From Haloprofundus halophilus (GTDB lineage Archaea; Halobacteriota; Halobacteria; Halobacteriales; Haloferacaceae): a DNA stretch of 64,000 nucleotides. Below the pieces are notes generated by a model, which worked only from the letters and a program-made list of their open reading frames with translations, did not search any database and was not told where the DNA came from. The stretch is from positions 1 through 64,000 of the forward strand of contig NZ_QQRR01000004.1 of assembly GCF_003439925.1 (NCBI RefSeq), given 5' to 3'. Positions 1-64,000 of the stretch are shown piece after piece. Each line of letters begins with the position of its first letter. Within the stretch, counting starts at the first letter, position 1. The translations under genes and the position numbers were made by a program.

Positions 1-220
1 GGCTATTAGCAGGTTGTCCCTCGTTTCGCGTGTTGGTCATATACTTACTATCGTAACCCTCTGGCTTATACTTTCTGACTAGCGACTCTGCGATGTCCCT
101 ATCTTAGGACTTAGACGAATTCAAAAGTGGATCTACTGGGGTCCGTGGTAGCTATCAATCACTATGCTCTCACCGGCCAGTGGATCTATAGAGTACTGAA
201 ATGACTGAGTATAGTCTTCC

Positions 221-2698
221 CTATGGCTGAACAGGAACCTCTAACAGTTGCTTCAGAAGACGGATTGCGAGCCGCTTGTTTAGCGTCCGATTCGCATTCC
301 CACATTGCGGCGAGTGAACGCACGATGGACACCCGTCTTCACAGGGACAGCTAGAGAGCATTTCCAACGTGCGCTCAAGCATTGTCTCCAGCTTCCCGAA
401 CGCTTCTCGAGTAAGTCCTACTCCACCTGGATGACCATCGTGGACGAAAATCGTGCTCCATCCAGTGTGTGGATGATACTCGGTCGAGAGCCCACCGACG
501 TCGCGACGAGCACAGAGAATCTCGAGTGGGAACAAAGAGATCAGTGCGTGCTCCAGAGCGTGAATACTCGCGAGAAATCCGTCCTCTTCCTCACTCGCAG
601 CTTTGATGTCCTGCTCGATCTGCGGCGGAATTGTGAAATAGAGCCCACGGGTGCGAATTGTCCGTTCAGGAAGCGGCTCGTCGAAAGCCCGCTCGACGCC
701 GTCCTCATCTGATGGGTGGTCATAGAGCATGTATCCCGTCACTTCTTCGGCGACGGTGAGATCCGCAAATCCAACAGAGACAGTCTCCTGTGAGGCGAGC
801 CCGCCCGTCTTGAGCTCCTCTTCGATAGTAATTCGTTTCTCTGTGAGTGGACGGGTATACCCCATCGTGTTCACTGACTTCAGGAGCACACGGTCAGCAT
901 CGAATTCTGCCTCCGTCACACGATACGACTCCTTTTGATGATGATAGATTGCACCGGGGTGTGCATCACGAAGCGCATCGCCAAACGGCAGTGAGGTAAG
1001 TGTCCTATCACGCAGTCGATCATAAAGTTCGATTTGCCGATCATCGATAGAGCGGATGTCCATCGTGTGTTGCGGGCTGTCCTCTCCCATGTACTTCCAC
1101 CGGGGACCGGTTCGAGAGCTAAATCGCTCTAGTTGGTCCGCGTCATCAAGAGACGCAACAGTCGCCGGATATTCAGTGCCGAAGTAGGTGTCGTCACTGG
1201 TGCGCAGGAACAGCTCTTGAGCCGCACAGCAGACGTGGTCATCTAGTATTTGGGTGTTTGCGGGGTTGACTGCTGCTTGTTCAGGGTCGCCGTCGAACAG
1301 GAGATCCGGATTCGCCATACAGTACTGGTCTAACGGATTCGGGCTTGCTACGAGGACAACGAGACTCGGATTTTCTCCACGTCCTGCCCGCCCAGCGCGC
1401 TGGAATGTGCTCATGCTTGTTCCTGGATGTCCGTCGAGAAGGACGACGTCGAGACTACCGACGTCGATGCCGAGTTCGAGTGCATTCGTACTCCAGACAC
1501 CTCGAATGGATCCATCGCGAAGCCCCGCCTCGATGGTGGTCCGACGTTCGTCCTGGAGTGCTGAGTGGTATGCAGTAACCTGGTCCGCTAGCTCGTGTTC
1601 ACCACGCTTTCGAAGCTTGCTATCGCACCAGTTTGCGTACTGCTCGGTTCCCTGTCTGGCCCGTGTGAAGACGAGCGTCTGATACCCTCGTTGAACAAGA
1701 TCGCAGAACAACCGCACCGTTTCTGGGTGATGGGAACGGCGCTCTCCGCCTATAATCTCGTTGTGGTGGGGTACTTCAACCGGGCTTGATGGTGGTGGAC
1801 TCGCTTCAGAACTGCCTTCTGCATTTGAAGGTGGTCCGTCGGCTGTCGCCGATTCTGTCTCCAGTTCCTCGTCTTCTCTTAGCGGTGGATTCCAGAATAC
1901 CCACTGGCGAGGGCCTGTCGCACTGGTATCGTCGTTGATTAGTGAGAATTGGCTGGGTTGCTGTCCAGTGACTGCTGCTGCGTGTTCGATTGGATTCCCG
2001 ATAGTTGCAGAGCAGCAGATGTACTGGGGAGTAGAATCGTAGTACTCTGCCAAACGCGAGAGACGACGGAAAATTAGTGAGACGTGGCTTCCGAATATCC
2101 CTCGGAACTCGTGTACTTCGTCGACGACGACCGTCTCGAGCTGTTGGAAGAGCCACTTCCAGTGTTTTGGTGATTTCGAATATGGGAGCAAACTTTTATG
2201 GATCATATCGGGGGTGGTCAAGAGAACATCTGGTTGGCGGGCCCAGACTTCGCGTTTCTCGGAGTCCGTCAGTAGTCCTGTATATGTCGCAACGTCGACG
2301 CTCCGACTCCCCTCAAGACCTGCAGCAATCTTGGAAATAGTATCTCTTTGATCGTTAATCAGAGCGTTCATCGGTGCGATATAGAGCGTCTTACCGTGGT
2401 GATCAAGAGCGCGCTCGAGTGCTGGCACCGTATAGGCGAGACTCTTGCCGCTAGCCGTCGGAGTAGCGAGTACGACATTGTCTCCGTCTCGGACGACTTC
2501 GATTGCGTCCGCTTGGTGTTGGAAGAGTTCGTTGATATCGTGACGAGAGAGTGCGCTCGCTAACCGGTGATCAAGATCGATTGGTGAGGTTTCGGCCGAG
2601 GCCCCTGGCGTTCGCTCCTGATGGGTGATTTGCCCCTCGTAGTAGGGCCGGTTTCTAAGCCACTCGATTGTCTTCTCCACGGACGATTCTCGATTCAC
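221..2698 (-). CDS. DEAD/DEAH-box helicase with DUF1998-type C-terminal domain (MrfA/YprA-like)
   Basis: Superfamily 2 helicase of 825 residues. Walker A ATPTASGKS is at about residues 78-86, the DEVH box at 193-196, and a motif VI QRAGRAGRGE lies in the second RecA lobe. The last 45 residues carry four closely spaced cysteines (CPC..GCPSC....QC), the metal-binding signature of DUF1998/MrfA-type helicases that act on damaged or branched DNA. It starts 33 nt after the stop of the JAB-E1 gene and is very probably the last gene of the ubiquitin-like operon. In bacteria DUF1998 helicases occur in DISARM and other defence islands, so a defence role is an inference from context. The length is normal for the family and the frame is intact. 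Confidence 0.85.
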   Translation of the reverse strand: MNRESSVEKTIEWLRNRPYYEGQITHQERTPGASAETSPIDLDHRLASALSRHDINELFQHQADAIEVVRDGDNVVLATPTASGKSLAYTVPALERALDHHGKTLYIAPMNALINDQRDTISKIAAGLEGSRSVDVATYTGLLTDSEKREVWARQPDVLLTTPDMIHKSLLPYSKSPKHWKWLFQQLETVVVDEVHEFRGIFGSHVSLIFRRLSRLAEYYDSTPQYICCSATIGNPIEHAAAVTGQQPSQFSLINDDTSATGPRQWVFWNPPLREDEELETESATADGPPSNAEGSSEASPPPSSPVEVPHHNEIIGGERRSHHPETVRLFCDLVQRGYQTLVFTRARQGTEQYANWCDSKLRKRGEHELADQVTAYHSALQDERRTTIEAGLRDGSIRGVWSTNALELGIDVGSLDVVLLDGHPGTSMSTFQRAGRAGRGENPSLVVLVASPNPLDQYCMANPDLLFDGDPEQAAVNPANTQILDDHVCCAAQELFLRTSDDTYFGTEYPATVASLDDADQLERFSSRTGPRWKYMGEDSPQHTMDIRSIDDRQIELYDRLRDRTLTSLPFGDALRDAHPGAIYHHQKESYRVTEAEFDADRVLLKSVNTMGYTRPLTEKRITIEEELKTGGLASQETVSVGFADLTVAEEVTGYMLYDHPSDEDGVERAFDEPLPERTIRTRGLYFTIPPQIEQDIKAASEEEDGFLASIHALEHALISLFPLEILCARRDVGGLSTEYHPHTGWSTIFVHDGHPGGVGLTREAFGKLETMLERTLEMLSSCPCEDGCPSCVHSPQCGNANRTLNKRLAIRLLKQLLEVPVQP

Positions 2699-2731
2699 GT
2701 GATCGTGTGTTGTGATTGTCTATTTTTCGCT

Positions 2732-4498
2732 CTACTGAGACGATTCCTTCGAGCTTCGGTTCACGAGACGAGCGACATACGCAGTAATGCGCTGAAAGAC
2801 GCCCCTCTCTGTTTGCTCTTCAGCATCCGGTTCGGCGGTCTCTCGTTGCTGATCGCCCTCTCTGTGTTCTTCAAGGACCTTCCGGAATGTCGGATCGGGC
2901 TCAGTCGGCAACTCGTAGTGGTCACCCCGTGCGAGTGCTTCTTTCCGGGCGCAGTCCTCCTTGCACGAGATCCGTTTTTCATTATTGCTATCTTCTTGCC
3001 AGTCAACCGTACCAAAGAGAGCATCGTACTCCTGACTGCCAACGAGAGCTTGTGAGGTGATTCCGACTGCAAGCGCTTGGAAACGAAGGGCCAAGAGTGA
3101 TGCCACGAGCCCGTTGTTCGTGGCCACGGAGGGCGCCCGCTCATCACCTTCGCCATCATCTGCCAGCTCTTCACCGTCATCCAGGCCTTGGACGTATCCC
3201 GCTCCACGGGCGGCATCTGGCTCTCTGTCGTGAATTACGCCCTCTTCCTCATCTCCGTGGAACCAGTGGCCAGTACACTCGAGACAGGGATGTCCTGGTC
3301 CCGTAGCGGAGACAAGCGATCCAGACCCGATGTCGAGTTCATCTTTTTCGTCATTCGGGATGAGCTCAGTACCCCCGTCGAGAACAGGAATGAGGTGGGC
3401 ATGTGAGACCTCGTCAAGGAGGAATCGAACCCAGTGCGTGTCAGCGGCGTTGATGATGACATCGCAGTCGAGCAGTTGTGGAAGGCAAGCGTGCTCCTCG
3501 TCTTCCTCGACTACGCTTCCGTACTCTGCCTGTGCGGCGAACCGCGGGTTCGTCGCCGACCGCTCCGCGACTTTCTTTGCCACCTCGACTTTCGGCTTAC
3601 CGACATCATCAGCTGTAGCGCCGTAAGACCGATTGAGGTTCGCACGTTCGAGGTAGTCAAAGTCGACGAAGACCGTTTCTTCAACGCCGAGACGCGCTAA
3701 CTGTTCGGCGAGGAGCGAACCGACGCCGCCGAGACCTACGACTCCAACGCGGAAGCCAGCAAGCGTCTGTTGACCGCGTTCCCCCCAGAGCTCTACCGTA
3801 GAATCCTGAGCTTCTGAGTCGATCGCTCCGCCCGTACCAGCCGGCCCAGCAGCATCCCTGATCGTTGGGAGCTTTTTGATTCGTTCACCTACAACTCGGA
3901 CCGCTGTTGCGTGCGTGAACTCACCTGTTTCCTCTCCGGTACAGCTTGCCCCTTCAGCCTTTGATGAGTTCGGGTAGACGAACTCATACGCCCGAACCGA
4001 CCATTCGCGTTGGCCAGTCTCGGCGTTAGGACGATCTGTCACGATACCCGCTGCGAGCGGGACCTCCGAGCCGAGATTCAGACCGATGTCGTACAGTTCT
4101 TCTTTGTCAGCTATTTTGTCGGGGCCAGACGGAGTCGCACCGCTTCCCGGATGGGTGTGGATGAAGATCAGACCCGCTCCTGCCACTTCTGCAGCCTCGT
4201 TGATTGCTCGCAGCGTATAGTCTGGGTGGAACTTTAGCTGGCCGTCGAAGTAGACGTCTCCCGGGCCCGGTTCGACGACCTTCTGTAACAGGTACGTCGT
4301 CCTTCTGTCTCCTGTGCTCGGGGTGATGATTCCGATCGCTCCTCGCTCGGGTAAACCATGCAGATGGTGACCTTCTGGCGGCTTCAGGAATCCATCAAGT
4401 GTCTCCCATGTCTCTTCACTGAGCGCAAACTGGAATTCTGCCGCCTGACTGGGTGGCGACTTCTCACCGGCTGCACGGGCACGGTACGCTCCTGTCAT
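2732..4498 (-). CDS. JAB/JAMM peptidase fused to E1-like (ThiF) adenylyltransferase
   Basis: Two enzymes in one 588-residue chain. The N-terminal JAB domain has Glu51 and the full zinc motif HTHPGSGATPSGPD (His114, His116, Ser124, Asp127), as in deubiquitinases that trim or release ubiquitin-like tails. The C-terminal E1/ThiF domain has the nucleotide loop GLGGVG (255-260), the DFDYLERANLNR strand (about 279-290) and a conserved Lys near 303. Two CxxC-type pairs (CLEC, then CKEDC near the end) probably bind structural zinc. The gene starts one nucleotide after the E2-like stop, so expression is coupled. Fused JAB-E1 proteins encoded with a Ubl and an E2-like protein are known from prokaryotic ubiquitin-like operons. 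The target of modification cannot be told from sequence. Confidence 0.88.
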   Translation of the reverse strand: MTGAYRARAAGEKSPPSQAAEFQFALSEETWETLDGFLKPPEGHHLHGLPERGAIGIITPSTGDRRTTYLLQKVVEPGPGDVYFDGQLKFHPDYTLRAINEAAEVAGAGLIFIHTHPGSGATPSGPDKIADKEELYDIGLNLGSEVPLAAGIVTDRPNAETGQREWSVRAYEFVYPNSSKAEGASCTGEETGEFTHATAVRVVGERIKKLPTIRDAAGPAGTGGAIDSEAQDSTVELWGERGQQTLAGFRVGVVGLGGVGSLLAEQLARLGVEETVFVDFDYLERANLNRSYGATADDVGKPKVEVAKKVAERSATNPRFAAQAEYGSVVEEDEEHACLPQLLDCDVIINAADTHWVRFLLDEVSHAHLIPVLDGGTELIPNDEKDELDIGSGSLVSATGPGHPCLECTGHWFHGDEEEGVIHDREPDAARGAGYVQGLDDGEELADDGEGDERAPSVATNNGLVASLLALRFQALAVGITSQALVGSQEYDALFGTVDWQEDSNNEKRISCKEDCARKEALARGDHYELPTEPDPTFRKVLEEHREGDQQRETAEPDAEEQTERGVFQRITAYVARLVNRSSKESSQ

Positions 4499-4499
4499 G

Positions 4500-4991
4500 C
4501 TATCCCGTTTCGAAGCCTGCGTCGATTACTTCGATTGCACGCACAGCGTGCTCCGGCTTTTCTGGCTTAAAATTCAGGTGTGACCACCGCAGGCTGAAGG
4601 TAATTCCCTGATCGACTCCCAAGTCGTTCTGAAGATACTTGTCTTGGTCACGACGGGCCGGATTGTTGTCTTCCCATCCCTCCCGATCGGCACGTTCGAC
4701 TGGCGGGACAGTCACAACCCAGTGAGGATCGCTGTTGACGAAATTCTCAGGGAGGAAAATGTACACCTCCGCTTGCTCTGGTGTGTAGGGGTGTTGATAC
4801 ACAGTGAAGTCGAACTCACCAAGCCAGACTGCGATTTCCCCGTCGTGTCTTCCAACCGGGATTGCTGGTGTGTGTCTTTCTCGGAGGGCCGAAAGCGCCT
4901 TCTGAAACGAAGGTTTCAGATTCTCTTCTGCGAGCCTGGCTGGCGGGGAAGGCCCATCCATCTCGCCCGTAGACGTTTCGCCTTCACTCAC
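4500..4991 (-). CDS. E2-fold protein, prokaryotic E2 family E type, cysteine-free
   Basis: A 163-residue protein whose core resembles prokaryotic E2 family E (Prok-E2_E): a YIFLPENF strand and loop, a central VTVPP segment, then a WSHLNFKPEKPEHAVRAIEV helix region. It contains no cysteine at all, so it cannot form the classical E2 thioester; the family is known to lack the canonical Cys. Its ATG overlaps the stop of the upstream Ubl gene by 4 nt, and its stop lies 1 nt before the JAB-E1 start, which shows a coupled operon. A role in handling the activated Ubl, or as a scaffold for E1, is inferred from gene order. Family assignment rests on motif pattern and context. Confidence 0.72.
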   Translation of the reverse strand: MSEGETSTGEMDGPSPPARLAEENLKPSFQKALSALRERHTPAIPVGRHDGEIAVWLGEFDFTVYQHPYTPEQAEVYIFLPENFVNSDPHWVVTVPPVERADREGWEDNNPARRDQDKYLQNDLGVDQGITFSLRWSHLNFKPEKPEHAVRAIEVIDAGFETG

Positions 4992-5260
4992 GACCGACCG
5001 CTCCCCTTCGGGACAATTCGGAAGAACTTCCGATTATCGTCACTGAGGTCGACGGTGTCGGAGTCCTCGAACTGAGTGTCCTTGGGCTTGTTCTTTCCTT
5101 CCAGAGCGTAGAGCCACTTCTGGTCGGTCTTATCCTCGTCTGTTCCTGCGTCGATCATAATCGTCTCTGCGGTCTGAACGGGGTCGTCGAACCGAATCGT
5201 CGTATTCCCGATGTGGATCGGGTACGTCCGGTTCTCCTTCCCTTGGTCTTCAGCTCCCAT
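4988..5260 (-). CDS. Ubiquitin-like protein (multi-ubiquitin/Ubl domain), single copy
   Basis: A 90-residue protein with a beta-grasp pattern: YPIHIGNTTIRFDDP, a helix, WLYALEGKN, then VDLSDDNRKFFRIVPKG. This matches the Multi_ubiq-type Ubl domains found beside E2-E and JAB-E1 genes. The tail is KGSGRS rather than a bare GG, so trimming by the JAB domain before or after activation is plausible but unproven. The start at 5260 is preferred over an upstream in-frame ATG at 5317 because a TATA box (5284-5293) sits about 28 nt upstream, as for haloarchaeal leaderless mRNAs. It is the first gene of the Ubl/E2/JAB-E1/helicase operon. It has no cysteine. Confidence 0.7.
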   Translation of the reverse strand: MGAEDQGKENRTYPIHIGNTTIRFDDPVQTAETIMIDAGTDEDKTDQKWLYALEGKNKPKDTQFEDSDTVDLSDDNRKFFRIVPKGSGRS

Positions 5261-5283
5261 ACCACTACATCTATTCTGGGATG

Positions 5284-5293
5284 ACTTATATCT
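5284..5293 (-). promoter_or_regulatory. TATA box of the ubiquitin-like operon
   Basis: On the minus strand AGATATAAGT lies centred about 28 nt before the ATG at 5260. This is the standard archaeal spacing for a leaderless transcript and it decides the Ubl start. Confidence 0.55.
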
Positions 5294-5501
5294 TGCCACT
5301 AGCAACATTCGAAACACGCTAAATCGGAAATTGCACCTCTACGTTGGGGGATGCTATGTGTGTAGATCAATCGGATTTGACTCCCCAGTGTACGAAATCC
5401 GCCAGCCCGAGGGCCAAACGACAATCTAAGGAGTGTATTCAGCAGTGTTGAGTCCCACGAGAAGCTCGCATCGCGTCCGCCGATCTATGCAAATTCCCTA
5501 G

Positions 5502-7649
5502 TTACCGCTTCAGAAGGCTACGAGCGCGTGAGAGGAATCCTTCTCGCGGATCGCCGGTAGTCGTCTCCCCAAGCCAGTCGAAGAACTCGTCCGGCGTCTT
5601 GATGATCAAATCGAGCCCCCGCTTTTCAATTCGAACCGTCATCGGAGGGTCGCGCTTGTACTCGTGGAGTTCGAAGTTCATCGACTCCGGGAAGGTTACC
5701 TGTAGAGTATCACTGTCTTTCGCAATTTCGACGTCCTCTCGGTCGATGAGGTTTCGCCAGCGCTCTCTGCCAGTGTCATAAGCTTGCTCAGCCGGTTCGG
5801 TTGGGAAGTAGTCTGGCAGTGGACGGTCGGCATGCTCATAGAGGTCCTGCATGGCCGCCCTCACTTCCCGAAGTGCGTCAGAGTCAGTTCCCAGCTCGAG
5901 ATCGCGGTTGAGATACTCGTACCCAAACCACTGGAAAATCGGGTTCTCCGTGTCGATTAGACGGTTTACTTCAGCTTCCCCCTGATGTGAGGTCATGAAA
6001 TTCACGTCGAATCGGAGGATCTTAGCACGGTTACGGAACCACTCTCCAGGGCGCTTATCGTTCGAGATGAAGGCGAACATCGGATAGGCCGTTTCGCCGG
6101 TCCATCCACTCCAATAGTTTCGAAGGGTATCCAGCGAGTTCACCTTCTGCTTGGTGATGTCGTCGACGACGACGGGGAACGACGTGTGTGCTGAACGCAG
6201 ATTCCGGACTTTTCGCTTCCCAATTTCGTCTGCGTCGACGGGTGCTTCGACACGGTTTCCACTGATCAGAGACAGGGCAAATCGACAGAATGTCCCTTTT
6301 CCTCCGTTTGACTCGCCAAAGACGTAGAGGTACGGGAGAGCCTTGTCGAGGTTAATCCCGTGCTCACGGTAGAACGCGGCCTGTCGATTGGCGAATGGGG
6401 CCCAGAAGAACCAGAATAGTGCTTCGTACATGTGGGCTTTGACCGCTGTTGGGTTGTTGGAATTCCCATAGTTGTCCACCGTCGCAAAGTAGTCCTCAAT
6501 CTCGGCCAGCGCTTCGTCGACACGCTCTGGATTAGACGGAGGCTGCGTGACACGATAGACCGTGCCGTCGTAATGGAACTTCAGCTCATCCTTGGACTCG
6601 TTCAGGTGCATTGTCGGGACATCGAACACCTGTTGCGCATACCGCTGGAACGCATCTGGGGTCGTCGTCAACGTATCATTCGACACTGTCGCATCGAAGT
6701 CAGTCATCTGCGACAACGTATCAACTGTCGACTCTTCGTACCCGCGTAGAGACAAGGTGATGCGGTCCTGTGGCGCATCTTCCAAATCTGGATCATTCTC
6801 GACAGATTCGTCTTCTGTATCGAGCTCTGGCTCCTCTGACTCCTGCTCTGCGACGGTATCCGCGCCTCCATCGAGCGCGAGATCCACCGCCTCAACTTCT
6901 GCATCGATATGGTCCGCGAGACGACCGTGAACCTCCCCTAGTTCGTCTTGTGTACCCACACGCCCTTCGGTGTACAGTTTGATTACTTCTTCTCGGTCAT
7001 CGTCCGAGAGTTCGAGTTGTTCGGAGAGATCCTCCAGGAAGGGTCCACCACTGTTGTACGAGTCCCGGTGATCGCGATAAAGCTCCTCAAACTCCCCGTA
7101 GAGCTCACTGTCCGTCTTCGTATCGTAGACGACGCCCATGTTCGTCTGATTCGACCATGCATTTCGAGAGAGATTCGGGGAGCCAACGATGACCTTCGCC
7201 GGTGTACCGTCATCGGTGTCCTCGGGTTCGGTTTCAACCGGAGCCTCTCCGCCAAGGGTCATCTGATCTTCATCGCCGTCCTCATCCGCTTCTTCTAAGA
7301 CAGAGTCGTTGTACTCGACGAGATACAGCTTAGAGTGAACTTCCTTGTTCTCACAGAGGTAGATTACGAGCTTGTCTTCACTCCTGAGCTGTTCAAGCCG
7401 ATCTGCGAGGTCGGGTTTGTCGATGAGGCGCTCGCGGTAGTCGGAGACGTCCCCGACGACCACCTCTAAGGACTCCAAGTCGTCGAGGTCTTCGAAGAGA
7501 TCCAGAATAAACTCGGGAGAGTCACAGTAGGTGACGACACGCATTCGTTTTGCGCCATCGAATACGTCGGAGAATGACCGCCAGCTCTTAAAAATCTCGA
7601 CGTGGCTGTGATCACTGCTTCCGGTATCGAGTGGAACGTCGAACTTCAT
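5502..7649 (-). CDS. PLD-like nuclease domain fused to P-loop (primase-helicase-like) ATPase
   Basis: A 715-residue fusion. Residues 1-200 form a phospholipase-D-like domain with His105-Ser-Lys107 and a downstream GSPNLSRNAWSN motif (about 156-167), the HKD arrangement used for phosphodiester chemistry; only one HKD is seen, so a dimer would be expected. A very acidic linker (about 260-295) follows. Residues 400-560 hold a P-loop GESNGGKGT (445-453) and a hydrophobic-acidic VVVDDI strand (493-498), reminiscent of superfamily 3 or phage primase-helicase ATPases. The C-terminus has no recognised domain. It is encoded upstream of the Ubl operon on the same strand, separated by about 240 bp with the Ubl promoter in the gap. 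PLD-like proteins occur in DISARM and Dpd systems, but this fusion is unfamiliar to me. Confidence 0.68.
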   Translation of the reverse strand: MKFDVPLDTGSSDHSHVEIFKSWRSFSDVFDGAKRMRVVTYCDSPEFILDLFEDLDDLESLEVVVGDVSDYRERLIDKPDLADRLEQLRSEDKLVIYLCENKEVHSKLYLVEYNDSVLEEADEDGDEDQMTLGGEAPVETEPEDTDDGTPAKVIVGSPNLSRNAWSNQTNMGVVYDTKTDSELYGEFEELYRDHRDSYNSGGPFLEDLSEQLELSDDDREEVIKLYTEGRVGTQDELGEVHGRLADHIDAEVEAVDLALDGGADTVAEQESEEPELDTEDESVENDPDLEDAPQDRITLSLRGYEESTVDTLSQMTDFDATVSNDTLTTTPDAFQRYAQQVFDVPTMHLNESKDELKFHYDGTVYRVTQPPSNPERVDEALAEIEDYFATVDNYGNSNNPTAVKAHMYEALFWFFWAPFANRQAAFYREHGINLDKALPYLYVFGESNGGKGTFCRFALSLISGNRVEAPVDADEIGKRKVRNLRSAHTSFPVVVDDITKQKVNSLDTLRNYWSGWTGETAYPMFAFISNDKRPGEWFRNRAKILRFDVNFMTSHQGEAEVNRLIDTENPIFQWFGYEYLNRDLELGTDSDALREVRAAMQDLYEHADRPLPDYFPTEPAEQAYDTGRERWRNLIDREDVEIAKDSDTLQVTFPESMNFELHEYKRDPPMTVRIEKRGLDLIIKTPDEFFDWLGETTTGDPREGFLSRARSLLKR

Positions 7650-7896
7650 TGGATTCGAAATTGGTCCTTCATCATTTAGGTGTAATCCGGCCGAGGTTCG
7701 TTAGGGCCACTTTCCGTACGACAATTTGTAGGTTCGATCCATCTAGCTGTAATCCCGGCTCGTTTGTCGGATGAATGCCGACTCGTGTGTTCATATGCCA
7801 TCCTCTTTGAGGCCACCAATACTCTGTCAGGAAATAAGCGTTCCGACTAGAATCATCCCAAACACAGTATTATGGAAATACTGCCATCAAAAAGTA

Positions 7897-7905
7897 GTTA
7901 TACTT
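7897..7905 (+). promoter_or_regulatory. TATA box of the OB/exonuclease gene
   Basis: GTTATACTT lies about 24 nt before the ATG at 7925 and fits an archaeal promoter for a leaderless mRNA. It lies in the 275-bp gap divergent from the PLD/ATPase gene. Confidence 0.45.
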
Positions 7906-7924
7906 CTAGTCTGGTGGGACTATT

Positions 7925-9052
7925 ATGGCAACAGACACCCTGACCGCGAGTAATCTCGTCGCGGCGGAACGAGATGGCGAATACGGTCTTACAGTCCCGT
8001 TGCGGATCGACAAGGTCGAACGAACCCCAGACCACGACTGGTGGGCGCAGCTTGTCCACTGTTCAGATGTGCTGGGGACGCACGTGAAGCTCACAGTTTT
8101 CGACGATGACGACTGCGATCTCGTTGACTACTCCTTTCAAGAAGGGACCTGGTATGAGTTCGACGACGTCAACCCAGACGTGTACCAGGGAACCATCGGT
8201 ATCAAAGCGAAGTGGGATCGGCAGGTCCGCCAGCTCTCTGGCCGCCCAGAGATGCCGCCTTCAGATACGACTGATATTGTGCGTCGACTCGGTGCAGCCG
8301 ATGCCATTGCAGCACTCGACATCGAGACGATTACGACTGTTTCTGAGCGAGAACTCGAACCACCGAACCCAGACCATCAGGAACTACTCTGTACCGGCGT
8401 TGGATACCGAGGCAGTCCGAGCGAGGAGATTGAGGCTGAGGTCCTCTTCCGTGAAGACGAGACGGCTTCTGCAGAACTCGACGCTATTGAGGCGGTTGTG
8501 AACTGGATCGATGCGAGGGATGTCGATGTTCTCATCACCTTCGGGGGCGCGTGGTTCGACCTCCCAGTCTTGGTGGGTCGTGCGGAACGGGCCGCTGCGG
8601 AAATCGGTGAGCCTGGACGAGCAGAGAATGTACGTACAGCACTCGAGTCGTACTACCATGCCGATCTTTCGTCGGCAAAGAATCGGGTGCTTGGGGAGGG
8701 TTCACTCGAGGATATGGCTGAACATGTTGGATCGCCCGCACCGAAGACGCTCTGGACGGATTACGAAACTGGGCTTGAACCGCAGACGTGGCGCGAGAGC
8801 CAGTGGGAGATCATGCGAGAGGAAGACCGCGACCCTCCGTCTGGCGATCTTGCGGATCCCACCGTATTCAACAGCGACGTTCCGTACTTCGGCGAGGCGT
8901 GGCTAACGGCTAGCGCAGCAGGAGAGGACAACCGAGCCTCGAACCTGTATGCGTGTCTCGAAACCTATACGCTCGCAGACATCCATCCCTTGTTCGCTAT
9001 AGCTGACGATGAGCGGTCGACCGGTCAACCGTCATTCCCGATGACCTACTAG
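7925..9052 (+). CDS. OB-fold plus PolB/DnaQ-type 3'-5' exonuclease
   Basis: A 375-residue protein. The first 110 residues look like an OB-type nucleic-acid-binding domain (alternating strands, WAQLVHCSD.., GTHVKLTVFDDD). Residues 125-355 form an RNase H-like exonuclease: ExoI ALDIET (Asp132, Glu134), ExoII FGGAWFDLP (Asp212), ExoIII YTLAD (Asp352), as in the proofreading domain of archaeal family B polymerases but without a polymerase. The product would trim 3' ends of DNA. It is the only plus-strand gene of the island, and its stop overlaps the stop of the convergent UvrD gene. The start is supported by a TATA box 24 nt upstream. Confidence 0.72.
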   Translation: MATDTLTASNLVAAERDGEYGLTVPLRIDKVERTPDHDWWAQLVHCSDVLGTHVKLTVFDDDDCDLVDYSFQEGTWYEFDDVNPDVYQGTIGIKAKWDRQVRQLSGRPEMPPSDTTDIVRRLGAADAIAALDIETITTVSERELEPPNPDHQELLCTGVGYRGSPSEEIEAEVLFREDETASAELDAIEAVVNWIDARDVDVLITFGGAWFDLPVLVGRAERAAAEIGEPGRAENVRTALESYYHADLSSAKNRVLGEGSLEDMAEHVGSPAPKTLWTDYETGLEPQTWRESQWEIMREEDRDPPSGDLADPTVFNSDVPYFGEAWLTASAAGEDNRASNLYACLETYTLADIHPLFAIADDERSTGQPSFPMTY

Positions 9053-12000
9053 CGGCCTCCGTCTTCTTGACGCCACTCTTCCCCGCAGGGGAGGGAACTG
9101 TGCTGGCACCACCGACAGTGCTCCCCAGTCTCGTACCCGCTGAACGATGTCTCCTTAATTCGATCCATCGTCGTCGACACCGCTGCTCGTACTGAATCTA
9201 GTTCACCCTCATCGAACGAACGGGCCTCGACTTTTGGGCCGATATCGCCGACATAGGCGTATCCCGCGCGGGTAATCGGTTCCTCGTAGAGGTCACGACA
9301 GGCGAGCAGGTACAGTGGCAGCTGCTTGTTCTCGTCAATGTCTCGGTGACGCTCGGTGGCTTTGTAGTCGATGACGACCAACTCACCGTCCGGGGTCCGA
9401 TAGACGGCGTCGATAAACCCGACGAGTTCGTGGCCATCCACTTCTAGCTGGAACTCTCGTTCAGCATCGACGATTTCCCAGCCGCTTAGATCGAGGTCGA
9501 AATACCGGTCGATGCATTCCTTCGCGACCGGTAATTCATCCTTGGCACGCCGTTGTCCGGCCAGCCGCTCACAAATAGCGTACCATTCTGCTCGCTCTGC
9601 TGCCTGTTCCTTCGCAGCGATTTCTGCGGTATCGTGAAACAGAAGCCCGACTATCCGCTGTGAGATACCGTCTCCGCCATAGCCGTTCTCACGGTAGTCG
9701 GAGAACCCGTTGACGACGTAGTCCAGGAAGTGCTGTCGGGGGCACTCCTCGTAGGCCTCAAGTGAGGTGTAACTGTGCTGGAGTGCCGGGTTTGGGGTCA
9801 TTGGCCCAGTCAGGGCGTCAATTGAAAATCGTCGGTTCTCAGGTTCTCTCTCGATTGAGCCTTCTATGAGCTTGTTTCCGAATGTGATCACGCGGTCTCG
9901 TCCGTCTGATGCTGAGAGGTTCTCAGAGCCGTACGTCACTTGTCCAGAGACGTCCCCAACTACTGTGCTCGCGAGAGAGGCTGTCCAATCAGCATGGTTC
10001 GATGGAAGACACTCCTGTAAATCGTTCCAGATCGGGAGGTGACCGTTACTTGGCCGCCAGGGAACGGATTCTGGAAGGATGCTCTCGACAGCATCGTGTA
10101 CGGGCCTTTCGTCGTCTGTGTCGTTTTCCTCTCTGCTTCCGTGGAGTACGAGTATCTCTTCGGCACGAGTGATCCCCACGTGAAGTATTCTGCGGGCCTC
10201 GTTGGCATCTTGAGCGACGAGATCTTTGTCGAACGCTGATTCTGGACCTTCAGACAGTGCTGACTCGAATGTATCGTAGGTTCGTGACCCTGGTTCCCAC
10301 TCGTCAGCGGTCAACCGGGGCATCAGAACCACGGGAAAGTCGAGTCCCTTACTCTTGTGAATGGTCATGACGTTGACCGCGTCGTCGGCCAGTTCTGGCT
10401 GACTTGTCGGTGCCGACCCGCTCTCCTCGAAGAGCGAGTCATAATGCCGCAGCGAATCGATGAATTGCGGCGTGAGTGGGGGCTGTACAGCGTCGTTTCC
10501 ATACTGGTCGATAATCTCGTCTAGCTGCGCCAGGTCACGACGCTCTTGCTCGCTGAGGTACCAGTCGATGTTGGTCAGGCGTTTGAGCTCCCGGTAAAGG
10601 TGGCTGAGGGAGGCTGTTTCACGTAGTTTGAGAAGGCGAGAAATGTGTTCTCGTACTTCCTGAATACGGTTGGGCTCATCGAATACTTCGAGGGGTTGGT
10701 TGCATATCCCAGCATATGCACCGTCATCGTGGCTATTGACACGACGCAGATCAGCATCGGTGAGACGGTAACGCATCGTCAGTACCCGGTTCCAGCTTAC
10801 GTCGTCTTCTTCGGGACGAGCCAGCGCCTTTAGATAGGCGACGACTGTCCCGACCCCGATTGATTCCGTAGAGAGGTCTCCCGCAACCTGATAGGGTATT
10901 CCTGCCTCGTCGAACCCTTCGAGAATTGGGGTTGCGTGGTCATTATTCCGAACGAGGAGTGCTATCTCCCCCGGATCGTACGCCCGGTCTAGTGCTTCTG
11001 CATCGCCACTCAGAAGATTTCGGGTGACAGTCACCAACTGTTCAGCTCGGTCGCCTTCGTCGTCGGCTTCCTCAACGACTGCGACCGTGTCTCCGTCGAA
11101 ATCGGGTTCGTCGACACGCGTGAGCGTTTTCGTACTCCGCCGATCCGCTAACCGATCTAGTGCTTCATTTGCGAGGTCGAGAATAGGCTGACGTGACCGG
11201 AAGTTCTGTTCTAGCGGTTCGTCTTCGAGATCGGGCCCGAAGACGTCGTCGAGTTCGTCAGTGATGTTCGCGACGTTCGCGCCGCGCCATTCGTAGATTG
11301 CTTGGTCGTCATCGCCTACGACGAATAGGCGATCCTCTGAGACAAGGGACGTAATGAGGTCGAACTGGAGACGATCAGTGTCCTGGAACTCGTCACAGAA
11401 AACGTAGTCCCATCGGTCGCCCAGACCCTCTCCGACGTCAGTCTCGAGCAGCTCTACTGTCTTGACCACGAGACCATCGAAGTCGAGCAGATTTCGCCGG
11501 TCGAGCTCTCGCTCGTATGCCTCATACCCTGTGTTCAAATCCAGGGCAGTTTTGCACTCGTCGAGAGCGTTTCGGAGGTAGTCTGTCAGTTCGAGCTTCA
11601 GGTCGTTTGGTATCCCACTCGGAGCACTACTGTACCCTCCAAGGAGATATTTCGGCAGCTTGTGTGCATCCTCGGGAAGCGACCGCTCACCAGCCTCATG
11701 CTCCTCAAACGCTACTTCGAGTGCGTCACAGAGGTCAACGAGTCGGTCGAGGAAGTCTTTGATGCTCGCCTCTAATCCTTCATCGCGGAGGGTATCCCGT
11801 TCTGCGACGAGGTCGGCTCGTGTATCCGGGATGCCGTCGAGAACGGTCGAAACTGAACGACCACCAAGATGGTCACTTGCAATCTCCTCAACACGGTCTG
11901 GCACAGCATCGAGCTCATAGACTTGTTCCGGTGACCCGAGATACTCCTCGATCTCTGCGGGCGAAATCCCACTTCGCTTCATCGACCCGATAAAGGAGAG

Positions 12001-12483
12001 GAGTTTCGATGCGACGCCGCTCACGTATGAATCTGGGCCGTAGACGTTGGGTTTGACGGCACGGTAGTCGATTTCGTCGAGGACATCGAGCACGATGACG
12101 TACTTTTCAGCATCCGTTGCGATCTCGAAGTCTGGATCTAATCCCGCATCATAGGCATAGTCCGTCAGTATCTCGTTGCAGATAGAGTGGTACGTATACG
12201 CGTCGACGTCATACCCTGCCGGTCCGAGTTTTGCGTTGAGTTTCTCACGCATCGAATCAGCGGCGTTGTTGGTGAAGGTCAACGCGAGAATCCGATCCGG
12301 AGAAACTCCGTGTTCGTCAATGAGGTTCTCGACTTTCCGGACCATCGTGAACGTCTTCCCGGTCCCCGCACCTGCGAGGACCCGCATGGGATACCGCTCC
12401 GACTCGATGATCGTCTGCTGCTGTGGCTTCGGATCCTCATCGTCCTCGATGGTTTGGAGCCAATCAGGCACGTCGTCGCTCAT
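9049..12483 (-). CDS. UvrD/AddA-like superfamily 1 helicase with C-terminal PD-(D/E)XK Fe-S nuclease domain
   Basis: About 1144 residues. Walker A AGAGTGKT (about 37-44), the Q-motif-like region before it, Walker B FCDEFQDTD (around 380), the DDDQAIYEWRGA motif and VMTIHKSKGLDFPVV make this a complete UvrD/RecB-type 3'-5' helicase. The C-terminal 250 residues carry a RecB-family nuclease core (GFIDAVYR....VVIDYKATE). They also carry cysteines flanking it (CPRQHF upstream, CRWCQHSSLPC at the end), the 4Fe-4S arrangement of Cas4/AddB nucleases. The start at 12483 overlaps the upstream stop by 4 nt (ATGA). With the next two genes it forms an AddAB-like end-resection machine. Confidence 0.88.
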   Translation of the reverse strand: MSDDVPDWLQTIEDDEDPKPQQQTIIESERYPMRVLAGAGTGKTFTMVRKVENLIDEHGVSPDRILALTFTNNAADSMREKLNAKLGPAGYDVDAYTYHSICNEILTDYAYDAGLDPDFEIATDAEKYVIVLDVLDEIDYRAVKPNVYGPDSYVSGVASKLLSFIGSMKRSGISPAEIEEYLGSPEQVYELDAVPDRVEEIASDHLGGRSVSTVLDGIPDTRADLVAERDTLRDEGLEASIKDFLDRLVDLCDALEVAFEEHEAGERSLPEDAHKLPKYLLGGYSSAPSGIPNDLKLELTDYLRNALDECKTALDLNTGYEAYERELDRRNLLDFDGLVVKTVELLETDVGEGLGDRWDYVFCDEFQDTDRLQFDLITSLVSEDRLFVVGDDDQAIYEWRGANVANITDELDDVFGPDLEDEPLEQNFRSRQPILDLANEALDRLADRRSTKTLTRVDEPDFDGDTVAVVEEADDEGDRAEQLVTVTRNLLSGDAEALDRAYDPGEIALLVRNNDHATPILEGFDEAGIPYQVAGDLSTESIGVGTVVAYLKALARPEEDDVSWNRVLTMRYRLTDADLRRVNSHDDGAYAGICNQPLEVFDEPNRIQEVREHISRLLKLRETASLSHLYRELKRLTNIDWYLSEQERRDLAQLDEIIDQYGNDAVQPPLTPQFIDSLRHYDSLFEESGSAPTSQPELADDAVNVMTIHKSKGLDFPVVLMPRLTADEWEPGSRTYDTFESALSEGPESAFDKDLVAQDANEARRILHVGITRAEEILVLHGSREENDTDDERPVHDAVESILPESVPWRPSNGHLPIWNDLQECLPSNHADWTASLASTVVGDVSGQVTYGSENLSASDGRDRVITFGNKLIEGSIEREPENRRFSIDALTGPMTPNPALQHSYTSLEAYEECPRQHFLDYVVNGFSDYRENGYGGDGISQRIVGLLFHDTAEIAAKEQAAERAEWYAICERLAGQRRAKDELPVAKECIDRYFDLDLSGWEIVDAEREFQLEVDGHELVGFIDAVYRTPDGELVVIDYKATERHRDIDENKQLPLYLLACRDLYEEPITRAGYAYVGDIGPKVEARSFDEGELDSVRAAVSTTMDRIKETSFSGYETGEHCRWCQHSSLPCGEEWRQEDGGR

Positions 12484-13388
12484 CGCTTCACCCCCTCTGC
12501 GAGAGATTCTGTGCACATCTCTCGGTACTTGCAGTCGGGACAGGCCTCATCGTGAATGAGTGGGAACGGATCTGGGTCGTGAGAACCGCTCGTGATCCCT
12601 TCGTGTGCACGTTGTAGGAGATTCCATATCGTGTCATGATACTCTTCGTAGATGTCCGTGGTATCGCGTGGATAGCCTCGTACAGAGATTTCATATCCGT
12701 CTGGTGTACTTTCGAACGACGTGTGATTCAGGAGACCGTAGAAACTGAATCGAATATTCATCCCGTCCTCGTAGAGGTCAGATTGTTTGACGCCCTCGAT
12801 GTATGTGGCCGCCTGGAATACGTTCTTGACTCTCTTCGGGTCGTGATCCGTTCCGTCTAGATGGTCCTCAAGGACGCTAGCAGTATTGGACGTAATTACG
12901 TCCCTGAGCTTCCGCTTGTAATCGATGACGTGGATCCCTTCGTCCGTCCGGAGAATATTATCGGCTCTCCCACGCAATCCGAGGCCATTCTCGACGCAAT
13001 CGAGCCACTTCTCCGTCGCAACCGATTGACGAGCGTGATTGATGCCGTGGCCACCATCAGGGTCAAAGAAGGTCTTGATTGCCTCTAGATTTTCGAGGCG
13101 CTGGTATTCCTGGTGAGCGTTTGACGCGTACTCGTCCGGAGAGATATGCTCTCTCCATTGCTCAGGGAATGCCTCTACTGCCCGATCGTAGATGAGATGG
13201 GCGTCATCTTCTGGGCTAGTTGCTTCGCAGACTACCTCGATCGTTCCGTGATAGGCCCGCCCCTGGTTCAGGTACAACCGTGTCTCCTCTGGGGCGTTGA
13301 CCTTCTGAACGTACTCATAATCGAACTTCCGCTGGCAGTCCGCGTAGGTCGCGAGACGCGACGGCGAGAGGAAGGTAACGTCAGTCAC
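12480..13388 (-). CDS. PD-(D/E)XK Fe-S nuclease (Cas4/AddB C-terminal-like)
   Basis: A RecB-like nuclease with an Fe-S cluster. The N-terminal LSPSRLATYADCQRKFDYEY supplies the first cysteine. The catalytic core is LRGRADNIL.....HVIDYKRKL (Asp and Glu/Asp-x-Lys), and the C-terminus has CPDCKYREMC. In bacteria this domain is the C-terminal part of AddB; here it is a separate polypeptide next to an AddB-like protein. The GTG at 13388 overlaps the upstream stop by 8 nt and is the likely start; an in-frame ATG at 13466 would add 26 residues read out of frame over the neighbour. The downstream UvrD gene overlaps its stop by 4 nt, so the three genes form one operon. Confidence 0.8.
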   Translation of the reverse strand: MTDVTFLSPSRLATYADCQRKFDYEYVQKVNAPEETRLYLNQGRAYHGTIEVVCEATSPEDDAHLIYDRAVEAFPEQWREHISPDEYASNAHQEYQRLENLEAIKTFFDPDGGHGINHARQSVATEKWLDCVENGLGLRGRADNILRTDEGIHVIDYKRKLRDVITSNTASVLEDHLDGTDHDPKRVKNVFQAATYIEGVKQSDLYEDGMNIRFSFYGLLNHTSFESTPDGYEISVRGYPRDTTDIYEEYHDTIWNLLQRAHEGITSGSHDPDPFPLIHDEACPDCKYREMCTESLAEGVKR

Positions 13389-15444
13389 GTCGAACCCCTC
13401 CGGCAGCAAATTCGATACGTGCTTGCAGTGCATCACGAAGCTGCTCGCCGCGGTTCCCGCTTTCACTGAGGAGGTGCTGAATCTCCGAAAGCTCGGCTTC
13501 GACCTCGTCGAGAGAGACCGTCACGTCTTGGCTGTGAGAGCGACGAATGTCAGCGAGAGCGTTGTCGACCCGAGAGAGCAGATATTCTTCCGCTCTTCGC
13601 TCGCTCCTGATCTCTGATTCTGTCGCCTCTTTCACCCACGGCAACTGCCGATACGCGTCCGTGAGAAACCGCGACGGCTGAGCACGTTCTTCCAGTGCGG
13701 TGTCTTTGTGATTATATAGACAGAAGTACAGGCGATCGCCAGCAGCAGTTGCTCCGATGGCGAGCCGCCGCCGTGCCTGCTCTGCATGGTATCGTTGGAA
13801 CGGGCGGCTTGACGCTGTCGAGGAGGTCGGGAAGGTGTTAGTGACATCTTCTGCGTCGACCTGTGTTACGCCCGGATAGTCCGGCATCTCTGAGAGGCGT
13901 TCTTGGGGGAACAACCGAGTCAGGGAAGGTGATCCAGGGTACTCTTCGTCGACGACGTCCAGCAAGAAGACTGCTCGGAAGGACCCGTTTTTGATCGCCT
14001 GTAAGTGATCGACTCGGACACCTCCGTCAAGTTCGGTCGAACTTGTTTGGTTCTGTTGAGGAGCATACTCGTGGGCGCGTTCAAGCATCGTCGCGAACGA
14101 CTCCCAGGTCGTTTCGATGAACGGCGTGTCTTCTACGAACTCCGCCATCGCGAACGCCCGCTGAACGTTCCCAAATTGGGCACGAACGTTCAGTGGAGAA
14201 GTCTCCTCAGCAATTCGAACCTTCATGTTTGACTCGGTCGCCCACCGTCGGAGCGGACTTGAGAGGCCCTCCATCTGTTCGATAGAGGCCAGAATCGATT
14301 CGTCTAAAACCGAGGCTTCCAGCAGCTCTGTTCGAGCGTCGTCATCATCGGCTGCCAGATAGCGAACAACCTGCAGTAACTCTCGAATAGCGGGATCATC
14401 GCCGAACCCTGTGACAGTCGTGGACTCTGTCGGAACCCCTGTTTGCTGGAAGGCACGAAGCGTCTCGATTACTGCGGAACCGCTCTGCTTCAGTGCGACG
14501 GCAAAATCCTCGTAATCCCAGTTCTCTCTATCTCGAAGCCGCTCGATTTCATCAGCGACTTTCTTGATCTGTTCGTCGGCGGTCTCTGTCGGGATGACGT
14601 TCACCTCCCCCGCCTCGGGATCTTCGTGAACGGTTTCAGTCGCCAGGTACGTACCCGTCGCAGCCGGTCGAGATGGGGGTGCTGTCCTTGCAGTAGACTC
14701 TGTCCTCGAAAATGAGACGTAGTCCGTAATTGGTCCTGGCTCGATCCATGAACGCCGAACACTCGCGTTCTCTTCTGCTACACATACGAGTTCCAACCCA
14801 TCCGCCACAGTAGCAAGATAGCGACGGTCAAGCGGCAGGAATTCCTCAAACTCGACGGCGAGGACTGCCTCGGCATCGACTACGTCGTCTCGTTCCTCGG
14901 TCTCCGACAGCGCCGCATTCGCCTCAGTGATTAGCTGTCCCCGTTCTAGGTGGTTATGCTCGTCGAGCCATTCGTGGAACGCTTCGATGAGCTCCGCAAC
15001 TTCAACTAGCTCTGGTGTCTTCTCGAAGGGAACATCCTGCCACGTGGCAGTTTCCATGAGCTGAGCGATATCGCCCATGAAGGAGGGTTGTTCGGCCGCA
15101 CGCTGAAAATACTCGCTCTCCCACTCTTGCTCTTCGAGGAACCGATGGACGAGCTCGCGACGCATTGCGTCTGAGAGAATAGCCCGGTCATCGGTCTGGT
15201 TCACGACGTCGGTCGCTTGCACGACCAAGGACGTTACGCGTGGGACAGCTGATCCGGGTGCTGTGTCTTTGAGTTCCTCCCGAAACGTCTCCATGCTCGT
15301 CGGCGATCCAGTGATGACGAGGACATCTTCTGGATTGTATGGCTTGAGCAACGCCAGATACTGCTCAATTACTGTTGAGCAGAGCTCTCCGGTGCCGAAT
15401 GGAACAGTAATGAGCGTCCCATCGAAGTGCCGAACCTCAGACAC
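13381..15444 (-). CDS. AddB-like (inactivated helicase-fold) protein
   Basis: A 687-residue protein with the layout of AddB/RexB: a degenerate helicase fold without a usable Walker A near the N-terminus, a conserved VFLLDVVDEEYPG segment (motif V-like, equivalent to the loop before the Cys-ligated nuclease of AddB), and RYHAEQARRRLAIGATAAGDRLYF, which matches motif VI of RecB/UvrD-like proteins. The nuclease domain normally fused to the C-terminus is encoded by the next gene. It is the first gene of the AddB/nuclease/UvrD operon and divergent from the ATPase gene at 15687. A role as recognition or clamp subunit of the end-processing complex is an inference from AddAB. Confidence 0.6.
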   Translation of the reverse strand: MSEVRHFDGTLITVPFGTGELCSTVIEQYLALLKPYNPEDVLVITGSPTSMETFREELKDTAPGSAVPRVTSLVVQATDVVNQTDDRAILSDAMRRELVHRFLEEQEWESEYFQRAAEQPSFMGDIAQLMETATWQDVPFEKTPELVEVAELIEAFHEWLDEHNHLERGQLITEANAALSETEERDDVVDAEAVLAVEFEEFLPLDRRYLATVADGLELVCVAEENASVRRSWIEPGPITDYVSFSRTESTARTAPPSRPAATGTYLATETVHEDPEAGEVNVIPTETADEQIKKVADEIERLRDRENWDYEDFAVALKQSGSAVIETLRAFQQTGVPTESTTVTGFGDDPAIRELLQVVRYLAADDDDARTELLEASVLDESILASIEQMEGLSSPLRRWATESNMKVRIAEETSPLNVRAQFGNVQRAFAMAEFVEDTPFIETTWESFATMLERAHEYAPQQNQTSSTELDGGVRVDHLQAIKNGSFRAVFLLDVVDEEYPGSPSLTRLFPQERLSEMPDYPGVTQVDAEDVTNTFPTSSTASSRPFQRYHAEQARRRLAIGATAAGDRLYFCLYNHKDTALEERAQPSRFLTDAYRQLPWVKEATESEIRSERRAEEYLLSRVDNALADIRRSHSQDVTVSLDEVEAELSEIQHLLSESGNRGEQLRDALQARIEFAAGGVRRD

Positions 15445-15653
15445 GCGTACCGCCCCGCGCGTTCGCCTGTTGTTCCTTGATGGATTGGCGGCTAGACCCG
15501 ATTCCCCGTGTCCGAGAGCCTAATGCTGATTTGTAAGGTAAGCCGAAAACGAATCTAGTCAAACGGGGACATATCATATTGAGGGTTCTCACAGTCCACC
15601 TACAAGAACGTTGGTGCTACGCTAAAGCTGAAACTTGCCTCATTACGATGCTA

Positions 15654-15664
15654 CATATTTATAC
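15654..15664 (+). promoter_or_regulatory. TATA box of AAA ATPase gene
   Basis: CATATTTATAC is centred 28 nt before the ATG at 15687. The spacing argues for that ATG over in-frame upstream ATGs at 15579 and 15648. Confidence 0.5.
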
Positions 15665-15686
15665 TGTACCAGGGTCAAGTTCCTGT

Positions 15687-17393
15687 ATGATAGACCCATC
15701 TGACGGTTCTGATTTCATCGCAGACGCTGAATGGCACAACGAATGGTGGGATACAGGCAGTGGTTCACTGTCTGATTTACAGGATACCGCTTCTCTAAAC
15801 CCCCGATCGGACTTGCTCAAGGTACTACAGTCAATTGATGAGGAGCGAGAAGACGAAACTGAGAGTCTCGTGTATCCGATTTATGGACCGACCGGTATTG
15901 GGAAGACGACGCTTCTTCAGCAATTCATCGCTGCAATTCTTGATTCGGACATTGTTGACTTCTCCCCAGGACATCGTGATTTAGATATCGTTGGCTCCGT
16001 TGATCCGCGTCAGATCCTCTATGTCCCTCTTGAGGATTCTCTCTACCATCTTGAACCTTCGAGCAGTGCTGTGGAAAAACTGGAAAACGTTGTCGATTAC
16101 TTCCGTTCTCATGTCGCTCCACGTCGAGGCCGTAAGTACATAATCCTCGACGATGTCGGGGCTCTGCGACTCGATGAAGATGAACAGAGCGCACTTCTAG
16201 ACCTCGCCGATGATGATACCTATCTATTGCTGACCGGCATTGTAGAATCGCAGGTCGACCTGCGTGGGATCTCGGCCTCGAGCGAGCCCAAAATCAATTA
16301 TCCTCGTCCGATGCTGCCGATGAAGTTCATCGACACCATCAAGCAGGGGGCATATGACGACTCTGCGTTACTCGAGATGGACTCTAATTTTGCTCTTCGC
16401 GTGGAGTCCCATCAAACGAGGAGTATGGACGGTGAGGCGCTGATAAAGGATGTCCGGAGTAATTTGTCTGAATCAGAAAACTTGGACGACGCGGTCTCGT
16501 CGTTAAATCAGCTTTACTTTGAAGCCTTCTCAGACGTTGAGCGAGATGGCCTATATGAGGCTGCTCGTGAGTACCTGCAGAAAGGGGGAATCTTCCTACG
16601 CGCTACGGAAACCCCGGTCAAAAACGAACTTATCCGATCTCATCTCCTCTTGTACCTTTACAAGGAACTCGCAGAGTATGAATCAATTCAACGACCTGAG
16701 AACCTCCATCGAATCGCTTCACTAGCTGCGAGCCAGGCAGGGAACGAACTCAGATATACCGACATCAGTGATCAATTAGAAGTTGACCGTCGGACTGTTG
16801 ACTCGTACCTGTCCGTGATGGATGACGGACTCTCAGTCTCGGAATCTCATGACTTCTCACTTCAACGCCACCGCCGTACTCGCCTCTACCTCCGGAATCC
16901 GCGCCACGTTGTACTTCTGTCGCAACGTCAGGAGCACCACGGATTCGAGACATACGAGAAGACCCGATCACTCAATCACGAGTTCGAGTACAAACTAGCT
17001 CGAACCGTCGCGTTCGACCATGCGAAACGACTGGCGTGGAGGGTTGGCGGCTCTGGTGACGAGGATCCTCAGGTCGAATACCTCGAGACGGAGTCAGGGA
17101 CGGTCGATTACATCCTCCACAATGAGGATGGGTTAGTTGTCCCCCTCGTTCTCTCCTACCACCCACACGCAGGGGAGGCTGAGGAAATCGCAGCAGAATT
17201 TGATCCCACGGTCGGGAAGCACCCAATACCCGGTGGAGAAGAGCTTCGAGATCTGGATTATGAAGCACCCTATCGATTCATCATTGCAGATAGCTTGCCA
17301 AAGGAAGTGAGTCAGACTGGTTCCCTCGTCATTGAGCGGGATGGCGTCAACCTCTGTTACGTCCCCTACTGGCTATTCCTCCTCATCTGCTAA
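15687..17393 (+). CDS. AAA ATPase with DUF4143-like C-terminal domain
   Basis: A protein of about 568 residues. The P-loop GPTGIGKTT is at about 67-75 and Walker B YIILDDVGAL at about 143-152, followed by a sensor-like TYLLLTGIVES. A winged-helix-like segment (YTDISDQLEVDRRTVDSYLSV written here in part) follows. The last 120 residues (NHEFEYKLARTVAFDHAKRL, then TVDYILHNEDG and VVPLVLSYHP) resemble DUF4143, a restriction-endonuclease-like domain of archaeal and bacterial ATPases. The usual ExK is weak (VPLVLSYHP lacks Lys), so it may be a non-catalytic version. The substrate is unknown. It is transcribed away from the AddAB-like operon and may belong to the same defence island. Confidence 0.6.
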   Translation: MIDPSDGSDFIADAEWHNEWWDTGSGSLSDLQDTASLNPRSDLLKVLQSIDEEREDETESLVYPIYGPTGIGKTTLLQQFIAAILDSDIVDFSPGHRDLDIVGSVDPRQILYVPLEDSLYHLEPSSSAVEKLENVVDYFRSHVAPRRGRKYIILDDVGALRLDEDEQSALLDLADDDTYLLLTGIVESQVDLRGISASSEPKINYPRPMLPMKFIDTIKQGAYDDSALLEMDSNFALRVESHQTRSMDGEALIKDVRSNLSESENLDDAVSSLNQLYFEAFSDVERDGLYEAAREYLQKGGIFLRATETPVKNELIRSHLLLYLYKELAEYESIQRPENLHRIASLAASQAGNELRYTDISDQLEVDRRTVDSYLSVMDDGLSVSESHDFSLQRHRRTRLYLRNPRHVVLLSQRQEHHGFETYEKTRSLNHEFEYKLARTVAFDHAKRLAWRVGGSGDEDPQVEYLETESGTVDYILHNEDGLVVPLVLSYHPHAGEAEEIAAEFDPTVGKHPIPGGEELRDLDYEAPYRFIIADSLPKEVSQTGSLVIERDGVNLCYVPYWLFLLIC

Positions 17394-17476
17394 CCGTACC
17401 GTCTAGAATATTGACTCAGTAGGTCTAAATCAATAATAAAAAATATTCTGAGACAGCTTGTTTATAGAATCGACAC

Positions 17477-18095
17477 TCAGAGTGCCTCTCGAACCACGTC
17501 GTCGAATGCAATCAATACCTGCTCTGGGACGAACTGTTCGAAGGTAGTGGATCCTTCGGCAAACCCGATTGTCACTCGCGGATGAAGCGGTTCTCCTGTC
17601 TCTATCGACCGAACGTCAGTCGGGAGAGACACGAGGCCAGTGGCTGCATCAAGTTCAGTATCACCGCGCCGAAGCAAGTCCTCGACGATTGAGTCGATCC
17701 GCACGTCCGAGATACTCCCAGACTCAAGCTCCTTCGAGCGAACCTCGATTTCTCGGGTGTTATCGTAGGCGTTCGTATTCCGGAGTCGGAGGGTCGAATA
17801 GCCGTCGACGCAGGCGTCTTCAAACCGGCCTCTGAATCCGTTATCCAGGAACGAAACTCGTGTTGCATCGTCCAACTCGAAGTAACTCTTGAATGCTTGG
17901 ACGGTCGCATCTGCCGTCCCTTTGTCTGGGGCGCGAACTGCAAGGAGTTGCGTTCTCGGCTTGAACGTCGCGACGGTCGTTGGTCGGTCTTCCTTCGTGA
18001 GGGTCAGTTGGGCCTGTGATCCCGTTTCGGGTACGTTGCAGACGACGAAGATCCGGTCGTGTTCGCTCGTGACGGTCTGGACCTCTGACCCGTAG
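17477..18095 (-). pseudogene. Unknown gene, 5' end apparently lost at a recombination junction
   Basis: A minus-strand frame that gives a protein-like sequence from SEVQTVTSEHDRIFVVC to the stop, with strongly acidic haloarchaeal composition. I recognise no family. The open frame runs on upstream to 18226, but that extension is antisense to a protein-like fragment on the plus strand (18090-18208) and is low-complexity GC-rich sequence. The true start is therefore probably missing and the junction is near 18.09 kb. No promoter is visible in front of it. A functional gene starting at the ATG at 18226 cannot be excluded. Confidence 0.4.
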
Positions 18096-18208
18096 ACGCC
18101 CGCCGAACCGACGTCGCCGACTGGGCGACCGCCCGCGAGGAGCGTGACCGCTACGAACGCGCGCGCCAGCAACGCACGGGTGGCGAGCGCGAACAGGCGT
18201 CCGGGTAA
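18090..18208 (+). pseudogene. C-terminal fragment of the partner gene of the TumE-like toxin
   Basis: An open plus-strand frame encoding DVADWATAREERDRYERA and ending in TAA at 18206-18208, 8 nt before the TumE-like ATG. The amphipathic Arg/Glu-rich end and position fit the C-terminus of an HTH-type (DUF7342-like) antitoxin, of which only the last 35 or so codons remain. Upstream the sequence switches to the unknown minus-strand gene. The assignment comes from position plus composition; homology was not shown. Confidence 0.4.
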
Positions 18209-18216
18209 CCCGCTCG

Positions 18217-18651
18217 ATGGTACCACCGACAGGCGATGGCGGGAGCCCTGCCCCCATCGATCGCCCCATCCTCGAGTTCCTCCAGTCGCGGCTCCAAGCG
18301 ACGAGGCAGGTCTCCCGAGCGACCGTCACGGACGCCAGCGGCCATCTGGAACTCCACGTCGTCTTTGCCCCGTCGTACTACCCGGCAGCCGTCGACGAGG
18401 CGCAGTTGACAGTCCGTTGGTACACGAACGACGACTTCAAACTTCACTATCGAGAGAAGCACTCGGACCACGCCTGGGAGTGCCGGTGGGACCGGCACCC
18501 GAATCCGCACAATACACGGGACCATTTCCATCCCCCGCCCACCGCCCCGACGCCTGGCGAGGACGCATCGTGGCCGGACGATCATCGTGACGTCGTTGCG
18601 CTCGTCCTCGACGAGATCGAAGACCGGATCACGGCCCTCTGGAGCGAATAA
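18217..18651 (+). CDS. TumE/DUF6516-like toxin-family protein, copy 1
   Basis: A 144-residue protein clearly paralogous to the one at 28299-28748: both share the block LTVRWYTNDDFKLHY (copy 2 LDIRWFTTGDFSVHY), then WECRWDRHPNPHNTRDHFH and a C-terminal helix ending in R(I)(T/E).LWS. The RWD..P..HN...HFH pattern resembles the TumE (DUF6516) family of toxin-antitoxin toxins. Usually such genes follow an HTH antitoxin gene. Here only a 3' remnant of such a gene precedes it, so this copy may be an orphan. The toxin function is inferred from family. Confidence 0.55.
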   Translation: MVPPTGDGGSPAPIDRPILEFLQSRLQATRQVSRATVTDASGHLELHVVFAPSYYPAAVDEAQLTVRWYTNDDFKLHYREKHSDHAWECRWDRHPNPHNTRDHFHPPPTAPTPGEDASWPDDHRDVVALVLDEIEDRITALWSE

Positions 18652-18728
18652 GGGTCACATCTCGTGTGGAGTGTTTATCGGCGCCAGAAGGCGTGCAGCG
18701 CGCGACAACGTGCGCGGCGTGACTCACT

Positions 18729-19019
18729 ATGGCTGATCCCGATCCGAGCGACGACACGAGTGTCGACTACGAACAGTTCGAGAAAGCGCTGCTCGCCCAA
18801 GACCACGACGTCGCCGGCGTCGACACGGCGGACGTCGACGACGCCACAGCCCGTCGCCTGGTCGACGACCTCATCGACGCGGACATCGTCACACCCGTTC
18901 CCGAGGACAGCGTCCTCGTTCACGAGCTGAGTGGTACTGCGTTTGATTCAGCCACGCAGCTAGCCGTCTACCATCGTGGCTGGACGGCCGGTCGCGACGA
19001 CGGCGCGGAGGGCGAGTGA
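18729..19019 (+). CDS. Small acidic haloarchaeal protein of unknown function
   Basis: A 96-residue, very acidic protein (DYEQFEKALLAQDHDVAGVD, ARRLVDDLIDADIVTPVPED). I recognise no domain. The codon use is GC-rich and typical of haloarchaeal genes. Its stop overlaps the ATG of the next gene (TGATG), so the two are probably co-translated. Confidence 0.55.
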   Translation: MADPDPSDDTSVDYEQFEKALLAQDHDVAGVDTADVDDATARRLVDDLIDADIVTPVPEDSVLVHELSGTAFDSATQLAVYHRGWTAGRDDGAEGE

Positions 19020-19354
19020 TGCAGCAGACGCTCGTTGGCTGTGCCTTCTGCGACGCCCCGCCTAGCACCGAGACTGGCGAGGCGCACACCTGGGGCCAGG
19101 ACGAGCGGGTCACTCACCCGATCTGTGTCGGCTGCGCTACCCAGACGCGGTCGGATCCCAATGAGCACGATCACCACGCCTGCGACAGCTGTGGCCTCGT
19201 CGTCGACACGATTGCGGCGCTGACGCGGTTCCGAGTGGAACTCGGCCACCTAGAAGGCCCGCTCCAACTCTGCGCCCGGTGTAGTCCCGGTGGGCCAGCT
19301 ACCTACTGGACGCGCGACCTCGAGGAGCACCTTGTCGCGGCGCCGGCGGAGTGA
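19019..19354 (+). CDS. Small multi-cysteine zinc-finger protein
   Basis: A 112-residue protein with three Cys-pair motifs: CAFC, CVGC, CDSC plus a fourth CARC, spaced as two zinc ribbons, with interspersed His (DEHDHHACDSC region). Such zinc microproteins are common on haloarchaeal plasmids and are thought to bind nucleic acid or protein partners. The ATG overlaps the upstream stop. A GTG 3 nt earlier is an alternative start. Confidence 0.55.
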   Translation: MQQTLVGCAFCDAPPSTETGEAHTWGQDERVTHPICVGCATQTRSDPNEHDHHACDSCGLVVDTIAALTRFRVELGHLEGPLQLCARCSPGGPATYWTRDLEEHLVAAPAE

Positions 19355-19403
19355 CCCAAACACTCTCTACTGTTTCGCTGGAAACGGTAATTAGGAACGA
19401 CCC

Positions 19404-19622
19404 GTGTCACGCACCTCGAATCGTGCTGATGGCGACATCATCCGCGACTTCCTCTCGGTCGCGGACCTCCTCGAGGAGTCGCAGCTTGCCCAACTGTACA
19501 CGTGCCTCGCTCGCGAGGACGAGGTGACCGTCCAGGACGTGATAGACGACCTCGAGATCGGGCAGGGGACGGCCTACAGCAACGTCAATCGACTCGTCGT
19601 CGCCAAGGTCGCCGACGGTCTT
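19404..19622 (+). pseudogene. N-terminal half of an HTH regulator (DUF7437-like), truncated
   Basis: The first 73 codons from the GTG at 19404 give a convincing helix-turn-helix domain (IIRDFLSVADLLEESQLAQL, EVTVQDVIDDLEIGQGTAYS, NVNRLVVAKV). After about 19.62 kb the frame becomes an Arg-rich non-protein sequence because the DNA is now the antisense of a different gene fragment. The regulator has therefore lost its C-terminal half by recombination. Confidence 0.5.
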
Positions 19623-19790
19623 CTCGTAGGGCGTGACCGTGCACCACACAGGGAGCACATCGTGTTCGGCGGAGAGAATTGCCAACCCGTCCGAATCGTA
19701 GCTATTCGTCCACCGGGAGACAGTCTCCGCGAAGTCGCGCTTCGCCGCAGAGTACGGCGATGTGTAGAGGTCGACCGCTCGCCACGCCGG
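19601..19790 (-). pseudogene. DUF6884-like fragment
   Basis: On the minus strand the sequence AVDLYTSPYSAAKRDFAE..., then DGLAILSAEHDVLP and VTPYEKTVGDLG, matches the DUF6884 pattern (A.DLYTS.....A......W.ILSA.HG......YD.T). Only about 63 residues remain and both ends run into unrelated fragments in other frames. It overlaps the truncated HTH gene in antisense at the junction. Confidence 0.45.
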
Positions 19791-19809
19791 GCTTTCGTCT
19801 CTTTCCCAC

Positions 19810-20013
19810 GCTCTCCTATTCGACGGTTTCGAGTTCGTCGGAGAGATCACCGACGAGTGCGCGGGCGTCCGCCGAGAGGTCGCCCGGAGCTACGACACCA
19901 CCGAACAGTCGGCCGCAGACGCGGTCGGCGCGGCGTTCGGGTTAGACGTGCAGCGATTCGTCTACTTCACCGCGAACGCGGCTCCCGAAACGTTCTCACT
20001 CGCCGGCAAGTAA
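19810..20013 (+). pseudogene. C-terminal fragment of an unknown acidic protein
   Basis: A plus-strand frame ending in TAA at 20011-20013 encodes a normal-looking haloarchaeal protein end (FDGFEFVGEITDECAGVRRE, DAVGAAFGLDVQRFVYFTAN). There is no start codon or upstream domain, so it is the 3' remnant of a gene whose front was replaced. The family is not recognised. Confidence 0.4.
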
Positions 20014-20200
20014 CGCCACTGCTACGGAGCGGTCTCAGCCGATGGCGACAGTGAACACCGGCACAGCGTCAACAGACGGATGCAAGCGAACCTGTAGGTT
20101 TATCCGTTGGCGTTGGCTACCTCGGTATGAAGGACGGGCATGGCAACACTGTGTTTGTACCATGCGCGTCGCCCTAAATACCGGCCTTCGTTTCTACTCC

Positions 20201-20220
20201 CCGAGAGACGTCCGTCTCGG
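20201..20220. other. GC hairpin near possible IS605-like debris or terminator
   Basis: CCGAGA pairs with TCTCGG around an 8-nt loop. It lies downstream of the mosaic gene fragments and in front of the pseudogene at 20262. Terminal hairpins of IS200/IS605 elements look like this, but no transposase is present, so it may only be a transcript end. Confidence 0.2.
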
Positions 20221-20261
20221 CGTTCCTAAGAATCTGTGAGAAAGAGAGCGACCGCGCTCGA

Positions 20262-20549
20262 CTATTCGTCCGAGTGTACGTCGTGTCGGCACTGGATTAC
20301 GGCGTCAGCGAGTTCTTCGGGAGTGTACTCTTCGACGAGTAGCTCGAACTCCGCCGTTTGCACCTCATATGAGCGAACGTCCTCTTAGTTCTTGAGGTCG
20401 GCGTACGACTTCACTTTCGAGAAGTACGAGAGTGCAGCTTGCCAGTCGTCTTCACCGACGTAGATGGTTTGCTGTACTCCGATTTCTCGAAGGGAAAGGC
20501 GGCCGTCGTACGCGGATCCGCCGCCGGTTTGGATATAGGTCTTCACGTT
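20262..20549 (-). pseudogene. Unknown small acidic protein interrupted by one in-frame stop
   Basis: From the GTG at 20549 the minus strand reads VKTYIQTGGGSAYDGRLSLR... and WQAALSYFSKVKSYADLKN, then TAA (20385-20387). It continues in the same frame with DVRSYEVQTAEFELLVEEYT and ends at TAG (20262-20264). The downstream part is as protein-like as the upstream part, so a single nonsense mutation has split a gene of about 95 codons. No family is recognised. Confidence 0.5.
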
Positions 20550-20631
20550 ACTTTGCCATCACTTATAAAGTAATAAAACACCGCGTTCTAGCAGAGGTAA
20601 GCTATATGATTGTGGCATACTGATTACTCCT

Positions 20632-20850
20632 ATGCACTATCCTGACAAAACAGACGACAACAAACGAAAACTGTGGGCTACTGTTCTCGCAACCCTTGGA
20701 CTGGGGAGTATGTCTGCACCATTTGTACTTGCCGCTAATACGGGTGGAATCTTTGCGGGAATCACGGTAGGAACCATGCTACTGTTTGCGTCAATCGCTG
20801 TATACACAGACTCCGACATGAATGGTCCTCCACCAAGCCGTATCGGGTGA
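20632..20850 (+). CDS. Small membrane protein (two predicted segments)
   Basis: A 72-residue protein with a short charged N-terminus and two hydrophobic stretches (WATVLATLGLGSMSAPFVLA and GIFAGITVGTMLLFASIAVY), giving a hairpin membrane topology. A TATA-like GCTATATGA lies about 28 nt upstream. It is isolated, and its function is unknown. Confidence 0.4.
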   Translation: MHYPDKTDDNKRKLWATVLATLGLGSMSAPFVLAANTGGIFAGITVGTMLLFASIAVYTDSDMNGPPPSRIG

Positions 20851-21026
20851 ATATGTTATCCTACTGATGGTTAATTCGGCCCAGAATGGTTGGAAGAAAC
20901 AATAGTGATTTACTGTATACATCCTCTGTATGGTCACACACTTCCTGCCAAGATCTGAAGGTTTCAACAGAGCCGTGTAGACTTGCTCACAGCGTACCAA
21001 CGGCCCCACTTTCTCCCCCTTCGTGG

Positions 21027-21839
21027 TCAGATCGTCGTTGAGCGACGTTCTACGCGCCCATCCGTTACCGCGACGGCGTCTTTCTCTTCCAGCCGACGCA
21101 CAATCTCCTGGACGTCCGCTGCAGGCCAGTCGAGTTCCTGTTGCAGGTCAGCCACCGACTTCGGGTCGTCAAGCGCGTAAAGCACCTCCAGTTCCTCGTA
21201 GACGCGCTCAGTGATCTCCGCCACGGGGTCGTGCAACGGCGTCGTCACGTTGTGTTGTTCGGTGAGATCGGTCAACGCTTCGTTCACGTACGTCACGAAC
21301 AGCTCTTGATCCAAGAGTTCGACCTGCGTCTCGAGTTCCGCTTCGACGACGTCGAACTCGAGGCCGGTCTGCATCAACGAGAACATATCCTCGATATCGT
21401 CTACCCGACCGGCAACCGCTTTGAAAAGGAAGATATCTTCTGGACTTACGAGCTCGACCACGAGATTCCCCGGGTCGAGATACCGTTCGCTCCGCTCACG
21501 GATTCCAGGAGACAGAATCAGCTTGCCGATCACCTGCTGGTTGAAAACGTCGATACGACACCCATCATCGTTCTCGAGGATGCGCTGGGCACCGAGCTCT
21601 TCGTACTCTTCGTCCGGCTCCCGGACGATATCGTATCCCAGCTCAAGGAGCACCGCTTGTAACTGGCTCAGATCGTCGCCGGAGGAGACGATGAGGTCGA
21701 TATCTTTGGTCGTCTCTTTGAGTCCGCGAAACGCCATCGACCCACCGCCAATCAAGGAGACGGTGAGTGGGTTGTCCAGCTGCTGGCCGATGCGCTCGAG
21801 TTCTGAGCGGATGTATGAGCTATCAAACCGCGCCCTCAT
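21027..21839 (-). CDS. DUF6036-type nucleotidyltransferase-fold protein
   Basis: A 270-residue protein whose N-terminus has the nucleotidyltransferase core: VSLIGGGSMAFRGLKETTKDIDLIV (the GG-S then D-x-D, cited here in two parts). The middle contains FNQQVIGKLILSPGIRER and SPEDIFLFKAVAGRVDDIED, the latter typical of DUF6036/DUF6037-like transferases. The C-terminal 60 residues form a winged helix (SVADLQQELDWPAADVQEIV). Its ATG overlaps the stop of the upstream HTH gene by 4 nt. HTH plus minimal nucleotidyltransferase pairs often act as toxin-antitoxin modules (AbiE or MNT/HEPN types); that role is an inference. Confidence 0.65.
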   Translation of the reverse strand: MRARFDSSYIRSELERIGQQLDNPLTVSLIGGGSMAFRGLKETTKDIDLIVSSGDDLSQLQAVLLELGYDIVREPDEEYEELGAQRILENDDGCRIDVFNQQVIGKLILSPGIRERSERYLDPGNLVVELVSPEDIFLFKAVAGRVDDIEDMFSLMQTGLEFDVVEAELETQVELLDQELFVTYVNEALTDLTEQHNVTTPLHDPVAEITERVYEELEVLYALDDPKSVADLQQELDWPAADVQEIVRRLEEKDAVAVTDGRVERRSTTI

Positions 21840-22759
21840 GGCGTCACCTCGTACTCCTCAGCGAGTTCCTGGAAGTCCTCCCACTCAGGGAGTCGAGACG
21901 TCCGCTGGTCACCGCTGGTGTCGAGATACGTGCAGAGATCGTCGACGACATCGTCGACGCCGTACTTGGTGGCTTGGGCTCGGAGTTCGTCGCGATCGAT
22001 GTCGACGTGACTGAGCAAGAGCAGGCAGTATGACTGCGTTCGTGCTCCCGAATCGATCACGAGCATGTGGCAGCACAACATCTCCGGGGAGAGTTCGCTC
22101 GTCGTCTCCGAGTAGAGGTAGTGTCTGCGGTCACGTGCCAAGAGCGGAAGGCCATATCGCTGAAACTGGTCTGGTCCTGTCGGAATGAAGTGTTCGTCGC
22201 TGACCTCAGTCCCCGTCTGCACAAGGAACTCGTTAAGAGATTCCCACAGAATCGTGTACGCGTCGGTCTGCGCTTCAACAGTCTGGCGGTGGGCGTGATG
22301 GGCAAGCTCACGAGCGAATACGCTCAGCTGTTCGAATCCGTCGTTCAGTGCGTACGCCCCGTCGTCAGTCTGATAGATGATTCCGCGATGTTGAAGCGGA
22401 GTTAGCGCACGGTGGACGGTACTTCGGTGGACGTCAGCGCGGCGTGCGAGTTCGGTCGCAGTCCGTGGGGTATCGAGGAAGTAGCACACACGGAGGGCTG
22501 CCCCTGACAACAGCTCCGGCCAGTCGATGTGTGCATACTGCTGCGTGAAGTCAGTGAGTAACTCGAGAGCCTTTGCATCCGACAGTCGAATCCGCTTTGT
22601 TTTCCCCTGTCGACGTGTCTCGACGAGGCCACCCGTTTCGAGCCGCTCAACGAGTTCTGAGGTGTAGCTGAGACTCCGATCAAGACTTGTTGCGAGTTCA
22701 GAGACTGTCTGCTCACCGTGGATGACAGTAAGGGCGCGAACCTCGCCTTCTGTGAGCAT
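21836..22759 (-). CDS. HTH transcriptional regulator paired with the nucleotidyltransferase
   Basis: A protein of 307 residues from the ATG at 22759. Two winged-helix domains are visible: ALTVIHGEQTVSELATSLDR and RTATELARRADVHRSTVHRA with PLQHRGII. The rest is a long helical region of unknown fold. The upstream in-frame extension to 22870 is rejected because a TATA box (22781-22790) lies 27 nt before 22759. The nucleotidyltransferase gene overlaps its end, so the pair is translationally coupled; by analogy this would be the DNA-binding antitoxin-like partner. Confidence 0.6.
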   Translation of the reverse strand: MLTEGEVRALTVIHGEQTVSELATSLDRSLSYTSELVERLETGGLVETRRQGKTKRIRLSDAKALELLTDFTQQYAHIDWPELLSGAALRVCYFLDTPRTATELARRADVHRSTVHRALTPLQHRGIIYQTDDGAYALNDGFEQLSVFARELAHHAHRQTVEAQTDAYTILWESLNEFLVQTGTEVSDEHFIPTGPDQFQRYGLPLLARDRRHYLYSETTSELSPEMLCCHMLVIDSGARTQSYCLLLLSHVDIDRDELRAQATKYGVDDVVDDLCTYLDTSGDQRTSRLPEWEDFQELAEEYEVTP

Positions 22760-22780
22760 TCTGTTGCATACTAGCGAACC

Positions 22781-22790
22781 AATATATAAA
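22781..22790 (-). promoter_or_regulatory. TATA box of the HTH/nucleotidyltransferase operon
   Basis: The minus strand reads TTTATATATT 27 nt before the ATG at 22759, an almost ideal archaeal TATA box. Confidence 0.6.
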
Positions 22791-22794
22791 TCAC

Positions 22795-23498
22795 TTCGGT
22801 GTTTTGCAACACTCGACTGAGTAAGTCGAGGCGGGAACGTACAAAGTGAAAGCCCTCGGCCGCTCGGCATCCCGCGACCACCGCTGCGCTCCTCGTGCCT
22901 GTGGTGCTTGCGGGGTCGGGGGACGACCGAGACGGCCTCGCCCTTTCTGAGTCCACCAGGATATCGGCTGTGTCACTGAGCGTCGAGTCCGGTTGAACAG
23001 GTTCTTTGTTACGGCCCGCCCCGCGCGCCGCTGCCGCCCTCCGCGTCGCTCGCGACCGACCATTCCGGGCGTGCGGGCGCTCCCCGCACCGCGAGCGCCC
23101 GTTCCGGGCTAAAGTAAATTTGGTCTCGACGCCAGCATTAAGCGCGTTTTCGGTTGCGCCCCTCGCGGGCTTTCGCGTTCCAGCGCTTTGGGCCGTTCCG
23201 CGCGGCGAGCCACACCACGGCTCGCCGTGCTCACGACCGTCGCCCTGGACACGGACCCGCAGTCCGGGCCGGACGCGAGAAACGGCTTAAAGCTGGCCGC
23301 TCGCTCCGGGCGGGTCGGCGCGCGGTTCTGGTTGGGTGACCTTCCTTTGGCGCTCTCGCTCGCGCCCCAGGGGGCGCTCACGAAGGCGCGAGCGAGAGCG
23401 CGTAGATGGTTCTGTCGGGCGTTGTCGTCGAAGAACCGCGATGTAGGAGCATCGCAGTGTCGGGCGCGTGAGCGCCTTCGGAACTAGGTTGAGTTCCA
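22795..23498. other. 700-bp GC-rich stretch without a supported gene
   Basis: I see no protein-like frame here. The sequence is very GC-rich, with repeated GCGAGCGC/CGCTCGCG-type words and antisense-type Arg/Pro/Ala translations in every frame. A 6-bp inverted repeat GGAACT/AGTTCC (23480-23497) ends directly before the ATG of the next gene and may be an operator or leader hairpin. Confidence 0.3.
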
Positions 23499-24395
23499 AT
23501 GTCAAGTAAGAACGTTACCAGTCAAGTAGTTTCGGTCGATGAACAGGCATTCGAAAAAGCGGACGAAGCGGCGGTCGATGAAGAGGGCTTCGAGGTCGTC
23601 GATGAGACGCCGGAGTTCCAGGCGACGGTGCAGATGGAGGTGCAAGCAAAAGTCGATGCGAACCACCCGGACGGGATGGTCGACACCAGTGATGAGCGGA
23701 TTTACGGTGCGACTCTCGAACAGGAAGAGCGCATTCGGGCGCGGGAAGCTGAACTGGAGCGCATCAGTGCCCAGGCGGAGATGGGGACGCAAGAAGGTCG
23801 GGAAAAGCGTACGCGAGACATCGCAGCGAAGAGGAGCGCTGAGCGGCGTGCAGAGTTTCAGAAGCGGGCGGCGAGCGTGGACCCGTGGGCGGACCCAGAG
23901 CGGGACGACCCTCGTGCAGAACTGACGCAGGAGCAGTTGGCGGCGGTGAACAAGCAGTCGATGCGGCTGGCGGAGAAGCTGGATGGCTGGTCGCGAGCAG
24001 CGATTGGCCGGCGGTTAGGTGAGGCCGTGGTCGGTGGGAAAGACATGATGAGTGCGGTCGTCGGGGTGTTCGAGGAGTTGCAGACGGCTCCTGGGACAGT
24101 GGTTCCCATCGGGAAGCTCGAGGACGTCAATCGCAAAGAGGTGAGCATCGAGGGGACTGTGACGCAGTTGTGGGAGCCGTCAAGTTCAGCCATTTCTCAA
24201 GTGGGACTCATCGAAGACGAAAGTGGACGGACGAAGTTCACCAGTTGGGTTGCGAGCGACCAACCCTGGATTGAGGAGGGAGAGCACGTTCGTATTCGTG
24301 GAGCGGCGAAGAACTGGTACAACGGGCGCGTCTCGGTGGCGCTGACCGGCTGGACCACAGTGAATTTCCCCGAGCGCGGTCGGTGGTGGGAGTAG
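23499..24395 (+). CDS. OB-fold ssDNA-binding protein (haloarchaeal plasmid RPA-like)
   Basis: A 298-residue protein. The N-terminal 130 residues are charged and probably helical or coiled (RIRAREAELERISAQAEMGT). The C-terminal 90 residues form one OB fold (VSIEGTVTQLWEP, VGLIEDESGRTKFTSWVAS, VRIRGAAKNWYNGRVSVALT), as in haloarchaeal RPA-like DNA-binding proteins. Such genes are common on haloarchaeal plasmids and chromosomes. It would protect ssDNA during replication, repair or transfer. It is a single gene with no obvious operon partners. Confidence 0.65.
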   Translation: MSSKNVTSQVVSVDEQAFEKADEAAVDEEGFEVVDETPEFQATVQMEVQAKVDANHPDGMVDTSDERIYGATLEQEERIRAREAELERISAQAEMGTQEGREKRTRDIAAKRSAERRAEFQKRAASVDPWADPERDDPRAELTQEQLAAVNKQSMRLAEKLDGWSRAAIGRRLGEAVVGGKDMMSAVVGVFEELQTAPGTVVPIGKLEDVNRKEVSIEGTVTQLWEPSSSAISQVGLIEDESGRTKFTSWVASDQPWIEEGEHVRIRGAAKNWYNGRVSVALTGWTTVNFPERGRWWE

Positions 24396-24534
24396 CCGGT
24401 CATCGAACCCTTCTTTTTTGCTACGTGCCGGACCAACCCAAACCCCACCCCCCCACCCACCGCTACGTGCTCACTTCGTTGCGCGCGCAGCCACAACCTC
24501 GGGGACATGATGGGGTCTGCTCGAGAGACAGTCG

Positions 24535-25599
24535 TTACTTGAACTCGACCTCAGTCCGGTTGTCAAACAGCATAGGCTCAGCATCGAGAGCACTTGCGAC
24601 TCCACCAATCAGACAATCGAAACAGTACATTGCTGTGAGCGTCTCCCCGTGGACACCTTCCTCAAAGAACCCACCTTCTTGAGCAGCCTGCTGCTCAGCC
24701 CACTGCCCTTCAGTCATAGTCCCGAAATCCGGTTCATAGATCCGCTTGTGGGTGCCGACTAAGACAAACGGCTCTGAGCAATTAGGGCATTCCCACTCAG
24801 ACGTCTCAGAGTACCCATTCTGGACGAGCGACATGGCCTTCGATTTGAGGTCAGCGAATTCTTCGCCTTCTTGGATCGCGACCTCTCGGTTGAATAGGAC
24901 ATCGTTCACCCCATTTGCGACGGCAGTCCAGAGATTCTCATGTATCGCGGAAAGGTACTCGCGGCTCGTCGAGTCGATCTCCCCGGCTCGTTTCTGGACT
25001 TCCCACACCGTCGGGATTCCCTTCGTATATTCCCAGTAGACTGCCGAGAGGAGACTCATTACGAATGCCTCCTTGACAGACTTGAGCTCTCTAACGCGAT
25101 TGTACCACTGCTCGAATGTCGGCTCCTCGAGCTCAGAACGATCATAGTCAGCTGCAATGATGACCGGGATGCCGAACTCCTCTTTTCGATCGTCATTGTC
25201 GGTGACAGCAAAGACGAGGTCAATACTCCCCGGCGCATCCCATCCAACCGCCCCTTCGGTTTCGTGCCCGTGTTCGAAGAAGTTCTTCAGGTCTTTCTCA
25301 ACTTCCAACACCATATCCTGCTCCTCATAGATGACTCGATAGTCGCCGCGTCTGCCTCTCATTTCCTTGTCGAGGTCACCAGCAATTTCAAAGCCGTAAG
25401 CCTCGCTATGTCCCTCAAGATAGTACCGGACCCAGTACTCTTTGTCCAATGCAAACTCAGCTTCGGCTTCTGATTTCGCAACCGTCTCGCGAAGGCCATT
25501 CAACACTCGCTGCCCCCGTTCCTCTGACGTTTCTATTCGGAATGGACCTGGAGAGCCAGTCAGAAGATCGTCAATCGTCTTGTTGCGTGTCAGTTCCAT
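24535..25599 (-). CDS. Unknown protein with C-terminal zinc ribbon
   Basis: A 354-residue protein. I do not recognise the family. The N-terminal half has a possible restriction-nuclease-like order (RRGDYRVIYEEQDMVLEVEK: D...ExE, then SIDLVFAV), but no clear catalytic ExK. A CPNC and a CFDC motif about 65 residues apart near the C-terminus could bind zinc. The gene lies 75 bp downstream of, and on the same strand as, a PD-(D/E)XK-like gene, so the two may form a unit, perhaps a two-gene nuclease or restriction system. That is only inferred from layout. Confidence 0.5.
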   Translation of the reverse strand: MELTRNKTIDDLLTGSPGPFRIETSEERGQRVLNGLRETVAKSEAEAEFALDKEYWVRYYLEGHSEAYGFEIAGDLDKEMRGRRGDYRVIYEEQDMVLEVEKDLKNFFEHGHETEGAVGWDAPGSIDLVFAVTDNDDRKEEFGIPVIIAADYDRSELEEPTFEQWYNRVRELKSVKEAFVMSLLSAVYWEYTKGIPTVWEVQKRAGEIDSTSREYLSAIHENLWTAVANGVNDVLFNREVAIQEGEEFADLKSKAMSLVQNGYSETSEWECPNCSEPFVLVGTHKRIYEPDFGTMTEGQWAEQQAAQEGGFFEEGVHGETLTAMYCFDCLIGGVASALDAEPMLFDNRTEVEFK

Positions 25600-25673
25600 T
25601 GATTTGAACCATTCTTGTCGAGGGGTATTTACACTGGCGTCGGGACAATTACGGGCAGTTCGATATCCAGAAT

Positions 25674-26417
25674 TTAGTCGTGGTCAGTGATCCACTCAGA
25701 ATGGAGCGGCTGAGCGTACAGAACATGGGTATCTCCCGCATTTGCTCTGAGCCAATCACACATAGCATCACCAACTCGTGTGTATTTCTTCTTCCTCGTC
25801 TCAGACGTATCGAGCACTGGTCCTTGATAGAGGTAGTTGTAGTTTGAGAAGATGACAAGGAACGTCTCAGTGTGATCGGGAAGTGCAGCAAGTTCCTCCA
25901 AATCAGACTCAATACTGTTGGAGTCTGTTTTCAATGATTCCACAAGATCGTCGACGCCAGAGTGCGTCGGGAAGTAGTTCTTGTTCTTGATGTACTTCAG
26001 CTCTATCGCAGCTTCGAAGTCCTCTGGATCGAACCGATTCGACCCATCATTCCACTCAATCGCGTTCTCCAGCTGGTTGCGGAATACCACGACGTCGATC
26101 TGTTCCCGCCATCCGTCCGCAGCGGTGAGATGATCCTGAACAGCTACCTCCGTATGTACTCGAGATATCGGGTTTTCAATCCCTTCCGCCGTCTGCTGAA
26201 TCTCCTGTGGATACGGGAGTTTGTAGTTCGCCATGTTATTGCTGCTATACGTGAGTGATGCATCAGCGAAGTCAGCATAGAGGTAATCCCGATTCCGAAG
26301 TTCGTGTCGGAGAATCTCAGCCACGCGGGTCTGGAGATCTTGTTCGAGCAAAAAATCCAATGGCCTCTCGATGAACGCCTCCGCAATCTCATCTAAAACC
26401 CGCTGATAGTCCATATA
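25674..26417 (-). CDS. Probable PD-(D/E)XK endonuclease
   Basis: About 247 residues from the ATG at 26417. The core VHTEVAVQDHL....REQIDVVVFRN....FEAAIELKYIKNK has the order Glu, Asp, Glu-x-Lys expected for the PD-(D/E)XK fold (Asp in IDVV, Glu and Lys in IELKYI). An ATG at 26594 would add 59 residues but would run through the promoter and hairpins of the divergent TFB gene, so the shorter form is preferred. It is paired with the unknown gene at 24535 and could be a restriction or defence nuclease. Confidence 0.5.
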   Translation of the reverse strand, partial: YMDYQRVLDEIAEAFIERPLDFLLEQDLQTRVAEILRHELRNRDYLYADFADASLTYSSNNMANYKLPYPQEIQQTAEGIENPISRVHTEVAVQDHLTAADGWREQIDVVVFRNQLENAIEWNDGSNRFDPEDFEAAIELKYIKNKNYFPTHSGVDDLVESLKTDSNSIESDLEELAALPDHTETFLVIFSNYNYLYQGPVLDTSETRKKKYTRVGDAMCDWLRANAGDTHVLYAQPLHSEWITDHD

Positions 26418-26534
26418 TCGCCATCCAGAGAGACGTATGTAGAAGTTCTGGTGAAAGAGAGATTCGAGATAGACCAGTCGAGAGGGTTCAAAGTCCCGGA
26501 GAAAGTGCCTATCTGATTTGCCGGAGTTTATTTT

Positions 26535-26570
26535 CCCCTCAATGGGTGAGGGGTTCGCCGTATCGGCGAA
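26535..26570 (+). promoter_or_regulatory. Two tandem hairpins before the TFB gene
   Basis: CCCCTCA/TGAGGGG (26535-26553, loop ATGGG) is followed at once by TTCGCCG/CGGCGAA (26554-26570, loop TAT). Both end 22 nt before the ATG at 26593 and follow a TTTATTTT run. They would fold in the TFB leader or form operator palindromes. Confidence 0.45.
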
Positions 26571-26592
26571 TCTCGATAATTGGTGAGAAAAC

Positions 26593-27513
26593 ATGGCGAC
26601 GAGAGATACCTACGAAACAAGCTTCGACGAGGACGTCCAGACAAACTCCAGCACGAACCCATGTCCGGAGTGCGATGGCCGGGTCACTACCAACTCGGTC
26701 GAAACTATCTGTGAAGACTGTGGACTCGTTATTGACGAACAACGAATCGACCACGGTCCTGAATGGAGGACTCACGATCAGGACCAGCGAAAGCGGACGG
26801 GCTCTCCACTGACCGCGGCACGTCATGACCGAGGGCTTTCGACCGAGATCGGTCGCTGGAAAGATGCAAACGGGAACGAACTCTCCGGACGAAAGCGCCA
26901 GCGGCGATCCCGAATGCGGCGTGAACAGACTCGTGGTCGGTTCCAGTCGAAAGCCGAGCGAAACCTCGCACACGGCCTGGGTGAAGTTCGAAGAATCGCA
27001 AGCGTCCTCGAGCTTTCAGGTTCGGTCCGTGATCAGGCGTGCCAACTGTTCCGGAGTGCTCAGAATGAAGACCTACTTCGAGGCCGATCAATCGAAGCGA
27101 TAGCTGCAGCTAGCGTGTACGGGGCCTGTCGCTGTAACGGCCACTCGCGGTTACTCGACGACGTCGTTGACGCAGCACGCGTCGAACAATCGAGAGTCCC
27201 GAATGCGTACAAGACGCTGAATACAGAACTTGGGCTCCCGACTCAGCCGGTTCGCCCGAGTGAATTCATCCCCCGTCTCGCGTCAGAACTTGGCATTTCA
27301 GACGCCATCCGGCGTCGAGCAGTGGCACTCTCGAAGCACCATCGAGAAACTGCTATTTCAAACGGGTGTCGTCCGAGTGGCGTCGCGGCGGCCTGCATAT
27401 ACAAAGCTGCACAGGAACACGGAAGGTCACTCACACAACAGAGAGTTGCGGATGCTGCAGGGATGTCAGCTGTGACCGTTCGTGCCCGGAGAGACGAACT
27501 CAACGCGGTGTGA
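26593..27513 (+). CDS. tfb: Transcription initiation factor TFB
   Basis: A 306-residue archaeal TFIIB homologue. The N-terminal zinc ribbon is CPECDG...ETICEDCGLVIDE. The B-reader/linker is GPEWRTHDQDQRKRTG with RWKDANGNELSG. Two cyclin repeats follow (LELSGSVRDQACQLFRSAQN..., LGISDAIRRRAVALSKHHRE...), each with the GRSIEAIAAAS / GCRPSGVAAAC-type helix, and the last HTH is TQQRVADAAGMSAVTVRAR. It recruits RNA polymerase to TATA/BRE promoters. Haloarchaea carry several TFBs, and plasmid-borne ones may redirect transcription to the element's own promoters; that is an inference. Length and all motifs are normal. Confidence 0.9.
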   Translation: MATRDTYETSFDEDVQTNSSTNPCPECDGRVTTNSVETICEDCGLVIDEQRIDHGPEWRTHDQDQRKRTGSPLTAARHDRGLSTEIGRWKDANGNELSGRKRQRRSRMRREQTRGRFQSKAERNLAHGLGEVRRIASVLELSGSVRDQACQLFRSAQNEDLLRGRSIEAIAAASVYGACRCNGHSRLLDDVVDAARVEQSRVPNAYKTLNTELGLPTQPVRPSEFIPRLASELGISDAIRRRAVALSKHHRETAISNGCRPSGVAAACIYKAAQEHGRSLTQQRVADAAGMSAVTVRARRDELNAV

Positions 27514-27565
27514 GCCGATTTTTAAGAACATCAACTTCATACGCTGAGAGAGGAGTTACTCAACC

Positions 27566-27670
27566 ATGACGCTCACAGAGACGGCCGATTATCTCGCCGA
27601 GGAGTTCGATCTGGAGCGGAGTGAACACGTCCGGCAGGTCGGAAAGGCAGTCGCAATACTACGTGATTGA
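27566..27670 (+). CDS. Very short acidic ORF (34 aa)
   Basis: ATG to TGA with a protein-like amphipathic sequence (MTLTETADYLAEEFDLERSE and HVRQVGKAVAILRD), preceded by GAGAGAGGAG about 10 nt upstream. It may be a complete microprotein or the N-terminal remnant of a longer gene. No family is recognised. Confidence 0.3.
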   Translation: MTLTETADYLAEEFDLERSEHVRQVGKAVAILRD

Positions 27671-27738
27671 ACAAGACTGGCCCTGCCTTCCCAGTAACCC
27701 AACACAGCACCCTTCTGCACATATTTGAACAATCCGAA

Positions 27739-27747
27739 GATATATTG
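27739..27747 (+). promoter_or_regulatory. TATA box of the toxin-antitoxin-like operon
   Basis: GATATATTG lies about 28 nt before the ATG at 27771, a normal archaeal promoter spacing. Confidence 0.5.
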
Positions 27748-27770
27748 AGAGTGGCCGCCTACAGATACGT

Positions 27771-28298
27771 ATGACCGAGTTCGATCCGGCCCCCACATCC
27801 GATGATACTCAGCGCCGGTGGCAGACAGGGACAGACACGTTTGGTCGTGTCTACGACGTCGTTCTCGGAGTTACGTCTCCGACTGCGTACACCGAAATCG
27901 CTGAGCTTGCAGACTGCTCTCCAAACGCCGCGAAAAAGCACCTCGACCGCTTGGCGGAGATGAGCATCGCTCGAGCCGATAGAGACAGCCGCCCGGCAAC
28001 ATACGAACGAAACGAGGGGTATCTCGAATGGCAGGACGCCAGTCGAATCGCAACCGAGCTCCCTATCGAAGCAATCATCGACCGCGTGGAGGCGCTCGAA
28101 GCCCAGCGAACGGAATACGAAGCGCAGTTCGAGACGACGGACCCAACGGCTGTCAACGTGTTTGATCACGATAGTCACGAAACCATCCACGAGCGGATGA
28201 CCGCAGTCAGTGAGTGGCAGGGCGTGATTCGAGATATCCGGCTGTACGAACTTGCTCGCCAGCTCTCCCAGAATGACGGGCATCTGATTCCGGCCTAA
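27771..28298 (+). CDS. HTH protein, probable antitoxin (DUF7342-like)
   Basis: A 175-residue protein. A winged-helix domain (TAYTEIAELADCSPNAAKKH, LDRLAEMSIARADRD) is followed by a helical tail with FDHDSHETIHERMTAVSEWQ. The arrangement resembles DUF7342 family HTH proteins that precede a TumE-like gene in haloarchaea. Its stop codon abuts the ATG of that gene exactly, so both are co-translated. It probably represses its own promoter (TATA 27739) and neutralises the downstream protein, by analogy with toxin-antitoxin pairs. Confidence 0.6.
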   Translation: MTEFDPAPTSDDTQRRWQTGTDTFGRVYDVVLGVTSPTAYTEIAELADCSPNAAKKHLDRLAEMSIARADRDSRPATYERNEGYLEWQDASRIATELPIEAIIDRVEALEAQRTEYEAQFETTDPTAVNVFDHDSHETIHERMTAVSEWQGVIRDIRLYELARQLSQNDGHLIPA

Positions 28299-28748
28299 AT
28301 GAGTCAGCCACCGAAGGATCCGGCCCCACACTCGACGGGCCCACCGGATCGACAGACGCTGCGCCTGCTGGAGCGACACCTTTCGTCGGATTCACTCGTC
28401 GCCGAGACTGCGTTCGATCCGGATTCATACGAACCTCGACTGCTTCGTGGACTGCTCGACGCTGGGCGATATCCTGACACAGTAACAGCGGCCCGTCTCG
28501 ACATCCGATGGTTCACGACTGGCGATTTCTCGGTCCACTACGTCGAAGAGCACGAGGACGGGGAACGCTGGGAGTGTCGCTGGGACCGGCATCCGAACAC
28601 GCACAACACCCGGTTGCACTTCCACAAGCCACCGACTGCCACCGAAATTACCGACCTCGAACTCCCGTCGCTCCATCCACTCGAAGTATACTCCACCGTC
28701 CTCACGGCAATAGAGCAACGCATAGAGACACTGTGGTCGTCGCAGTGA
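28299..28748 (+). CDS. TumE/DUF6516-like toxin-family protein, copy 2
   Basis: A 149-residue paralogue of the protein at 18217-18651: LDIRWFTTGDFSVHYVEEHE, WECRWDRHPNTHNTRLHFH and a C-terminal IEQRIETLWS helix. The histidine-rich RWD..P..HN motif is the likely active or metal-binding site. Directly preceded by an intact HTH partner, this copy has the normal toxin-antitoxin layout, unlike copy 1. Confidence 0.6.
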   Translation: MSQPPKDPAPHSTGPPDRQTLRLLERHLSSDSLVAETAFDPDSYEPRLLRGLLDAGRYPDTVTAARLDIRWFTTGDFSVHYVEEHEDGERWECRWDRHPNTHNTRLHFHKPPTATEITDLELPSLHPLEVYSTVLTAIEQRIETLWSSQ

Positions 28749-28808
28749 TTTCGTAATGAAGGGGAGCATGAGTTCAAATACCATTACGAGGGAAGCCATC
28801 CACAAGAG

Positions 28809-29690
28809 ATGAGGGACCACTACTCTGATTTTGAGGAACTACGACCACTTGGCGAATCGACCCACGTTCCCGACGACGGGCTTTCTGGACGGGGGAACAC
28901 TGAACGAGCAGAACGAAAGCGAAAGGAAGGGCTCGGATCGTATCCTGATCGAGTGAGATCGGCGCGGAGCGAGTGTTCCTCGTGCGGTGCTTCGATTCCT
29001 GCTAACCGTACCAAGTGTCGGTTCTGCCTCTCGAATCATCTGGATGGAACCAGTAACGATAGTCGTACCCCGGATACTGAGTGGACACTACTCCACGTCG
29101 TCCATCTGCTCGTCGAAGCGTCGACGTTCTACGCTGCCGTCGCGAAGGGTGCTGCTGCAGCCACGCTCCTCACGAAGGCCGATAGGGATCCAGCGGTTGA
29201 CGACTGCCAGCTGATCTACGACCGGGATACAAAGCCCGCTGCACAGCTGACCGAGAAGTGGCCCTCGATCCCCGAAGCAGTTCGAGTCACCTCTGAAAGC
29301 GGTGAACGGCTACTCACAGCCGCGTGTGAACGGACGGGACAGACAGAGTCGACGCAGTCGCGGAGTGATGGGGCGCACACGACGTTCCTCTACGATGAGG
29401 GAGGCCGCAACGTTCGTGAGGGAGATCGGCTTACAGTCCTACTTGAGAGCGCCGAGAACGACGTCTGGTTGGTGCCAGCCATTGCACTCCAGCATTCCGT
29501 CGACGACCATTCCGAGAATCGTCAACCCAGTGCTCCCTCAAAAGCTCGTCTTGAATGTCGCGAGTGCGGTCGAATGACTAAACATCAGTTCCAGGAGTTC
29601 GAGTCGCTCCCAGATGACGAGTGGTCGGGCCAGCCAATGTGGGAGTGCCAGGTGTGTCAGTCACCTCGTCACGGACCAAGTCCCCAGTAG
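28809..29690 (+). CDS. Haloarchaeal mobilome protein with two zinc ribbons
   Basis: A 293-residue protein. An N-terminal zinc ribbon is CSSCGASIPANRTKCRFC. The middle domain (LLHVVHLLVEASTFYAAVAK ... FLYDEGGRNVREGD ... NDVWLVPA) is shared with the separate protein at 32676-33167. The C-terminal ribbon is CRECGRMTKHQF...WECQVC. The function is unknown; proteins of this type recur in haloarchaeal plasmids and integrated elements. The middle domain with flanking ribbons suggests nucleic-acid binding, as an inference. Confidence 0.5.
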   Translation: MRDHYSDFEELRPLGESTHVPDDGLSGRGNTERAERKRKEGLGSYPDRVRSARSECSSCGASIPANRTKCRFCLSNHLDGTSNDSRTPDTEWTLLHVVHLLVEASTFYAAVAKGAAAATLLTKADRDPAVDDCQLIYDRDTKPAAQLTEKWPSIPEAVRVTSESGERLLTAACERTGQTESTQSRSDGAHTTFLYDEGGRNVREGDRLTVLLESAENDVWLVPAIALQHSVDDHSENRQPSAPSKARLECRECGRMTKHQFQEFESLPDDEWSGQPMWECQVCQSPRHGPSPQ

Positions 29691-29711
29691 AATACTCAGC
29701 AGGACCACGTA

Positions 29712-29752
29712 TTAACCAACATAAAATGTAGTTACCCAGAGTTATTGGTTAA
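29712..29752. repeat. Inverted repeat TTAACCAA/TTGGTTAA (site P1)
   Basis: The 8-bp arms are at 29712-29719 and 29745-29752 with 25 bp between. It lies about 80 bp before the small ORF at 29833 and is the first of four related sites (others near 33.6, 38.6 and 42.6 kb), so it is a probable regulator-binding site. Confidence 0.5.
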
Positions 29753-29796
29753 GCCTGATGTAGGACTTTGGTGGGAGGCATCAGCACCCCTGCCTC

Positions 29797-29826
29797 GTTT
29801 TTCTGCGCCAGAAGTCGGCGGAGGCG
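29797..29826 (+). promoter_or_regulatory. T-run plus hairpin leader (a)
   Basis: GTTTTTC, then CGCC/GGCG with a 7-nt loop (29806-29820). A GGAGG Shine-Dalgarno sequence lies at 29820-29824, at the foot of the stem and 8 nt before the ATG at 29833. It is a member of the leader family described in the findings. Confidence 0.5.
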
Positions 29827-29832
29827 TACATC

Positions 29833-29967
29833 ATGGATCAACGAGACACACCGGGCTACCGGCTGCATCGCGCACTCAGCAACCTCAATAACATCGGGAT
29901 CAAGCAACTGGATTCTGTCGATTGGGAGCGAATCACTGGGGCCGCGACGCTTCTGGAGCAGGTTTGA
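29833..29967 (+). CDS. Small ORF (44 aa) behind a hairpin leader
   Basis: ATG to TGA encoding MDQRDTPGYRLHRALSNLNN, IGIKQLDSVDWERITGAATL and LEQV. The sequence is protein-like and preceded by the same inverted repeat and T-run/hairpin as other genes of this module, which argues that it is expressed. It is too short to assign to a family. Between its stop and 30151 I see no further gene. Confidence 0.4.
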   Translation: MDQRDTPGYRLHRALSNLNNIGIKQLDSVDWERITGAATLLEQV

Positions 29968-30150
29968 CTGCCCACTCGACCAGGTGCTTCGGAGAAAGTT
30001 AACGTCACGGCCGAATCCTAAGGAATGGCTCGGTCGAGCAGCTTCAATCCAGCTTCTCTCCCCGTCGAGCTTGTTGAGACCCTCTGAGAATGATAGGAGT
30101 GGCGTGCTGAACATAAAGGATGTATTCAGCAAGCGCACACAAGACATTTA

Positions 30151-30567
30151 GTGAAACGGACGACAGGCACAATTGAGTATGTCTCAACCCCCGATAACAG
30201 AATCCCTCTCGCCGTCATCGCCCTCGGGATTCTCGTCGCCGTCCTTCCCCTCCTTTTACTCCCCAAGTCCAGCGGCCCTATGGCCTTCGTAATCAGACTC
30301 CTGCAAGTCATCGCAGTAATAGTCGGTCTTGGCGTGGTCGGTGCAGGTTTCTACTCGTACCGTACTGGAAACCTCCAACTAGCAGTAACAACAGGTCTGA
30401 CGGTCATTGGCCTCGTTCTTGTCGCAGCATTGGGTGGGATCGTAGAAACAAGAGGCAACCTATTCATCCCAATCTGGGCGTGGTTCGTGTCGGCGATACT
30501 GGTCACCGCATTCGCTATCGCAACGATAAATCGGGTGGTGAAAGGAGGACAACAGCGAGGGTTCTGA
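30151..30567 (+). CDS. Four-segment membrane protein
   Basis: A 138-residue protein starting at a GTG. Four hydrophobic segments: IPLAVIALGILVAVLPLLLL, VIRLLQVIAVIVGLGVVGAG, LAVTTGLTVIGLVLVAALGG and PIWAWFVSAILVTAFAIATI. No transporter or enzyme motif is visible. The frame is clean and the topology regular, so it is probably a real gene of unknown function. Confidence 0.5.
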   Translation: MKRTTGTIEYVSTPDNRIPLAVIALGILVAVLPLLLLPKSSGPMAFVIRLLQVIAVIVGLGVVGAGFYSYRTGNLQLAVTTGLTVIGLVLVAALGGIVETRGNLFIPIWAWFVSAILVTAFAIATINRVVKGGQQRGF

Positions 30568-30689
30568 CACAAAATGTTCGGCTAAAGAAACAGCTGTTTC
30601 TCGTAGTAGATTTTGACCGATTTGCGCATTGTATGCAACACGGCTCCTGAAACCTATCACCGATTGAGGATTTCAATAGAGCTCAATGA

Positions 30690-30960
30690 AGACTGTCGTC
30701 TCCGACCTTTTGACCGCAGGTGAATGCGTTGAATTGGTTGCTTCAGCGCTGATCCCGCCAGATTGAGCAGCAAAATGGATTTGGTCAGCCTTTCGTGAGT
30801 AGCAACGCTGCAAAATTGTAGCAGAAGTCACCTAGTTTATGATACTCACTCAACAGAGCTACAGATATTCTGTACTTCGCATGTTAACTCGCCCTATAGA
30901 TCCTCGATAAAAGGGAATATGTTCTGAAAGTAGACCATCCTCCGAAACTGCGATACCCTT
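30690..30960 (+). mobile_element. IS remnant: 3' end of a transposase gene plus terminal repeat
   Basis: The sequence from about 30720 (AATGCGTTGAATTGGTTGCT...) matches the last codons and 3' flank of the transposase at 61530-62300. It ends in the terminal-repeat block ACCATCCTCCGAAACTG near 30930-30946. Everything upstream of the last 20-25 codons of the transposase is missing, so this is a dead end-fragment of an element related to that one. Confidence 0.6.
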
Positions 30961-30990
30961 GAGCGGTGGAAATATTTCTTCGAAACTCAC

Positions 30991-32208
30991 TCAATCGATC
31001 TCGATATGGACTGTGTCTTCAGTGCTGGTATCTACCTGATATTCTCTACCTTTAGAGCCAACGATGAGGACTACTGTGTCGGGTTTTGGGGACTTCACAT
31101 AGTATGTTGTATTTTCGGTCTCGAAGGTCCCGACTGAGCTGTCATCCGCTATTTTTCCTAAGTACCGTTCAAGTGCTTCCGAGAACTCTTCCGCTTGCTC
31201 TGCGTCGTCCCAGCGGCTGACCCAAATATACTCTTGACTTCCATCCTCGCCGTCCAGTTCATATAACTTGTCATTTCCCCATCCTTCTGCTCCTGTAGCT
31301 GCTTCTTCTTCACTGAGCCTTGACTTCAGAAGATTTCTCGTCGTTAGCTCTCCTAGAGTATCTGACTTGGAGTATTGCTGGCTTCGGTTTGATTCTAATT
31401 CCACATTCAGATCGACTGGTGGATGTTCATTGGCACGGTAACGGTGAATGATTTGCTCCGTCGTATTTGGGGGTTCCTCGAAGATTTCCCACGATTTCTG
31501 AGTTGATTTCGAGTGTGTCTCGAAGTACTCTGAGCCAAAATAATACACTCCAGCTTGATGATAGCCACGGTGATTTTGATACTGCCTGTATGCGTCTCTA
31601 TCGGATTTTCCGAGATATTCCAACTCGTACTCACGCTCTATGTATTCCGCTTGACCCTCAATGAGAGCTCGTCGCACTGCTGCTCCATCAGTCGTCTTGG
31701 GACCACTCAGCGAGTTGTACGAAATCCCCTGCTTTGATTGGATTGAGTGGACGAATTCATGAGCCAATACTGACTCTATCTCGCTTGCTGAAGCGCTATC
31801 TGTCGTTTGTATGGTCACCCCGGACGAAGTTTGAGAAACACGTCCTGTTACGGGGGGATATTCACCATTATATTCACAAGGAGCGTCCATTCGCTTAAAG
31901 AATTGCGTCTGATAACAGGAACTTATGACACTTTGATTGCGAGACACTCGAGAAACCGTTGTTGGAGATGGGTCTGTACCGAGCAACTCATTAGTTCGAA
32001 GATACACAACATCTTCATTCAGTGGGAGAGAACCTCCCCGGAGAACGACTGGGTTATCGGGCACACTCGTCGTTGGAGGCGATGTCTGATGATCTGCAGC
32101 TGAATTCGATCCTGTTACTGTCGGAGGCTGGGGCGAGTCATGGATGCCTCCACATCCACTAATGACAACCAGTATTACCACCAGCACGGTAACACGTATA
32201 GAATTCAT
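30991..32208 (-). CDS. Surface lipoprotein with HExxH metallopeptidase-like motif
   Basis: A 405-residue protein. The N-terminus VLVVILVVISGCGGIHDS is a lipoprotein signal with an (I)SGC lipobox, followed by a Ser/Thr/Pro-rich spacer, so it is anchored on the outside of the membrane. A HEFVH motif (in VLAHEFVHSIQSKQGI) is the zinc-binding site of gluzincin-like peptidases; a downstream Glu in ALIEGQAEYIERE fits the third ligand. It resembles haloarchaeal Hvo_1808-type surface proteins, though I am not certain of the family. The composition is less GC-rich than neighbouring genes, and IS debris lies downstream. Confidence 0.6.
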   Translation of the reverse strand: MNSIRVTVLVVILVVISGCGGIHDSPQPPTVTGSNSAADHQTSPPTTSVPDNPVVLRGGSLPLNEDVVYLRTNELLGTDPSPTTVSRVSRNQSVISSCYQTQFFKRMDAPCEYNGEYPPVTGRVSQTSSGVTIQTTDSASASEIESVLAHEFVHSIQSKQGISYNSLSGPKTTDGAAVRRALIEGQAEYIEREYELEYLGKSDRDAYRQYQNHRGYHQAGVYYFGSEYFETHSKSTQKSWEIFEEPPNTTEQIIHRYRANEHPPVDLNVELESNRSQQYSKSDTLGELTTRNLLKSRLSEEEAATGAEGWGNDKLYELDGEDGSQEYIWVSRWDDAEQAEEFSEALERYLGKIADDSSVGTFETENTTYYVKSPKPDTVVLIVGSKGREYQVDTSTEDTVHIEID

Positions 32209-32272
32209 GTACTACCATCTGATACCTGAGTTAAATATTTTTTTATCGTGTGATATGATATATGTGAAGCTT

Positions 32273-32416
32273 CTATACTGGCCTCCCAAGAGCTTCTTTG
32301 AATATTAAGGCATCGCAGCCTTCACATTGAACAAACGAAACATCTATCGAACTACAACAGGTTTCAACAACACTCGTCTTTACTTCGACGTCGCCCGTAC
32401 ACGATGGGCAGTGCAC
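32273..32416 (-). CDS. Small zinc-ribbon microprotein (47 aa)
   Basis: GTG to TAG on the minus strand: MHCPSCTGDVEVKTSVVETC followed by CSSIDVSFVQCEGCDALIFK. Two CxxC pairs (CPSC, CEGC) form a plausible zinc ribbon, as in the CPxCG-type microproteins of haloarchaea. Its start lies exactly at the border of another gene fragment on the plus strand, so its 5' end may be truncated. Confidence 0.4.
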   Translation of the reverse strand: MHCPSCTGDVEVKTSVVETCCSSIDVSFVQCEGCDALIFKEALGRPV

Positions 32417-32570
32417 CTATTTCGGCCAACACGTCAAGCGACATCGCGCATATTACGCCGCCTACAACTCGGATACGTTCTCGGTTGAGTTCAAGGACAA
32501 TTACGAGATCGGAGACTTGACGATCACCGCCATGAAGGAAGATTGCCAGTCGGAGTTCGAGAGCGCCTAG
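32403..32570 (+). pseudogene. C-terminal fragment of an unknown protein
   Basis: The plus-strand frame ends in TAG (32568-32570) and reads YFGQHVKRHRAYYAAYNSDT, FSVEFKDNYEIGDLTITAMK, EDCQSEFESA. It is protein-like but has no start; the front part has been replaced by the region containing the zinc microprotein. The family is not recognised. Confidence 0.35.
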
Positions 32571-32588
32571 TCAGCGTCGTCAGTACTA

Positions 32589-32619
32589 TTTTTTGAGCGC
32601 CGGCGATGGGTGCCGGCGC
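32589..32619 (+). promoter_or_regulatory. T-run plus hairpin leader (k)
   Basis: TTTTTT (32589-32594) then the perfect 8-bp stem GCGCCGGC/GCCGGCGC (32597-32619, 7-nt loop), 57 nt before the ATG at 32676. Confidence 0.5.
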
Positions 32620-32675
32620 ATCACGTAGCGAGGCAGTGTGCAGTCGCGTGCGTCGGCAGACGAAGGTGAAAACCG

Positions 32676-33167
32676 ATGCACATAGTCATTTACACTCTGG
32701 TAGAGGCATCGACGCGAGACGACGCAGTGGCCACTGGTAAAGCAGTGTTCGATCGACTGATTGGGGCCGACCCACACGCTGGCGCCGTGTTTGACTACTA
32801 CGTCACATTCGATCAAGAAGGCACGATGGTGGCAGGGAAAGCCCGTTGGGGCGACCTCCCAGTTGCAGCGCGCGTAGACTCTGACGAAGGTCAGGAACTC
32901 CTGGAGCGCGGTTGGGACGCGACGAAGAGCGAGTTCCAGCGGAACCTCAATCGAGTACGGGAGGCACTCGACGAACTCAGTGATGACGAAATAATGCGTG
33001 ATGAGGATCTCGCCCGGCACGCCTTCCATCAAGTCGGTGCCTACGACGGCCCTTCGATCTTCTTGCACGACGAACACGGTTGCGGGATTCGCCACCGAAA
33101 CCAGCTGGATCGCATCGTCGACGAGAGTGACGACCTCTGGATCGTTCCAGCGGACGTCCACTTCTAA
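32676..33167 (+). CDS. Haloarchaeal mobilome protein sharing the middle domain of the 28809 gene
   Basis: A 163-residue acidic protein. MHIVIYTLVEASTRDDAVAT, then WGDLPVAARVDSDEGQELLE, IFLHDEHGCGIRHRNQLDRI and DDLWIVPADVHF align in order with the centre of the protein at 28809-29690, but without its zinc ribbons. The function is unknown. It is followed 13 nt later by the next gene with a strong Shine-Dalgarno sequence, so both lie in one operon behind leader (k). Confidence 0.5.
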   Translation: MHIVIYTLVEASTRDDAVATGKAVFDRLIGADPHAGAVFDYYVTFDQEGTMVAGKARWGDLPVAARVDSDEGQELLERGWDATKSEFQRNLNRVREALDELSDDEIMRDEDLARHAFHQVGAYDGPSIFLHDEHGCGIRHRNQLDRIVDESDDLWIVPADVHF

Positions 33168-33172
33168 GGAGG
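33166..33172 (+). promoter_or_regulatory. Shine-Dalgarno AAGGAGG deciding the start at 33181
   Basis: AAGGAGG overlaps the stop of the upstream gene and lies 8 nt before the ATG at 33181. Strong SD sites are uncommon at haloarchaeal starts, and this one selects 33181 over in-frame starts as early as 32998. Confidence 0.6.
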
Positions 33173-33180
33173 ACTTCACC

Positions 33181-33546
33181 ATGCCATCCATTCCTAACTG
33201 GACCCAAGAGAGCCGGACCCCGAGTCTTGAGTATCGAAATATGGAGACTGGAGCCCGAGCAGTCCTCCACCGCGCCCCGGACTCGTACGTTCACAAGTGG
33301 CGTGCGGCGATCCTCGTTGAAGGCTACCCAGTGTGGTCGCGGGGCGTCAAGACGAAAGAGGCCGATGCACTTCGTGATGGACTCCGAAAACGTCCAAATC
33401 CCCGCCTTATATGCCCTGAATGCCCGAATGACAACGTCGTCGTCTGCCAGAAGAGTGCTGACGGCGCCAAGGTACAACGGTGGTTCGAGTGTCGAGAATG
33501 CGGCTTCGAAAGCCGCTCGGCGATCGTCTACGGCGCCGAACGCTGA
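33181..33546 (+). CDS. Zinc-ribbon protein of the plasmid mobilome (DUF7568-like)
   Basis: A 121-residue protein: PNWTQESRTPSLEYRNMETG, then WRAAILVEGYPVWSRGVKTK, and a C-terminal zinc ribbon CPECPNDNVVVC...WFECRECGF. The C-terminal CxxC...CxxC resembles the rubredoxin-type ribbon of transcription elongation factors. The function is unknown. It is translated behind the 32676 gene with a strong SD. Confidence 0.5.
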   Translation: MPSIPNWTQESRTPSLEYRNMETGARAVLHRAPDSYVHKWRAAILVEGYPVWSRGVKTKEADALRDGLRKRPNPRLICPECPNDNVVVCQKSADGAKVQRWFECRECGFESRSAIVYGAER

Positions 33547-33583
33547 GATTCTTCCGCGAGTACAGCATCCACCGAGCACGGAT

Positions 33584-33613
33584 TAACCAACGTATAGTCG
33601 GTGGTGTTGGTTA
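33584..33613. repeat. Inverted repeat TAACCAAC/GTTGGTTA (site P2)
   Basis: The 8-bp arms are at 33584-33591 and 33606-33613, spacer 14 bp. It lies 40 bp before the T-run of leader (b). It is the second member of the TTAACCAAC family. Confidence 0.5.
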
Positions 33614-33652
33614 GCTCGTTCAAGGGCAACTGCAACTCAGGGACTGCAACAA

Positions 33653-33682
33653 GTTTTTCACCCCCTGAGGGGTGCGGGGGTG
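33653..33682 (+). promoter_or_regulatory. T-run plus hairpin leader (b)
   Basis: GTTTTTC then CACCCCC/GGGGGTG (33659-33665 with 33676-33682; loop TGAGGGGTGC). The ATG follows at 33710. A short CTCG/CGAG hairpin lies between. Confidence 0.5.
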
Positions 33683-33709
33683 CTCGAACGAGTACCTTCG
33701 AACAGACCC

Positions 33710-34117
33710 ATGAGTAGAACTATCAACTCACAGTCGCTCCAACAGAGAAGCCAGAGAAGTGACCGCGATATCGTCTACGTCGGCTACCGACAGCGAGGGC
33801 GTGCCGTCGTGGAGAAGCTACCTAAACAGGAACGCCTCACTCCAGACCGAAGCCTCAAGCTGGTAAACCACAGTCCCTCGGGGTTCGAATGGGGATACAG
33901 TGGGAGTGGGCCAGCGCAGCTCGCACTCGCGCTCCTGCTCGACTACACCGAGGACGAAGAATTTGCGCTAACGCACTACACCCAGTTCAAGAACGAAATT
34001 GTGAGTCAACTGGAGTGCGCCGGTCCCACAGAGCGTTGGCGACTCACCGGTAGCGAGATTGAGTCCGCCCTTGGTGTGACCGGCCCAGAGGTTCTCCCAG
34101 CGTCTGCAGGACAGTGA
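33710..34117 (+). CDS. DUF6166-like protein
   Basis: A 135-residue protein. The pattern YVGYRQRGRAVVEKL....FEWGYSGSGPAQLALALL then YTQFKNEIVSQL matches DUF6166, in which the WGY.GSGPAQLALA core is nearly invariant; the family's function is unknown and it is common in plasmids and phages. A GTG at 33680 overlaps the 3' arm of the leader hairpin and would add 10 residues; the ATG at 33710 is preferred. Confidence 0.65.
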   Translation: MSRTINSQSLQQRSQRSDRDIVYVGYRQRGRAVVEKLPKQERLTPDRSLKLVNHSPSGFEWGYSGSGPAQLALALLLDYTEDEEFALTHYTQFKNEIVSQLECAGPTERWRLTGSEIESALGVTGPEVLPASAGQ

Positions 34118-34172
34118 AATTGCCTGTTACAGCTGCACGGATAACCCAAGGACGGCGTCTGATAGAATCGTG

Positions 34173-34199
34173 TTTTTTGCCCTCGGGAGGGGCGCGAGG
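34173..34199 (+). promoter_or_regulatory. T-run plus hairpin leader (c)
   Basis: TTTTTT (34173-34178) then CCTCG/CGAGG (34181-34185 with 34195-34199; loop GGAGGGGCG). The ATG follows at 34228. Confidence 0.45.
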
Positions 34200-34227
34200 A
34201 CCTTCCAATAGTCCTCGTGGGAATATA

Positions 34228-34506
34228 ATGTCTGACTCGAAGCAACCAGCCACTGACTCGGCAGAATCGGCAATGAACGGAGATCAAACGGAGCGAACAG
34301 AGCACGTCAAACGCACTGATGTTGGTGTCTCGCTGACCGTGAAACTCAAACGCGGAACCGGGACCCGAGATGAAGACCAGATCAAAGCCAAGGTGAAGGC
34401 GAAAACGCTGGAAGACGCCCGCAATGATATGGAGACACTTCGCGAGTACATCCACGACCTCGCCGAAGACGCTCGCCAAATCCAGCCAGCAGACCCACAC
34501 GAATAG
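34228..34506 (+). CDS. DUF7389-like protein, copy 1
   Basis: A 92-residue protein from the ATG at 34228 (MSDSKQPATDSAESAMNGDQ). The core VKRTDVGVSLTVKLKRGTGT, RDEDQIKAKVKAKTLEDARN, DMETLREYIHDLAEDARQIQ is about 75 percent identical by eye to the protein at 37693-37956. Such paralogous pairs in one element point to duplication. The function is unknown; a helical DNA- or protein-binding adaptor is possible. The start is set by leader (c) rather than by an upstream in-frame ATG. Confidence 0.6.
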   Translation: MSDSKQPATDSAESAMNGDQTERTEHVKRTDVGVSLTVKLKRGTGTRDEDQIKAKVKAKTLEDARNDMETLREYIHDLAEDARQIQPADPHE

Positions 34507-34520
34507 TACTTCTTTAGAGC

Positions 34521-34540
34521 GTTGCACATAATTGTGCAAC
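34521..34540. promoter_or_regulatory. Palindromic operator of the 34547 regulator
   Basis: GTTGCACA TAAT TGTGCAAC: 8-bp perfect arms around 4 bp, ending 6 nt before the ATG at 34547. The position over the promoter and start suggests autoregulation by the HTH protein encoded next. Confidence 0.6.
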
Positions 34541-34546
34541 TATAGG

Positions 34547-35206
34547 ATGTACGTAGTGTGCGGTGAGAAGGAACTCAAGGTCATCCTTGCACTCGACTCA
34601 GGTGATTCCATCTCCGGTGTCGCACGGAAGATCGACGAGAACCGGGAGACGATTCGGCGCGTCGTGAACCGTATCGAGGAAGCGGGATACGTCGAATACG
34701 ATGACGGCCTCCAGGTCGTCGACCAGACAATTCGGGACGCCGGTCTCGAGTTCCTGACGGCCTCAGCAGTCATCTCGCCGCCATCTATCCCGGAAGCGTA
34801 CGTCATCCCGCAGTTCGCAGGGATGGAGTATGCTTACACCGGCATCGATGCGGTCTATGTCTGGACTCGCGGTGGCTACCAGGTCGCTCGCGACCCAGAG
34901 GACTATTCGCTGTTCATCGCCGTCCACGAGTCCGACCTCGACGCCTGGGTGGCGTTCTTCGACCGGTTTGGAATCCCGACTGCAGAGGAGCGCCAGCCCG
35001 CTGACGACCTCGATGGACCGATACAGGTGGTCCTCGAGCCGGAGGCACAGATCGAGGCCGAGATGGTCGACGGACGGCCCGTTATCTCCCTCCAAGAAAC
35101 CGTAGCATTCGCAAACGAGCACTACGCGCACTTCCAGTCAGCACTCGACATGCTCGACCGTATGTATGACGACGTTAACATTGACGCGAACTACTGTCCA
35201 AACTAA
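34547..35206 (+). CDS. HTH transcriptional regulator, orphan AbiEi-like partner
   Basis: A protein of 219 residues from the ATG at 34547. The N-terminal HTH is KELKVILALDSGDSISGVAR, KIDENRETIRRVVNRIEEAG. Then comes a sensor-like domain (AYVIPQFAGMEYAYTGIDAV, YVWTRGGYQVARDPEDYSLF, VHESDLDAWVAFFDRFGIPT). Such HTH proteins are often paired with a nucleotidyltransferase toxin gene, but the next gene is a broken VapB-like ORF, so the partner appears lost. The palindrome just before the start is its probable operator. Confidence 0.55.
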   Translation: MYVVCGEKELKVILALDSGDSISGVARKIDENRETIRRVVNRIEEAGYVEYDDGLQVVDQTIRDAGLEFLTASAVISPPSIPEAYVIPQFAGMEYAYTGIDAVYVWTRGGYQVARDPEDYSLFIAVHESDLDAWVAFFDRFGIPTAEERQPADDLDGPIQVVLEPEAQIEAEMVDGRPVISLQETVAFANEHYAHFQSALDMLDRMYDDVNIDANYCPN

Positions 35207-35266
35207 CCTAGACTGCCAACAGAGTATCCACAGACGGTTAGGTCATTGCAGAGCAATTGTGTAGAC

Positions 35267-35506
35267 ATGGCTAGGGATCTCACCGAACAGGTCCAAGAAA
35301 TCGCGGAAGCGCGAGGTATCCCCGAATCGGAGATCCTCGAATAGGTGCTGGAACACGGTGTCGAAGACCTCATCCTCTCACGGTACGTGAACGACGAAAT
35401 CGACCGAGAAACGGCGATTGAACTCGTTGGACGTGACCGCGTCAGGCGTGCAGAACGTGAACTGCAGGCAGTCGAAGACGATGTTTGGTGGGGTCTGAAT
35501 GCGTGA
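35267..35506 (+). pseudogene. VapB-like antitoxin with internal TAG, followed by PIN-toxin stub
   Basis: The frame reads MARDLTEQVQEIAEARGIPE, SEILE, TAG (35342-35344), then VLEHGVEDLILSRYVNDEID, RETAIELVGRDRVRRAEREL and VEDDVWWGL. The whole is a typical haloarchaeal antitoxin of VapBC modules, split by one nonsense codon. Overlapping its end, ATG CGT GAC... (MRDVQLIA) looks like the first residues of a PIN-domain toxin, which then runs into the leader of the next gene. The toxin-antitoxin module is therefore dead. Confidence 0.55.
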
Positions 35507-35551
35507 CGTGCAACTGATAGCCGGTCACGGAAGCAGGTCAACCTATAGCCG

Positions 35552-35580
35552 TTTTTTCTCGCCTCAAAAGCGCGGAGGCG
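35552..35580 (+). promoter_or_regulatory. T-run plus hairpin leader (d)
   Basis: TTTTTT (35552-35557), then CGCCTC/GAGGCG (35560-35565 with 35575-35580; loop AAAAGCGCG). The 3' arm includes most of a GGAGG Shine-Dalgarno sequence 8-9 nt before the GTG at 35588. Confidence 0.55.
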
Positions 35581-35587
35581 AACATCA

Positions 35588-35809
35588 GTGAGTAAGTCAT
35601 CAGATCAATCTGTAGAATCGGGCGGTCTTACGCCAAAACAGCGTCTCGAGCCACCAAACACTCGACTCATCAACGCCGGTATCATGACGATCCACGACAT
35701 GGAGACACTACGAGCCTGCGTTGCCTACGAGAATGCGAATCGGGGACGTGTTCAGATCCTTCGTCGGCTCAAACAACAAGCCGACGAAATCCGCTCACAA
35801 GAGGAATAA
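35588..35809 (+). CDS. Small mobilome protein, paralogue of the 38010 gene (copy 1)
   Basis: A 73-residue protein: GGLTPKQRLEPPNTRLINAG, IMTIHDMETLRACVAYENAN, RGRVQILRRLKQQADEIRSQ. It is about 65 percent identical by eye to the protein at 38010-38222. Predicted as two or three helices, it is of unknown function. It starts with GTG directly after leader (d). Confidence 0.6.
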   Translation: MSKSSDQSVESGGLTPKQRLEPPNTRLINAGIMTIHDMETLRACVAYENANRGRVQILRRLKQQADEIRSQEE

Positions 35810-35849
35810 TCCAGCATTCAACCTTCGTTTTTCGAAGCCTCCGGTAATG

Positions 35850-37076
35850 TCATTGTTCGGTTACAGGGAGTTCCCACGAAAGAATTACTCCAGAACCAAC
35901 GATGAGGACAACTCCTCCGACAGCTAGCGCAAACAGTGGAGACACATAGTCCGAGAGAACACCGCTTCCAAGTTGAAATGGAATGACGGCTAAGCCGCTG
36001 ACCATCGCCATAGCGCTCAACACAGTTGCGCGTCCGAGCGTTTCGATTCGGTTATTAACGTACTGTCCAGCGAACGACCGTGTGACGTCCGAGAGCCCTC
36101 GAGCGACGAGGAAGGTCGGCAGCGCAAGTATCGGAACGAAATACATCCCGACCAGTGCTGCACCGACGATGAATGGCAGGATGATGAACCACGTCTGGAT
36201 ACCGATGAAGTCCTTGATCGCACCGGTATAGTAGCTGAGTACCGCGCCGACGAGACTGTACGCTGCGTAGAACCATCCCAGAAGTGATTCGACTTGTTCA
36301 GGGGAGACCCCTAAATCGACAACGACGGTCTGGAATATTGGTTGGAGAAAAACGAATACGAGGTACGTCACAGCGGCGTAGAGGACGTAATAATAGAGAA
36401 TGAATGCCCTGAGATTCCGCTCGGAAAGCGCCTCCTTGACGATACCAACGGTTCGGCGGAAGCTCAACTCGTCCGTGTCTGTCTTTTTGTACGTTTCAGG
36501 TTCGTCTAGTGTGAGCAGTACCACGGCGCCGAACCCAGTAACTGCAGCTGCGACGAACCACGGGTACGAGAGATCGATACTCCCGAGATACCCGCCAACA
36601 ATGGCTGCACCAGCACCAACCGCGAGCGCTGCAGATTCTCCTCGCCCTCGTACGTGTGCGAACTCGTCTTCCGAAAGGTCGTCTGTGAGCGTGTCGTATA
36701 ACCACGCATCCTCACTCCCGGATCTAAAGTTGTACCCCGCAGACCAGCAGACATAGAGAACCGCCAACGCGAAAAACGACTCAGAAAGGCCAATCCCCAG
36801 AAGCGTTACCGCGATCAGCACCGTCCCGATAAGGAGGCTGTTCCGTCGACCAACGCGGTCCCCGATGTACCCCGTCGGTATTTCACCGACCAATGTTGTT
36901 AGATTATATATCGCTTCGAGGACGGCGATTTGCGTGAAGCTGAGTCCCTGTGCCAGGAAGAAGAGATACATAATCGGCCGGTAGAATTCGACCGCTTTGG
37001 TGGACTTGTAGAGATAGTATTTGATGATACTCCCACGTGCTGATTCTTTCCAGATAGACCCAGAGAGACGACCCAT
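35850..37076 (-). CDS. MFS transporter
   Basis: A 408-residue protein with 11-12 hydrophobic segments and the MFS motif A between TM2 and TM3 (GEIPTGYIGDRVGRRNSLLI). Acidic loops (SEDAWLYDTLTDDLSEDEFA) fit a halophile. It is transcribed divergently from a NikR-like metal regulator, with a large near-perfect palindrome in the 100-bp gap, so it is likely controlled by that regulator and may export a metal or a metal chelate. The substrate is not determinable from sequence. Confidence 0.8.
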   Translation of the reverse strand: MGRLSGSIWKESARGSIIKYYLYKSTKAVEFYRPIMYLFFLAQGLSFTQIAVLEAIYNLTTLVGEIPTGYIGDRVGRRNSLLIGTVLIAVTLLGIGLSESFFALAVLYVCWSAGYNFRSGSEDAWLYDTLTDDLSEDEFAHVRGRGESAALAVGAGAAIVGGYLGSIDLSYPWFVAAAVTGFGAVVLLTLDEPETYKKTDTDELSFRRTVGIVKEALSERNLRAFILYYYVLYAAVTYLVFVFLQPIFQTVVVDLGVSPEQVESLLGWFYAAYSLVGAVLSYYTGAIKDFIGIQTWFIILPFIVGAALVGMYFVPILALPTFLVARGLSDVTRSFAGQYVNNRIETLGRATVLSAMAMVSGLAVIPFQLGSGVLSDYVSPLFALAVGGVVLIVGSGVILSWELPVTEQ

Positions 37077-37113
37077 TATTCGGACATCGATAAGAGAGAC
37101 TCAATTACGTTCC

Positions 37114-37143
37114 GTTATTTTGATTCTGAGGAATCGTAATAAC
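37114..37143. promoter_or_regulatory. Near-perfect palindromic operator between MFS and NikR-like genes
   Basis: GTTATTTTGATTC and GAATCGTAATAAC flank TGAG; 11 of 13 positions pair. It lies in the 101-bp divergent promoter region and is the probable binding site of the RHH regulator encoded at 37178. Confidence 0.6.
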
Positions 37144-37177
37144 AGGGTCCTAAGTAGCTCTCAACGGAAGGTCGCAT

Positions 37178-37570
37178 ATGCGAACGAGCCTCAACGTTCC
37201 ACAGGAGGTACTCGATTCTTTCGACGAGACGTGGAACTCCGAGGGGATGGAGTCACGGTCACGAGCAGTCCGTGAAGCGATGCAAGAATACATCGAGCGC
37301 CACACTCGGTTAGAAGAGATTGAAGGAGAAGCTGTTGCGGCAATAGCGTTCGACTACGAACACACACTTGTCATCGGAGAACTCCATACAATTCAACACG
37401 AGTTCGAGGACATCATTGGAACGACTCAACACATGCATCACGGGGACTGGTGTCTGGAGACCATTTTTTGTACTGGTCCCGCAAATCGGATTCGTGAGTT
37501 AGTGTATCAGCTCCGGGATTTCGATGCTGTTGGGCGTGTGAACGTCATGTTCCTCCAGCCGGTAGCCTGA
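37178..37570 (+). CDS. nikR: NikR-like ribbon-helix-helix metalloregulator
   Basis: A 130-residue protein. The N-terminal RHH DNA-binding domain is MRTSLNVPQEVLDSFDETWN with SRSRAVREAMQEYIE. The C-terminal ACT-like NikR domain carries His74, His85, His87 and Cys92 (HMHHGDWC), which correspond to the four nickel ligands of E. coli NikR. It should repress or activate metal-transport genes in response to Ni(II) or a similar ion. The divergent MFS gene and the palindrome between them are the obvious targets. Length and ligand set are normal; other CopG-type sensors with the same fold cannot be excluded. Confidence 0.78.
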   Translation: MRTSLNVPQEVLDSFDETWNSEGMESRSRAVREAMQEYIERHTRLEEIEGEAVAAIAFDYEHTLVIGELHTIQHEFEDIIGTTQHMHHGDWCLETIFCTGPANRIRELVYQLRDFDAVGRVNVMFLQPVA

Positions 37571-37640
37571 GTCTGTGGAACTGACTCGATTCGCCGATTG
37601 AATAGGCTGGCTTTCAAGGAGTCGATAGATTCGCAGGGGA

Positions 37641-37668
37641 TTTTTCAACCCCCAAAGGGGTCCGGGGG
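37641..37668 (+). promoter_or_regulatory. T-run plus hairpin leader (e)
   Basis: TTTTT (37641-37645), then CCCCC/GGGGG (37649-37653 with 37664-37668; loop AAAGGGGTCC). The ATG follows at 37693. Confidence 0.5.
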
Positions 37669-37692
37669 ACAGAGACCCCACGCAGTGAAGCA

Positions 37693-37956
37693 ATGACTGA
37701 CGACAACCCAACAGCGACAAAGCCGAATCGAGAGGAAGCAACCCAGACGGAATACGTCGAGCGCAGCGACGTTGGTGTCTCATTGACGGTGAAGCTGAAA
37801 CGTGGAACGGCGACGAGAGACCAGGACGAGCTGACGGCTAAAGTCAAGGCACGAACGCTTGCAGAGGCCCGCGAAGACATGGACACGCTGCGAGCGTATC
37901 TGCACGATCTCGCTGAGGACGTTCGGCAAATTCAGCCCGACAGGAAGGCAAAGTAG
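37693..37956 (+). CDS. DUF7389-like protein, copy 2
   Basis: An 87-residue protein: VERSDVGVSLTVKLKRGTAT, RDQDELTAKVKARTLAEARE, DMDTLRAYLHDLAEDVRQIQ. It is a close paralogue of the protein at 34228-34506. In both places it is followed by, or lies near, a member of the 70-residue family (35588 and 38010), which suggests that a block of these genes was duplicated. The function is unknown. Confidence 0.6.
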   Translation: MTDDNPTATKPNREEATQTEYVERSDVGVSLTVKLKRGTATRDQDELTAKVKARTLAEAREDMDTLRAYLHDLAEDVRQIQPDRKAK

Positions 37957-37973
37957 GGCGCTCAAAGAGCTGG

Positions 37974-38002
37974 TTTTTCGCGCCTCCAGATGGCTGGAGG
38001 CG
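37974..38002 (+). promoter_or_regulatory. T-run plus hairpin leader (f), strongest example
   Basis: TTTTT (37974-37978), then the perfect 9-bp stem CGCCTCCAG/CTGGAGGCG (37981-37989 with 37994-38002, loop ATGG). GGAGG inside the 3' arm is the Shine-Dalgarno sequence, 9 nt before the ATG at 38010, and would be hidden when the stem forms. Confidence 0.65.
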
Positions 38003-38009
38003 AAACTCA

Positions 38010-38222
38010 ATGAGCAACGAGTCAACGGCAGCAACCGGCCTGACACCCGAGCAGCGTCTCGAAGCACCGACCACGCACCTCATCGATGCGGGCATCGCGA
38101 CCATTTGCGATATGACGACGCTTCGAGCCTGTGTCGCCTACGAGAATACGAATCAAGAGCGTGTACAGATTCTCCGACGGCTCGAACACCGGGCTCAGGA
38201 GATTCGAACACAAGAGGAGTGA
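38010..38222 (+). CDS. Small mobilome protein, paralogue of the 35588 gene (copy 2)
   Basis: A 70-residue protein: TGLTPEQRLEAPTTHLIDAG, IATICDMTTLRACVAYENTN, QERVQILRRLEHRAQEIRTQ. Same family as the 35588 product. It is preceded by leader (f). The function is unknown; a small helical DNA- or protein-binding factor is possible. Confidence 0.6.
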   Translation: MSNESTAATGLTPEQRLEAPTTHLIDAGIATICDMTTLRACVAYENTNQERVQILRRLEHRAQEIRTQEE

Positions 38223-38297
38223 ATCAGGCTCAGTAGTCAGCAGAGTAGTTGTCCGCGTCTGTGGATAGATTCTCTGAGGTCTTGGTTCCGCGAGACA

Positions 38298-38327
38298 TTT
38301 TTCGAGCCTCAGATGGCTGGAGGCTCG
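38298..38327 (+). promoter_or_regulatory. T-run plus hairpin leader (g)
   Basis: TTTTT (38298-38302), then CGAGCCTC/GAGGCTCG (38303-38310 with 38320-38327; loop AGATGGCTG). GGAGG at 38319-38323 overlaps the 3' arm and lies 9 nt before the ATG at 38333. Compared with (f), both strands of the stem differ but pairing is kept. Confidence 0.6.
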
Positions 38328-38332
38328 ATTCT

Positions 38333-38632
38333 ATGAGCAAACGACCAGACATCTCAGTACATCGGCAGACAGCCTTTGGAAACGACGGCCAGCTCGAAAT
38401 GACCGAAACGAGCGTCGAAACCTCGCTCGAAGACTTCGGTGCAGAGGTCGACCATCGTGACCGCGAGTCGCGACGTGATCAACCTGCGGCGAGCGAGTTC
38501 GGCGTCGACGACCGACCGGAAGTGACCAGTTCATCCGAGGGCGACCAGTCGACTCTCTTCGCAGATATTGACGAAACTCAGCAGAGGCTCACCGGCAACG
38601 AGGCGGCCGCTCGCTGCTTGTTCGAGGAGTAA
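38333..38632 (+). CDS. Acidic mobilome protein of unknown function
   Basis: A 99-residue protein from the ATG at 38333 (MSKRPDISVHRQTAFGNDGQ), very acidic (VETSLEDFGAEVDHRDRESR) and ending SLFADIDETQQRLT..LFEE in part. Low complexity in the middle suggests disorder. The start is set by leader (g), not by an in-frame ATG at 38249 upstream of it. Its TAA stop is the first three bases of an arm of site P3. Confidence 0.5.
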   Translation: MSKRPDISVHRQTAFGNDGQLEMTETSVETSLEDFGAEVDHRDRESRRDQPAASEFGVDDRPEVTSSSEGDQSTLFADIDETQQRLTGNEAAARCLFEE

Positions 38633-38667
38633 CCAACAGAGCGGGCTGATTCTGGTTTTGTTGGTTA
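38630..38667. repeat. Inverted repeat TAACCAACA/TGTTGGTTA (site P3)
   Basis: The 9-bp arms are at 38630-38638 and 38659-38667, spacer 20 bp. The left arm overlaps the stop of the upstream gene, and the right arm lies 18 bp before the T-run of leader (h). Confidence 0.5.
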
Positions 38668-38685
38668 ACACATCCCGCGGCAGTG

Positions 38686-38714
38686 TTTTTCCGCCCCTGA
38701 GAGCTGCGGGGCGG
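38686..38714 (+). promoter_or_regulatory. T-run plus hairpin leader (h)
   Basis: TTTTT (38686-38690) then CCGCCCC/GGGGCGG (38691-38697 with 38708-38714; loop TGAGAGCTGC). The GTG start follows at 38738. Confidence 0.55.
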
Positions 38715-38737
38715 CGGTGTCTCGCAGGTGACTCCCT

Positions 38738-39751
38738 GTGTCCATTCACGACTTTTCCGGCGCAACCAGTGACAGCACGACAAACACCTACGCCGACGCT
38801 CGACAGGCAGAGTATGTGGCATTTCTCCATCGCGTCCCGTTCGCCATCGACGCGTTGAACCTCGGATTTCTTACCGGCTTTCGAGAAGACTGCAGCTACC
38901 AACAACGGCAGTTTCTCGACCTCGAGTTGCCAGTGGGCATGCTTGATAACGACTTCAGAAATCCAGATCTGGAGCGCTACACGGAGCGAGTCCTCGAACA
39001 CAAGCCCGATGTCGGCATCATCGGCGATGCCTACGATACTGCAGAAGCTCGGTCGTACGTTCGGGCAGTGCGAGACCTCCAAGAGCAGGTTCCAGAGACG
39101 GAGTTCGTTATCGTTCCAAAGTGTAGCGCGGCACTCAAAGAGATTCCAGACGACATCGTCGTCGGCTATTCGCGTGGTTATGCGGATATCTTAGCACACG
39201 AATTCTCAGACCCGATCGACTGGCGCGGTCGTCGAGTCCACATCCTCGGAGGCAGCCCTCCCAAACAACTTGTAGTTGTCGACCAGTTGACGCAGCCGAC
39301 GCTGACAGGCAACCCACCAGCTGACATCGTCGGCCTCGATTGGAACGGGCTGCATCGCGGAGCGCAGTTCGGCGAGTTCTGGACGGATAGTGGGTGGGAC
39401 GACAGCGGTCGCGACGCCGACCACATGACGGTCCGAGCAACAGTCCGTCATGGACTTGGGCACGTGCGCTCGTTTTGGGAAGATCAGGGTGTCTGGCCGG
39501 AGAAATCGACTGAGTGCGTTGGACGGATACAGTATCAGCCCCCGACGCCAGCCGACCTTCACTCGTCGGTCTGTGCCGAGTGTGAGGACGATGTCTGGAC
39601 GAGATCGCGTGGCCCATTCGTCGCGGAATACGATACTGGGGACGTTTGTGGGTACTGCTGTCACGAGTGTTACTTCACCCACCGTATTCGGAACCATCTT
39701 GAGGAAATAATGGGCGAAGCCAGTGTCTACACCCCACCCGCGTTGCACTAG
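38738..39751 (+). CDS. DUF6610-like protein with C-terminal zinc cluster
   Basis: A 337-residue protein resembling DUF6610 of haloarchaeal plasmids. The middle section alternates strands and helices: HKPDVGIIGDAYD, TEFVIVPKCSAALKEIPDDI, VGYSRGYADI, VHILGGSPPKQLVVV, ADIVGLDWNGLHRGAQFGEF. This is reminiscent of the TIM barrel of tRNA-guanine transglycosylase or DpdA-like enzymes, but the catalytic residues are not assured. A C-terminal cluster CAEC....CGYCCHEC probably binds zinc. A DNA or RNA base-modifying function would be an inference. It starts with GTG behind site P3 and leader (h). Confidence 0.5.
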   Translation: MSIHDFSGATSDSTTNTYADARQAEYVAFLHRVPFAIDALNLGFLTGFREDCSYQQRQFLDLELPVGMLDNDFRNPDLERYTERVLEHKPDVGIIGDAYDTAEARSYVRAVRDLQEQVPETEFVIVPKCSAALKEIPDDIVVGYSRGYADILAHEFSDPIDWRGRRVHILGGSPPKQLVVVDQLTQPTLTGNPPADIVGLDWNGLHRGAQFGEFWTDSGWDDSGRDADHMTVRATVRHGLGHVRSFWEDQGVWPEKSTECVGRIQYQPPTPADLHSSVCAECEDDVWTRSRGPFVAEYDTGDVCGYCCHECYFTHRIRNHLEEIMGEASVYTPPALH

Positions 39752-39761
39752 CTCATTCGCA

Positions 39762-39775
39762 CACAGATTTCTGTG
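39762..39775. promoter_or_regulatory. Short palindrome upstream of the ArdC-like gene
   Basis: CACAGA TT TCTGTG, 11 nt after the stop of the DUF6610-like gene and about 52 nt before the T-run of leader (i). It is a possible operator or a transcript-end hairpin. Confidence 0.3.
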
Positions 39776-39827
39776 ACCGTGAGAAGGGTCAGGCCATCAC
39801 CGGCTGATTCCATTTTGCTTAGGAGAG

Positions 39828-39855
39828 TTTTTCTGCCCCCAAAGGGTGCGGGGCA
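39828..39855 (+). promoter_or_regulatory. T-run plus hairpin leader (i)
   Basis: TTTTT (39828-39832), then TGCCCC/GGGGCA (39834-39839 with 39850-39855; loop CCAAAGGGTGC-like). The following GGGGTGCTCG is shared with leader (b). The ATG follows at 39886. Confidence 0.5.
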
Positions 39856-39885
39856 TTCCAGTTTGGGGTGCTCGCGAGAGAATTC

Positions 39886-40812
39886 ATGGCGACAAGTGAC
39901 CACTCAGTGGTGTCGTTCGGCGACTCTGACACCCGACACGACGAGATGCACAGTACCATCGAAGAATGGGTTGACGAACTCGTCGACCACGTCAACGACG
40001 CACAAGCAAGTGAGGAGTTCCAGAAGTGGTTAGACGTCCAGAGTCGTTTCCACGACTATTCGCACCAAAACACGCTCCTCATCAAGCTCCAGTGTGCCGA
40101 GGCAACGAAGGTCGCAGGCTACAACACATGGCGGAACGATTTCGATCGGCACGTCCAGGAAGGCGAACAGGCCATCTGGATCTGGGCACCGATCATCACT
40201 AAGCGATGTCCCGAGTGTGAGAATTCGCCGAGCTACCACGAGAACATCGGTTGTGAGTACGACGAGACGCCGCCGGATGAATGGTCGAAAGGCCTCGTCG
40301 GGTTCAAACCAGCACCAGTCTTCGACGTATCCCAGACGGACGGAGAACCGCTTCCCGAACTGGAGACAGCAGCGTTTGGCGACGCCAACGACCTGGTGCC
40401 AGCACTCAAAGAGGCAGCTGATGAACTCGGTGTGACGGTACGCATCGTCGATGCCGACGACTGGGACCATGGCGACGCGAAAGGGGTCTGTAAGTATCGG
40501 AGCCTACACGACGTCCAGCCAGTCGTCGGAGCGAGAGCCCGATCGAACCACGCAGATCTCGCGGTCACGCTGATTCACGAGTACGCTCACGCGCTGCTCC
40601 ACTTCGATATCGACGATAAACCCGAACGGGCAAAACGCGAGGTCGAAGCAGAAGCCGTCGCGTACATCGTCGGTCGATATTTCGGACTCGACACGAGTGG
40701 TTCTGCGTTCTATCTCGCTACGTGGCAGGGTGATGATTCGGAGGTGATTCAAGAGCGCCTCGGTCGAATCAGCTCCACCGCTCAGGAGATCATTGGGTTA
40801 CTTGTGGAGTGA
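39886..40812 (+). CDS. ArdC-like antirestriction protein with metallopeptidase domain
   Basis: About 308 residues from the ATG at 39886. The N-terminal ssDNA-binding ArdC domain has WVDELVDHVNDAQ, FHDYSHQNTLLIKLQ, ATKVAGYNTWRNDF and QAIWIWAPI. A loop with CPEC follows, and the C-terminal zinc peptidase has LIHEYAHALLHF (HExxH) and EVEAEAVAYIVGRYFGLD, the typical third ligand of ImmA/ArdC-like proteins. ArdC proteins protect incoming plasmid DNA during conjugation. This fits a transferable element and would counter the host's restriction systems. A GTG at 39868 is an alternative start. Confidence 0.8.
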   Translation: MATSDHSVVSFGDSDTRHDEMHSTIEEWVDELVDHVNDAQASEEFQKWLDVQSRFHDYSHQNTLLIKLQCAEATKVAGYNTWRNDFDRHVQEGEQAIWIWAPIITKRCPECENSPSYHENIGCEYDETPPDEWSKGLVGFKPAPVFDVSQTDGEPLPELETAAFGDANDLVPALKEAADELGVTVRIVDADDWDHGDAKGVCKYRSLHDVQPVVGARARSNHADLAVTLIHEYAHALLHFDIDDKPERAKREVEAEAVAYIVGRYFGLDTSGSAFYLATWQGDDSEVIQERLGRISSTAQEIIGLLVE

Positions 40813-41159
40813 CGATTCCGACAACCTCTGGAACATTAGTTGCAGTCGGCTCCATGTAAATTTTTGAATCTGATGGAAACAGTGTGCTGAATAGAGAGGA
40901 TGAGTTCACCACTCACTAAACGACCACCCGTTTATTATTAGAACCGAGGTGACCGACTCGGAGCCTCTATGCCACCGTTCTCTTTGGCTGAAATCCGGCA
41001 TCCTCCGATTTCGAACACAGCAATTCGAGTCATCACAGCCCGACCATGCACATCTGGTGCCAGGCTCGCCAATTTTCTGATCGTTCAAACTTGGTTACTC
41101 TCCGTCCTGTACCGGTCATACAGGATAGAAATAAGGTAAGTTCGTGTGATAGGACGGGC
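40813..41159. other. 350-bp stretch without a supported gene
   Basis: I see no protein-like frame. It holds an AT-rich run (TTTATTATTAG near 40933), a single CATCCTCCGA (40999-41008) identical to the IS terminal-repeat core found elsewhere in the window, and the presumed promoter of the following gene (AGAAATAAGG near 41128). Confidence 0.3.
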
Positions 41160-42098
41160 ATGCGAGCCGCTTCGCAGCCGTTCAAGGCGATCCGAGAACG
41201 TGACGTCGATCTACTGCTCGTGGAAGAATTGGCTGTCACTCCGGCGTTTCGTGCGTGGTTTCTTCGCCAGCTCGGCCAGTCGCCGGACTCAGTCGAGGAA
41301 TTCGTCGGGGTATGGCACTCGGTTTCCGATTCGGAGTTGGGCGAGTCCGATATTGAGTTCGGCGTGATTCAGCGCGACGGGACGCGTCTTCTCGTTCTGA
41401 TCGAGAATAAGATCGATGCGATCTTTCAGGACGAGCAGCTCGAACGGTATCGGCGCCGAGGTGAGAAAGCGACGACCGATGAGTGGGATGAGTTCGTCAC
41501 CGGGTTAGTCGCGCCAGAAGCGTACGTAGTAGGGACGGACCGAACCAAGGTCGCCGATGCGACCATGACGTACGAGGCCGTTTGCGACTGGTTTCAGAAT
41601 CAGGACTCTCGCCGCGGAGACTTCAAGGCGGTGCTAATAACTGAAGCGATCGAGCAGAATCGTCGTGGCTACACGCGGGAGCCTGACGAAGAAGTGACGT
41701 CACTCCACCGCTACTACTGGGAACTTGCGCGTGACAACTACCCCGAACTGGGTATGGATCGTCCAGACGGCGTCCCGAGCGGGAATCTCTGGGTCCGCTT
41801 CGATCCGCCAAGTCTCCCGACCGACGTTAAGCTCATTCACAAGATGGGTCGTGGGGATGTCGACCTCCAGTTTTCAGGCGCCGCAGATCTGCCGGACGCG
41901 TTCGTGGATCGGTACGAGCCCTTGTTAGAAGACGAAATGGAGATCGTCCATACCGGACAGTCGATGTCGATCCGTATCATCGTTCCACCCTTGTCAGAAG
42001 CGGTGACACCGCAAGAGCAACGGGAGCAAATCGAAACTGGACAGCAGATGGCATATCGGCTCTTATCGTGGTATGAGCAGCAAGTGCAGCAGGTTTGA
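41160..42098 (+). CDS. PD-(D/E)XK nuclease superfamily protein (PDDEXK_4-like)
   Basis: A 312-residue protein from the ATG at 41160. The N-terminal catalytic core is GESDIEFGVIQRDGTRLLVL, IENKIDAIFQDEQLERY: the Asp in SDI, then ENK as the (D/E)xK element and the QL.RY helix. This is the signature of PDDEXK_4 family proteins often found in defence loci. The remainder (SLHRYYWELARDNYPELGMD) has no recognised domain. The start at 41160 excludes a 38-residue non-protein-like extension to 41046. The role could be a restriction-like nuclease; no partner is next to it. Confidence 0.65.
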   Translation: MRAASQPFKAIRERDVDLLLVEELAVTPAFRAWFLRQLGQSPDSVEEFVGVWHSVSDSELGESDIEFGVIQRDGTRLLVLIENKIDAIFQDEQLERYRRRGEKATTDEWDEFVTGLVAPEAYVVGTDRTKVADATMTYEAVCDWFQNQDSRRGDFKAVLITEAIEQNRRGYTREPDEEVTSLHRYYWELARDNYPELGMDRPDGVPSGNLWVRFDPPSLPTDVKLIHKMGRGDVDLQFSGAADLPDAFVDRYEPLLEDEMEIVHTGQSMSIRIIVPPLSEAVTPQEQREQIETGQQMAYRLLSWYEQQVQQV

Positions 42099-42253
42099 GC
42101 AAACTTCCTCATAGCCCGAGCTTCTGTATCTGGTAGCATCACGCGCTCTCTTAGGGACCTCATCAGCTAGTCTTATATCTCCAGTTCCTCAAGGGCGTCA
42201 GCAATAGTGAGAACGCCGCTCTTGCGAAATCTGGTCGAGCCCGAACCGAAGAG

Positions 42254-42511
42254 ATGGACGTCTCGTTATTGCAGAAGGGAGGGATCTACGAGGTGCGATC
42301 GGAGTCAGGGAACATCTACGAGGTCGACGTCGCGAGTGAGACGTGTACGTGTCCAGATTTCACGAAGCGGAACCTGAGTGGTGGGTGCAAGCATCTGCGG
42401 CGGACCGATCTCGAAATTCGGAGTGGGAACGTACCTCGTCCCGATAGCCGTCTCCCGGAAACGATGGACGTGGTCGATCAACTTGCAGCGGTGATTCGCG
42501 AACTGGACTAA
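42254..42511 (+). pseudogene. SWIM zinc-finger protein, probably shortened by an in-frame TAA
   Basis: The first 85 codons encode a SWIM domain (IYEVDVASETCTCPDFTKRN, GGCKHLRR: CxCx(n)CxH). After TAA at 42509-42511 the same frame continues for 25 codons with a coiled-coil-like end (EIEERVEQQQKLETTVAVIE, RFSIE) and a second TAA at 42587-42589. The full protein would be about 111 residues, so the present stop is probably a nonsense mutation. The shortened product still has the whole zinc finger and may work in DNA or protein binding. Confidence 0.6.
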
Positions 42512-42597
42512 GAGATCGAAGAACGGGTGGAGCAACAGCAGAAACTCGAAACTACGGTGGCGGTTATCGAGAGGTTCTCGATTGAGTAAACGGGAGG

Positions 42598-42641
42598 GTT
42601 AACCAACAATTCTAAGATACTGGCCAACAACGTTGGTTAAC
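42598..42641. repeat. Inverted repeat GTTAACCAAC/GTTGGTTAAC (site P4)
   Basis: The 10-bp perfect arms are at 42598-42607 and 42632-42641, spacer 24 bp. The right arm ends 13 bp before the ATG at 42655, so a bound protein would block the start of that gene. Confidence 0.55.
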
Positions 42642-42654
42642 AGATCTGTGTCCC

Positions 42655-42978
42655 ATGTCCTATTCCCCACCAGATCCACCTCACAAAGTCCCAGCTGACA
42701 TCGTTTCGAAGCTCGATGATCAATCCCCAGAGGTGCTTCGGCATATCGCTCGATTCGCCGAGGAACTCGCCGAACATCGCGAGCGAGAAGCACGACTAGC
42801 TGAAAACGAAGAGGATGAGGAGGTCGAAGAGCGACCAGAAGACCTTCCCGATGACGTCCCCTCGAAGGCAACAATCACGATCAAGGAGATCAACGAGAAC
42901 CGCTACTACTACTGGCAGTGGCGGGATGGTGACAAAATCCGATCCAAGTATAAGGGTCCCGTCAATCCCGACGAGTAG
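42655..42978 (+). CDS. DUF6788-like protein
   Basis: A 107-residue acidic protein. The centre is a Glu-rich helix (EELAEHREREARLAENEEDE); the C-terminus ITIKEINENRYYYWQWRDGD then SKYKGPV matches the DUF6788 pattern (K.I..YYYWQWR.G....SKYKGPV). These small proteins accompany replication or transfer genes of haloarchaeal plasmids; the function is unknown. It is preceded by site P4 rather than by a T-run hairpin leader. Confidence 0.6.
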   Translation: MSYSPPDPPHKVPADIVSKLDDQSPEVLRHIARFAEELAEHREREARLAENEEDEEVEERPEDLPDDVPSKATITIKEINENRYYYWQWRDGDKIRSKYKGPVNPDE

Positions 42979-43050
42979 CCGAAATAGCGTCCCAGTCGAA
43001 TGGCCAGTGATTCGGGATGACACCCCATCTGCGAAGTGAAAGAGGGGCTG

Positions 43051-43461
43051 TTAGCGCTCGGGTCGCGGGGCAGTCTCGTATCGTTTGATGTTGTCGGTCT
43101 TCTCCACGCGTTCGTAGATCTCTCGGAGCGTGTCTTGTGCCCGGTGGAGCTTATGCTCCTCGAGGAACTGTCGACCACTCTCACTAATGCCGTAGAACTT
43201 GTACGGCAGGTCGTTCTGCCGGCGGTCCTCTGGCAGGAGTACTTCCTCGACGATACCGACCTCGACGAGTTGCTGGAGGTGCTGGCGGATCGTCGTCTGG
43301 CTCTTGCTGGGGTTGACGTAGTCGAGTTCCTTCAGCGTCGGTAATTCCGACGGATGCCCGAGGATGTCCTGGAGGAGCGCGAAGCGCGTCTCCTGGGTGA
43401 CGACGTTGAGCCGCTCCCGAACGGACTCCAGGTCGCTTGGCGTGTGGTCGGACGTACTCAT
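43051..43461 (-). CDS. Winged-helix transcriptional regulator
   Basis: A 136-residue protein. The HTH is VTQETRFALLQDILGHPSEL, LKELDYVNPSKSQTTIRQHL, QQLVEVGIVEEVLLPEDRRQ. The wing is followed by KFYGISESGRQFLEEHKLHR, a C-terminal helix that may dimerise. It belongs to the haloarchaeal ArsR/MarR-like winged-helix group. It is transcribed divergently from the gene at 43583, which it may control. Confidence 0.65.
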   Translation of the reverse strand: MSTSDHTPSDLESVRERLNVVTQETRFALLQDILGHPSELPTLKELDYVNPSKSQTTIRQHLQQLVEVGIVEEVLLPEDRRQNDLPYKFYGISESGRQFLEEHKLHRAQDTLREIYERVEKTDNIKRYETAPRPER

Positions 43462-43582
43462 TACCTCATTGTTCGAGTAGTGCGTGCAAAAGCGTTTCGC
43501 CCAAATACGAATCGGTCTAAGGCGATATGGTCGCCGATACGTTCGTCACATTGAAGCAGGATACGAGAGAATTCTCGTTCTG

Positions 43583-44173
43583 ATGAGTGAGGAGCCGGTC
43601 ACTGTCGACGAACTCGCCGAGAAAGCAGACGAGTATCTGCACGAGGCTTCACTCACACCAGAGGAGTACGAAGCGCTCAAACAGAGCGTTGCTGAGCTCA
43701 CACCGATCTTCTCAGCTGAGAATTCGTACTTCGTCCTCGGCAGCTACGGGAAACTCGAAATCCGCCGTCTCCAGCTCGTGAAAGATCGCCTCAACCGGCA
43801 GCCCGGTGCGTACGCGTTTCTGATGGTCGACATTCGGAGCGAGTGGACGAACACCTACCTCAAGTTTCGGCTGCTTGCCGATTACACGGACGTCATCGTG
43901 GGCGTCGCCGAACACGCTCAAGGCGGCTTCCTCGTAGAGCAGGGCTATTTCACTGCTCTCGAGGAGTACTTCGCGAAGACCCACGTGTTCAAACGCGAGT
44001 ATGACTCGTTGGATGCGGACGCAGTCGGCACGGGCACCGATATCGACAACCCGTATAGCGGAATGCAGACTGCAATCTTCGAGATGCTCAACGATGCTGG
44101 ACGTCTCTGTCAGTGGTCATCTGAGGACGACCTCATTGAATGTGCCGAAGCTCTCGTGAGTGTGAAGGAGTAG
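43583..44173 (+). CDS. Unknown protein with Rossmann-like (TIR- or deoxyribosyltransferase-like) core
   Basis: About 196 residues from the ATG at 43583. The core YFVLGSYGKLEIRRLQLVKD, GAYAFLMVDI, LKFRLLADYTDVIVGVAEHA, GGFLVEQGYF has the alternating strand/helix order and the final GG..E-x-G-Y segment typical of nucleotide-processing Rossmann-like folds such as TIR or nucleoside deoxyribosyltransferase-like domains. No active-site residue beyond that Glu is certain. It could be an effector with its own winged-helix controller divergent next door. The longer ORF from 43484 is less likely because its extra residues lie in the promoter. Confidence 0.4.
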   Translation: MSEEPVTVDELAEKADEYLHEASLTPEEYEALKQSVAELTPIFSAENSYFVLGSYGKLEIRRLQLVKDRLNRQPGAYAFLMVDIRSEWTNTYLKFRLLADYTDVIVGVAEHAQGGFLVEQGYFTALEEYFAKTHVFKREYDSLDADAVGTGTDIDNPYSGMQTAIFEMLNDAGRLCQWSSEDDLIECAEALVSVKE

Positions 44174-44278
44174 CCGTAGACAGAGACAAATCGGTAACTC
44201 ATACCTTCACGTTTCCGTCATTTCTCCACGACGTCCTCGTCATCAATGGCACCGACGACAAGAAACTCGTAGGACACA

Positions 44279-44556
44279 CCCCCCGTTTTCGAGTTGTAAA
44301 TGGGAGAGGGCGAGGAGATAGTACAGTACATCTAACCGGCACGTCGAATCTCTTGGCTCACTCACCCCCCGTTTTCGTGTAGTAACGAAATGCCCCCAAT
44401 GAATGACCCCCCATTTTCGAGCTGTAACGCATCACCCGGGCCGCGAACACCCCCCGTTTTCGAGTTGTAACGAGAAAACCCAGAGAATGACACCCCCCAT
44501 TTTCGAGTTGTAACGCATCCCCCAGAGCGCGAACACTCCCCGTTTTCGAGTAGTAA
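44279..44556 (+). repeat. Six origin-recognition-box-like repeats, 42-43 bp apart
   Basis: Copies of CCCCCC(G/A)TTTTCGAGTTGTAA begin at 44279, 44365, 44407, 44450, 44493 and 44536. All are in the same orientation, on the 3' side of the orc1/cdc6 gene. Spacings are 86 (2 x 43), 42, 43, 43 and 43 bp, about four helical turns, so the sites face one side of the DNA. Variants occur at positions such as GTGTAGTAA and GAGCTGTAA. They are likely Orc1/Cdc6 binding sites used as iterons for replication or copy control. Confidence 0.75.
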
Positions 44557-44579
44557 GTGCGGGGAGAATCTGAGAGAGA

Positions 44580-46079
44580 TTAGTTCTTGCTCCGGAACTG
44601 CTTCATCCGTTCGCGGACAACCGCGCTGATAGTCGCCTCTTCGTGAGCTAGATCTTTGAACCGGGAATCCTCACGAATCGTCTCCATGATCGTTTCCGGA
44701 TCTTCGGAGAGAGAGAAATACATATGCACTCCTCTGCCTCGACCCTTACCTCGGCGCTCAAAGTCCAACACACCGTACGTGCTCTGCTCAGTAACGTGAT
44801 TTACGAACGTCTCGCGACTGTACTGATCCGCATCCATCGTATCAGCAATGAATTGGTACGTCTTGAACGCAGGTCCGGCAGGGATCCACTCAGGATGTTC
44901 TCTTGCGTAGTTGGCAGTCGCCGCCACGGCGTAGATAGAGAGTTTCTTCTGAGTTGAAATTCCGCTAATATGACGTAGTTTGCGATTTTCGGTGTATTTC
45001 TCCTGGGCTTCACGGACATCAGTCTCGGTAACCGTGTCAGCACCACGCCGCTCGGCTAATTCGCCAGCCCATCTGAGCAGATCAATTGCTTTCCGTGCAT
45101 CTCCATGCGTTTGGGATCCGAACGCGGCAACAAGCGGAACGACGTCATCTGCGAGTGATTCTGGCTTGAATGCGTCCCGCCGGTTGTGGAGAATACTACG
45201 GAGTTGGTTCGCATCGTAGTCGTCGAAGAAGATGTCATCAGGGTTGTAGGAACTCTGTGCACGGCTGTTGAGGCCTTTCATGAAATCAGCGTAGTTCGTG
45301 ATAGTCGTGAGCGAAATCGGGCCGTCAAAGTCAGCGAGTTTTCGAGCCCGTGAAAGCTGGTAGATGAGAGAATTGTACTCTGCTTCCTGATACGGGCCCT
45401 CGAGCATATCGATCTCGTCGAGAATGAAGATGACACCATCGTAATACTCCCGCATGAGTTCGTACAGTCGCTCGAGCTTCTGATCCGTTGAGACGCCGGT
45501 TTGAGGAACACCGGGTTCGACACCCAGATCGTCAGCAGCAGCTTTGACTAACCGATAGACAGCCCGATCTGCAGTCTTCGGCCCCTCGCAATTGATAGAG
45601 AGAACCCCGAAGGTCTTGCCTTGTGACTCACACAGTTCGACAATCTGTTTGCAGACTGCATGAATGATGAGCGATTTCCCCGTTCCAGATGGCCCGCTCA
45701 GGAGCATATCGGGGATTCCCTCATTCTGGAGGACCGGTTTTAGGTTGTCGACGACACGGCCAAGCTGGGAATCACGACCGACGATACGATCCTCGTCGAT
45801 GATAGTGTCTGATCGGACGAGATCTTTGTTCGCGAAGACGCCCCCAGACGACTCGGTTTGTAACCGATCACGAATCGAGATGCCGCCACCGTCGCCGTTG
45901 GATGCTTCTTGAGACGAATCGGTAGGATCTGATCCTGTCTCGAACGTCGTTTGTGACGTATCAGGAGAATCCACATCCTCACCCGTCGACTCAGGATTTT
46001 CAGGATCAGCAGAGGGGGATTCATGCTCCTCCTCACCTTCCGGATGATTCGATCCTGCTCTACGTCCCTCTCGTTCCAT
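44580..46079 (-). CDS. orc1/cdc6: Orc1/Cdc6 family replication initiator
   Basis: A 499-residue AAA+ initiator. A disordered acidic N-terminal tail of about 80 residues is followed by GRDSQLGRVVDNLKPVL, Walker A GPSGTGKS (129-136), Walker B FILDEIDML (about 218-226), sensor 1 SLTTITNYADFMKGLNSR, and a C-terminal winged helix (FVNHVTEQSTYGVLDFERRG, KGRGRGVHMYF). It binds the ORB-like repeats on both sides and opens the origin near 46.6-47.0 kb. Gene, flanking boxes and AT-rich stretch form a complete haloarchaeal plasmid replicon. The length with a long N-terminal tail is normal for haloarchaeal plasmid Orc proteins. Confidence 0.9.
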   Translation of the reverse strand: MEREGRRAGSNHPEGEEEHESPSADPENPESTGEDVDSPDTSQTTFETGSDPTDSSQEASNGDGGGISIRDRLQTESSGGVFANKDLVRSDTIIDEDRIVGRDSQLGRVVDNLKPVLQNEGIPDMLLSGPSGTGKSLIIHAVCKQIVELCESQGKTFGVLSINCEGPKTADRAVYRLVKAAADDLGVEPGVPQTGVSTDQKLERLYELMREYYDGVIFILDEIDMLEGPYQEAEYNSLIYQLSRARKLADFDGPISLTTITNYADFMKGLNSRAQSSYNPDDIFFDDYDANQLRSILHNRRDAFKPESLADDVVPLVAAFGSQTHGDARKAIDLLRWAGELAERRGADTVTETDVREAQEKYTENRKLRHISGISTQKKLSIYAVAATANYAREHPEWIPAGPAFKTYQFIADTMDADQYSRETFVNHVTEQSTYGVLDFERRGKGRGRGVHMYFSLSEDPETIMETIREDSRFKDLAHEEATISAVVRERMKQFRSKN

Positions 46080-46112
46080 TATGAACTCCCTCGAACTCCG
46101 GGTATAAAAATA

Positions 46113-46471
46113 TGGACCCTTGTGGAGTTGTAACCAGGCGAAAACAGGCTATCTAACGACGACAGCCCTGTATTCTCAAAATAAGTCGGATACCGTCTTC
46201 GGAATCTATCACCCTCCGTTTTCGAGTTGTAACGGTTCGACGAGAATCTCTATCACCGAAATCCCTCGATGACCCAGATCCCCCGTTTTCGAGTTGTAAG
46301 ACTTCGAGGAGCGGTAACACACCTAGTCTGAATCTCCTACCCACCCCATTTTCGAGTTGTAAGTAGAGGTGAGTCGAACTGAGTATAGAAGCAAATCCAC
46401 GTAGTCTGGATTTTGCGGATGATGCTCAGAGTGAAACGGTCCCTATCACACTCCCCATTTTCGAGTAGTAA
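46113..46471 (+). repeat. Five further ORB-like repeats upstream of orc1/cdc6
   Basis: One degenerate copy at 46113-46133 (ending GTGGAGTTGTAA) and copies at 46212-46232, 46279-46299, 46342-46362 and 46451-46471, all oriented like those on the other side of the gene. The spacing here is irregular (67-109 bp), unlike the 43-bp array. They cover the presumed promoter of orc1/cdc6, so autoregulation is likely. Confidence 0.7.
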
Positions 46472-46586
46472 GCACCAGAATTGTCGTGAAAGGACAACGC
46501 TCGTAGGAGAAGTTCACGAATGAGAGTAATATAGGTTTACAAATACGATAGTTAGTAATGTTCGTGTGGTGTACTCGAACATTCTA

Positions 46587-46976
46587 CCCCCTCCCCCCTT
46601 TTTCGAGTTGTAAGTCGTCGGGTGCAGACCACTCCAGACGCCAGGGAGTGAGAATAGAGTTCGCAAAATAGGACGTAGAGGCGATGAAACCTGATAATTC
46701 GTGGGAAGGGGACCATGTACAACATGAGGAGATTCTCTATAACCAGAGATTTCAATCTTCTAGCTGAGCTAGAAGATTTGTTTCTTTTATCTCTATTACG
46801 GATATGGTTAGATAACGCATAACATAAAATTTTGCATTTCTAGTTGTGAGTTAGAGAAGTGGATGTTCAGGTCTTCTATCGCGTGTATCTGCCACAATCA
46901 GCTGTTTTGCAGTCCCTCTTCCTGTTCACCCCTCCCCGTCGTCACGAGTTTACAACTCGAAAAAGGGGGGAGGGGG
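46587..46976. other. Probable replication origin: 27-bp inverted ORB pair around an AT-rich duplex
   Basis: Two perfect 27-bp copies of an extended box (C5-T-C6-T5-CGAGTTGTAA) lie at 46587-46613 and, inverted, at 46950-46976. Between them is a very AT-rich tract (about 46730-46850), including CTTCTAGCTGAGCTAGAAG (a 19-bp palindrome) and runs such as TTTCTTTTATC. Inverted ORBs flanking a duplex-unwinding element next to an orc1/cdc6 gene is the known architecture of haloarchaeal origins. This is the clearest origin candidate in the window. Confidence 0.75.
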
Positions 46977-47079
46977 TTCGTCAGGCACAGTCCGTGATAT
47001 CGACTACGCGTGTTCCATTGAGCTCGCGTCGGATGTCGTTCTAATTCCAGTCAAAGGGAGACAGTATAGTTTCAACAGC

Positions 47080-47285
47080 TCAGACCAGCTGCGTCTCGTA
47101 GTACGATGCGTCGTAGATGTCGATCTCTACATGGGCGAGGGCGACGCGGTCCCGTGAGGATTTCTCGTCGATGACGGCGTACTCATATCCTATCCAGAAT
47201 GGACGGAAAGGTCCTAGCCGCGAGCCTATTTGAGTGCCGCCACGTTCTGCGTCTTCTGCGTGTGGCCTACTCGGTGTCAGCGGAC
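47080..47285 (-). pseudogene. C-terminal fragment of an unknown protein
   Basis: The minus-strand frame ending in TGA (47080-47082) reads GSRLGPFRPFWIGYEYAVID, EKSSRDRVALAHVEIDIYDA, SYYETQLV. It looks like the C-terminus of a real acidic protein but has no usable start and no recognised domain. It probably is debris left beside the origin. Confidence 0.35.
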
Positions 47286-47366
47286 TCCTGCTTCAGTCCC
47301 GGACTTCTGGGACGCTCCGCAGGCTCCGCCCCGCGAGCAGCACTTCGTAACTGGGCTACCTCACTA

Positions 47367-47741
47367 TTATGCAAATGTCGGATAGCTCCGTCCGTCCTGC
47401 TGGATGTAGGCCTCCTCAACGATGTCGTCGATCTCCGTCTTGGTGAGGACGCCCCGCATTGCGGTCTGCTGAAACAGCCGGCGAACCTGGCTGAACCGAT
47501 AGTCGGCATAGAAGCTCAGGTCGAAGATCAGGGCGCGGGCTGCGTCCTCACGCGTCTCGTACGAGCGCGTTGACGACTCCCAGTCACCCTTCACGATCGG
47601 CATGATCCGGGTGCTGTTCGCGGCCGTCTGGAACATCGTCCAGATCTGGTTGTCACTGAGTGGTTGTTCGAACCGGGGCGTCGGCTCGTTCGTCTGTGCA
47701 TCGGTCGTGTCCGGCGAGCGGACGTTGCGTTTCGAGCTCAT
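47367..47741 (-). CDS. Primase-polymerase C-terminal-like fragment
   Basis: About 124 residues from the ATG at 47741. The stretch MFQTAANSTRIMPIVKGDWE, SSTRSYETREDAARALIFDL, SFYADYRFSQVRRLFQQTAM resembles the helical C-terminal domain of plasmid and phage primase-polymerases (pattern ...GDW....YpS.sEAd.Al...L.f....d..qi..LF..S.L.R..). The catalytic primase part is absent, so this may be a separate accessory domain or the remnant of a larger gene. Two GC hairpins lie in the leader directly upstream. It lies next to the helicase-like gene at 48186 on the same strand. Confidence 0.45.
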   Translation of the reverse strand: MSSKRNVRSPDTTDAQTNEPTPRFEQPLSDNQIWTMFQTAANSTRIMPIVKGDWESSTRSYETREDAARALIFDLSFYADYRFSQVRRLFQQTAMRGVLTKTEIDDIVEEAYIQQDGRSYPTFA

Positions 47742-47758
47742 AGTCGGTGGCCGCGCGC

Positions 47759-47804
47759 CCCGTCGCAACCTCGCGACGGGCGCGCTCCACCTTCGGTGAG
47801 GCGC
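47759..47804 (-). promoter_or_regulatory. Tandem hairpins in the leader of the primase-like fragment
   Basis: CCCGTCGC/GCGACGGG (47759-47780, 6-nt loop) and GCGCTCCACC/GGTGAGGCGC (47783-47804, imperfect, loop TTC) lie 18-63 nt before the ATG at 47741, read on the minus strand. No T-run is present, so this is not the same element as leaders (a)-(k). Confidence 0.4.
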
Positions 47805-48185
47805 GCCCCCGCGCCGGCCCGCCTCGCGATGGCCCAATCACCCAGGGAAATTCAACGAAGGAGATGCATGTCTCGATTCAACGGTGGAAGTTCAGGCATC
47901 GTTCAGAAAGGGACAGGTCACAGTGAGTCGCTTGGGACCAGTTCCGATTGAAAAGAGAGGGAAGGTTAGGAAGTCTGAGGTAGGACGTATAGGGTTCTAT
48001 ACGTAGTGTCTCAGTTTAGCAAAGGGAAGTCAGCTTAGTCCAGACGTAGGAAGGGTCGATTCTGCGTTAGAGATGGGGATTCGGATGGTGTGAAACCGAC
48101 GCGAGGCGGGCCGTCGCGAGCTGCTTGTGATTTCGCGGAAAATCAACCGATAGCGCATTGGTGGGGGTGATAATACTTTCGCCCA
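47805..48185. other. 380-bp stretch without a supported gene
   Basis: I see only scattered purine-rich sequence (AGAGAGGGAAGG, GGAAGGGTCG) and no protein-like frame between the leader of the primase-like gene and the 3' end of the helicase-like gene. Confidence 0.3.
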
Positions 48186-50120
48186 CTACTCGAGTTCAGG
48201 CAGCCGCACGTGGGCGGTATGCGGAGCGTCAGCTAGGCCGTTGGCACCCCACGTGTATGGCTGGGAGTCATCACGGGAGACATACCCTTCCGACCGGAGC
48301 CGCTTCAGCCAGTCCCGGGTTTGCTTCTCGCCGATTGAGACTCCTTCTCGATTCGCGATCTCGGCGGCTGTCCCCGGGCCCTCGTTCAGGAGCGCGCGAA
48401 TCACACCTCGTTGCCCCTCGGAGCGCTCTTCGATCGCGACAGCCTCTGGCCCGACCGTGACCATCTCGGATAACCACTCAGGGAGTACCCCTGTGTGGAT
48501 GTAGACCGTCGCAGCCGTCGTTCGGCCGAACCGGAGGACAGCTTGGGCAATCTTGTGTTCGCGATAGTGCTGGAGAAACGGCCGTTCAGGAATCCCGTAG
48601 CCGAGGTCTGTTCCCTTCCCCTCGTCACCTCTCACCGCCGTGTAGCCTTCCAGTGCGGCCGTAATCTGAAGCGGACGGTCTCCCGGGTGGGGTGAACCGA
48701 GTACGACCCCCACCTCCGTCCCTGTGAAATCGTTGCTACTCCGGAGCGCGCCGTAGTGTTTAACGTCTGCAATTCGGTCAGTCACTCGTTCGATGTCGAT
48801 AAACGGCTCACTGGGTGGCTCCTCGAAGAGACGCTCAGCTGCACTCTTGGTCGTGATGACGCCTGGTGTTGTATCGTGGCGATTTGCGACCGCCTCGATC
48901 ACCCCAAAGTCGCCCCGTCGATTGACGTATTCACCACTGCTGTATGGCTTGACGTGCGAGGTCGTTTGTACGAACTCGTAGCCGATGACGTCGCGGAGAT
49001 ACCGGGCCCGACAGTCATCGCAAAGGATCCGCCAACTCACTATCTCGTCAACGCCGAGCCGTCCGCGCCAGAGTTCTTCGACCGGCGTTCCGTCGAGTCC
49101 AACTACTGCGCGGGCAGCATCAAGAGTTGGCGGCCGTCGGATGACGACCCGTGATTCGGCGTGATCGTAGACAACCTGTGACCCGTCTGGAAGCTCGACA
49201 TAATCAAGTCCTGCTTCTTCCCGAAGCTGATCGTCCCAGTCATACTCCGTCGGTGCGGTATCGCCAATAATCGGTCCGCCGAGTTCGAGCATAGCGAGCA
49301 CTGCAGTCGGGGCCTCGGCATGGCCGTCATCATCGTCGACTGCCTCTGTTGGACGGGCAATAGAGATGTCATCTGAGAGTTCGTCACGAATCGCATCTCG
49401 TATCGCCTCCATCCCCTCATTTGTTGCAGCCCCAATCAACCCGAAGTGGTTGTCTATCGGCAAGTCGTCGTTCTTGCTGAGAAAGGTTGAAATCGCTGTT
49501 GAGAGTTGGTTCGCGTCAAATTCCGTTCGATAGGCGGTTCCTGGGTCTTCGTCGAAGATGACGACGCGGTCGTCTACGACGCGATCAAGGGCAGCGTGGG
49601 CTGGCCCGCCGACGATGACGTCTGCCGCCTCGACCGCGTCCCAGCGTGCGAGATATGGACAGTCACCGTCTTGCATACAGGGCAGCACGTCCTGCAGGTA
49701 GTAGTGAAGATACGTCGGTGAGGCGCCCCGCGACCGATAGTCGTTGATTCGCTCGGCCCAACCGGATCCGTGATCTCCTCGCCGGGTTGGACAGTCCCGG
49801 TCGAGTGTTGGAACTTCAACTACCGCTTTCTGATGCTCGGCAGCGAGATTGAGGTGTACGTCTCGCGTCTCGTACCGGTGCGTGAGGATTGCAGTCGGGA
49901 CGTCTAGGTCGAATGCGGTCTCCGTTGCATGTCGTGTTTTCCCGATCGTGGGGAGGCCGTCGATGATTACTGGTGGTGCCTGCTCGTCGTCGAGCTGTGT
50001 CTCGATTGCCTCTTGAATCCCATCTCGGCACGCATCCCAAACGGTTGCTTGAGTGAACTCGCCCTGTTGGGAAGCTGCGTGAGCACCCCGGCAGCAGTCA
50101 TCAGGATCAGCACCAGCCAT
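48186..50120 (-). CDS. P-loop helicase-like plasmid replication protein with C-terminal winged helix
   Basis: A 644-residue protein. The P-loop-like IIDGLPTIGKTRHATETA is at about residues 51-68 and a Walker B-like RVVIFDEDPGTAYRTEF at about 165. A late FLQHYREHKIAQAVLRFGRT segment resembles motif VI of superfamily 2 helicases, and the end is a winged helix (GPGTAAEIANREGVSIGEKQ, TRDWLKRLRSEGYVSRDDSQ). Cysteines CRGAH..., CPTR, CMQDGDCPY and CDDC may form zinc sites. It is adjacent to the origin and a primase-like fragment, so a role as the replicon's helicase is likely but inferred. A large inverted repeat lies upstream. Confidence 0.55.
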   Translation of the reverse strand: MAGADPDDCCRGAHAASQQGEFTQATVWDACRDGIQEAIETQLDDEQAPPVIIDGLPTIGKTRHATETAFDLDVPTAILTHRYETRDVHLNLAAEHQKAVVEVPTLDRDCPTRRGDHGSGWAERINDYRSRGASPTYLHYYLQDVLPCMQDGDCPYLARWDAVEAADVIVGGPAHAALDRVVDDRVVIFDEDPGTAYRTEFDANQLSTAISTFLSKNDDLPIDNHFGLIGAATNEGMEAIRDAIRDELSDDISIARPTEAVDDDDGHAEAPTAVLAMLELGGPIIGDTAPTEYDWDDQLREEAGLDYVELPDGSQVVYDHAESRVVIRRPPTLDAARAVVGLDGTPVEELWRGRLGVDEIVSWRILCDDCRARYLRDVIGYEFVQTTSHVKPYSSGEYVNRRGDFGVIEAVANRHDTTPGVITTKSAAERLFEEPPSEPFIDIERVTDRIADVKHYGALRSSNDFTGTEVGVVLGSPHPGDRPLQITAALEGYTAVRGDEGKGTDLGYGIPERPFLQHYREHKIAQAVLRFGRTTAATVYIHTGVLPEWLSEMVTVGPEAVAIEERSEGQRGVIRALLNEGPGTAAEIANREGVSIGEKQTRDWLKRLRSEGYVSRDDSQPYTWGANGLADAPHTAHVRLPELE

Positions 50121-50208
50121 CTATCTGATTATGGGATGGTGACGAGTTAATCGTCTCGATTGATCGACTGGTTAGAAACTGATCACCCCCTTCGAGGGTG
50201 GAGCATGT

Positions 50209-50252
50209 ACGTACGGCGTTAGAGTGTTCGATTCAGGACGTTCGCCGTACGT
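50209..50252. promoter_or_regulatory. 10-bp inverted repeat upstream of the helicase-like gene
   Basis: ACGTACGGCG (50209-50218) and CGCCGTACGT (50243-50252) are perfect inverted arms with 24 bp between. They lie about 90-130 bp before the start of the helicase-like gene and are a probable operator. Confidence 0.45.
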
Positions 50253-50303
50253 TACCCCTCGATACAAGTGGTTGCATAGACGAGGATTCTCGCTGGGCAC
50301 CCC

Positions 50304-50801
50304 CTAACTATCGAGTTCCTCCCGGGCAATCTCGAGGAGCTTCTGGAGTCGCTCGTTGAAGTCGTCCTCGAACTTCGTGTAGAGAGATTCGTCGTACATC
50401 CGTAAAGTACGAGAAAGGCCGATAGCGGCCAGCCAGTCGCGGAACTGGTTGCTATTCATGTCTTCAACTGGCGTGTCCAAGGCCGTAGAGCTGGAACCAG
50501 CCGCCCAGAGTTGGAGCAGATCTAACTCCTTCACCATCGCGAGCCGGGCGAAATCTGCGAAGGCAGCACTCACTTCTCGTGATAATTGTGTATACGACAC
50601 CGAGTCTCTGTCCAGCTCTTGCTCTCCGTTCAGTAGGTCGTTGACGTACGAGAGTGAGCGCAACGAGAGGAAGCCCTCGCGATCGACGGCCATCGGAGGA
50701 TCATTCTCTGACTCTGCAATCTCAGAAAGCGCCTGACCACATGACCCACAGTAGTGATGAACATCTTTGACTCGGTCTCCGCAATTCGGGCAGTAGGGCA
50801 T
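50304..50801 (-). CDS. Zinc-ribbon protein of unknown function
   Basis: A 165-residue protein. The N-terminal zinc ribbon is MPYCPNCGDRVKDVHHYCGSCG (cited in parts: CPNC, CGSC), followed by a helical domain (LRSLSYVNDLLNGEQELDRD, SREVSAAFADFARLAMVKEL, DWLAAIGLSRTLRMYDESLY). This layout is frequent among small haloarchaeal proteins with unknown roles. It stands alone. Confidence 0.5.
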   Translation of the reverse strand: MPYCPNCGDRVKDVHHYCGSCGQALSEIAESENDPPMAVDREGFLSLRSLSYVNDLLNGEQELDRDSVSYTQLSREVSAAFADFARLAMVKELDLLQLWAAGSSSTALDTPVEDMNSNQFRDWLAAIGLSRTLRMYDESLYTKFEDDFNERLQKLLEIAREELDS

Positions 50802-50994
50802 ACAGACTACTGCGACTCGCGACTACACAGACTTTGCTAAGGGTCTCTTTTCAGAACGGATCATCGATAGGGGTCGGTCTGACCTTTCCACAGTTTCAGA
50901 GTTTGCGATTTGTTGTGTGTCTTATTTCCACAACGACTTACTACGGTTATAAAAGTCTAATATCAACAAAATCTAATTGATAAATTCACCCGGC

Positions 50995-51858
50995 CTACTG
51001 CACACCCCCACAGTTTTGTAGGTCAGCGTCGCTCTCAAAGACGCGTAAGTAGGTGCCATCACCGCCATGATTATACGCACTTCTCCATTTGTAGTCTACG
51101 TTACTGACCGAAACAGAGAGACTTTTGGGCATCCCAACACTCACACCTGTGATGTCGACATCGTTCCAGGTGTGTGTGTAAGCACCCCAAATTCCACGGT
51201 CTTCTGCATTGACATCATCATCTGCTGTACGGAGATAGACGCCACCGTAGTAGTATTTGCTGTCACTACCGCGCTGCGAAATCGCACCATCGTAGACCTC
51301 GAACGCCGCTCCAGAACCACTGAACGATCCGTCCGCGTCATCGTCAGCGTAAACATATCCGCTAGTCTCCACCTGTTCAGATAGTGTGTTGCCCTCTAGG
51401 AACCATTCACCTCCATTCCACGATAAACCTGCATAATCTAGTGGAGCCTCGCCGTTTCTGGAGAGATCGTGGTTGAATGCAATTTCACTATAGTAGGCTG
51501 ACGCGTCGCAGTCATACACTAACGTCAGCCGAAGTTTCGTATCGTACTTAAGGAAGTATTCGATTGACGGACCGCTACTCTCCTCTTTCTCTTTTGAAAT
51601 GTTGTACTTTTTCTCTATAGACTTTACTCCAAAGCCATTTTTCTCTAGCCTCTTTTCCCAGTTTCCAAAATCGTCATCCTGGTCACGACGTTTCAGGGAG
51701 GCCCGAATTTTGTTCTTGAAGGCTTCGACTGGCGTTTTACGACCATTAACAAGACTTGGAGAGAGCATAAGTGCTCCCACCGAACCCATTGTCCTTAGCG
51801 TATTCCTTCTGTTTACCAATCTGTTTCCATCAGTAGTTTTGTCTTTTTGCATCTGCAA
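50995..51858 (-). CDS. Tat-exported protein of unknown function
   Basis: A 287-residue protein with a Tat signal (NRRNTLRTMGSVGALMLSPS: RR-x-x-L-x-x-M, then a hydrophobic stretch). The exported part contains a charged region (DQDDDFGNWEKRLEKNGFGV), beta-rich segments (YDTKLRLTLVYDCDASAYYS, GIWGAYTHTWNDVDITGVSV) and only two cysteines in the mature part. I recognise no enzyme motif. The AT-richer composition and neighbouring lipoprotein suggest recent acquisition. A secreted bacteriocin-like protein is possible but unsupported. Confidence 0.5.
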   Translation of the reverse strand: MQMQKDKTTDGNRLVNRRNTLRTMGSVGALMLSPSLVNGRKTPVEAFKNKIRASLKRRDQDDDFGNWEKRLEKNGFGVKSIEKKYNISKEKEESSGPSIEYFLKYDTKLRLTLVYDCDASAYYSEIAFNHDLSRNGEAPLDYAGLSWNGGEWFLEGNTLSEQVETSGYVYADDDADGSFSGSGAAFEVYDGAISQRGSDSKYYYGGVYLRTADDDVNAEDRGIWGAYTHTWNDVDITGVSVGMPKSLSVSVSNVDYKWRSAYNHGGDGTYLRVFESDADLQNCGGVQ

Positions 51859-51916
51859 TTACTGATTCTAATGTATGTAATATAAAACTTACTCCTACTG
51901 TGATTAGTCCGGTGTA

Positions 51917-52417
51917 CTAACTACTATAGTTAGCCTCTGCAAGGGGGCCCACCCGTTCCGTTCCGGGAGGCTCTTGCTCACCAGTTCTTTTTATGTGGAA
52001 TACAGATATTGAGCTAGGAACTTTGTTTAACTGAATTTGGGCTCTATAATCAATTATAGCAGGACATCCCTCGCAATCATTATTCTCTTTAGGTGTAGTA
52101 GGCTCTACGTCCACATTTATTGCATCATCAGCCATGTCTGGAATTCCCACACCATTTTCAACGGATAATCTCAACTCAAGACATTTTTTGTATGCAAGTA
52201 CCTGACCTACAATAGTAACTGATTTCCTGTTCTCCTGAGATTTAATGTTTGCTACTTGCTCTCTTTCGTTAACAGACGTACAATAACGATCTAGTGCCTG
52301 GATTTCTGTCTTATCAACGGCTACGGCACTTGAGCCTTCATCACCGTCAGTCACGTTATCTAGACATCCAGCTAACAGAAAACTGACCACAACCGGAGGG
52401 ACTTCACGTCGTTTCAT
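51917..52417 (-). CDS. Lipoprotein of unknown function
   Basis: A 166-residue protein with a lipobox (VVVSFLLAGC) after a short signal. The mature part is acidic with a central SENGVGIPD-like segment and a Cys pair CEGC. It lies on the same strand as the Tat-exported protein 58 bp away, and the two may form an operon. Its AT-rich codon use differs from most of the window. The function is unknown. Confidence 0.5.
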   Translation of the reverse strand: MKRREVPPVVVSFLLAGCLDNVTDGDEGSSAVAVDKTEIQALDRYCTSVNEREQVANIKSQENRKSVTIVGQVLAYKKCLELRLSVENGVGIPDMADDAINVDVEPTTPKENNDCEGCPAIIDYRAQIQLNKVPSSISVFHIKRTGEQEPPGTERVGPLAEANYSS

Positions 52418-52469
52418 ACACTAACAATAAAGAAGGCACCTATGAATCTATCGCAACCAAATCTGCTTC

Positions 52470-52690
52470 AAAAATATGATGTGTTTCGATTCATACAACA
52501 CAATTATACCTTTATTTGAAAATTGTATCAGAAGTTACCCAGTTTCTGACAACCACTTAACAGTGCCCCAGATATTCGGTACTTCTCCTATTAGTTCTAT
52601 CTACGGTTCTTCGATGAAAAGGAAGGGTGTTCTGGAACTAGGCCATCCTCCGAAACTCTGGACCTTTCCCACCAACGACTCGATAGTATA
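52470..52690 (+). mobile_element. Solo IS end, no transposase
   Basis: About 200 bp similar to the 3' flank of the transposase at 61530-62300: TTTCTGACAACCACTTAACA (compare TTTTCTGACAACCATCCAAC near 62370), then GATGAAAAGG and the terminal block GGCCATCCTCCGAAACT near 52650. The transposase gene itself is gone. Confidence 0.55.
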
Positions 52691-52783
52691 GTGAATGACG
52701 ATTCATTTTGGCATTCAAAAGAACAGGAGAGGGCCGATTCTGAGATCCTCGTTCGATGCCGGGCCATCCTCATAACATTCCTT

Positions 52784-52810
52784 ATTCAGTGAATCAGTGA
52801 TTCACTGATC
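52784..52810. repeat. 8-bp-unit repeat, array A
   Basis: TTCAGTGAATCAGTGATTCA plus CTGATC: units of the form NNGANTCA at the very 3' end of the partition partner gene. Same motif as the large array at 54.27-54.53 kb. Confidence 0.5.
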
Positions 52811-53224
52811 GACGTCTTCCTTGGCGAGTTCGCGAATTTTCTCCTTCGTTTTCTCCTGGTGCTCGCCAAACGCTACCTCGAAAACACCGCGGTAGAAGTG
52901 CTTGTTTTTCTCCAGCGTGATGTCCTCGCGTTTGAGCTGCTTTTTCAGGCGAGTGAACGTGATCTCGATGTCCTCGCTTTGCTCCGGTTCAACGTATATC
53001 GTGGCTGAATCCCAATCTTCGCGGATGTTCAGCGGTTCATCATCTGTCTCTCCTGCCTCTCTGGTCGACGAATCAGTATCGGTCGTGGATGCTGTTCTCT
53101 GCTGATCTGATCGATCCTTGGTCGCTGCCGCAGTTTCACGACCCTGTCCTTCCGATACCTCCGATGTCTCTGTGGTCTCCTCGTCTGAGGGGTCCTCGAA
53201 CCGCTCGTCCATTCCCCGGGGCAT
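52802..53224 (-). CDS. Probable centromere-binding partner of ParA
   Basis: A 140-residue protein. The first 75 residues are acidic and disordered (EETTETSEVSEGQGRETAAA). The C-terminal part ATIYVEPEQSEDIEITFTRL, KKQLKREDITLEKNKHFYRG, VFEVAFGEHQEKTKEKIREL could be a ribbon-helix-helix-type DNA-binding fold with a leading strand, as in ParG/omega-type partners. It begins 2 nt after the parA stop, so both are one operon. The 8-bp repeats at both ends of the operon are its probable target. Homology to a named family was not recognised. Confidence 0.6.
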   Translation of the reverse strand: MPRGMDERFEDPSDEETTETSEVSEGQGRETAAATKDRSDQQRTASTTDTDSSTREAGETDDEPLNIREDWDSATIYVEPEQSEDIEITFTRLKKQLKREDITLEKNKHFYRGVFEVAFGEHQEKTKEKIRELAKEDVDQ

Positions 53225-53226
53225 TC

Positions 53227-54138
53227 TTACGCCTCCACCTGCGTTTTGTCAAACGCTCGTTCCATCGTCTCTGCAATTTCCAGGAAGAGGTCACGCTCTA
53301 CTTGTTGGTCGTTCGCGTCTTCCCACCCGAAAATATCTCGTCCGTTGTCCCACGCACGCTGGATCGCTACTCGCATCGGGAGTTTGAAAATCGGTGCCAT
53401 CGACGCGAAGGACTCGTCGAAGGAGTTGAGGAATTTCTGTGACTGACCGTCGTCCCGGTACATATTCGCCAGGAGTCCGACGATTGCGATCTCGATCTGC
53501 TGGTTGTCCTCGATGGACTCCAGCTGGTCCCATAGGTCGTCAAGTGCATCCCGTGATGTTGCTTGGGTCTGTGCAGCCAGGAAGACGTTTTGAGCCGCGA
53601 TGAAGGCCGCGTCCGTCAGGACTGAGAGGTCGGGAGGGCAATCGACTACGATAAAATCGTAGTTGTATCCGTCGTCAACCATCTCTTCGAGGGCGAGTTT
53701 CAGTGAGAGGCGGGCATTCGCATCGTCCATCCAATCTCGAGCAAGGCCCATGTCCTTGTGACTGGGAATCAGATCGAAGTTCAGATGGTCGTATTCGTCG
53801 GCTTCGATCACGATCTCTGAAAGACTAGTATCGTGCGTGCGCGGATTGTCGACGAGTACGTCGAGCAGGTTCTCGTCATCGGTGACTAGTGTGTTGGGGA
53901 GTTCGTTCTTCGGGCTTGACGGATCGTTGTCGTCGCCCGGACCAAGTCCAAGCCCTTTCGTCATGTCGGCTTGTGGGTCCATATCGATTGCAAGAACATC
54001 GTGGTCGCGAGTGGCCAGCGCCGCGGCACTGTTGATCGTCGCCGTTGTTTTTCCGGTTCCGCCTTTCTGGTTGCCGAAGGCGATCGTGGGGATGCCAGTC
54101 GATGGGGTGACGCCCCATCCACGAGGTGTCTCGGTCAT
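53227..54138 (-). CDS. parA: ParA/Soj-family partition ATPase
   Basis: A 303-residue Walker-type ATPase. The deviant Walker A is GNQKGGTGKTTATINSAAAL, the A' box VLAIDMDPQADMTKGLGLG, and Walker B DFIVVDCPPDLSVLTDAAFI. It belongs to the ParA/Soj group that segregates low-copy plasmids by ATP-driven patterning on the nucleoid. A repeat array lies 7 bp upstream of its start (autoregulation and/or centromere), and a large array at 54.27-54.53 kb follows. Length and motifs are normal. Confidence 0.9.
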   Translation of the reverse strand: MTETPRGWGVTPSTGIPTIAFGNQKGGTGKTTATINSAAALATRDHDVLAIDMDPQADMTKGLGLGPGDDNDPSSPKNELPNTLVTDDENLLDVLVDNPRTHDTSLSEIVIEADEYDHLNFDLIPSHKDMGLARDWMDDANARLSLKLALEEMVDDGYNYDFIVVDCPPDLSVLTDAAFIAAQNVFLAAQTQATSRDALDDLWDQLESIEDNQQIEIAIVGLLANMYRDDGQSQKFLNSFDESFASMAPIFKLPMRVAIQRAWDNGRDIFGWEDANDQQVERDLFLEIAETMERAFDKTQVEA

Positions 54139-54144
54139 AGTTCG

Positions 54145-54167
54145 ATCATTGAATCAATGACTCATAA
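54145..54167. repeat. 8-bp-unit repeat, array B, at the parA promoter
   Basis: TCATTGAATCAATGACTCAT plus AAATC, directly upstream of the parA start at 54138. It carries three units of the NNGANTCA type and probably mediates autorepression. Confidence 0.55.
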
Positions 54168-54270
54168 ATCCATGTCAGACACTCAGTTGTATCTCTCTCA
54201 ATGCAACACTGCCGAATATCGTTGTTTGATGGGCTGAGAGGCGCAATCGACTCTTTTCGGGTGATGTCCT

Positions 54271-54525
54271 TGACTCATTGAATCACTGACTCAATGATTC
54301 ACGAAATCAGTGCTTCATTGATTCTTTGATTCAATAACTTCGTGATGGGGGCCTCATGTTCTTGAGTCTCCAATTCAATACTTCAGGCACTCACTGATTC
54401 AGTGACTCAATGAATCTTTGAGTCAGCGACTCCATATTCTCCGTGACGTTAGGAAACTCAATGAATCCTGGACTCTTTGATTCCTAACTTCATGGAATCT
54501 GTGACTCAGTGATTCATTGAGTTAG
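54271..54525. repeat. Centromere-like array of about 25 8-bp units (NNGANTCA type)
   Basis: At 54271-54342 there are nine consecutive units (TGACTCAT TGAATCAC ... TAACTTCG), and from 54361 to 54525 a second block of about 18-20 units with a few degenerate ones. The period is exactly 8 bp in long stretches. The array lies between parA and the integrase, the usual place for parS or parC. Arrays of 7-8 bp repeats bound by RHH proteins are known as plasmid centromeres, so this is the likely centromere here. Confidence 0.7.
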
Positions 54526-54576
54526 TTATCAACCGAAGAAAGACAACCGGAATGACTTGACAGATGGCGATTGATG

Positions 54577-55884
54577 TTACGTTCTCTCTCCGAAAGCTGC
54601 GTTGAGCTGGTCTCGCATGAACTCTCGTCGGACTCGACGAGAACGCGAGTCAGACAGGTAATTTTGCATCACCACCCGAGGATCACTACTACCCTGCTCT
54701 GCAGCGATTTCGTCGACACCTTCGAGAACGCCTTCGAGGACTGCTGTATAGGTATCGTACCAGAATCGACGACAGAGCTGTGGACTTGGTCGTTCACCCC
54801 CAATCCGCTCGGGGAGATCTGCTTCCAATGCAAGATTTTGGAACCAATTTCGGATTGTATCGCGGGTCGCGTACGGCGTTTCTCCCTGTGAGGAGGGGAA
54901 CAGGTATCCAGTCCACGTATCGTCTTCCGCTAGCTCGTCGATTCGGGAGTCGAGCACGTCCATTCCGTACAATAGAGACACTTCGCCGGGCCCATTCTTG
55001 CGGTTCTCGAACGTGATGAAGGGGACGTCGTCTTCGTGAACGTCGCGCTGGAACTGCGAGATATGGAGTGCTGCGACCTCACTTGCTCGAAGTCCCCAGC
55101 CAGCTAATGCTACCACGAGCAGCTCTTCTCGCGTCGTCCCCGATGCCTGCATCAGTTTCCGAATATGATTCGCTGAAAGCGAAGGAGTCGGGGAATCTTC
55201 GACTTCCCACTTGAATTCGTCGTAGAGGCCGCTGGCAGGGTTCATCGAGGCGACCCGCCGCCCGACCAGATGCTGATACCACGCGTCGACGACGCGCCGC
55301 ACCCGCTGGAGAGTCTGGGCACTGTATTCCCGCTCTGCTCCCTCATTCAACCAGTCAAATGCTGCATAGACCGCGTCAACGGCTTCGTAGGCTGGATTCT
55401 CTTGGTCCCGTTGAATCGGTGTGAGGAGGTCGTCCGTCCCGTTCGCCTCCTGGTAGGCACGTACGTAGAGGTTCAGTCGCGTTCGCAGAGCGTCAACAGA
55501 AGACGACGCCAGACTGTACCGTGATTTTCGCCGGTTGAGGAACTGTTCGAGGGCGTCGATTGTTGCATCATTCGATGTTGCCCATGTGTAGCCTTCTTCA
55601 TCGTCCCCGAGATCGAGATCCTCGTTCCAGAACTCTCCAAACGAGCGGTCGTGATGGCGACGGAGAGCGGCGAGGAACGCCCGCGCATCGTGATCTCGAA
55701 ACCACTGGTGGGTTGGTTTCTCGCTCGTTGGATCGATACCCTCTGTTTCGAGGCAGGGGGCAATCTCTTCCCAGTACAGGTCCGTGAAGTCCTCGAGCGA
55801 ATACGAGGTCCATCGGACTCCCTCGAATGATGGCACTCGCTCAGCGTCGGTCTCGCTCTCCTGTTCGGCGTCCGATCGACTCAT
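54577..55884 (-). CDS. Tyrosine recombinase/integrase-like protein with atypical active site
   Basis: A protein of about 435 residues from the ATG at 55884. The N-terminal SAM-like half is followed by the catalytic domain: Arg in ALAGWGLRASEVAALH, Lys in FENRKNGPGEVSLLY, second Arg box SPQLCRRFWYDT and Tyr in DPRVVMQNYLSDS. In the second Arg box and the next box the usual His is replaced (Q/C at the first, S at the second). Divergent plasmid integrases of haloarchaea show such changes. It may resolve plasmid dimers or integrate the element; next to parA and the centromere array a resolvase role is plausible. An ATG at 55932 would add 16 residues. Confidence 0.75.
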   Translation of the reverse strand: MSRSDAEQESETDAERVPSFEGVRWTSYSLEDFTDLYWEEIAPCLETEGIDPTSEKPTHQWFRDHDARAFLAALRRHHDRSFGEFWNEDLDLGDDEEGYTWATSNDATIDALEQFLNRRKSRYSLASSSVDALRTRLNLYVRAYQEANGTDDLLTPIQRDQENPAYEAVDAVYAAFDWLNEGAEREYSAQTLQRVRRVVDAWYQHLVGRRVASMNPASGLYDEFKWEVEDSPTPSLSANHIRKLMQASGTTREELLVVALAGWGLRASEVAALHISQFQRDVHEDDVPFITFENRKNGPGEVSLLYGMDVLDSRIDELAEDDTWTGYLFPSSQGETPYATRDTIRNWFQNLALEADLPERIGGERPSPQLCRRFWYDTYTAVLEGVLEGVDEIAAEQGSSDPRVVMQNYLSDSRSRRVRREFMRDQLNAAFGERT

Positions 55885-56223
55885 TGTAGTGGTCTCTGAG
55901 GGATTCGACTGTCTGAAACTGGATTGGTGCAAAACTCCGATAGAAGCCTAGTCGCGGCCCAGTATGGCGATTCTAAGAGTGGCATATTCGAGTTGTTCAG
56001 CGTTTTAGTCGGATTCGTTATTAGTTTGTGGGTTCGGCTGACCAAGAGAGTCTGCGTAACCCACGGCAATACCGGGAATAAAATACGCTATGGTAATAAA
56101 TCATATACCGCAATACAATTTTCTTGGGTCTGAAGTCAGGCACGTCAGGAATAATCGGTTGGATATGACCATCAAACCTGAGGACTGTCGAAAAGGGAGG
56201 GTTTCTACAAATCTGCCGCCTGA
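55885..56223. other. 340-bp AT-rich gap without a supported gene
   Basis: This is the promoter region of the recombinase gene. An AT-rich stretch near 56090-56120 (GGTAATAAATCATATACCGC) is followed by GC-richer sequence. A 69-codon frame at 55924 with one hydrophobic segment is too weak to call. Confidence 0.3.
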
Positions 56224-56658
56224 TTAGGTGCTGGTGGTAGGCGTCGGAATGTTTCGCCCTCGAAGCCAGTATTCTCCACCTCCGAGGAGTCCGTACGCGA
56301 CGAGATAGAACGGTGCCCAGAAGAGTACTAACGCGAATGCAGGCGCATCGCCTCCTTCACTCCCGATAATGGGCAGATAAATCACAACGTGCCAGAACAA
56401 TAGGATGAGAGTCATAAGGACTGCTGGCCCTCGAATCCTGTAGCGTACCCAGAGTAGAATGGGAATGCCGATAGTTCCGAATGCGAAGAGGACAGACAGC
56501 CCAAAGGACGACCAAAGTGAACCTGTGATTTGGATGTCTGGTGATTGGGAGCTATACAATAGGACGATGCTGGCGTAGATGGCGCTGGCAAGACCACCAC
56601 TCAGGAGACCTCGTTTCCAGTCGCCTTGTGATGACGGCCACTTACGGAGGGCAACCAT
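56224..56658 (-). CDS. Four-segment membrane protein
   Basis: A 144-residue protein with hydrophobic segments GGLASAIYASIVLLYSSQ, FGLSVLFAFGTIGIPILLWV, AVLMTLILLFWHVVIYLPII and FALVLFWAPFYLVAYGLLGG. There is no transport or enzyme signature. It is transcribed divergently from the transposase, 10 bp away, and was probably present before the IS entered nearby. The function is unknown. Confidence 0.45.
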   Translation of the reverse strand: MVALRKWPSSQGDWKRGLLSGGLASAIYASIVLLYSSQSPDIQITGSLWSSFGLSVLFAFGTIGIPILLWVRYRIRGPAVLMTLILLFWHVVIYLPIIGSEGGDAPAFALVLFWAPFYLVAYGLLGGGEYWLRGRNIPTPTTST

Positions 56659-56667
56659 AGTTGTACT

Positions 56668-58659
56668 ATGTATAGATACCTGATAAATATGTCTGCTGTC
56701 CGTCTTGATGTTCTGACGGTAAGAAGCTCTTGTGAAGATACATACTATTATATATTAAATTTCTCGTGTTATCGAGTAGTGTCGGTCACTCAGCCTACTG
56801 AATCTCCGTTTGACCACGACAGGTACTTTACGTTCACCGTCAACGACGAGACCCACAACGGGAGTATCCATTTCCTCACCCATTACGCCGGGAAACCCGA
56901 TTTCGTCGAAGTACTTCGGAGCGCCTTCTTCCGAGATGAGTCCTACGGCGACGACCGCGCCGACTGGCATCGGAACACCACATCATTCTACGCGTGGGTA
57001 AAGGCCCATATGCTCCGACTTGCATGGGACTGCCGCGAAAAGTTCCTCAGCTACTTCCTTCGCTCGTTTCCCAACGTCTGCCGTGACTTCGGTTTCCCGG
57101 TCGAACACGACCGCGATACGAGCGGTGCGCCGAGCCAGTCGCGTCTCTGGGAGATGTGGAACAAGGAGTTCACCGAGGTACAGCGCGAGTTCGTGCGGAC
57201 GGCCACCGAGGAAGCCCTCGCCTTCGCTCGTGAGCAAGGCATTCCGGCCCCCGACCCAGTGTTCCGACCAGAAGAACGAGACATCTCCTCGAAGCGGAGT
57301 GAACAGCGGCTTGTCGCAGAGAAGACGATTGAGGTCTGGAAGCAGGCCAAGCCGTTCGTCACAGATGCGTTCTATCTGAACCGAGCAGACAACACTGTGG
57401 TTCACGAGAACGCGTTCTGGGAACAGCACGCCTACATGGGAATGCGCGAGAATATGTACGCCCAGAGCGGCCAGCACTCCTTCTATATCGACTCCCAGCG
57501 CGACCGCACACCAAGTGCGTCGAACCACCGTTACCAGATAGGGAAACTCACCGCCGAGGAGACGCGCTCGATGCTCCACGAAACCAACCGGATGCTCATC
57601 GCTCACGCTCGCCACAACGCCGAACTCGTCGGCAAACTCGTGGCCGCAATCGACATCACGAAGGGCAACCCGTGGACGGGCAAAATCGAGCGCGACGAGG
57701 ACGGAAACATCACTGAGGACTGGATTCTCGGCTACAAAGACGGTGAAGTGTACTATCAGTGGGCCACCATCCAGATTGTCGGATACGATATTCCGCTCGT
57801 GCTGGACGCGGTTCCAGTCAAGCGCGGGACTGCGCGGGCCGACATCGTGGACAACCTGCTGGAGAACGCTCTCGACCTTGTGGGGAACATCGAACTCGTA
57901 ATGATGGACAGAGGGTTCGACAGCGAGGGCGTGAAGGACGCCTGTGACAAGCACGGGGTCCGCTACCTGAACGGCGCACGGAAGCGCGAATCTGAGAAGG
58001 CGACGTGTACCCGACTCCGCCGTGCTGGGAAGACAGTTCACATCGAAGAAGAAACGGTCGCAAGTGGCCCGACTCGTAAGCGAATGTACCTCCCGTCAAG
58101 TGCGAACGTCTTCGAGGCAGAGGACGAGGAGGGCGAAGAAGATGAAGGTGGGCCAGACATCCGAGAGGAGATGCGTGAAGAACTCGCTGACCTCGGCATC
58201 GAACTGGGCGAAGAGGATACCTCGCACGGGTTCAGCACCCTCATGGAAGAACTGCGAGAAGAGGAAGAGAACGAGCCAACCGTGGGGAGTAAGCAGGACG
58301 CACAGGCGTACGCGTTGTTCGAGACGAACCATCCCAGCGTGACGCTGAATGACGATGATAGCGAGGTCGAGCGCATCCATATGGTTGAACGGATGGTTCG
58401 CCGCTACCGCCATCGCTGGGGAATCGAGAACGGCTACAAGCAAATTAAGACGTTCCGCGTCCGTACGACGAGCAAACGCCACACGTATCGGTTCTTCAAC
58501 TTCGTGTTCGCGTGCGTGCTGTACAACGTCTGGCGGCTCGTGGACTTGCTGGTGAAACTCGCTATCGAAGGTGAGAACGCGACGTACGCGCCGCGTGTGG
58601 ACGCCAATCAGTTCCTGACGGTGGCGAAGAAGTACTACGGCCTCGACCCGCCAGATTAA
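56668..58659 (+). CDS. DDE transposase (IS4-like fold)
   Basis: A 663-residue transposase. The DDE residues fall in AAIDITKGNPWTGK (first Asp), VMMDRGFDSEGVKD (second Asp) and RHRWGIENGYKQIKTFRVRT (Glu with the Y-(2)-R-(3)-E-(6)-K signature). A long acidic insertion (about residues 475-540, EDEEGEEDEGGPD) lies between the second Asp and the Glu, where IS4-type enzymes carry their beta-strand insertion. It is intact, so the element may still be active. The start is uncertain: an ATG at 56689 or a codon near VTQPTESPFD could be the real one. The ends of the IS were not identified. Confidence 0.75.
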   Translation: MYRYLINMSAVRLDVLTVRSSCEDTYYYILNFSCYRVVSVTQPTESPFDHDRYFTFTVNDETHNGSIHFLTHYAGKPDFVEVLRSAFFRDESYGDDRADWHRNTTSFYAWVKAHMLRLAWDCREKFLSYFLRSFPNVCRDFGFPVEHDRDTSGAPSQSRLWEMWNKEFTEVQREFVRTATEEALAFAREQGIPAPDPVFRPEERDISSKRSEQRLVAEKTIEVWKQAKPFVTDAFYLNRADNTVVHENAFWEQHAYMGMRENMYAQSGQHSFYIDSQRDRTPSASNHRYQIGKLTAEETRSMLHETNRMLIAHARHNAELVGKLVAAIDITKGNPWTGKIERDEDGNITEDWILGYKDGEVYYQWATIQIVGYDIPLVLDAVPVKRGTARADIVDNLLENALDLVGNIELVMMDRGFDSEGVKDACDKHGVRYLNGARKRESEKATCTRLRRAGKTVHIEEETVASGPTRKRMYLPSSANVFEAEDEEGEEDEGGPDIREEMREELADLGIELGEEDTSHGFSTLMEELREEEENEPTVGSKQDAQAYALFETNHPSVTLNDDDSEVERIHMVERMVRRYRHRWGIENGYKQIKTFRVRTTSKRHTYRFFNFVFACVLYNVWRLVDLLVKLAIEGENATYAPRVDANQFLTVAKKYYGLDPPD

Positions 58660-58855
58660 CGCTGAACCGCTCTGTGTCCGCAGAATCCTGAGCGGCGGCA
58701 CTGTTCTGCACTCCTTATTTTCGGTTAACGGTTGACTGTTTCTGAATCGGCACCTCCATCATTCTCTGACGACCTTTTGTACTGGTGTGATGTGGCGCAA
58801 GGAATGCCAGCTCAACCGATTATTTGGCCATATGCCTGTCTTCAGCTTGGGTGAT

Positions 58856-58905
58856 TTCTTCACACAACCTCGGAGGATGGATTTGATGCGTGTCCTTTTT
58901 CCAGA
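58856..58905. mobile_element. IS terminal-repeat fragment
   Basis: CACAACCTCGGAGGATGG followed by TTTGATGCGTG(T)CCTTTT matches the sequence at 62490-62530 almost base for base. It is the inverted form of the CCATCCTCCGA terminal block and marks the end of a lost or truncated element. Confidence 0.5.
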
Positions 58906-58953
58906 GTTTGAATAGAAGAATCGGATACAGATCAACATTGATTGTGCGATTGG

Positions 58954-59430
58954 CTATCTATCCCTATCAGGAGAAGCTCTCTGTTGCGCGACACGCCGGT
59001 TCGAAACAGCTGTTACCTCTCGGTCAATCTCGGAAGGTGCTCGTCGAACAATCGCCCGATCGCTTCCTAGAGGATTTCGGTGGGGGCTGTCTTGGTGAAC
59101 TGGGCGTTCTCGTAGGTACTTTCGCACCTTTTCGGTTGGTCGCCGCCGAAGCGACCGGTAGGAGACGTCGAGTTCAGCGTCGGGCTGGTGAATACTCGTG
59201 TTAAACCGGAGCAACGTGTAGAACGCGAACAAGAGCTTGTCGAGGCCGATCTTCGCATGCGCGAAGATCGTGCCAGTCTTGGTGTTGAACGTGCGGTCGC
59301 AATCCTTACAGAGATGCCGCTGATACTCCCGGTAGCTGCCGTGTTTGATCACTGACTCAGACCGGCAGCGCGGGCACTGGAGGCCATCACGGCGCTTGCT
59401 TCTGAGTTCAGCAACTCAAATGGGAACATT
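58954..59430 (-). pseudogene. IS1595-family transposase fragment
   Basis: The minus strand encodes the N-terminal half of an IS1595-type transposase: zinc ribbon CPRC....VIKHGSYREYQRHLCKDC, then RTFNTKTGTIFAHAKIGLDK, LLFAFYTLLRFNTSIHQPDA, ELDVSYRSLRRR. After about residue 110 the frame becomes non-protein-like, the catalytic DDE part is missing, and the start is not intact. It is a dead remnant. Confidence 0.65.
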
Positions 59431-59617
59431 GCATTCGGGTAACGCGGCAGCGTCGCCCTTGCCAGCTGCGCTTCTACAGCGGCAGCTCTACCCGACCAAC
59501 AATCACCTTCGAAAGAGCGTTCGCGGAAAATTTCAAAACCAGACCTTCCACCACGTTGCAGACAGGTGGAAATTAGACGTAGGCGTCCGGTTCGGCGTTG
59601 TCGGTCTGTTGCCTTCT

Positions 59618-60760
59618 TTATACGTCTTTCACGGTATAACTGGTGTTGTTTGCGACCCGCCAGAAGGGGTATCCGTATGCAGGCCGGCCCTTCTTACCAC
59701 TGGACCCGCATCCGGAGTAAGACCCACTGTCTTCCGATCCAGTCAGTGAGCCCGCGATGAGGTTGTCACCGCCAGACTTCTCCCACCAGAATGGTCCTCC
59801 GGAATCGCCCTCTCGAACGTAGTCCGGAACACCGTACTTAGTTGCACTACCGAACATCTTCACACATCCTGAATAGTATGAGGCACCTCCACCTTTGACA
59901 TATGCATCTTGCTTCCCCGAAATGATTCCCTGGAACTGTAGCGTTCCTTGCTCGCCCTGAATCGACTCCATCCCGTTCTGTGTGGCATAGCCGTCGATAG
60001 TGACGTCCCCTTCGTTGAAGGCAACTGTGTTGTCGTACGAGCTATCGTTATCGTTGACGACAACCCAGTCATGCGTCTTATGACCATCGGCGGTGTCGCC
60101 GAGGCGCGATCCGTTTGCGTCCGCCATTCCATCGGTCGCCACCTGACAATCTCCGTTGTTAAGAACGTGGTTTGCGGTGTACATATACTCGTTATCGTTG
60201 GAATCCCAGACCTTGAAGCCGGCAGTACCCCGATAGTTCGAGTTTGTGTCCGTAATCTCTAAACCGCCGGGGAAGGGCGACTGGACCGTATCGTCACCAC
60301 AATCAACGTTTAGATTAATGAACTCCCCATCCATCTCCCGGACGTTGATCTGTGTCTCTCTAAATCCGGTGGGTACCTGGATTGGTGCCTCACTCGTAGA
60401 TTCAGGAAGTGCCTCTCGCTTTGCGTCCGAAGTACCCGGAACAACGGCTATTTCGGGTTGGGCAAGACGGGTTCCCCCAATTGACTGTTCTGTAGCAACA
60501 TACGACACTGACCCGACGTGGGGGACCGTCTTGTAGACCTTCGACAAGGAATCGGTCACCTTACGAATCTGACGTTGGTGTTGCAGCCACTTTTTCGGGA
60601 CTGTCTTGGTCGAAACAGCTTTGTGGTTGTGTCCTGCCCGCCCTGCAACGATTCGCGTTTGTCTATTCTGAGAGCCAGCGACTGCGCGTCCAGTCATCAG
60701 GCCCGTGATACCCACTCCTGCTGTTACAATCACTGACCGTCTGGATAATTTGTGATTCAT
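59618..60760 (-). CDS. Tat-exported trypsin-like serine protease
   Basis: A 380-residue protein. The Tat signal is LSRRSVIVTAGVGITGLMTG (RR at 7-8). A propeptide-like region follows (about 30-130). The catalytic domain has the His box NEYMYTANHVLNNGDC, the Asp box HDWVVVNDNDSS and the Ser box VREGDSGGPFWWEK (Ser at about 320), the complete triad of S1 (chymotrypsin/streptogrisin-like) proteases. Cysteine pairs around these boxes suggest disulfides. It would act outside the cell. Codon use is AT-richer than the window average, and IS debris surrounds it. Confidence 0.82.
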   Translation of the reverse strand: MNHKLSRRSVIVTAGVGITGLMTGRAVAGSQNRQTRIVAGRAGHNHKAVSTKTVPKKWLQHQRQIRKVTDSLSKVYKTVPHVGSVSYVATEQSIGGTRLAQPEIAVVPGTSDAKREALPESTSEAPIQVPTGFRETQINVREMDGEFINLNVDCGDDTVQSPFPGGLEITDTNSNYRGTAGFKVWDSNDNEYMYTANHVLNNGDCQVATDGMADANGSRLGDTADGHKTHDWVVVNDNDSSYDNTVAFNEGDVTIDGYATQNGMESIQGEQGTLQFQGIISGKQDAYVKGGGASYYSGCVKMFGSATKYGVPDYVREGDSGGPFWWEKSGGDNLIAGSLTGSEDSGSYSGCGSSGKKGRPAYGYPFWRVANNTSYTVKDV

Positions 60761-60826
60761 TCAATTTAATCAATATAGAAGGGGTTTTAATTCTTTGGGA
60801 GTATAGGATAGAATAGGATTTTGGCT

Positions 60827-61039
60827 CTATCTACGGCTTCGATATACGAGTCCGAGAACTAAGGAGAGTATCAGGGTTAGTAATGCGGCTCCAAGATATG
60901 CAATGTTTGGCGAACATTCAGATCCCATCGTGCACATCTGGAACTGGAAGGCAAAGTACACAAGAACGACTGTAAACACGACACTAAGCCCGGAACCGAC
61001 ACCAGCTGCAACGCCCAACTTCGAGTTTTCTGGCATCAA
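60827..61039 (-). CDS. Small two-segment membrane protein
   Basis: A 70-residue protein with hydrophobic segments AGVGSGLSVVFTVVLVYFAF and IAYLGAALLTLILSLVLGLV and a short Cys-containing loop (MCTMGSECSPN) between them. It lies about 65 bp downstream of the protease gene on the same strand. The function is unknown. Confidence 0.45.
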   Translation of the reverse strand: MMPENSKLGVAAGVGSGLSVVFTVVLVYFAFQFQMCTMGSECSPNIAYLGAALLTLILSLVLGLVYRSRR

Positions 61040-61529
61040 TTTCTCTAATTTGATCGGATGTAATTAAATGTATCGTGTGGATGTGGATACTGCTTCGGGC
61101 GTGTTCTACCAATTCGTATAGCAACCGCTGTCGTAGTGTGTAATGGACTACACTCAGGCGGAGATTGTCGAGGTCGTCTTCACGCTCCCCCCCGGTGCAC
61201 ACTTCGCACGCGGTCGCCCAAACGGGATGGCATACGAGCCAGTTCACGTTTGAGACTACCAGACCCGCACATCTAGCTAACGGCTGTTTCAGTGACGCGG
61301 TGTCGATTTAATAGGATTTCAACAGGTCCTATTTCCCCCTAATTTACTCTTGAGCCCGGTGAATCTAGGTTCGCTTGTCGTCACCGCCTCGTCTGTCGAT
61401 GTTACTCTTGAGTATAGCGTGTGAGAGTCCAATGGTCCCCGTGCTTGCCAATAGCAAGGCCGAACACGCCTGTCTCCAAACTGCAATACGGCCTGATGAT
61501 ATCCTACACTCCCCGAATATCCGATACGT
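61040..61529. other. 490-bp IS-flanked gap
   Basis: There is no supported gene. A short frame at 61143-61253 (36 codons) is weak. The right part contains ATAGGATTTCAACAGGTCCT near 61310, probably the left end or lost 5' part of the transposase unit that follows. Confidence 0.3.
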
Positions 61530-62300
61530 TTGCCATTTCGATTGAGTTCGAGAAACGCTTGGAACGGGGAGCCAACTAAGAACCATCCCGAACGAGCGTT
61601 CAAATACGCGACACTCTCGATTGTTGGGCAGAACGCCCCATTCTTACTGGCTATCGAACCAGTGCGAGAAAGTTCACCGTGGGACGAGAACCCGCCGAAC
61701 CGAATTCACCGAATGGTTCGTCGACTCGTACGACGGGCGAAGGAACTCGTTCCTATCGAGACGGTGCTGTGCGACCGCGAATTCGACTCGATGGATGTGT
61801 TCCAGACGCTGTCGAACCTCAACGTGAATTATCTCATTCCGAAGCGTATCACCAGCACCGAGCGAGCTGCGTTGGCGCAGATGGAGGATGATGGGGAGAA
61901 CGTCGCTGTTGAATCGGCAACAGTCCACGTTGAGTCAGGGTCGCACGCGATGCAATTCCTGTACGTCCCGACTACGAACGGCGAGAGTACAGCGATCTTT
62001 GCGACGAATGTCGCCGTGGGACCTGAAAACGCAGAGTCGTTCTGTCGACGCTACAGTAGTAGATGGTGGATCGAGAGTAAATACAAGTCGATCAAGCACG
62101 ATTTCCTGGCGAAAACCTCGTCGAGAGATTACCGTGTTCGACTGTTCTACTTCGTCTTCGCTGGATTGCTGTACAACATCTGGCGACTCACTGATTTTCT
62201 GTTAAGAGCTGGTGTCGGTGAGGAGATGGACAACGCACCCGTGTTGACTGCGGGGGAATGCGTTGAGCTGGTTGCTTCAGCGCTGATTCCGCCGGACTAA
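61530..62300 (+). pseudogene. 5'-truncated IS4-like transposase
   Basis: About 240 codons of the C-terminal two thirds of a transposase: FKYATLSIVGQNAPFLLAIE (end of the first Asp block lost), ETVLCDREFDSMDVFQTLSN (second Asp), RRYSSRWWIESKYKSIKHDF (Glu with the W-I-E...Y-x-x-K signature). The first 25 codons of the open frame are not transposase-like, and the N-terminal domain is missing, so the copy cannot be active. Its last codons and 3' flank recur at 30.72-30.96 kb, and the flank recurs at 52.47-52.69 kb. Confidence 0.7.
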
Positions 62301-62339
62301 GCAGCAGAAAGACTCGGTCAGCCTTTCGTGAGTGGCAAC

Positions 62340-62530
62340 GCTAAAGAGATGTGGAAGAAGTCGTTCGTTTTCTGACAACCATCCAACAGTGACCGAGATC
62401 TCCGTCACTTCTTCTCTTAGTGCGCCCTGTGGTATCCCGATGAAAAGCAAATTTGTCCTGAAAATAGGCCATCCTCCGAAACTGTGTTTCTTCACAACCT
62501 CGGAGGATGGTTTTGATGCGTGCCTTCTAT
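62340..62530. mobile_element. Back-to-back IS ends with 11-bp terminal inverted repeats
   Basis: CCATCCTCCGA (62469-62479) and TCGGAGGATGG (62500-62510) form an 11-bp inverted repeat separated by 20 bp. The left copy ends the transposase unit at 61530; the right copy starts a block identical to that at 58860-58905. Two element ends thus abut head to head. Confidence 0.6.
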
Positions 62531-62790
62531 TCTCCGGAACTATCTGTGAAAGAGGAGCTTTCTTTCGGTTCTGATTTTATATCACTCAGAAGACCTTTCT
62601 GAACGATATTCACTGTGGCCGTCCACTAATCACCAGACGAAAGCCTACCCAGATGAATCGGATGTGAAAATAAGGCACGCATCACAACCTAAACTCCGAG
62701 ACTCTGATTTCTTGATTCTCGTCTTCATTGGGTCAGAGACTTCGAACCAGTATCTAGCAAGGCACAAGTACCGAATTCAGCGAGAAAGAA

Positions 62791-64000
62791 TCAGTTTTTG
62801 TTTATACGTGACAGCAGGTTTTCACTCCTGTCTTTGGCCTCATCTCGAGAGATACCTTCGTCGACGTAACGCTCGATGACACGAGCACGAATCTGGCCCT
62901 GATCCAGCGTCTCACGAAGTTCGATGTACCCGTTCTCTTCAAGATACGTCTCCAGCTCGTTCGCCTTACTGCTATAGAACCCGCTTATTTCGTTGTGCAA
63001 GGCCTCAACGATCTGCCTGCCATCGCCATTGACTGACTCAGCAAGTTCACTAACCTCGTCGATGAAGTTACTGCTTACGGCGCCAGAGGCTTCGAAAACC
63101 TCTCGATCAACGGGCTCGCCACGACCAACCTTCCAGGCGTCGACGAACTCGTTCAGCGCCGCGGCATTCTCTTCTACTACCGTTACCTGTTCGGAATCAA
63201 CTGAGGAGAGGTCTCCGTTGCCCCACTGCAGCAGGTTATTCAGCTGCCCCCAGTGCTCGATCCCGAGCTCCAAGAGTTGATGAAGGGTTTCGACATCGTC
63301 GACTACGTACCACAGGTGCGCCGTCCCGACGCCACGGTGCGGATTGAACGAATCCACCTTGAGTTCGTCTCCATACGAGGAATGGTCGTGACCGTCGGGA
63401 CTGGGGGACTTCGGAGTGAACGACTCGATAGAGTCCAGATCGGGGATATGAACGGAGTCGTCGACATCGCGAACCGTTGCAAGGTCGATGATTTCGTGGT
63501 TGACGCTGTTCGTACTCTCTAGTGCAGCAGTCCACTTCGCCACTTCGTCGCCCTGTGCGGTGAAATAGAAGACCTGCCGACCGTTCCGGGCGAGTTCGAT
63601 CGTCGACTCGATGATCGTCTTCGCCCTGCGGTCGTCGGTGTTGGCAAGCGTCTCGTCGAGGAGGAGTGGAATCCGAACGCCCTGTTCCTGCTGTTCCACG
63701 AAGGCGATTCGAACGGCGAGTAAGACCTGCACCCGAGTACCGCTCGAAAGCTCGTCGAGCGCGAGTCCCTTCTGTTTGGATTCGTCGAACGCACGGAACT
63801 CGGCTTCGGCCTCATCGAAGTCCAACCGATACCGGCCGCGAGTGATCGTCGTCAGGATTTCACGAGCACGCTCGAAGACGTCCGGGCGACTAGTCTCCAT
63901 CGTCGCCTCCTGAACGTGATCCACCAGCACGTCGCCGACCATCGCAGCACAGTCGGCCTCGAGTTGGTCTTTCAGATCATCGAGCGCCCGATCACGCTCC
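62791..64000 (-). CDS. YhaN/Rad50-like ATPase, C-terminal part (runs off the window)
   Basis: The open minus-strand frame continues to the window edge; the N-terminal Walker A and coiled coil lie outside. What is visible: a head domain with ERAREILTTITRGRYRLDFD, the signature motif LSSGTRVQVLLAVRIAFVEQ, Walker B PLLLDETLANTDDRRAKTII and QVFYFTAQGDEVAKW, matching YhaN/SbcC-type ATPases. After these come about 210 extra residues with helical segments (TLHQLLELGIEHWGQLNNLL, VVEENAAALNEFVDAW) that are not part of the usual ATPase head. The partner, usually a nuclease or phosphoesterase, is not in the window. In this setting a defence or repair role is possible. Confidence 0.7.
   Translation of the reverse strand, partial: ERDRALDDLKDQLEADCAAMVGDVLVDHVQEATMETSRPDVFERAREILTTITRGRYRLDFDEAEAEFRAFDESKQKGLALDELSSGTRVQVLLAVRIAFVEQQEQGVRIPLLLDETLANTDDRRAKTIIESTIELARNGRQVFYFTAQGDEVAKWTAALESTNSVNHEIIDLATVRDVDDSVHIPDLDSIESFTPKSPSPDGHDHSSYGDELKVDSFNPHRGVGTAHLWYVVDDVETLHQLLELGIEHWGQLNNLLQWGNGDLSSVDSEQVTVVEENAAALNEFVDAWKVGRGEPVDREVFEASGAVSSNFIDEVSELAESVNGDGRQIVEALHNEISGFYSSKANELETYLEENGYIELRETLDQGQIRARVIERYVDEGISRDEAKDRSENLLSRINKN

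Follow-up and report, generated by a model that had tools for sequence, protein, structure and literature searches.

A putative Bub-type ubiquitin-like cassette within an AgaP-centred DNA-processing locus of a haloarchaeal plasmid

Introduction

In haloarchaea, the nuclease AgaP is paired with a long-A Argonaute, and members of this Argonaute-AgaP family restrict both plasmids and virus (PMC11442185). On its own AgaP is toxic, an effect that Argonaute suppresses and that, for the Natrinema pellirubrum protein, requires residues H105, K107, G157, S158 and N160 (Cheng et al. 2024, PMC11442185). The literature that we searched holds no description of a larger Argonaute-AgaP-AddB-Cas4-AddA unit, nor of AddAB or HerA beside a haloarchaeal Argonaute.

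Bub-type cassettes for ubiquitin-like (Ubl) proteins have so far been catalogued in bacteria, their targets are not known, and their mechanism is said to be of an oxyester/serine kind. No archaeal E2-like protein turned up in a survey of 2010 (PMC2948915). MrfAB, for its part, repairs mitomycin damage in Bacillus subtilis (PMC11194089). Here we describe a locus of Haloprofundus halophilus, analysed from a 64,000-nucleotide stretch of DNA (‘the window’), in which homologues of all three lie side by side, and where related plasmids with and without the cassette allow a test of whether archaeal immunity directed at DNA is controlled by protein tagging.

Results

The replicon and its gene row

Contig C4 has 71,975 bases, of which the window takes up the first 64 kb; judged by locus and genus, Haloprofundus halobius is its nearest named relative. 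An exact 127-base terminal repeat (window 1-127 = C4:71849-71975) indicates that C4 is circular, at 71,848 bases (71.8 kb), and circularity along with genes for Orc1/Cdc6 and ParA marks it as a plasmid. The original prediction had described a row of nine genes at 221-15444; all nine are present as long open frames, with Pfam, fold and profile support (Table 1), the exonuclease being the sole member on the opposite strand. Its supposed end at 221 does not stand, since on a circular replicon the row runs on over the contig ends, still on the same strand, from MrfA1 into MrfB, MrfA2, SbcD and an SbcC/Rad50-like ATPase. A divergent AAA/DUF4143 ATPase borders the Argonaute/AddB-AgaP loci of relatives and is found in 25 of the fetched loci, for which genes were called by a simple script, so that some small ones may be absent or miscalled.

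Gene order is retained in related plasmids, with dN/dS of 0.02-0.27 across all genes of the locus; together these argue that the row is more than chance, and, by the substitution ratios, purifying selection maintains every gene. Elsewhere on the same plasmid we note an anti-restriction-like ArdC-N/M78 peptidase protein (window 39868-40812) and a PD-(D/E)XK nuclease gene (window 41046-42098). Beyond the DUF4143 ATPase, related plasmids carry a DNA methyltransferase as a restriction-like neighbour (L272:1-2911, L273:1-2908, L274:1-4922), beside which L274 (1-4922) has a DEAD/DEAH helicase as well.

Table 1. Features of the locus and its plasmid (window positions unless C4 is given)
Feature	Position	Strand	Support or remark
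MrfA1, MrfA/YprA-type DEAD helicase with MZB 4-Cys domain and Hrq1-type winged helix	221-2698	-	PF00270, Helicase_C, PF09369 4e-23, PF22982
Plug-in module Ubl-E2-JAB-E1	2723-5496 (2.77 kb)	-	absent from otherwise homologous loci
JAB-E1 fusion, BubCD-like	2732-4498	-	ThiF PF00899 7.7e-33, weak Prok-JAB
E2/RWD-fold protein, BubB/Prok-E2_E-like	4500-4991	-	AF2, Foldseek, hhalign
Ubl, BubA/Multi_ubiq-like beta-grasp	4988-5317	-	AF2 model, Foldseek
AgaP-type nuclease, PLD fused to P-loop ATPase domain	5502-7649	-	weak PLDc_2
OB + DEDDy 3'-5' exonuclease	7925-9052	+	weak PolB exonuclease PF03104 E 0.0025
AddA, UvrD helicase with C-terminal PD-(D/E)XK nuclease	9049-12516	-	PF00580 3.9e-61, PF12705 (PDDEXK_1) 2.9e-27
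Cas4/AddB-nuclease-like PD-(D/E)XK protein	12480-13466	-	PF12705 2.7e-21
AddB-like helicase-fold subunit without nuclease domain	13381-15444	-	UvrD_C 2e-4, ADDB_N 0.017
AAA/DUF4143 ATPase, divergent	15579-17393	+	PF13635 and AAA_14
Orc1/Cdc6 gene	44580-46079		
ParA gene	53227-54138		
SbcC/Rad50-like ATPase	C4 62791-66264	-	C-terminal third inside window (62791-64000)
SbcD	C4 66261-67592	-	
MrfA2, second MrfA-type helicase	C4 67789-70356	-	
MrfB	C4 70359-71816	-	HhH + RNase_H_2

A Bub-type cassette

Neither the Ubl nor the E2-fold protein of the window has a significant direct match in Pfam, and PADLOC and NCBIfam likewise returned nothing for them; the same scans of the remaining genes otherwise gave generic helicase and E1-E2 matches only. 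The Ubl, whose probable start at ~5260 would make it 90 residues long (about 4988-5260; RefSeq equivalents begin at 90 codons), ends in KGSGRS and is modelled by AF2 as a confident beta-grasp (pLDDT 81), for which the best nine PDB matches found by Foldseek are all bacterial multi-ubiquitin or BubA (8u38, 9cd2, 9ea8_B; prob 1.00). Two of its relatives, L044 and L055, match PF14452 above cut-off. The E2-fold protein contains no cysteine at all, and its moderate model (pLDDT 61; a helix and four-strand meander) has BubB as top match (9eae_C), a weak fold match with a probability of 0.89 yet an E of 0.097. By profile, it aligns at 94% (hhalign) to a bacterial E2 set that includes L060, which matches PF14462 (Prok-E2_E) above cut-off; the archaeal E2 profile found no match among PDB sequences.

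The JAB-E1 fusion carries the JAB motif residues E51, H114xH116 and S124xxD127, and in its E1 domain GxGGxGS at 255-261 and Cys405/408/512/516. By profile, its best PDB relative is BubCD of Citrobacter (E 4e-28); the alignment takes in the JAB motif as well as the E1 domain, and the two have in common the serine of an SVxTxN segment. We take Ser457 of the fusion to occupy the position of the catalytic cysteine of ThiF/UbaA-type enzymes. These likenesses, drawn from sequence and from models, point to an archaeal Bub-type cassette (Iyer class 6e) of BubA, BubB and BubCD. PF20137 (DUF6527) is missing across the whole genome; this family is presumably BubE, the metal-binding partner Y, present in many operons but not all. 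Such a partner would not be obligatory, as the 2006 description gives two or three genes besides E1 (PMC1779556).

AgaP and its changing partners

The original prediction tied the PLD protein to defence, and this connection is borne out by its family, one of demonstrated anti-plasmid and antiviral function (PMC11442185). The window protein is 81% identical to AgaP of N. pellirubrum (L185, on a 275,821-base plasmid) and is thus its orthologue, with a split HxK(105/107)...GSxN(156-159) motif, a P-loop GESNGGKGT at 445, and all of the published catalytic residues (here H105, K107, G156, S157 and N159); against PDB sequences it found no match. There is no Piwi or Argonaute gene anywhere in the genome.

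AgaP-like genes occur in 94 of 394 haloarchaeal genomes. Among 78 AgaP loci, Argonaute lies within 9 kb in 24, AddB-Cas4-AddA in 19 and Mre11/Rad50/HerA genes (housekeeping and accessory copies pooled) in ~20; most of these neighbours share the strand of AgaP, and many abut it. The order Argonaute > AgaP > AddB > Cas4-like > AddA is widespread in haloarchaea. It is seen with the divergent DUF4143 ATPase and without Ubl in L191-L193 and L200-L210 (e.g. L191:3708-14963). AgaP-like genes of several separate clades also abut Mre11-Rad50-NurA-HerA (L199, L230, L232, L244, L246, L249-L251, L255). In a quick, midpoint-rooted AgaP tree, the loci with exonuclease and AddB/Cas4-like/AddA (AddABC) form one clade, sister to the Argonaute clade, with Ubl in both; this and the locus survey place AddAB with AgaP/Argonaute, and not with Ubl. 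Within the AgaP clade, loci with the exonuclease lack an Argonaute, and those with Argonaute lack an intact exonuclease. Beside the N. pellirubrum Argonaute, on the opposite strand, is a 95-residue remnant (L185:6332-6619) ~50% identical to the OB-exonuclease of the window.

This exonuclease carries the three DEDDy motifs (LDIET 131-135, D212, Y348xxxD352), and its N-terminal OB domain resembles that of AgaP-linked Argonautes (hhalign 91%). In the Cas4-like protein, C44...C309xxC312x5C318 is a probable Fe-S site. The AddB-like gene always stands ahead of the Cas4-like gene and AddA in the loci compared, and the three constitute a separate, widespread end-resection module.

A fixed association of this module with the Ubl cassette, as first predicted, did not hold: close forms of both are found together in just 4 of the 394 haloarchaeal genomes and are mostly apart, AddB being present in 139 (~45 of the same close family) and a full JAB-E1 in at least 16. 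We therefore rejected a fixed Ubl-AddAB system, AddAB being commoner beside Argonaute-AgaP without any Ubl; what remains of that proposal is a Ubl cassette inside a co-oriented DNA-processing and defence locus.

The Mrf helicases

By its domains, the DUF1998 helicase, MrfA1, is MrfA-like; against TIGR03817 it falls below cut-off. DISARM was rejected (just 49.7 bits to DrmA, and neither DrmB nor a methyltransferase among the genes of the row), as was Dpd. Of the 7-deazaguanine biosynthesis genes that characterise BRIGADE, none was found among that part of the plasmid proteins which was scanned. MrfB-type homologues are present in 154 of 394 haloarchaea.

The cassette as a plug-in

In close relatives without the cassette, AgaP is directly followed by MrfA1. 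Compared with two of these (G380 and G045), DNA homology of the window stops at 5497, just past the AgaP stop codon, and resumes at 2722, before MrfA1, with a spacer of 2-3 nt at the empty site; G182 and G241 are concordant. The cassette is, then, an optional plug-in between AgaP and MrfA1. Eight plasmids, spanning several families, carry it (the window, Haloprofundus halobius, G113, Halorussus salilacus, Salinirubellus salinus, Haloarcula litorea, Haloplanus sp. GX21 and Natribaculum longum), and in all eight it is followed by Mrf genes. The JAB-E1 copies are 92-100% identical, too similar to be treated as separate events, and this near-identity perhaps reflects a single founding insertion that plasmids and recombination have since distributed. 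The gap upstream of Ubl is 185-242 bp, so the Ubl may have its own promoter.

Two of the eight are informative as to what travels together. Halorussus has a truncated AgaP, and its AddABC set is ~35 kb off on the same plasmid, with Ubl-E2-JABE1-MrfA1-MrfB-MrfA2 intact. In Salinirubellus (G307), an Argonaute and a YdjM-like gene stand in place of AddABC and the exonuclease, and MrfA1 is missing; dS relative to the window is 2.1 for AgaP, as against 0.15-0.48 for Ubl, E2, JAB-E1, MrfB and MrfA2, a contrast which shows that the Ubl-to-MrfA2 block moved as a whole, joining an AgaP of the Argonaute type. Across the eight plasmids, Ubl-Mrf adjacency within the AgaP locus holds and a Ubl-AddAB pairing is not general; the steady neighbours of the cassette are AgaP and, most constant of all, MrfB-MrfA2, just beyond the window.

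Of the haloarchaeal genomes found to have a full JAB-E1, 5 carry the window form (93-100%) and 11 a distant one, these last having other neighbours and no AgaP, Mrf or AddAB. A JAB-E1 profile search of genome contigs, mostly generic ThiF among the matches listed, was the source of bacterial and Thermoplasmata relatives; viral contigs gave one irrelevant JAB-E1 match and no AgaP match, and no viral carriage was seen. In several distant cassettes (L041, L042, L043, L047, L049, L050, L051) the Ubl domain bears a long N-terminal coiled coil, and L049-L051 have HTQ in place of HTH in the JAB motif, so that their JAB may be inactive. The order Ubl-E2-JAB-E1 also occurs in a Thermoplasmata genome (L052:9245-11509), where the Ubl ends GGGGFS.

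Discussion

Drawing these findings together, we propose that the locus is a plasmid-borne mosaic that confers immunity to foreign DNA, with AgaP at its centre and an accessory protein-tagging module, a proposal whose chances we judge to be about even. AgaP would cut foreign DNA; Argonaute, with which AgaP works in the closest relatives, would have been lost, its place being taken by the OB-DEDDy exonuclease and an AddB-Cas4-AddA end-resection machine, and these, with the Mrf proteins, could open and digest the DNA, MrfA-MrfB-MrfA2 (helicase and 3'-5' exonuclease) and SbcDC being positioned downstream. Into this, between AgaP and the Mrf genes, a Bub-type cassette has been plugged. We envisage that its JAB domain shortens the Ubl at the tail (KGSG|RS or similar), that the E1 domain adenylates the Ubl, and that the Cys-less E2-fold protein helps to pass it to a target, from which the JAB might remove it again. 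The target would most likely be one of the DNA-processing proteins encoded nearby; we prefer MrfA/MrfB to AddAB on account of their joint exchange with the cassette, and tagging may set when the nuclease-helicase machine is active. Against the proposal as a whole stand loci that function, or in any case survive, with no cassette (G182, G380, G045). A tighter version, in which the OB-exonuclease and AddABC replace Argonaute and an Argonaute-free AgaP immune system has its DNA degradation switched on or off by Ubl tagging of AgaP or of the Mrf helicase-exonuclease, we think unlikely.

The main rival is that these are independent modules in one plasmid defence island, a self-sufficient cassette having landed between AgaP and MrfA1 and now hitchhiking, and this we hold to be a serious, if lesser, possibility. 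It would sit well with the 11 distant haloarchaeal cassettes, which keep other company, with relatives found alone on many bacterial plasmids, with the near-identity of the copies and with a 242-bp leader that allows for an own promoter. It accounts less readily for the exact placement between two co-oriented genes, for a cassette that is intact in eight plasmids of several families, or for its having moved jointly with MrfB-MrfA2 onto a different AgaP type. The other rival is one of repair instead of defence, whereby MrfAB, SbcDC and AddABC mend damaged or broken plasmid DNA under regulation by tagging. The mitomycin repair by MrfAB in B. subtilis (PMC11194089), the wide distribution of MrfB homologues, the standing of SbcDC and AddAB as repair enzymes, and the Orc1/Cdc6 and ParA genes of a maintained replicon all speak for it; we nonetheless rate it as distinctly improbable, because AgaP is a toxic immune nuclease in the relative tested (PMC11442185), the same loci in relatives hold Argonaute and methyltransferase/helicase pairs, and the distribution is patchy and plasmid-borne. 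That the E1 and JAB genes have a sulfur-carrier or cofactor role (MoaD/ThiS-like), unrelated to protein tagging, is suggested by a ThiF-like E1 domain and is very improbable indeed: the combination of a JAB fusion, an E2-fold partner and a Ubl of Multi_ubiq type fits Bub, not MoaD/ThiS, the best structural relative is BubCD, and the genome has a separate ThiF-like gene (C1:1286585).

More broadly, AgaP is a hub with repeated swaps of partner, amongst them Argonaute, AddABC, HerA-NurA-Mre11-Rad50 and MrfAB, which suggests that AgaP immunity is broader than the Argonaute pair described so far. As the cassette lies in a locus with named candidate targets, and near-isogenic plasmids exist with and without it, the targets of modification are directly testable; were the tighter version above to be true, archaea would have an immune nuclease against DNA that is controlled by a ubiquitin-like tag.

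Comparison with known systems

With AddAB/RecBCD, the locus shares an AddA UvrD helicase-nuclease and an AddB-like partner, and differs in that the nuclease part of AddB is a separate Cas4-like gene (12480-13466), and that it is archaeal and often beside Argonaute-AgaP. With MrfAB (PMC11194089) and the YprA family (PMC12458937) it has in common the MZB/DUF1998 helicases and an HhH-RNaseH exonuclease adjoining the second helicase; here, however, there are two helicases, plasmid-borne and in a nuclease locus. Within the YprA family, they resemble the repair branch and not DISARM, Dpd or BRIGADE, the last of which (PMC12458937) likewise occurs in halophilic archaea and pairs two YprA helicases with a nearby nuclease of the PLD kind, whereas the helicases of the window are short and MrfA-like.

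Bub, or class 6e (Iyer, Burroughs and Aravind 2006, PMC1779556; Citrobacter 9ea4, 9ea8, 9eae), has the same gene order Ubl-E2-JAB-E1, and common to both are a Multi_ubiq-type Ubl, a Cys-less E2/RWD-fold protein, an N-terminal JAB fused to E1 and the serine in SVxTxN. The window version is archaeal, with a single Ubl domain and a Gly-containing tail, KGSGRS, where the fetched bacterial relatives end DDNS; its genome is without DUF6527, and the cassette is embedded in a DNA-processing row. Finally, the haloarchaeal APAP system (long-A Argonaute with AgaP, PMC11442185) has the same split HxK/GSxN motif in an 81% identical orthologue and, in N. pellirubrum, the same divergent AAA/DUF4143 flank; the window genome has, instead of an adjacent long-A Argonaute, the OB-exonuclease and AddABC, with Ubl and Mrf genes downstream, whilst the Salinirubellus cassette locus (G307) does have an Argonaute.
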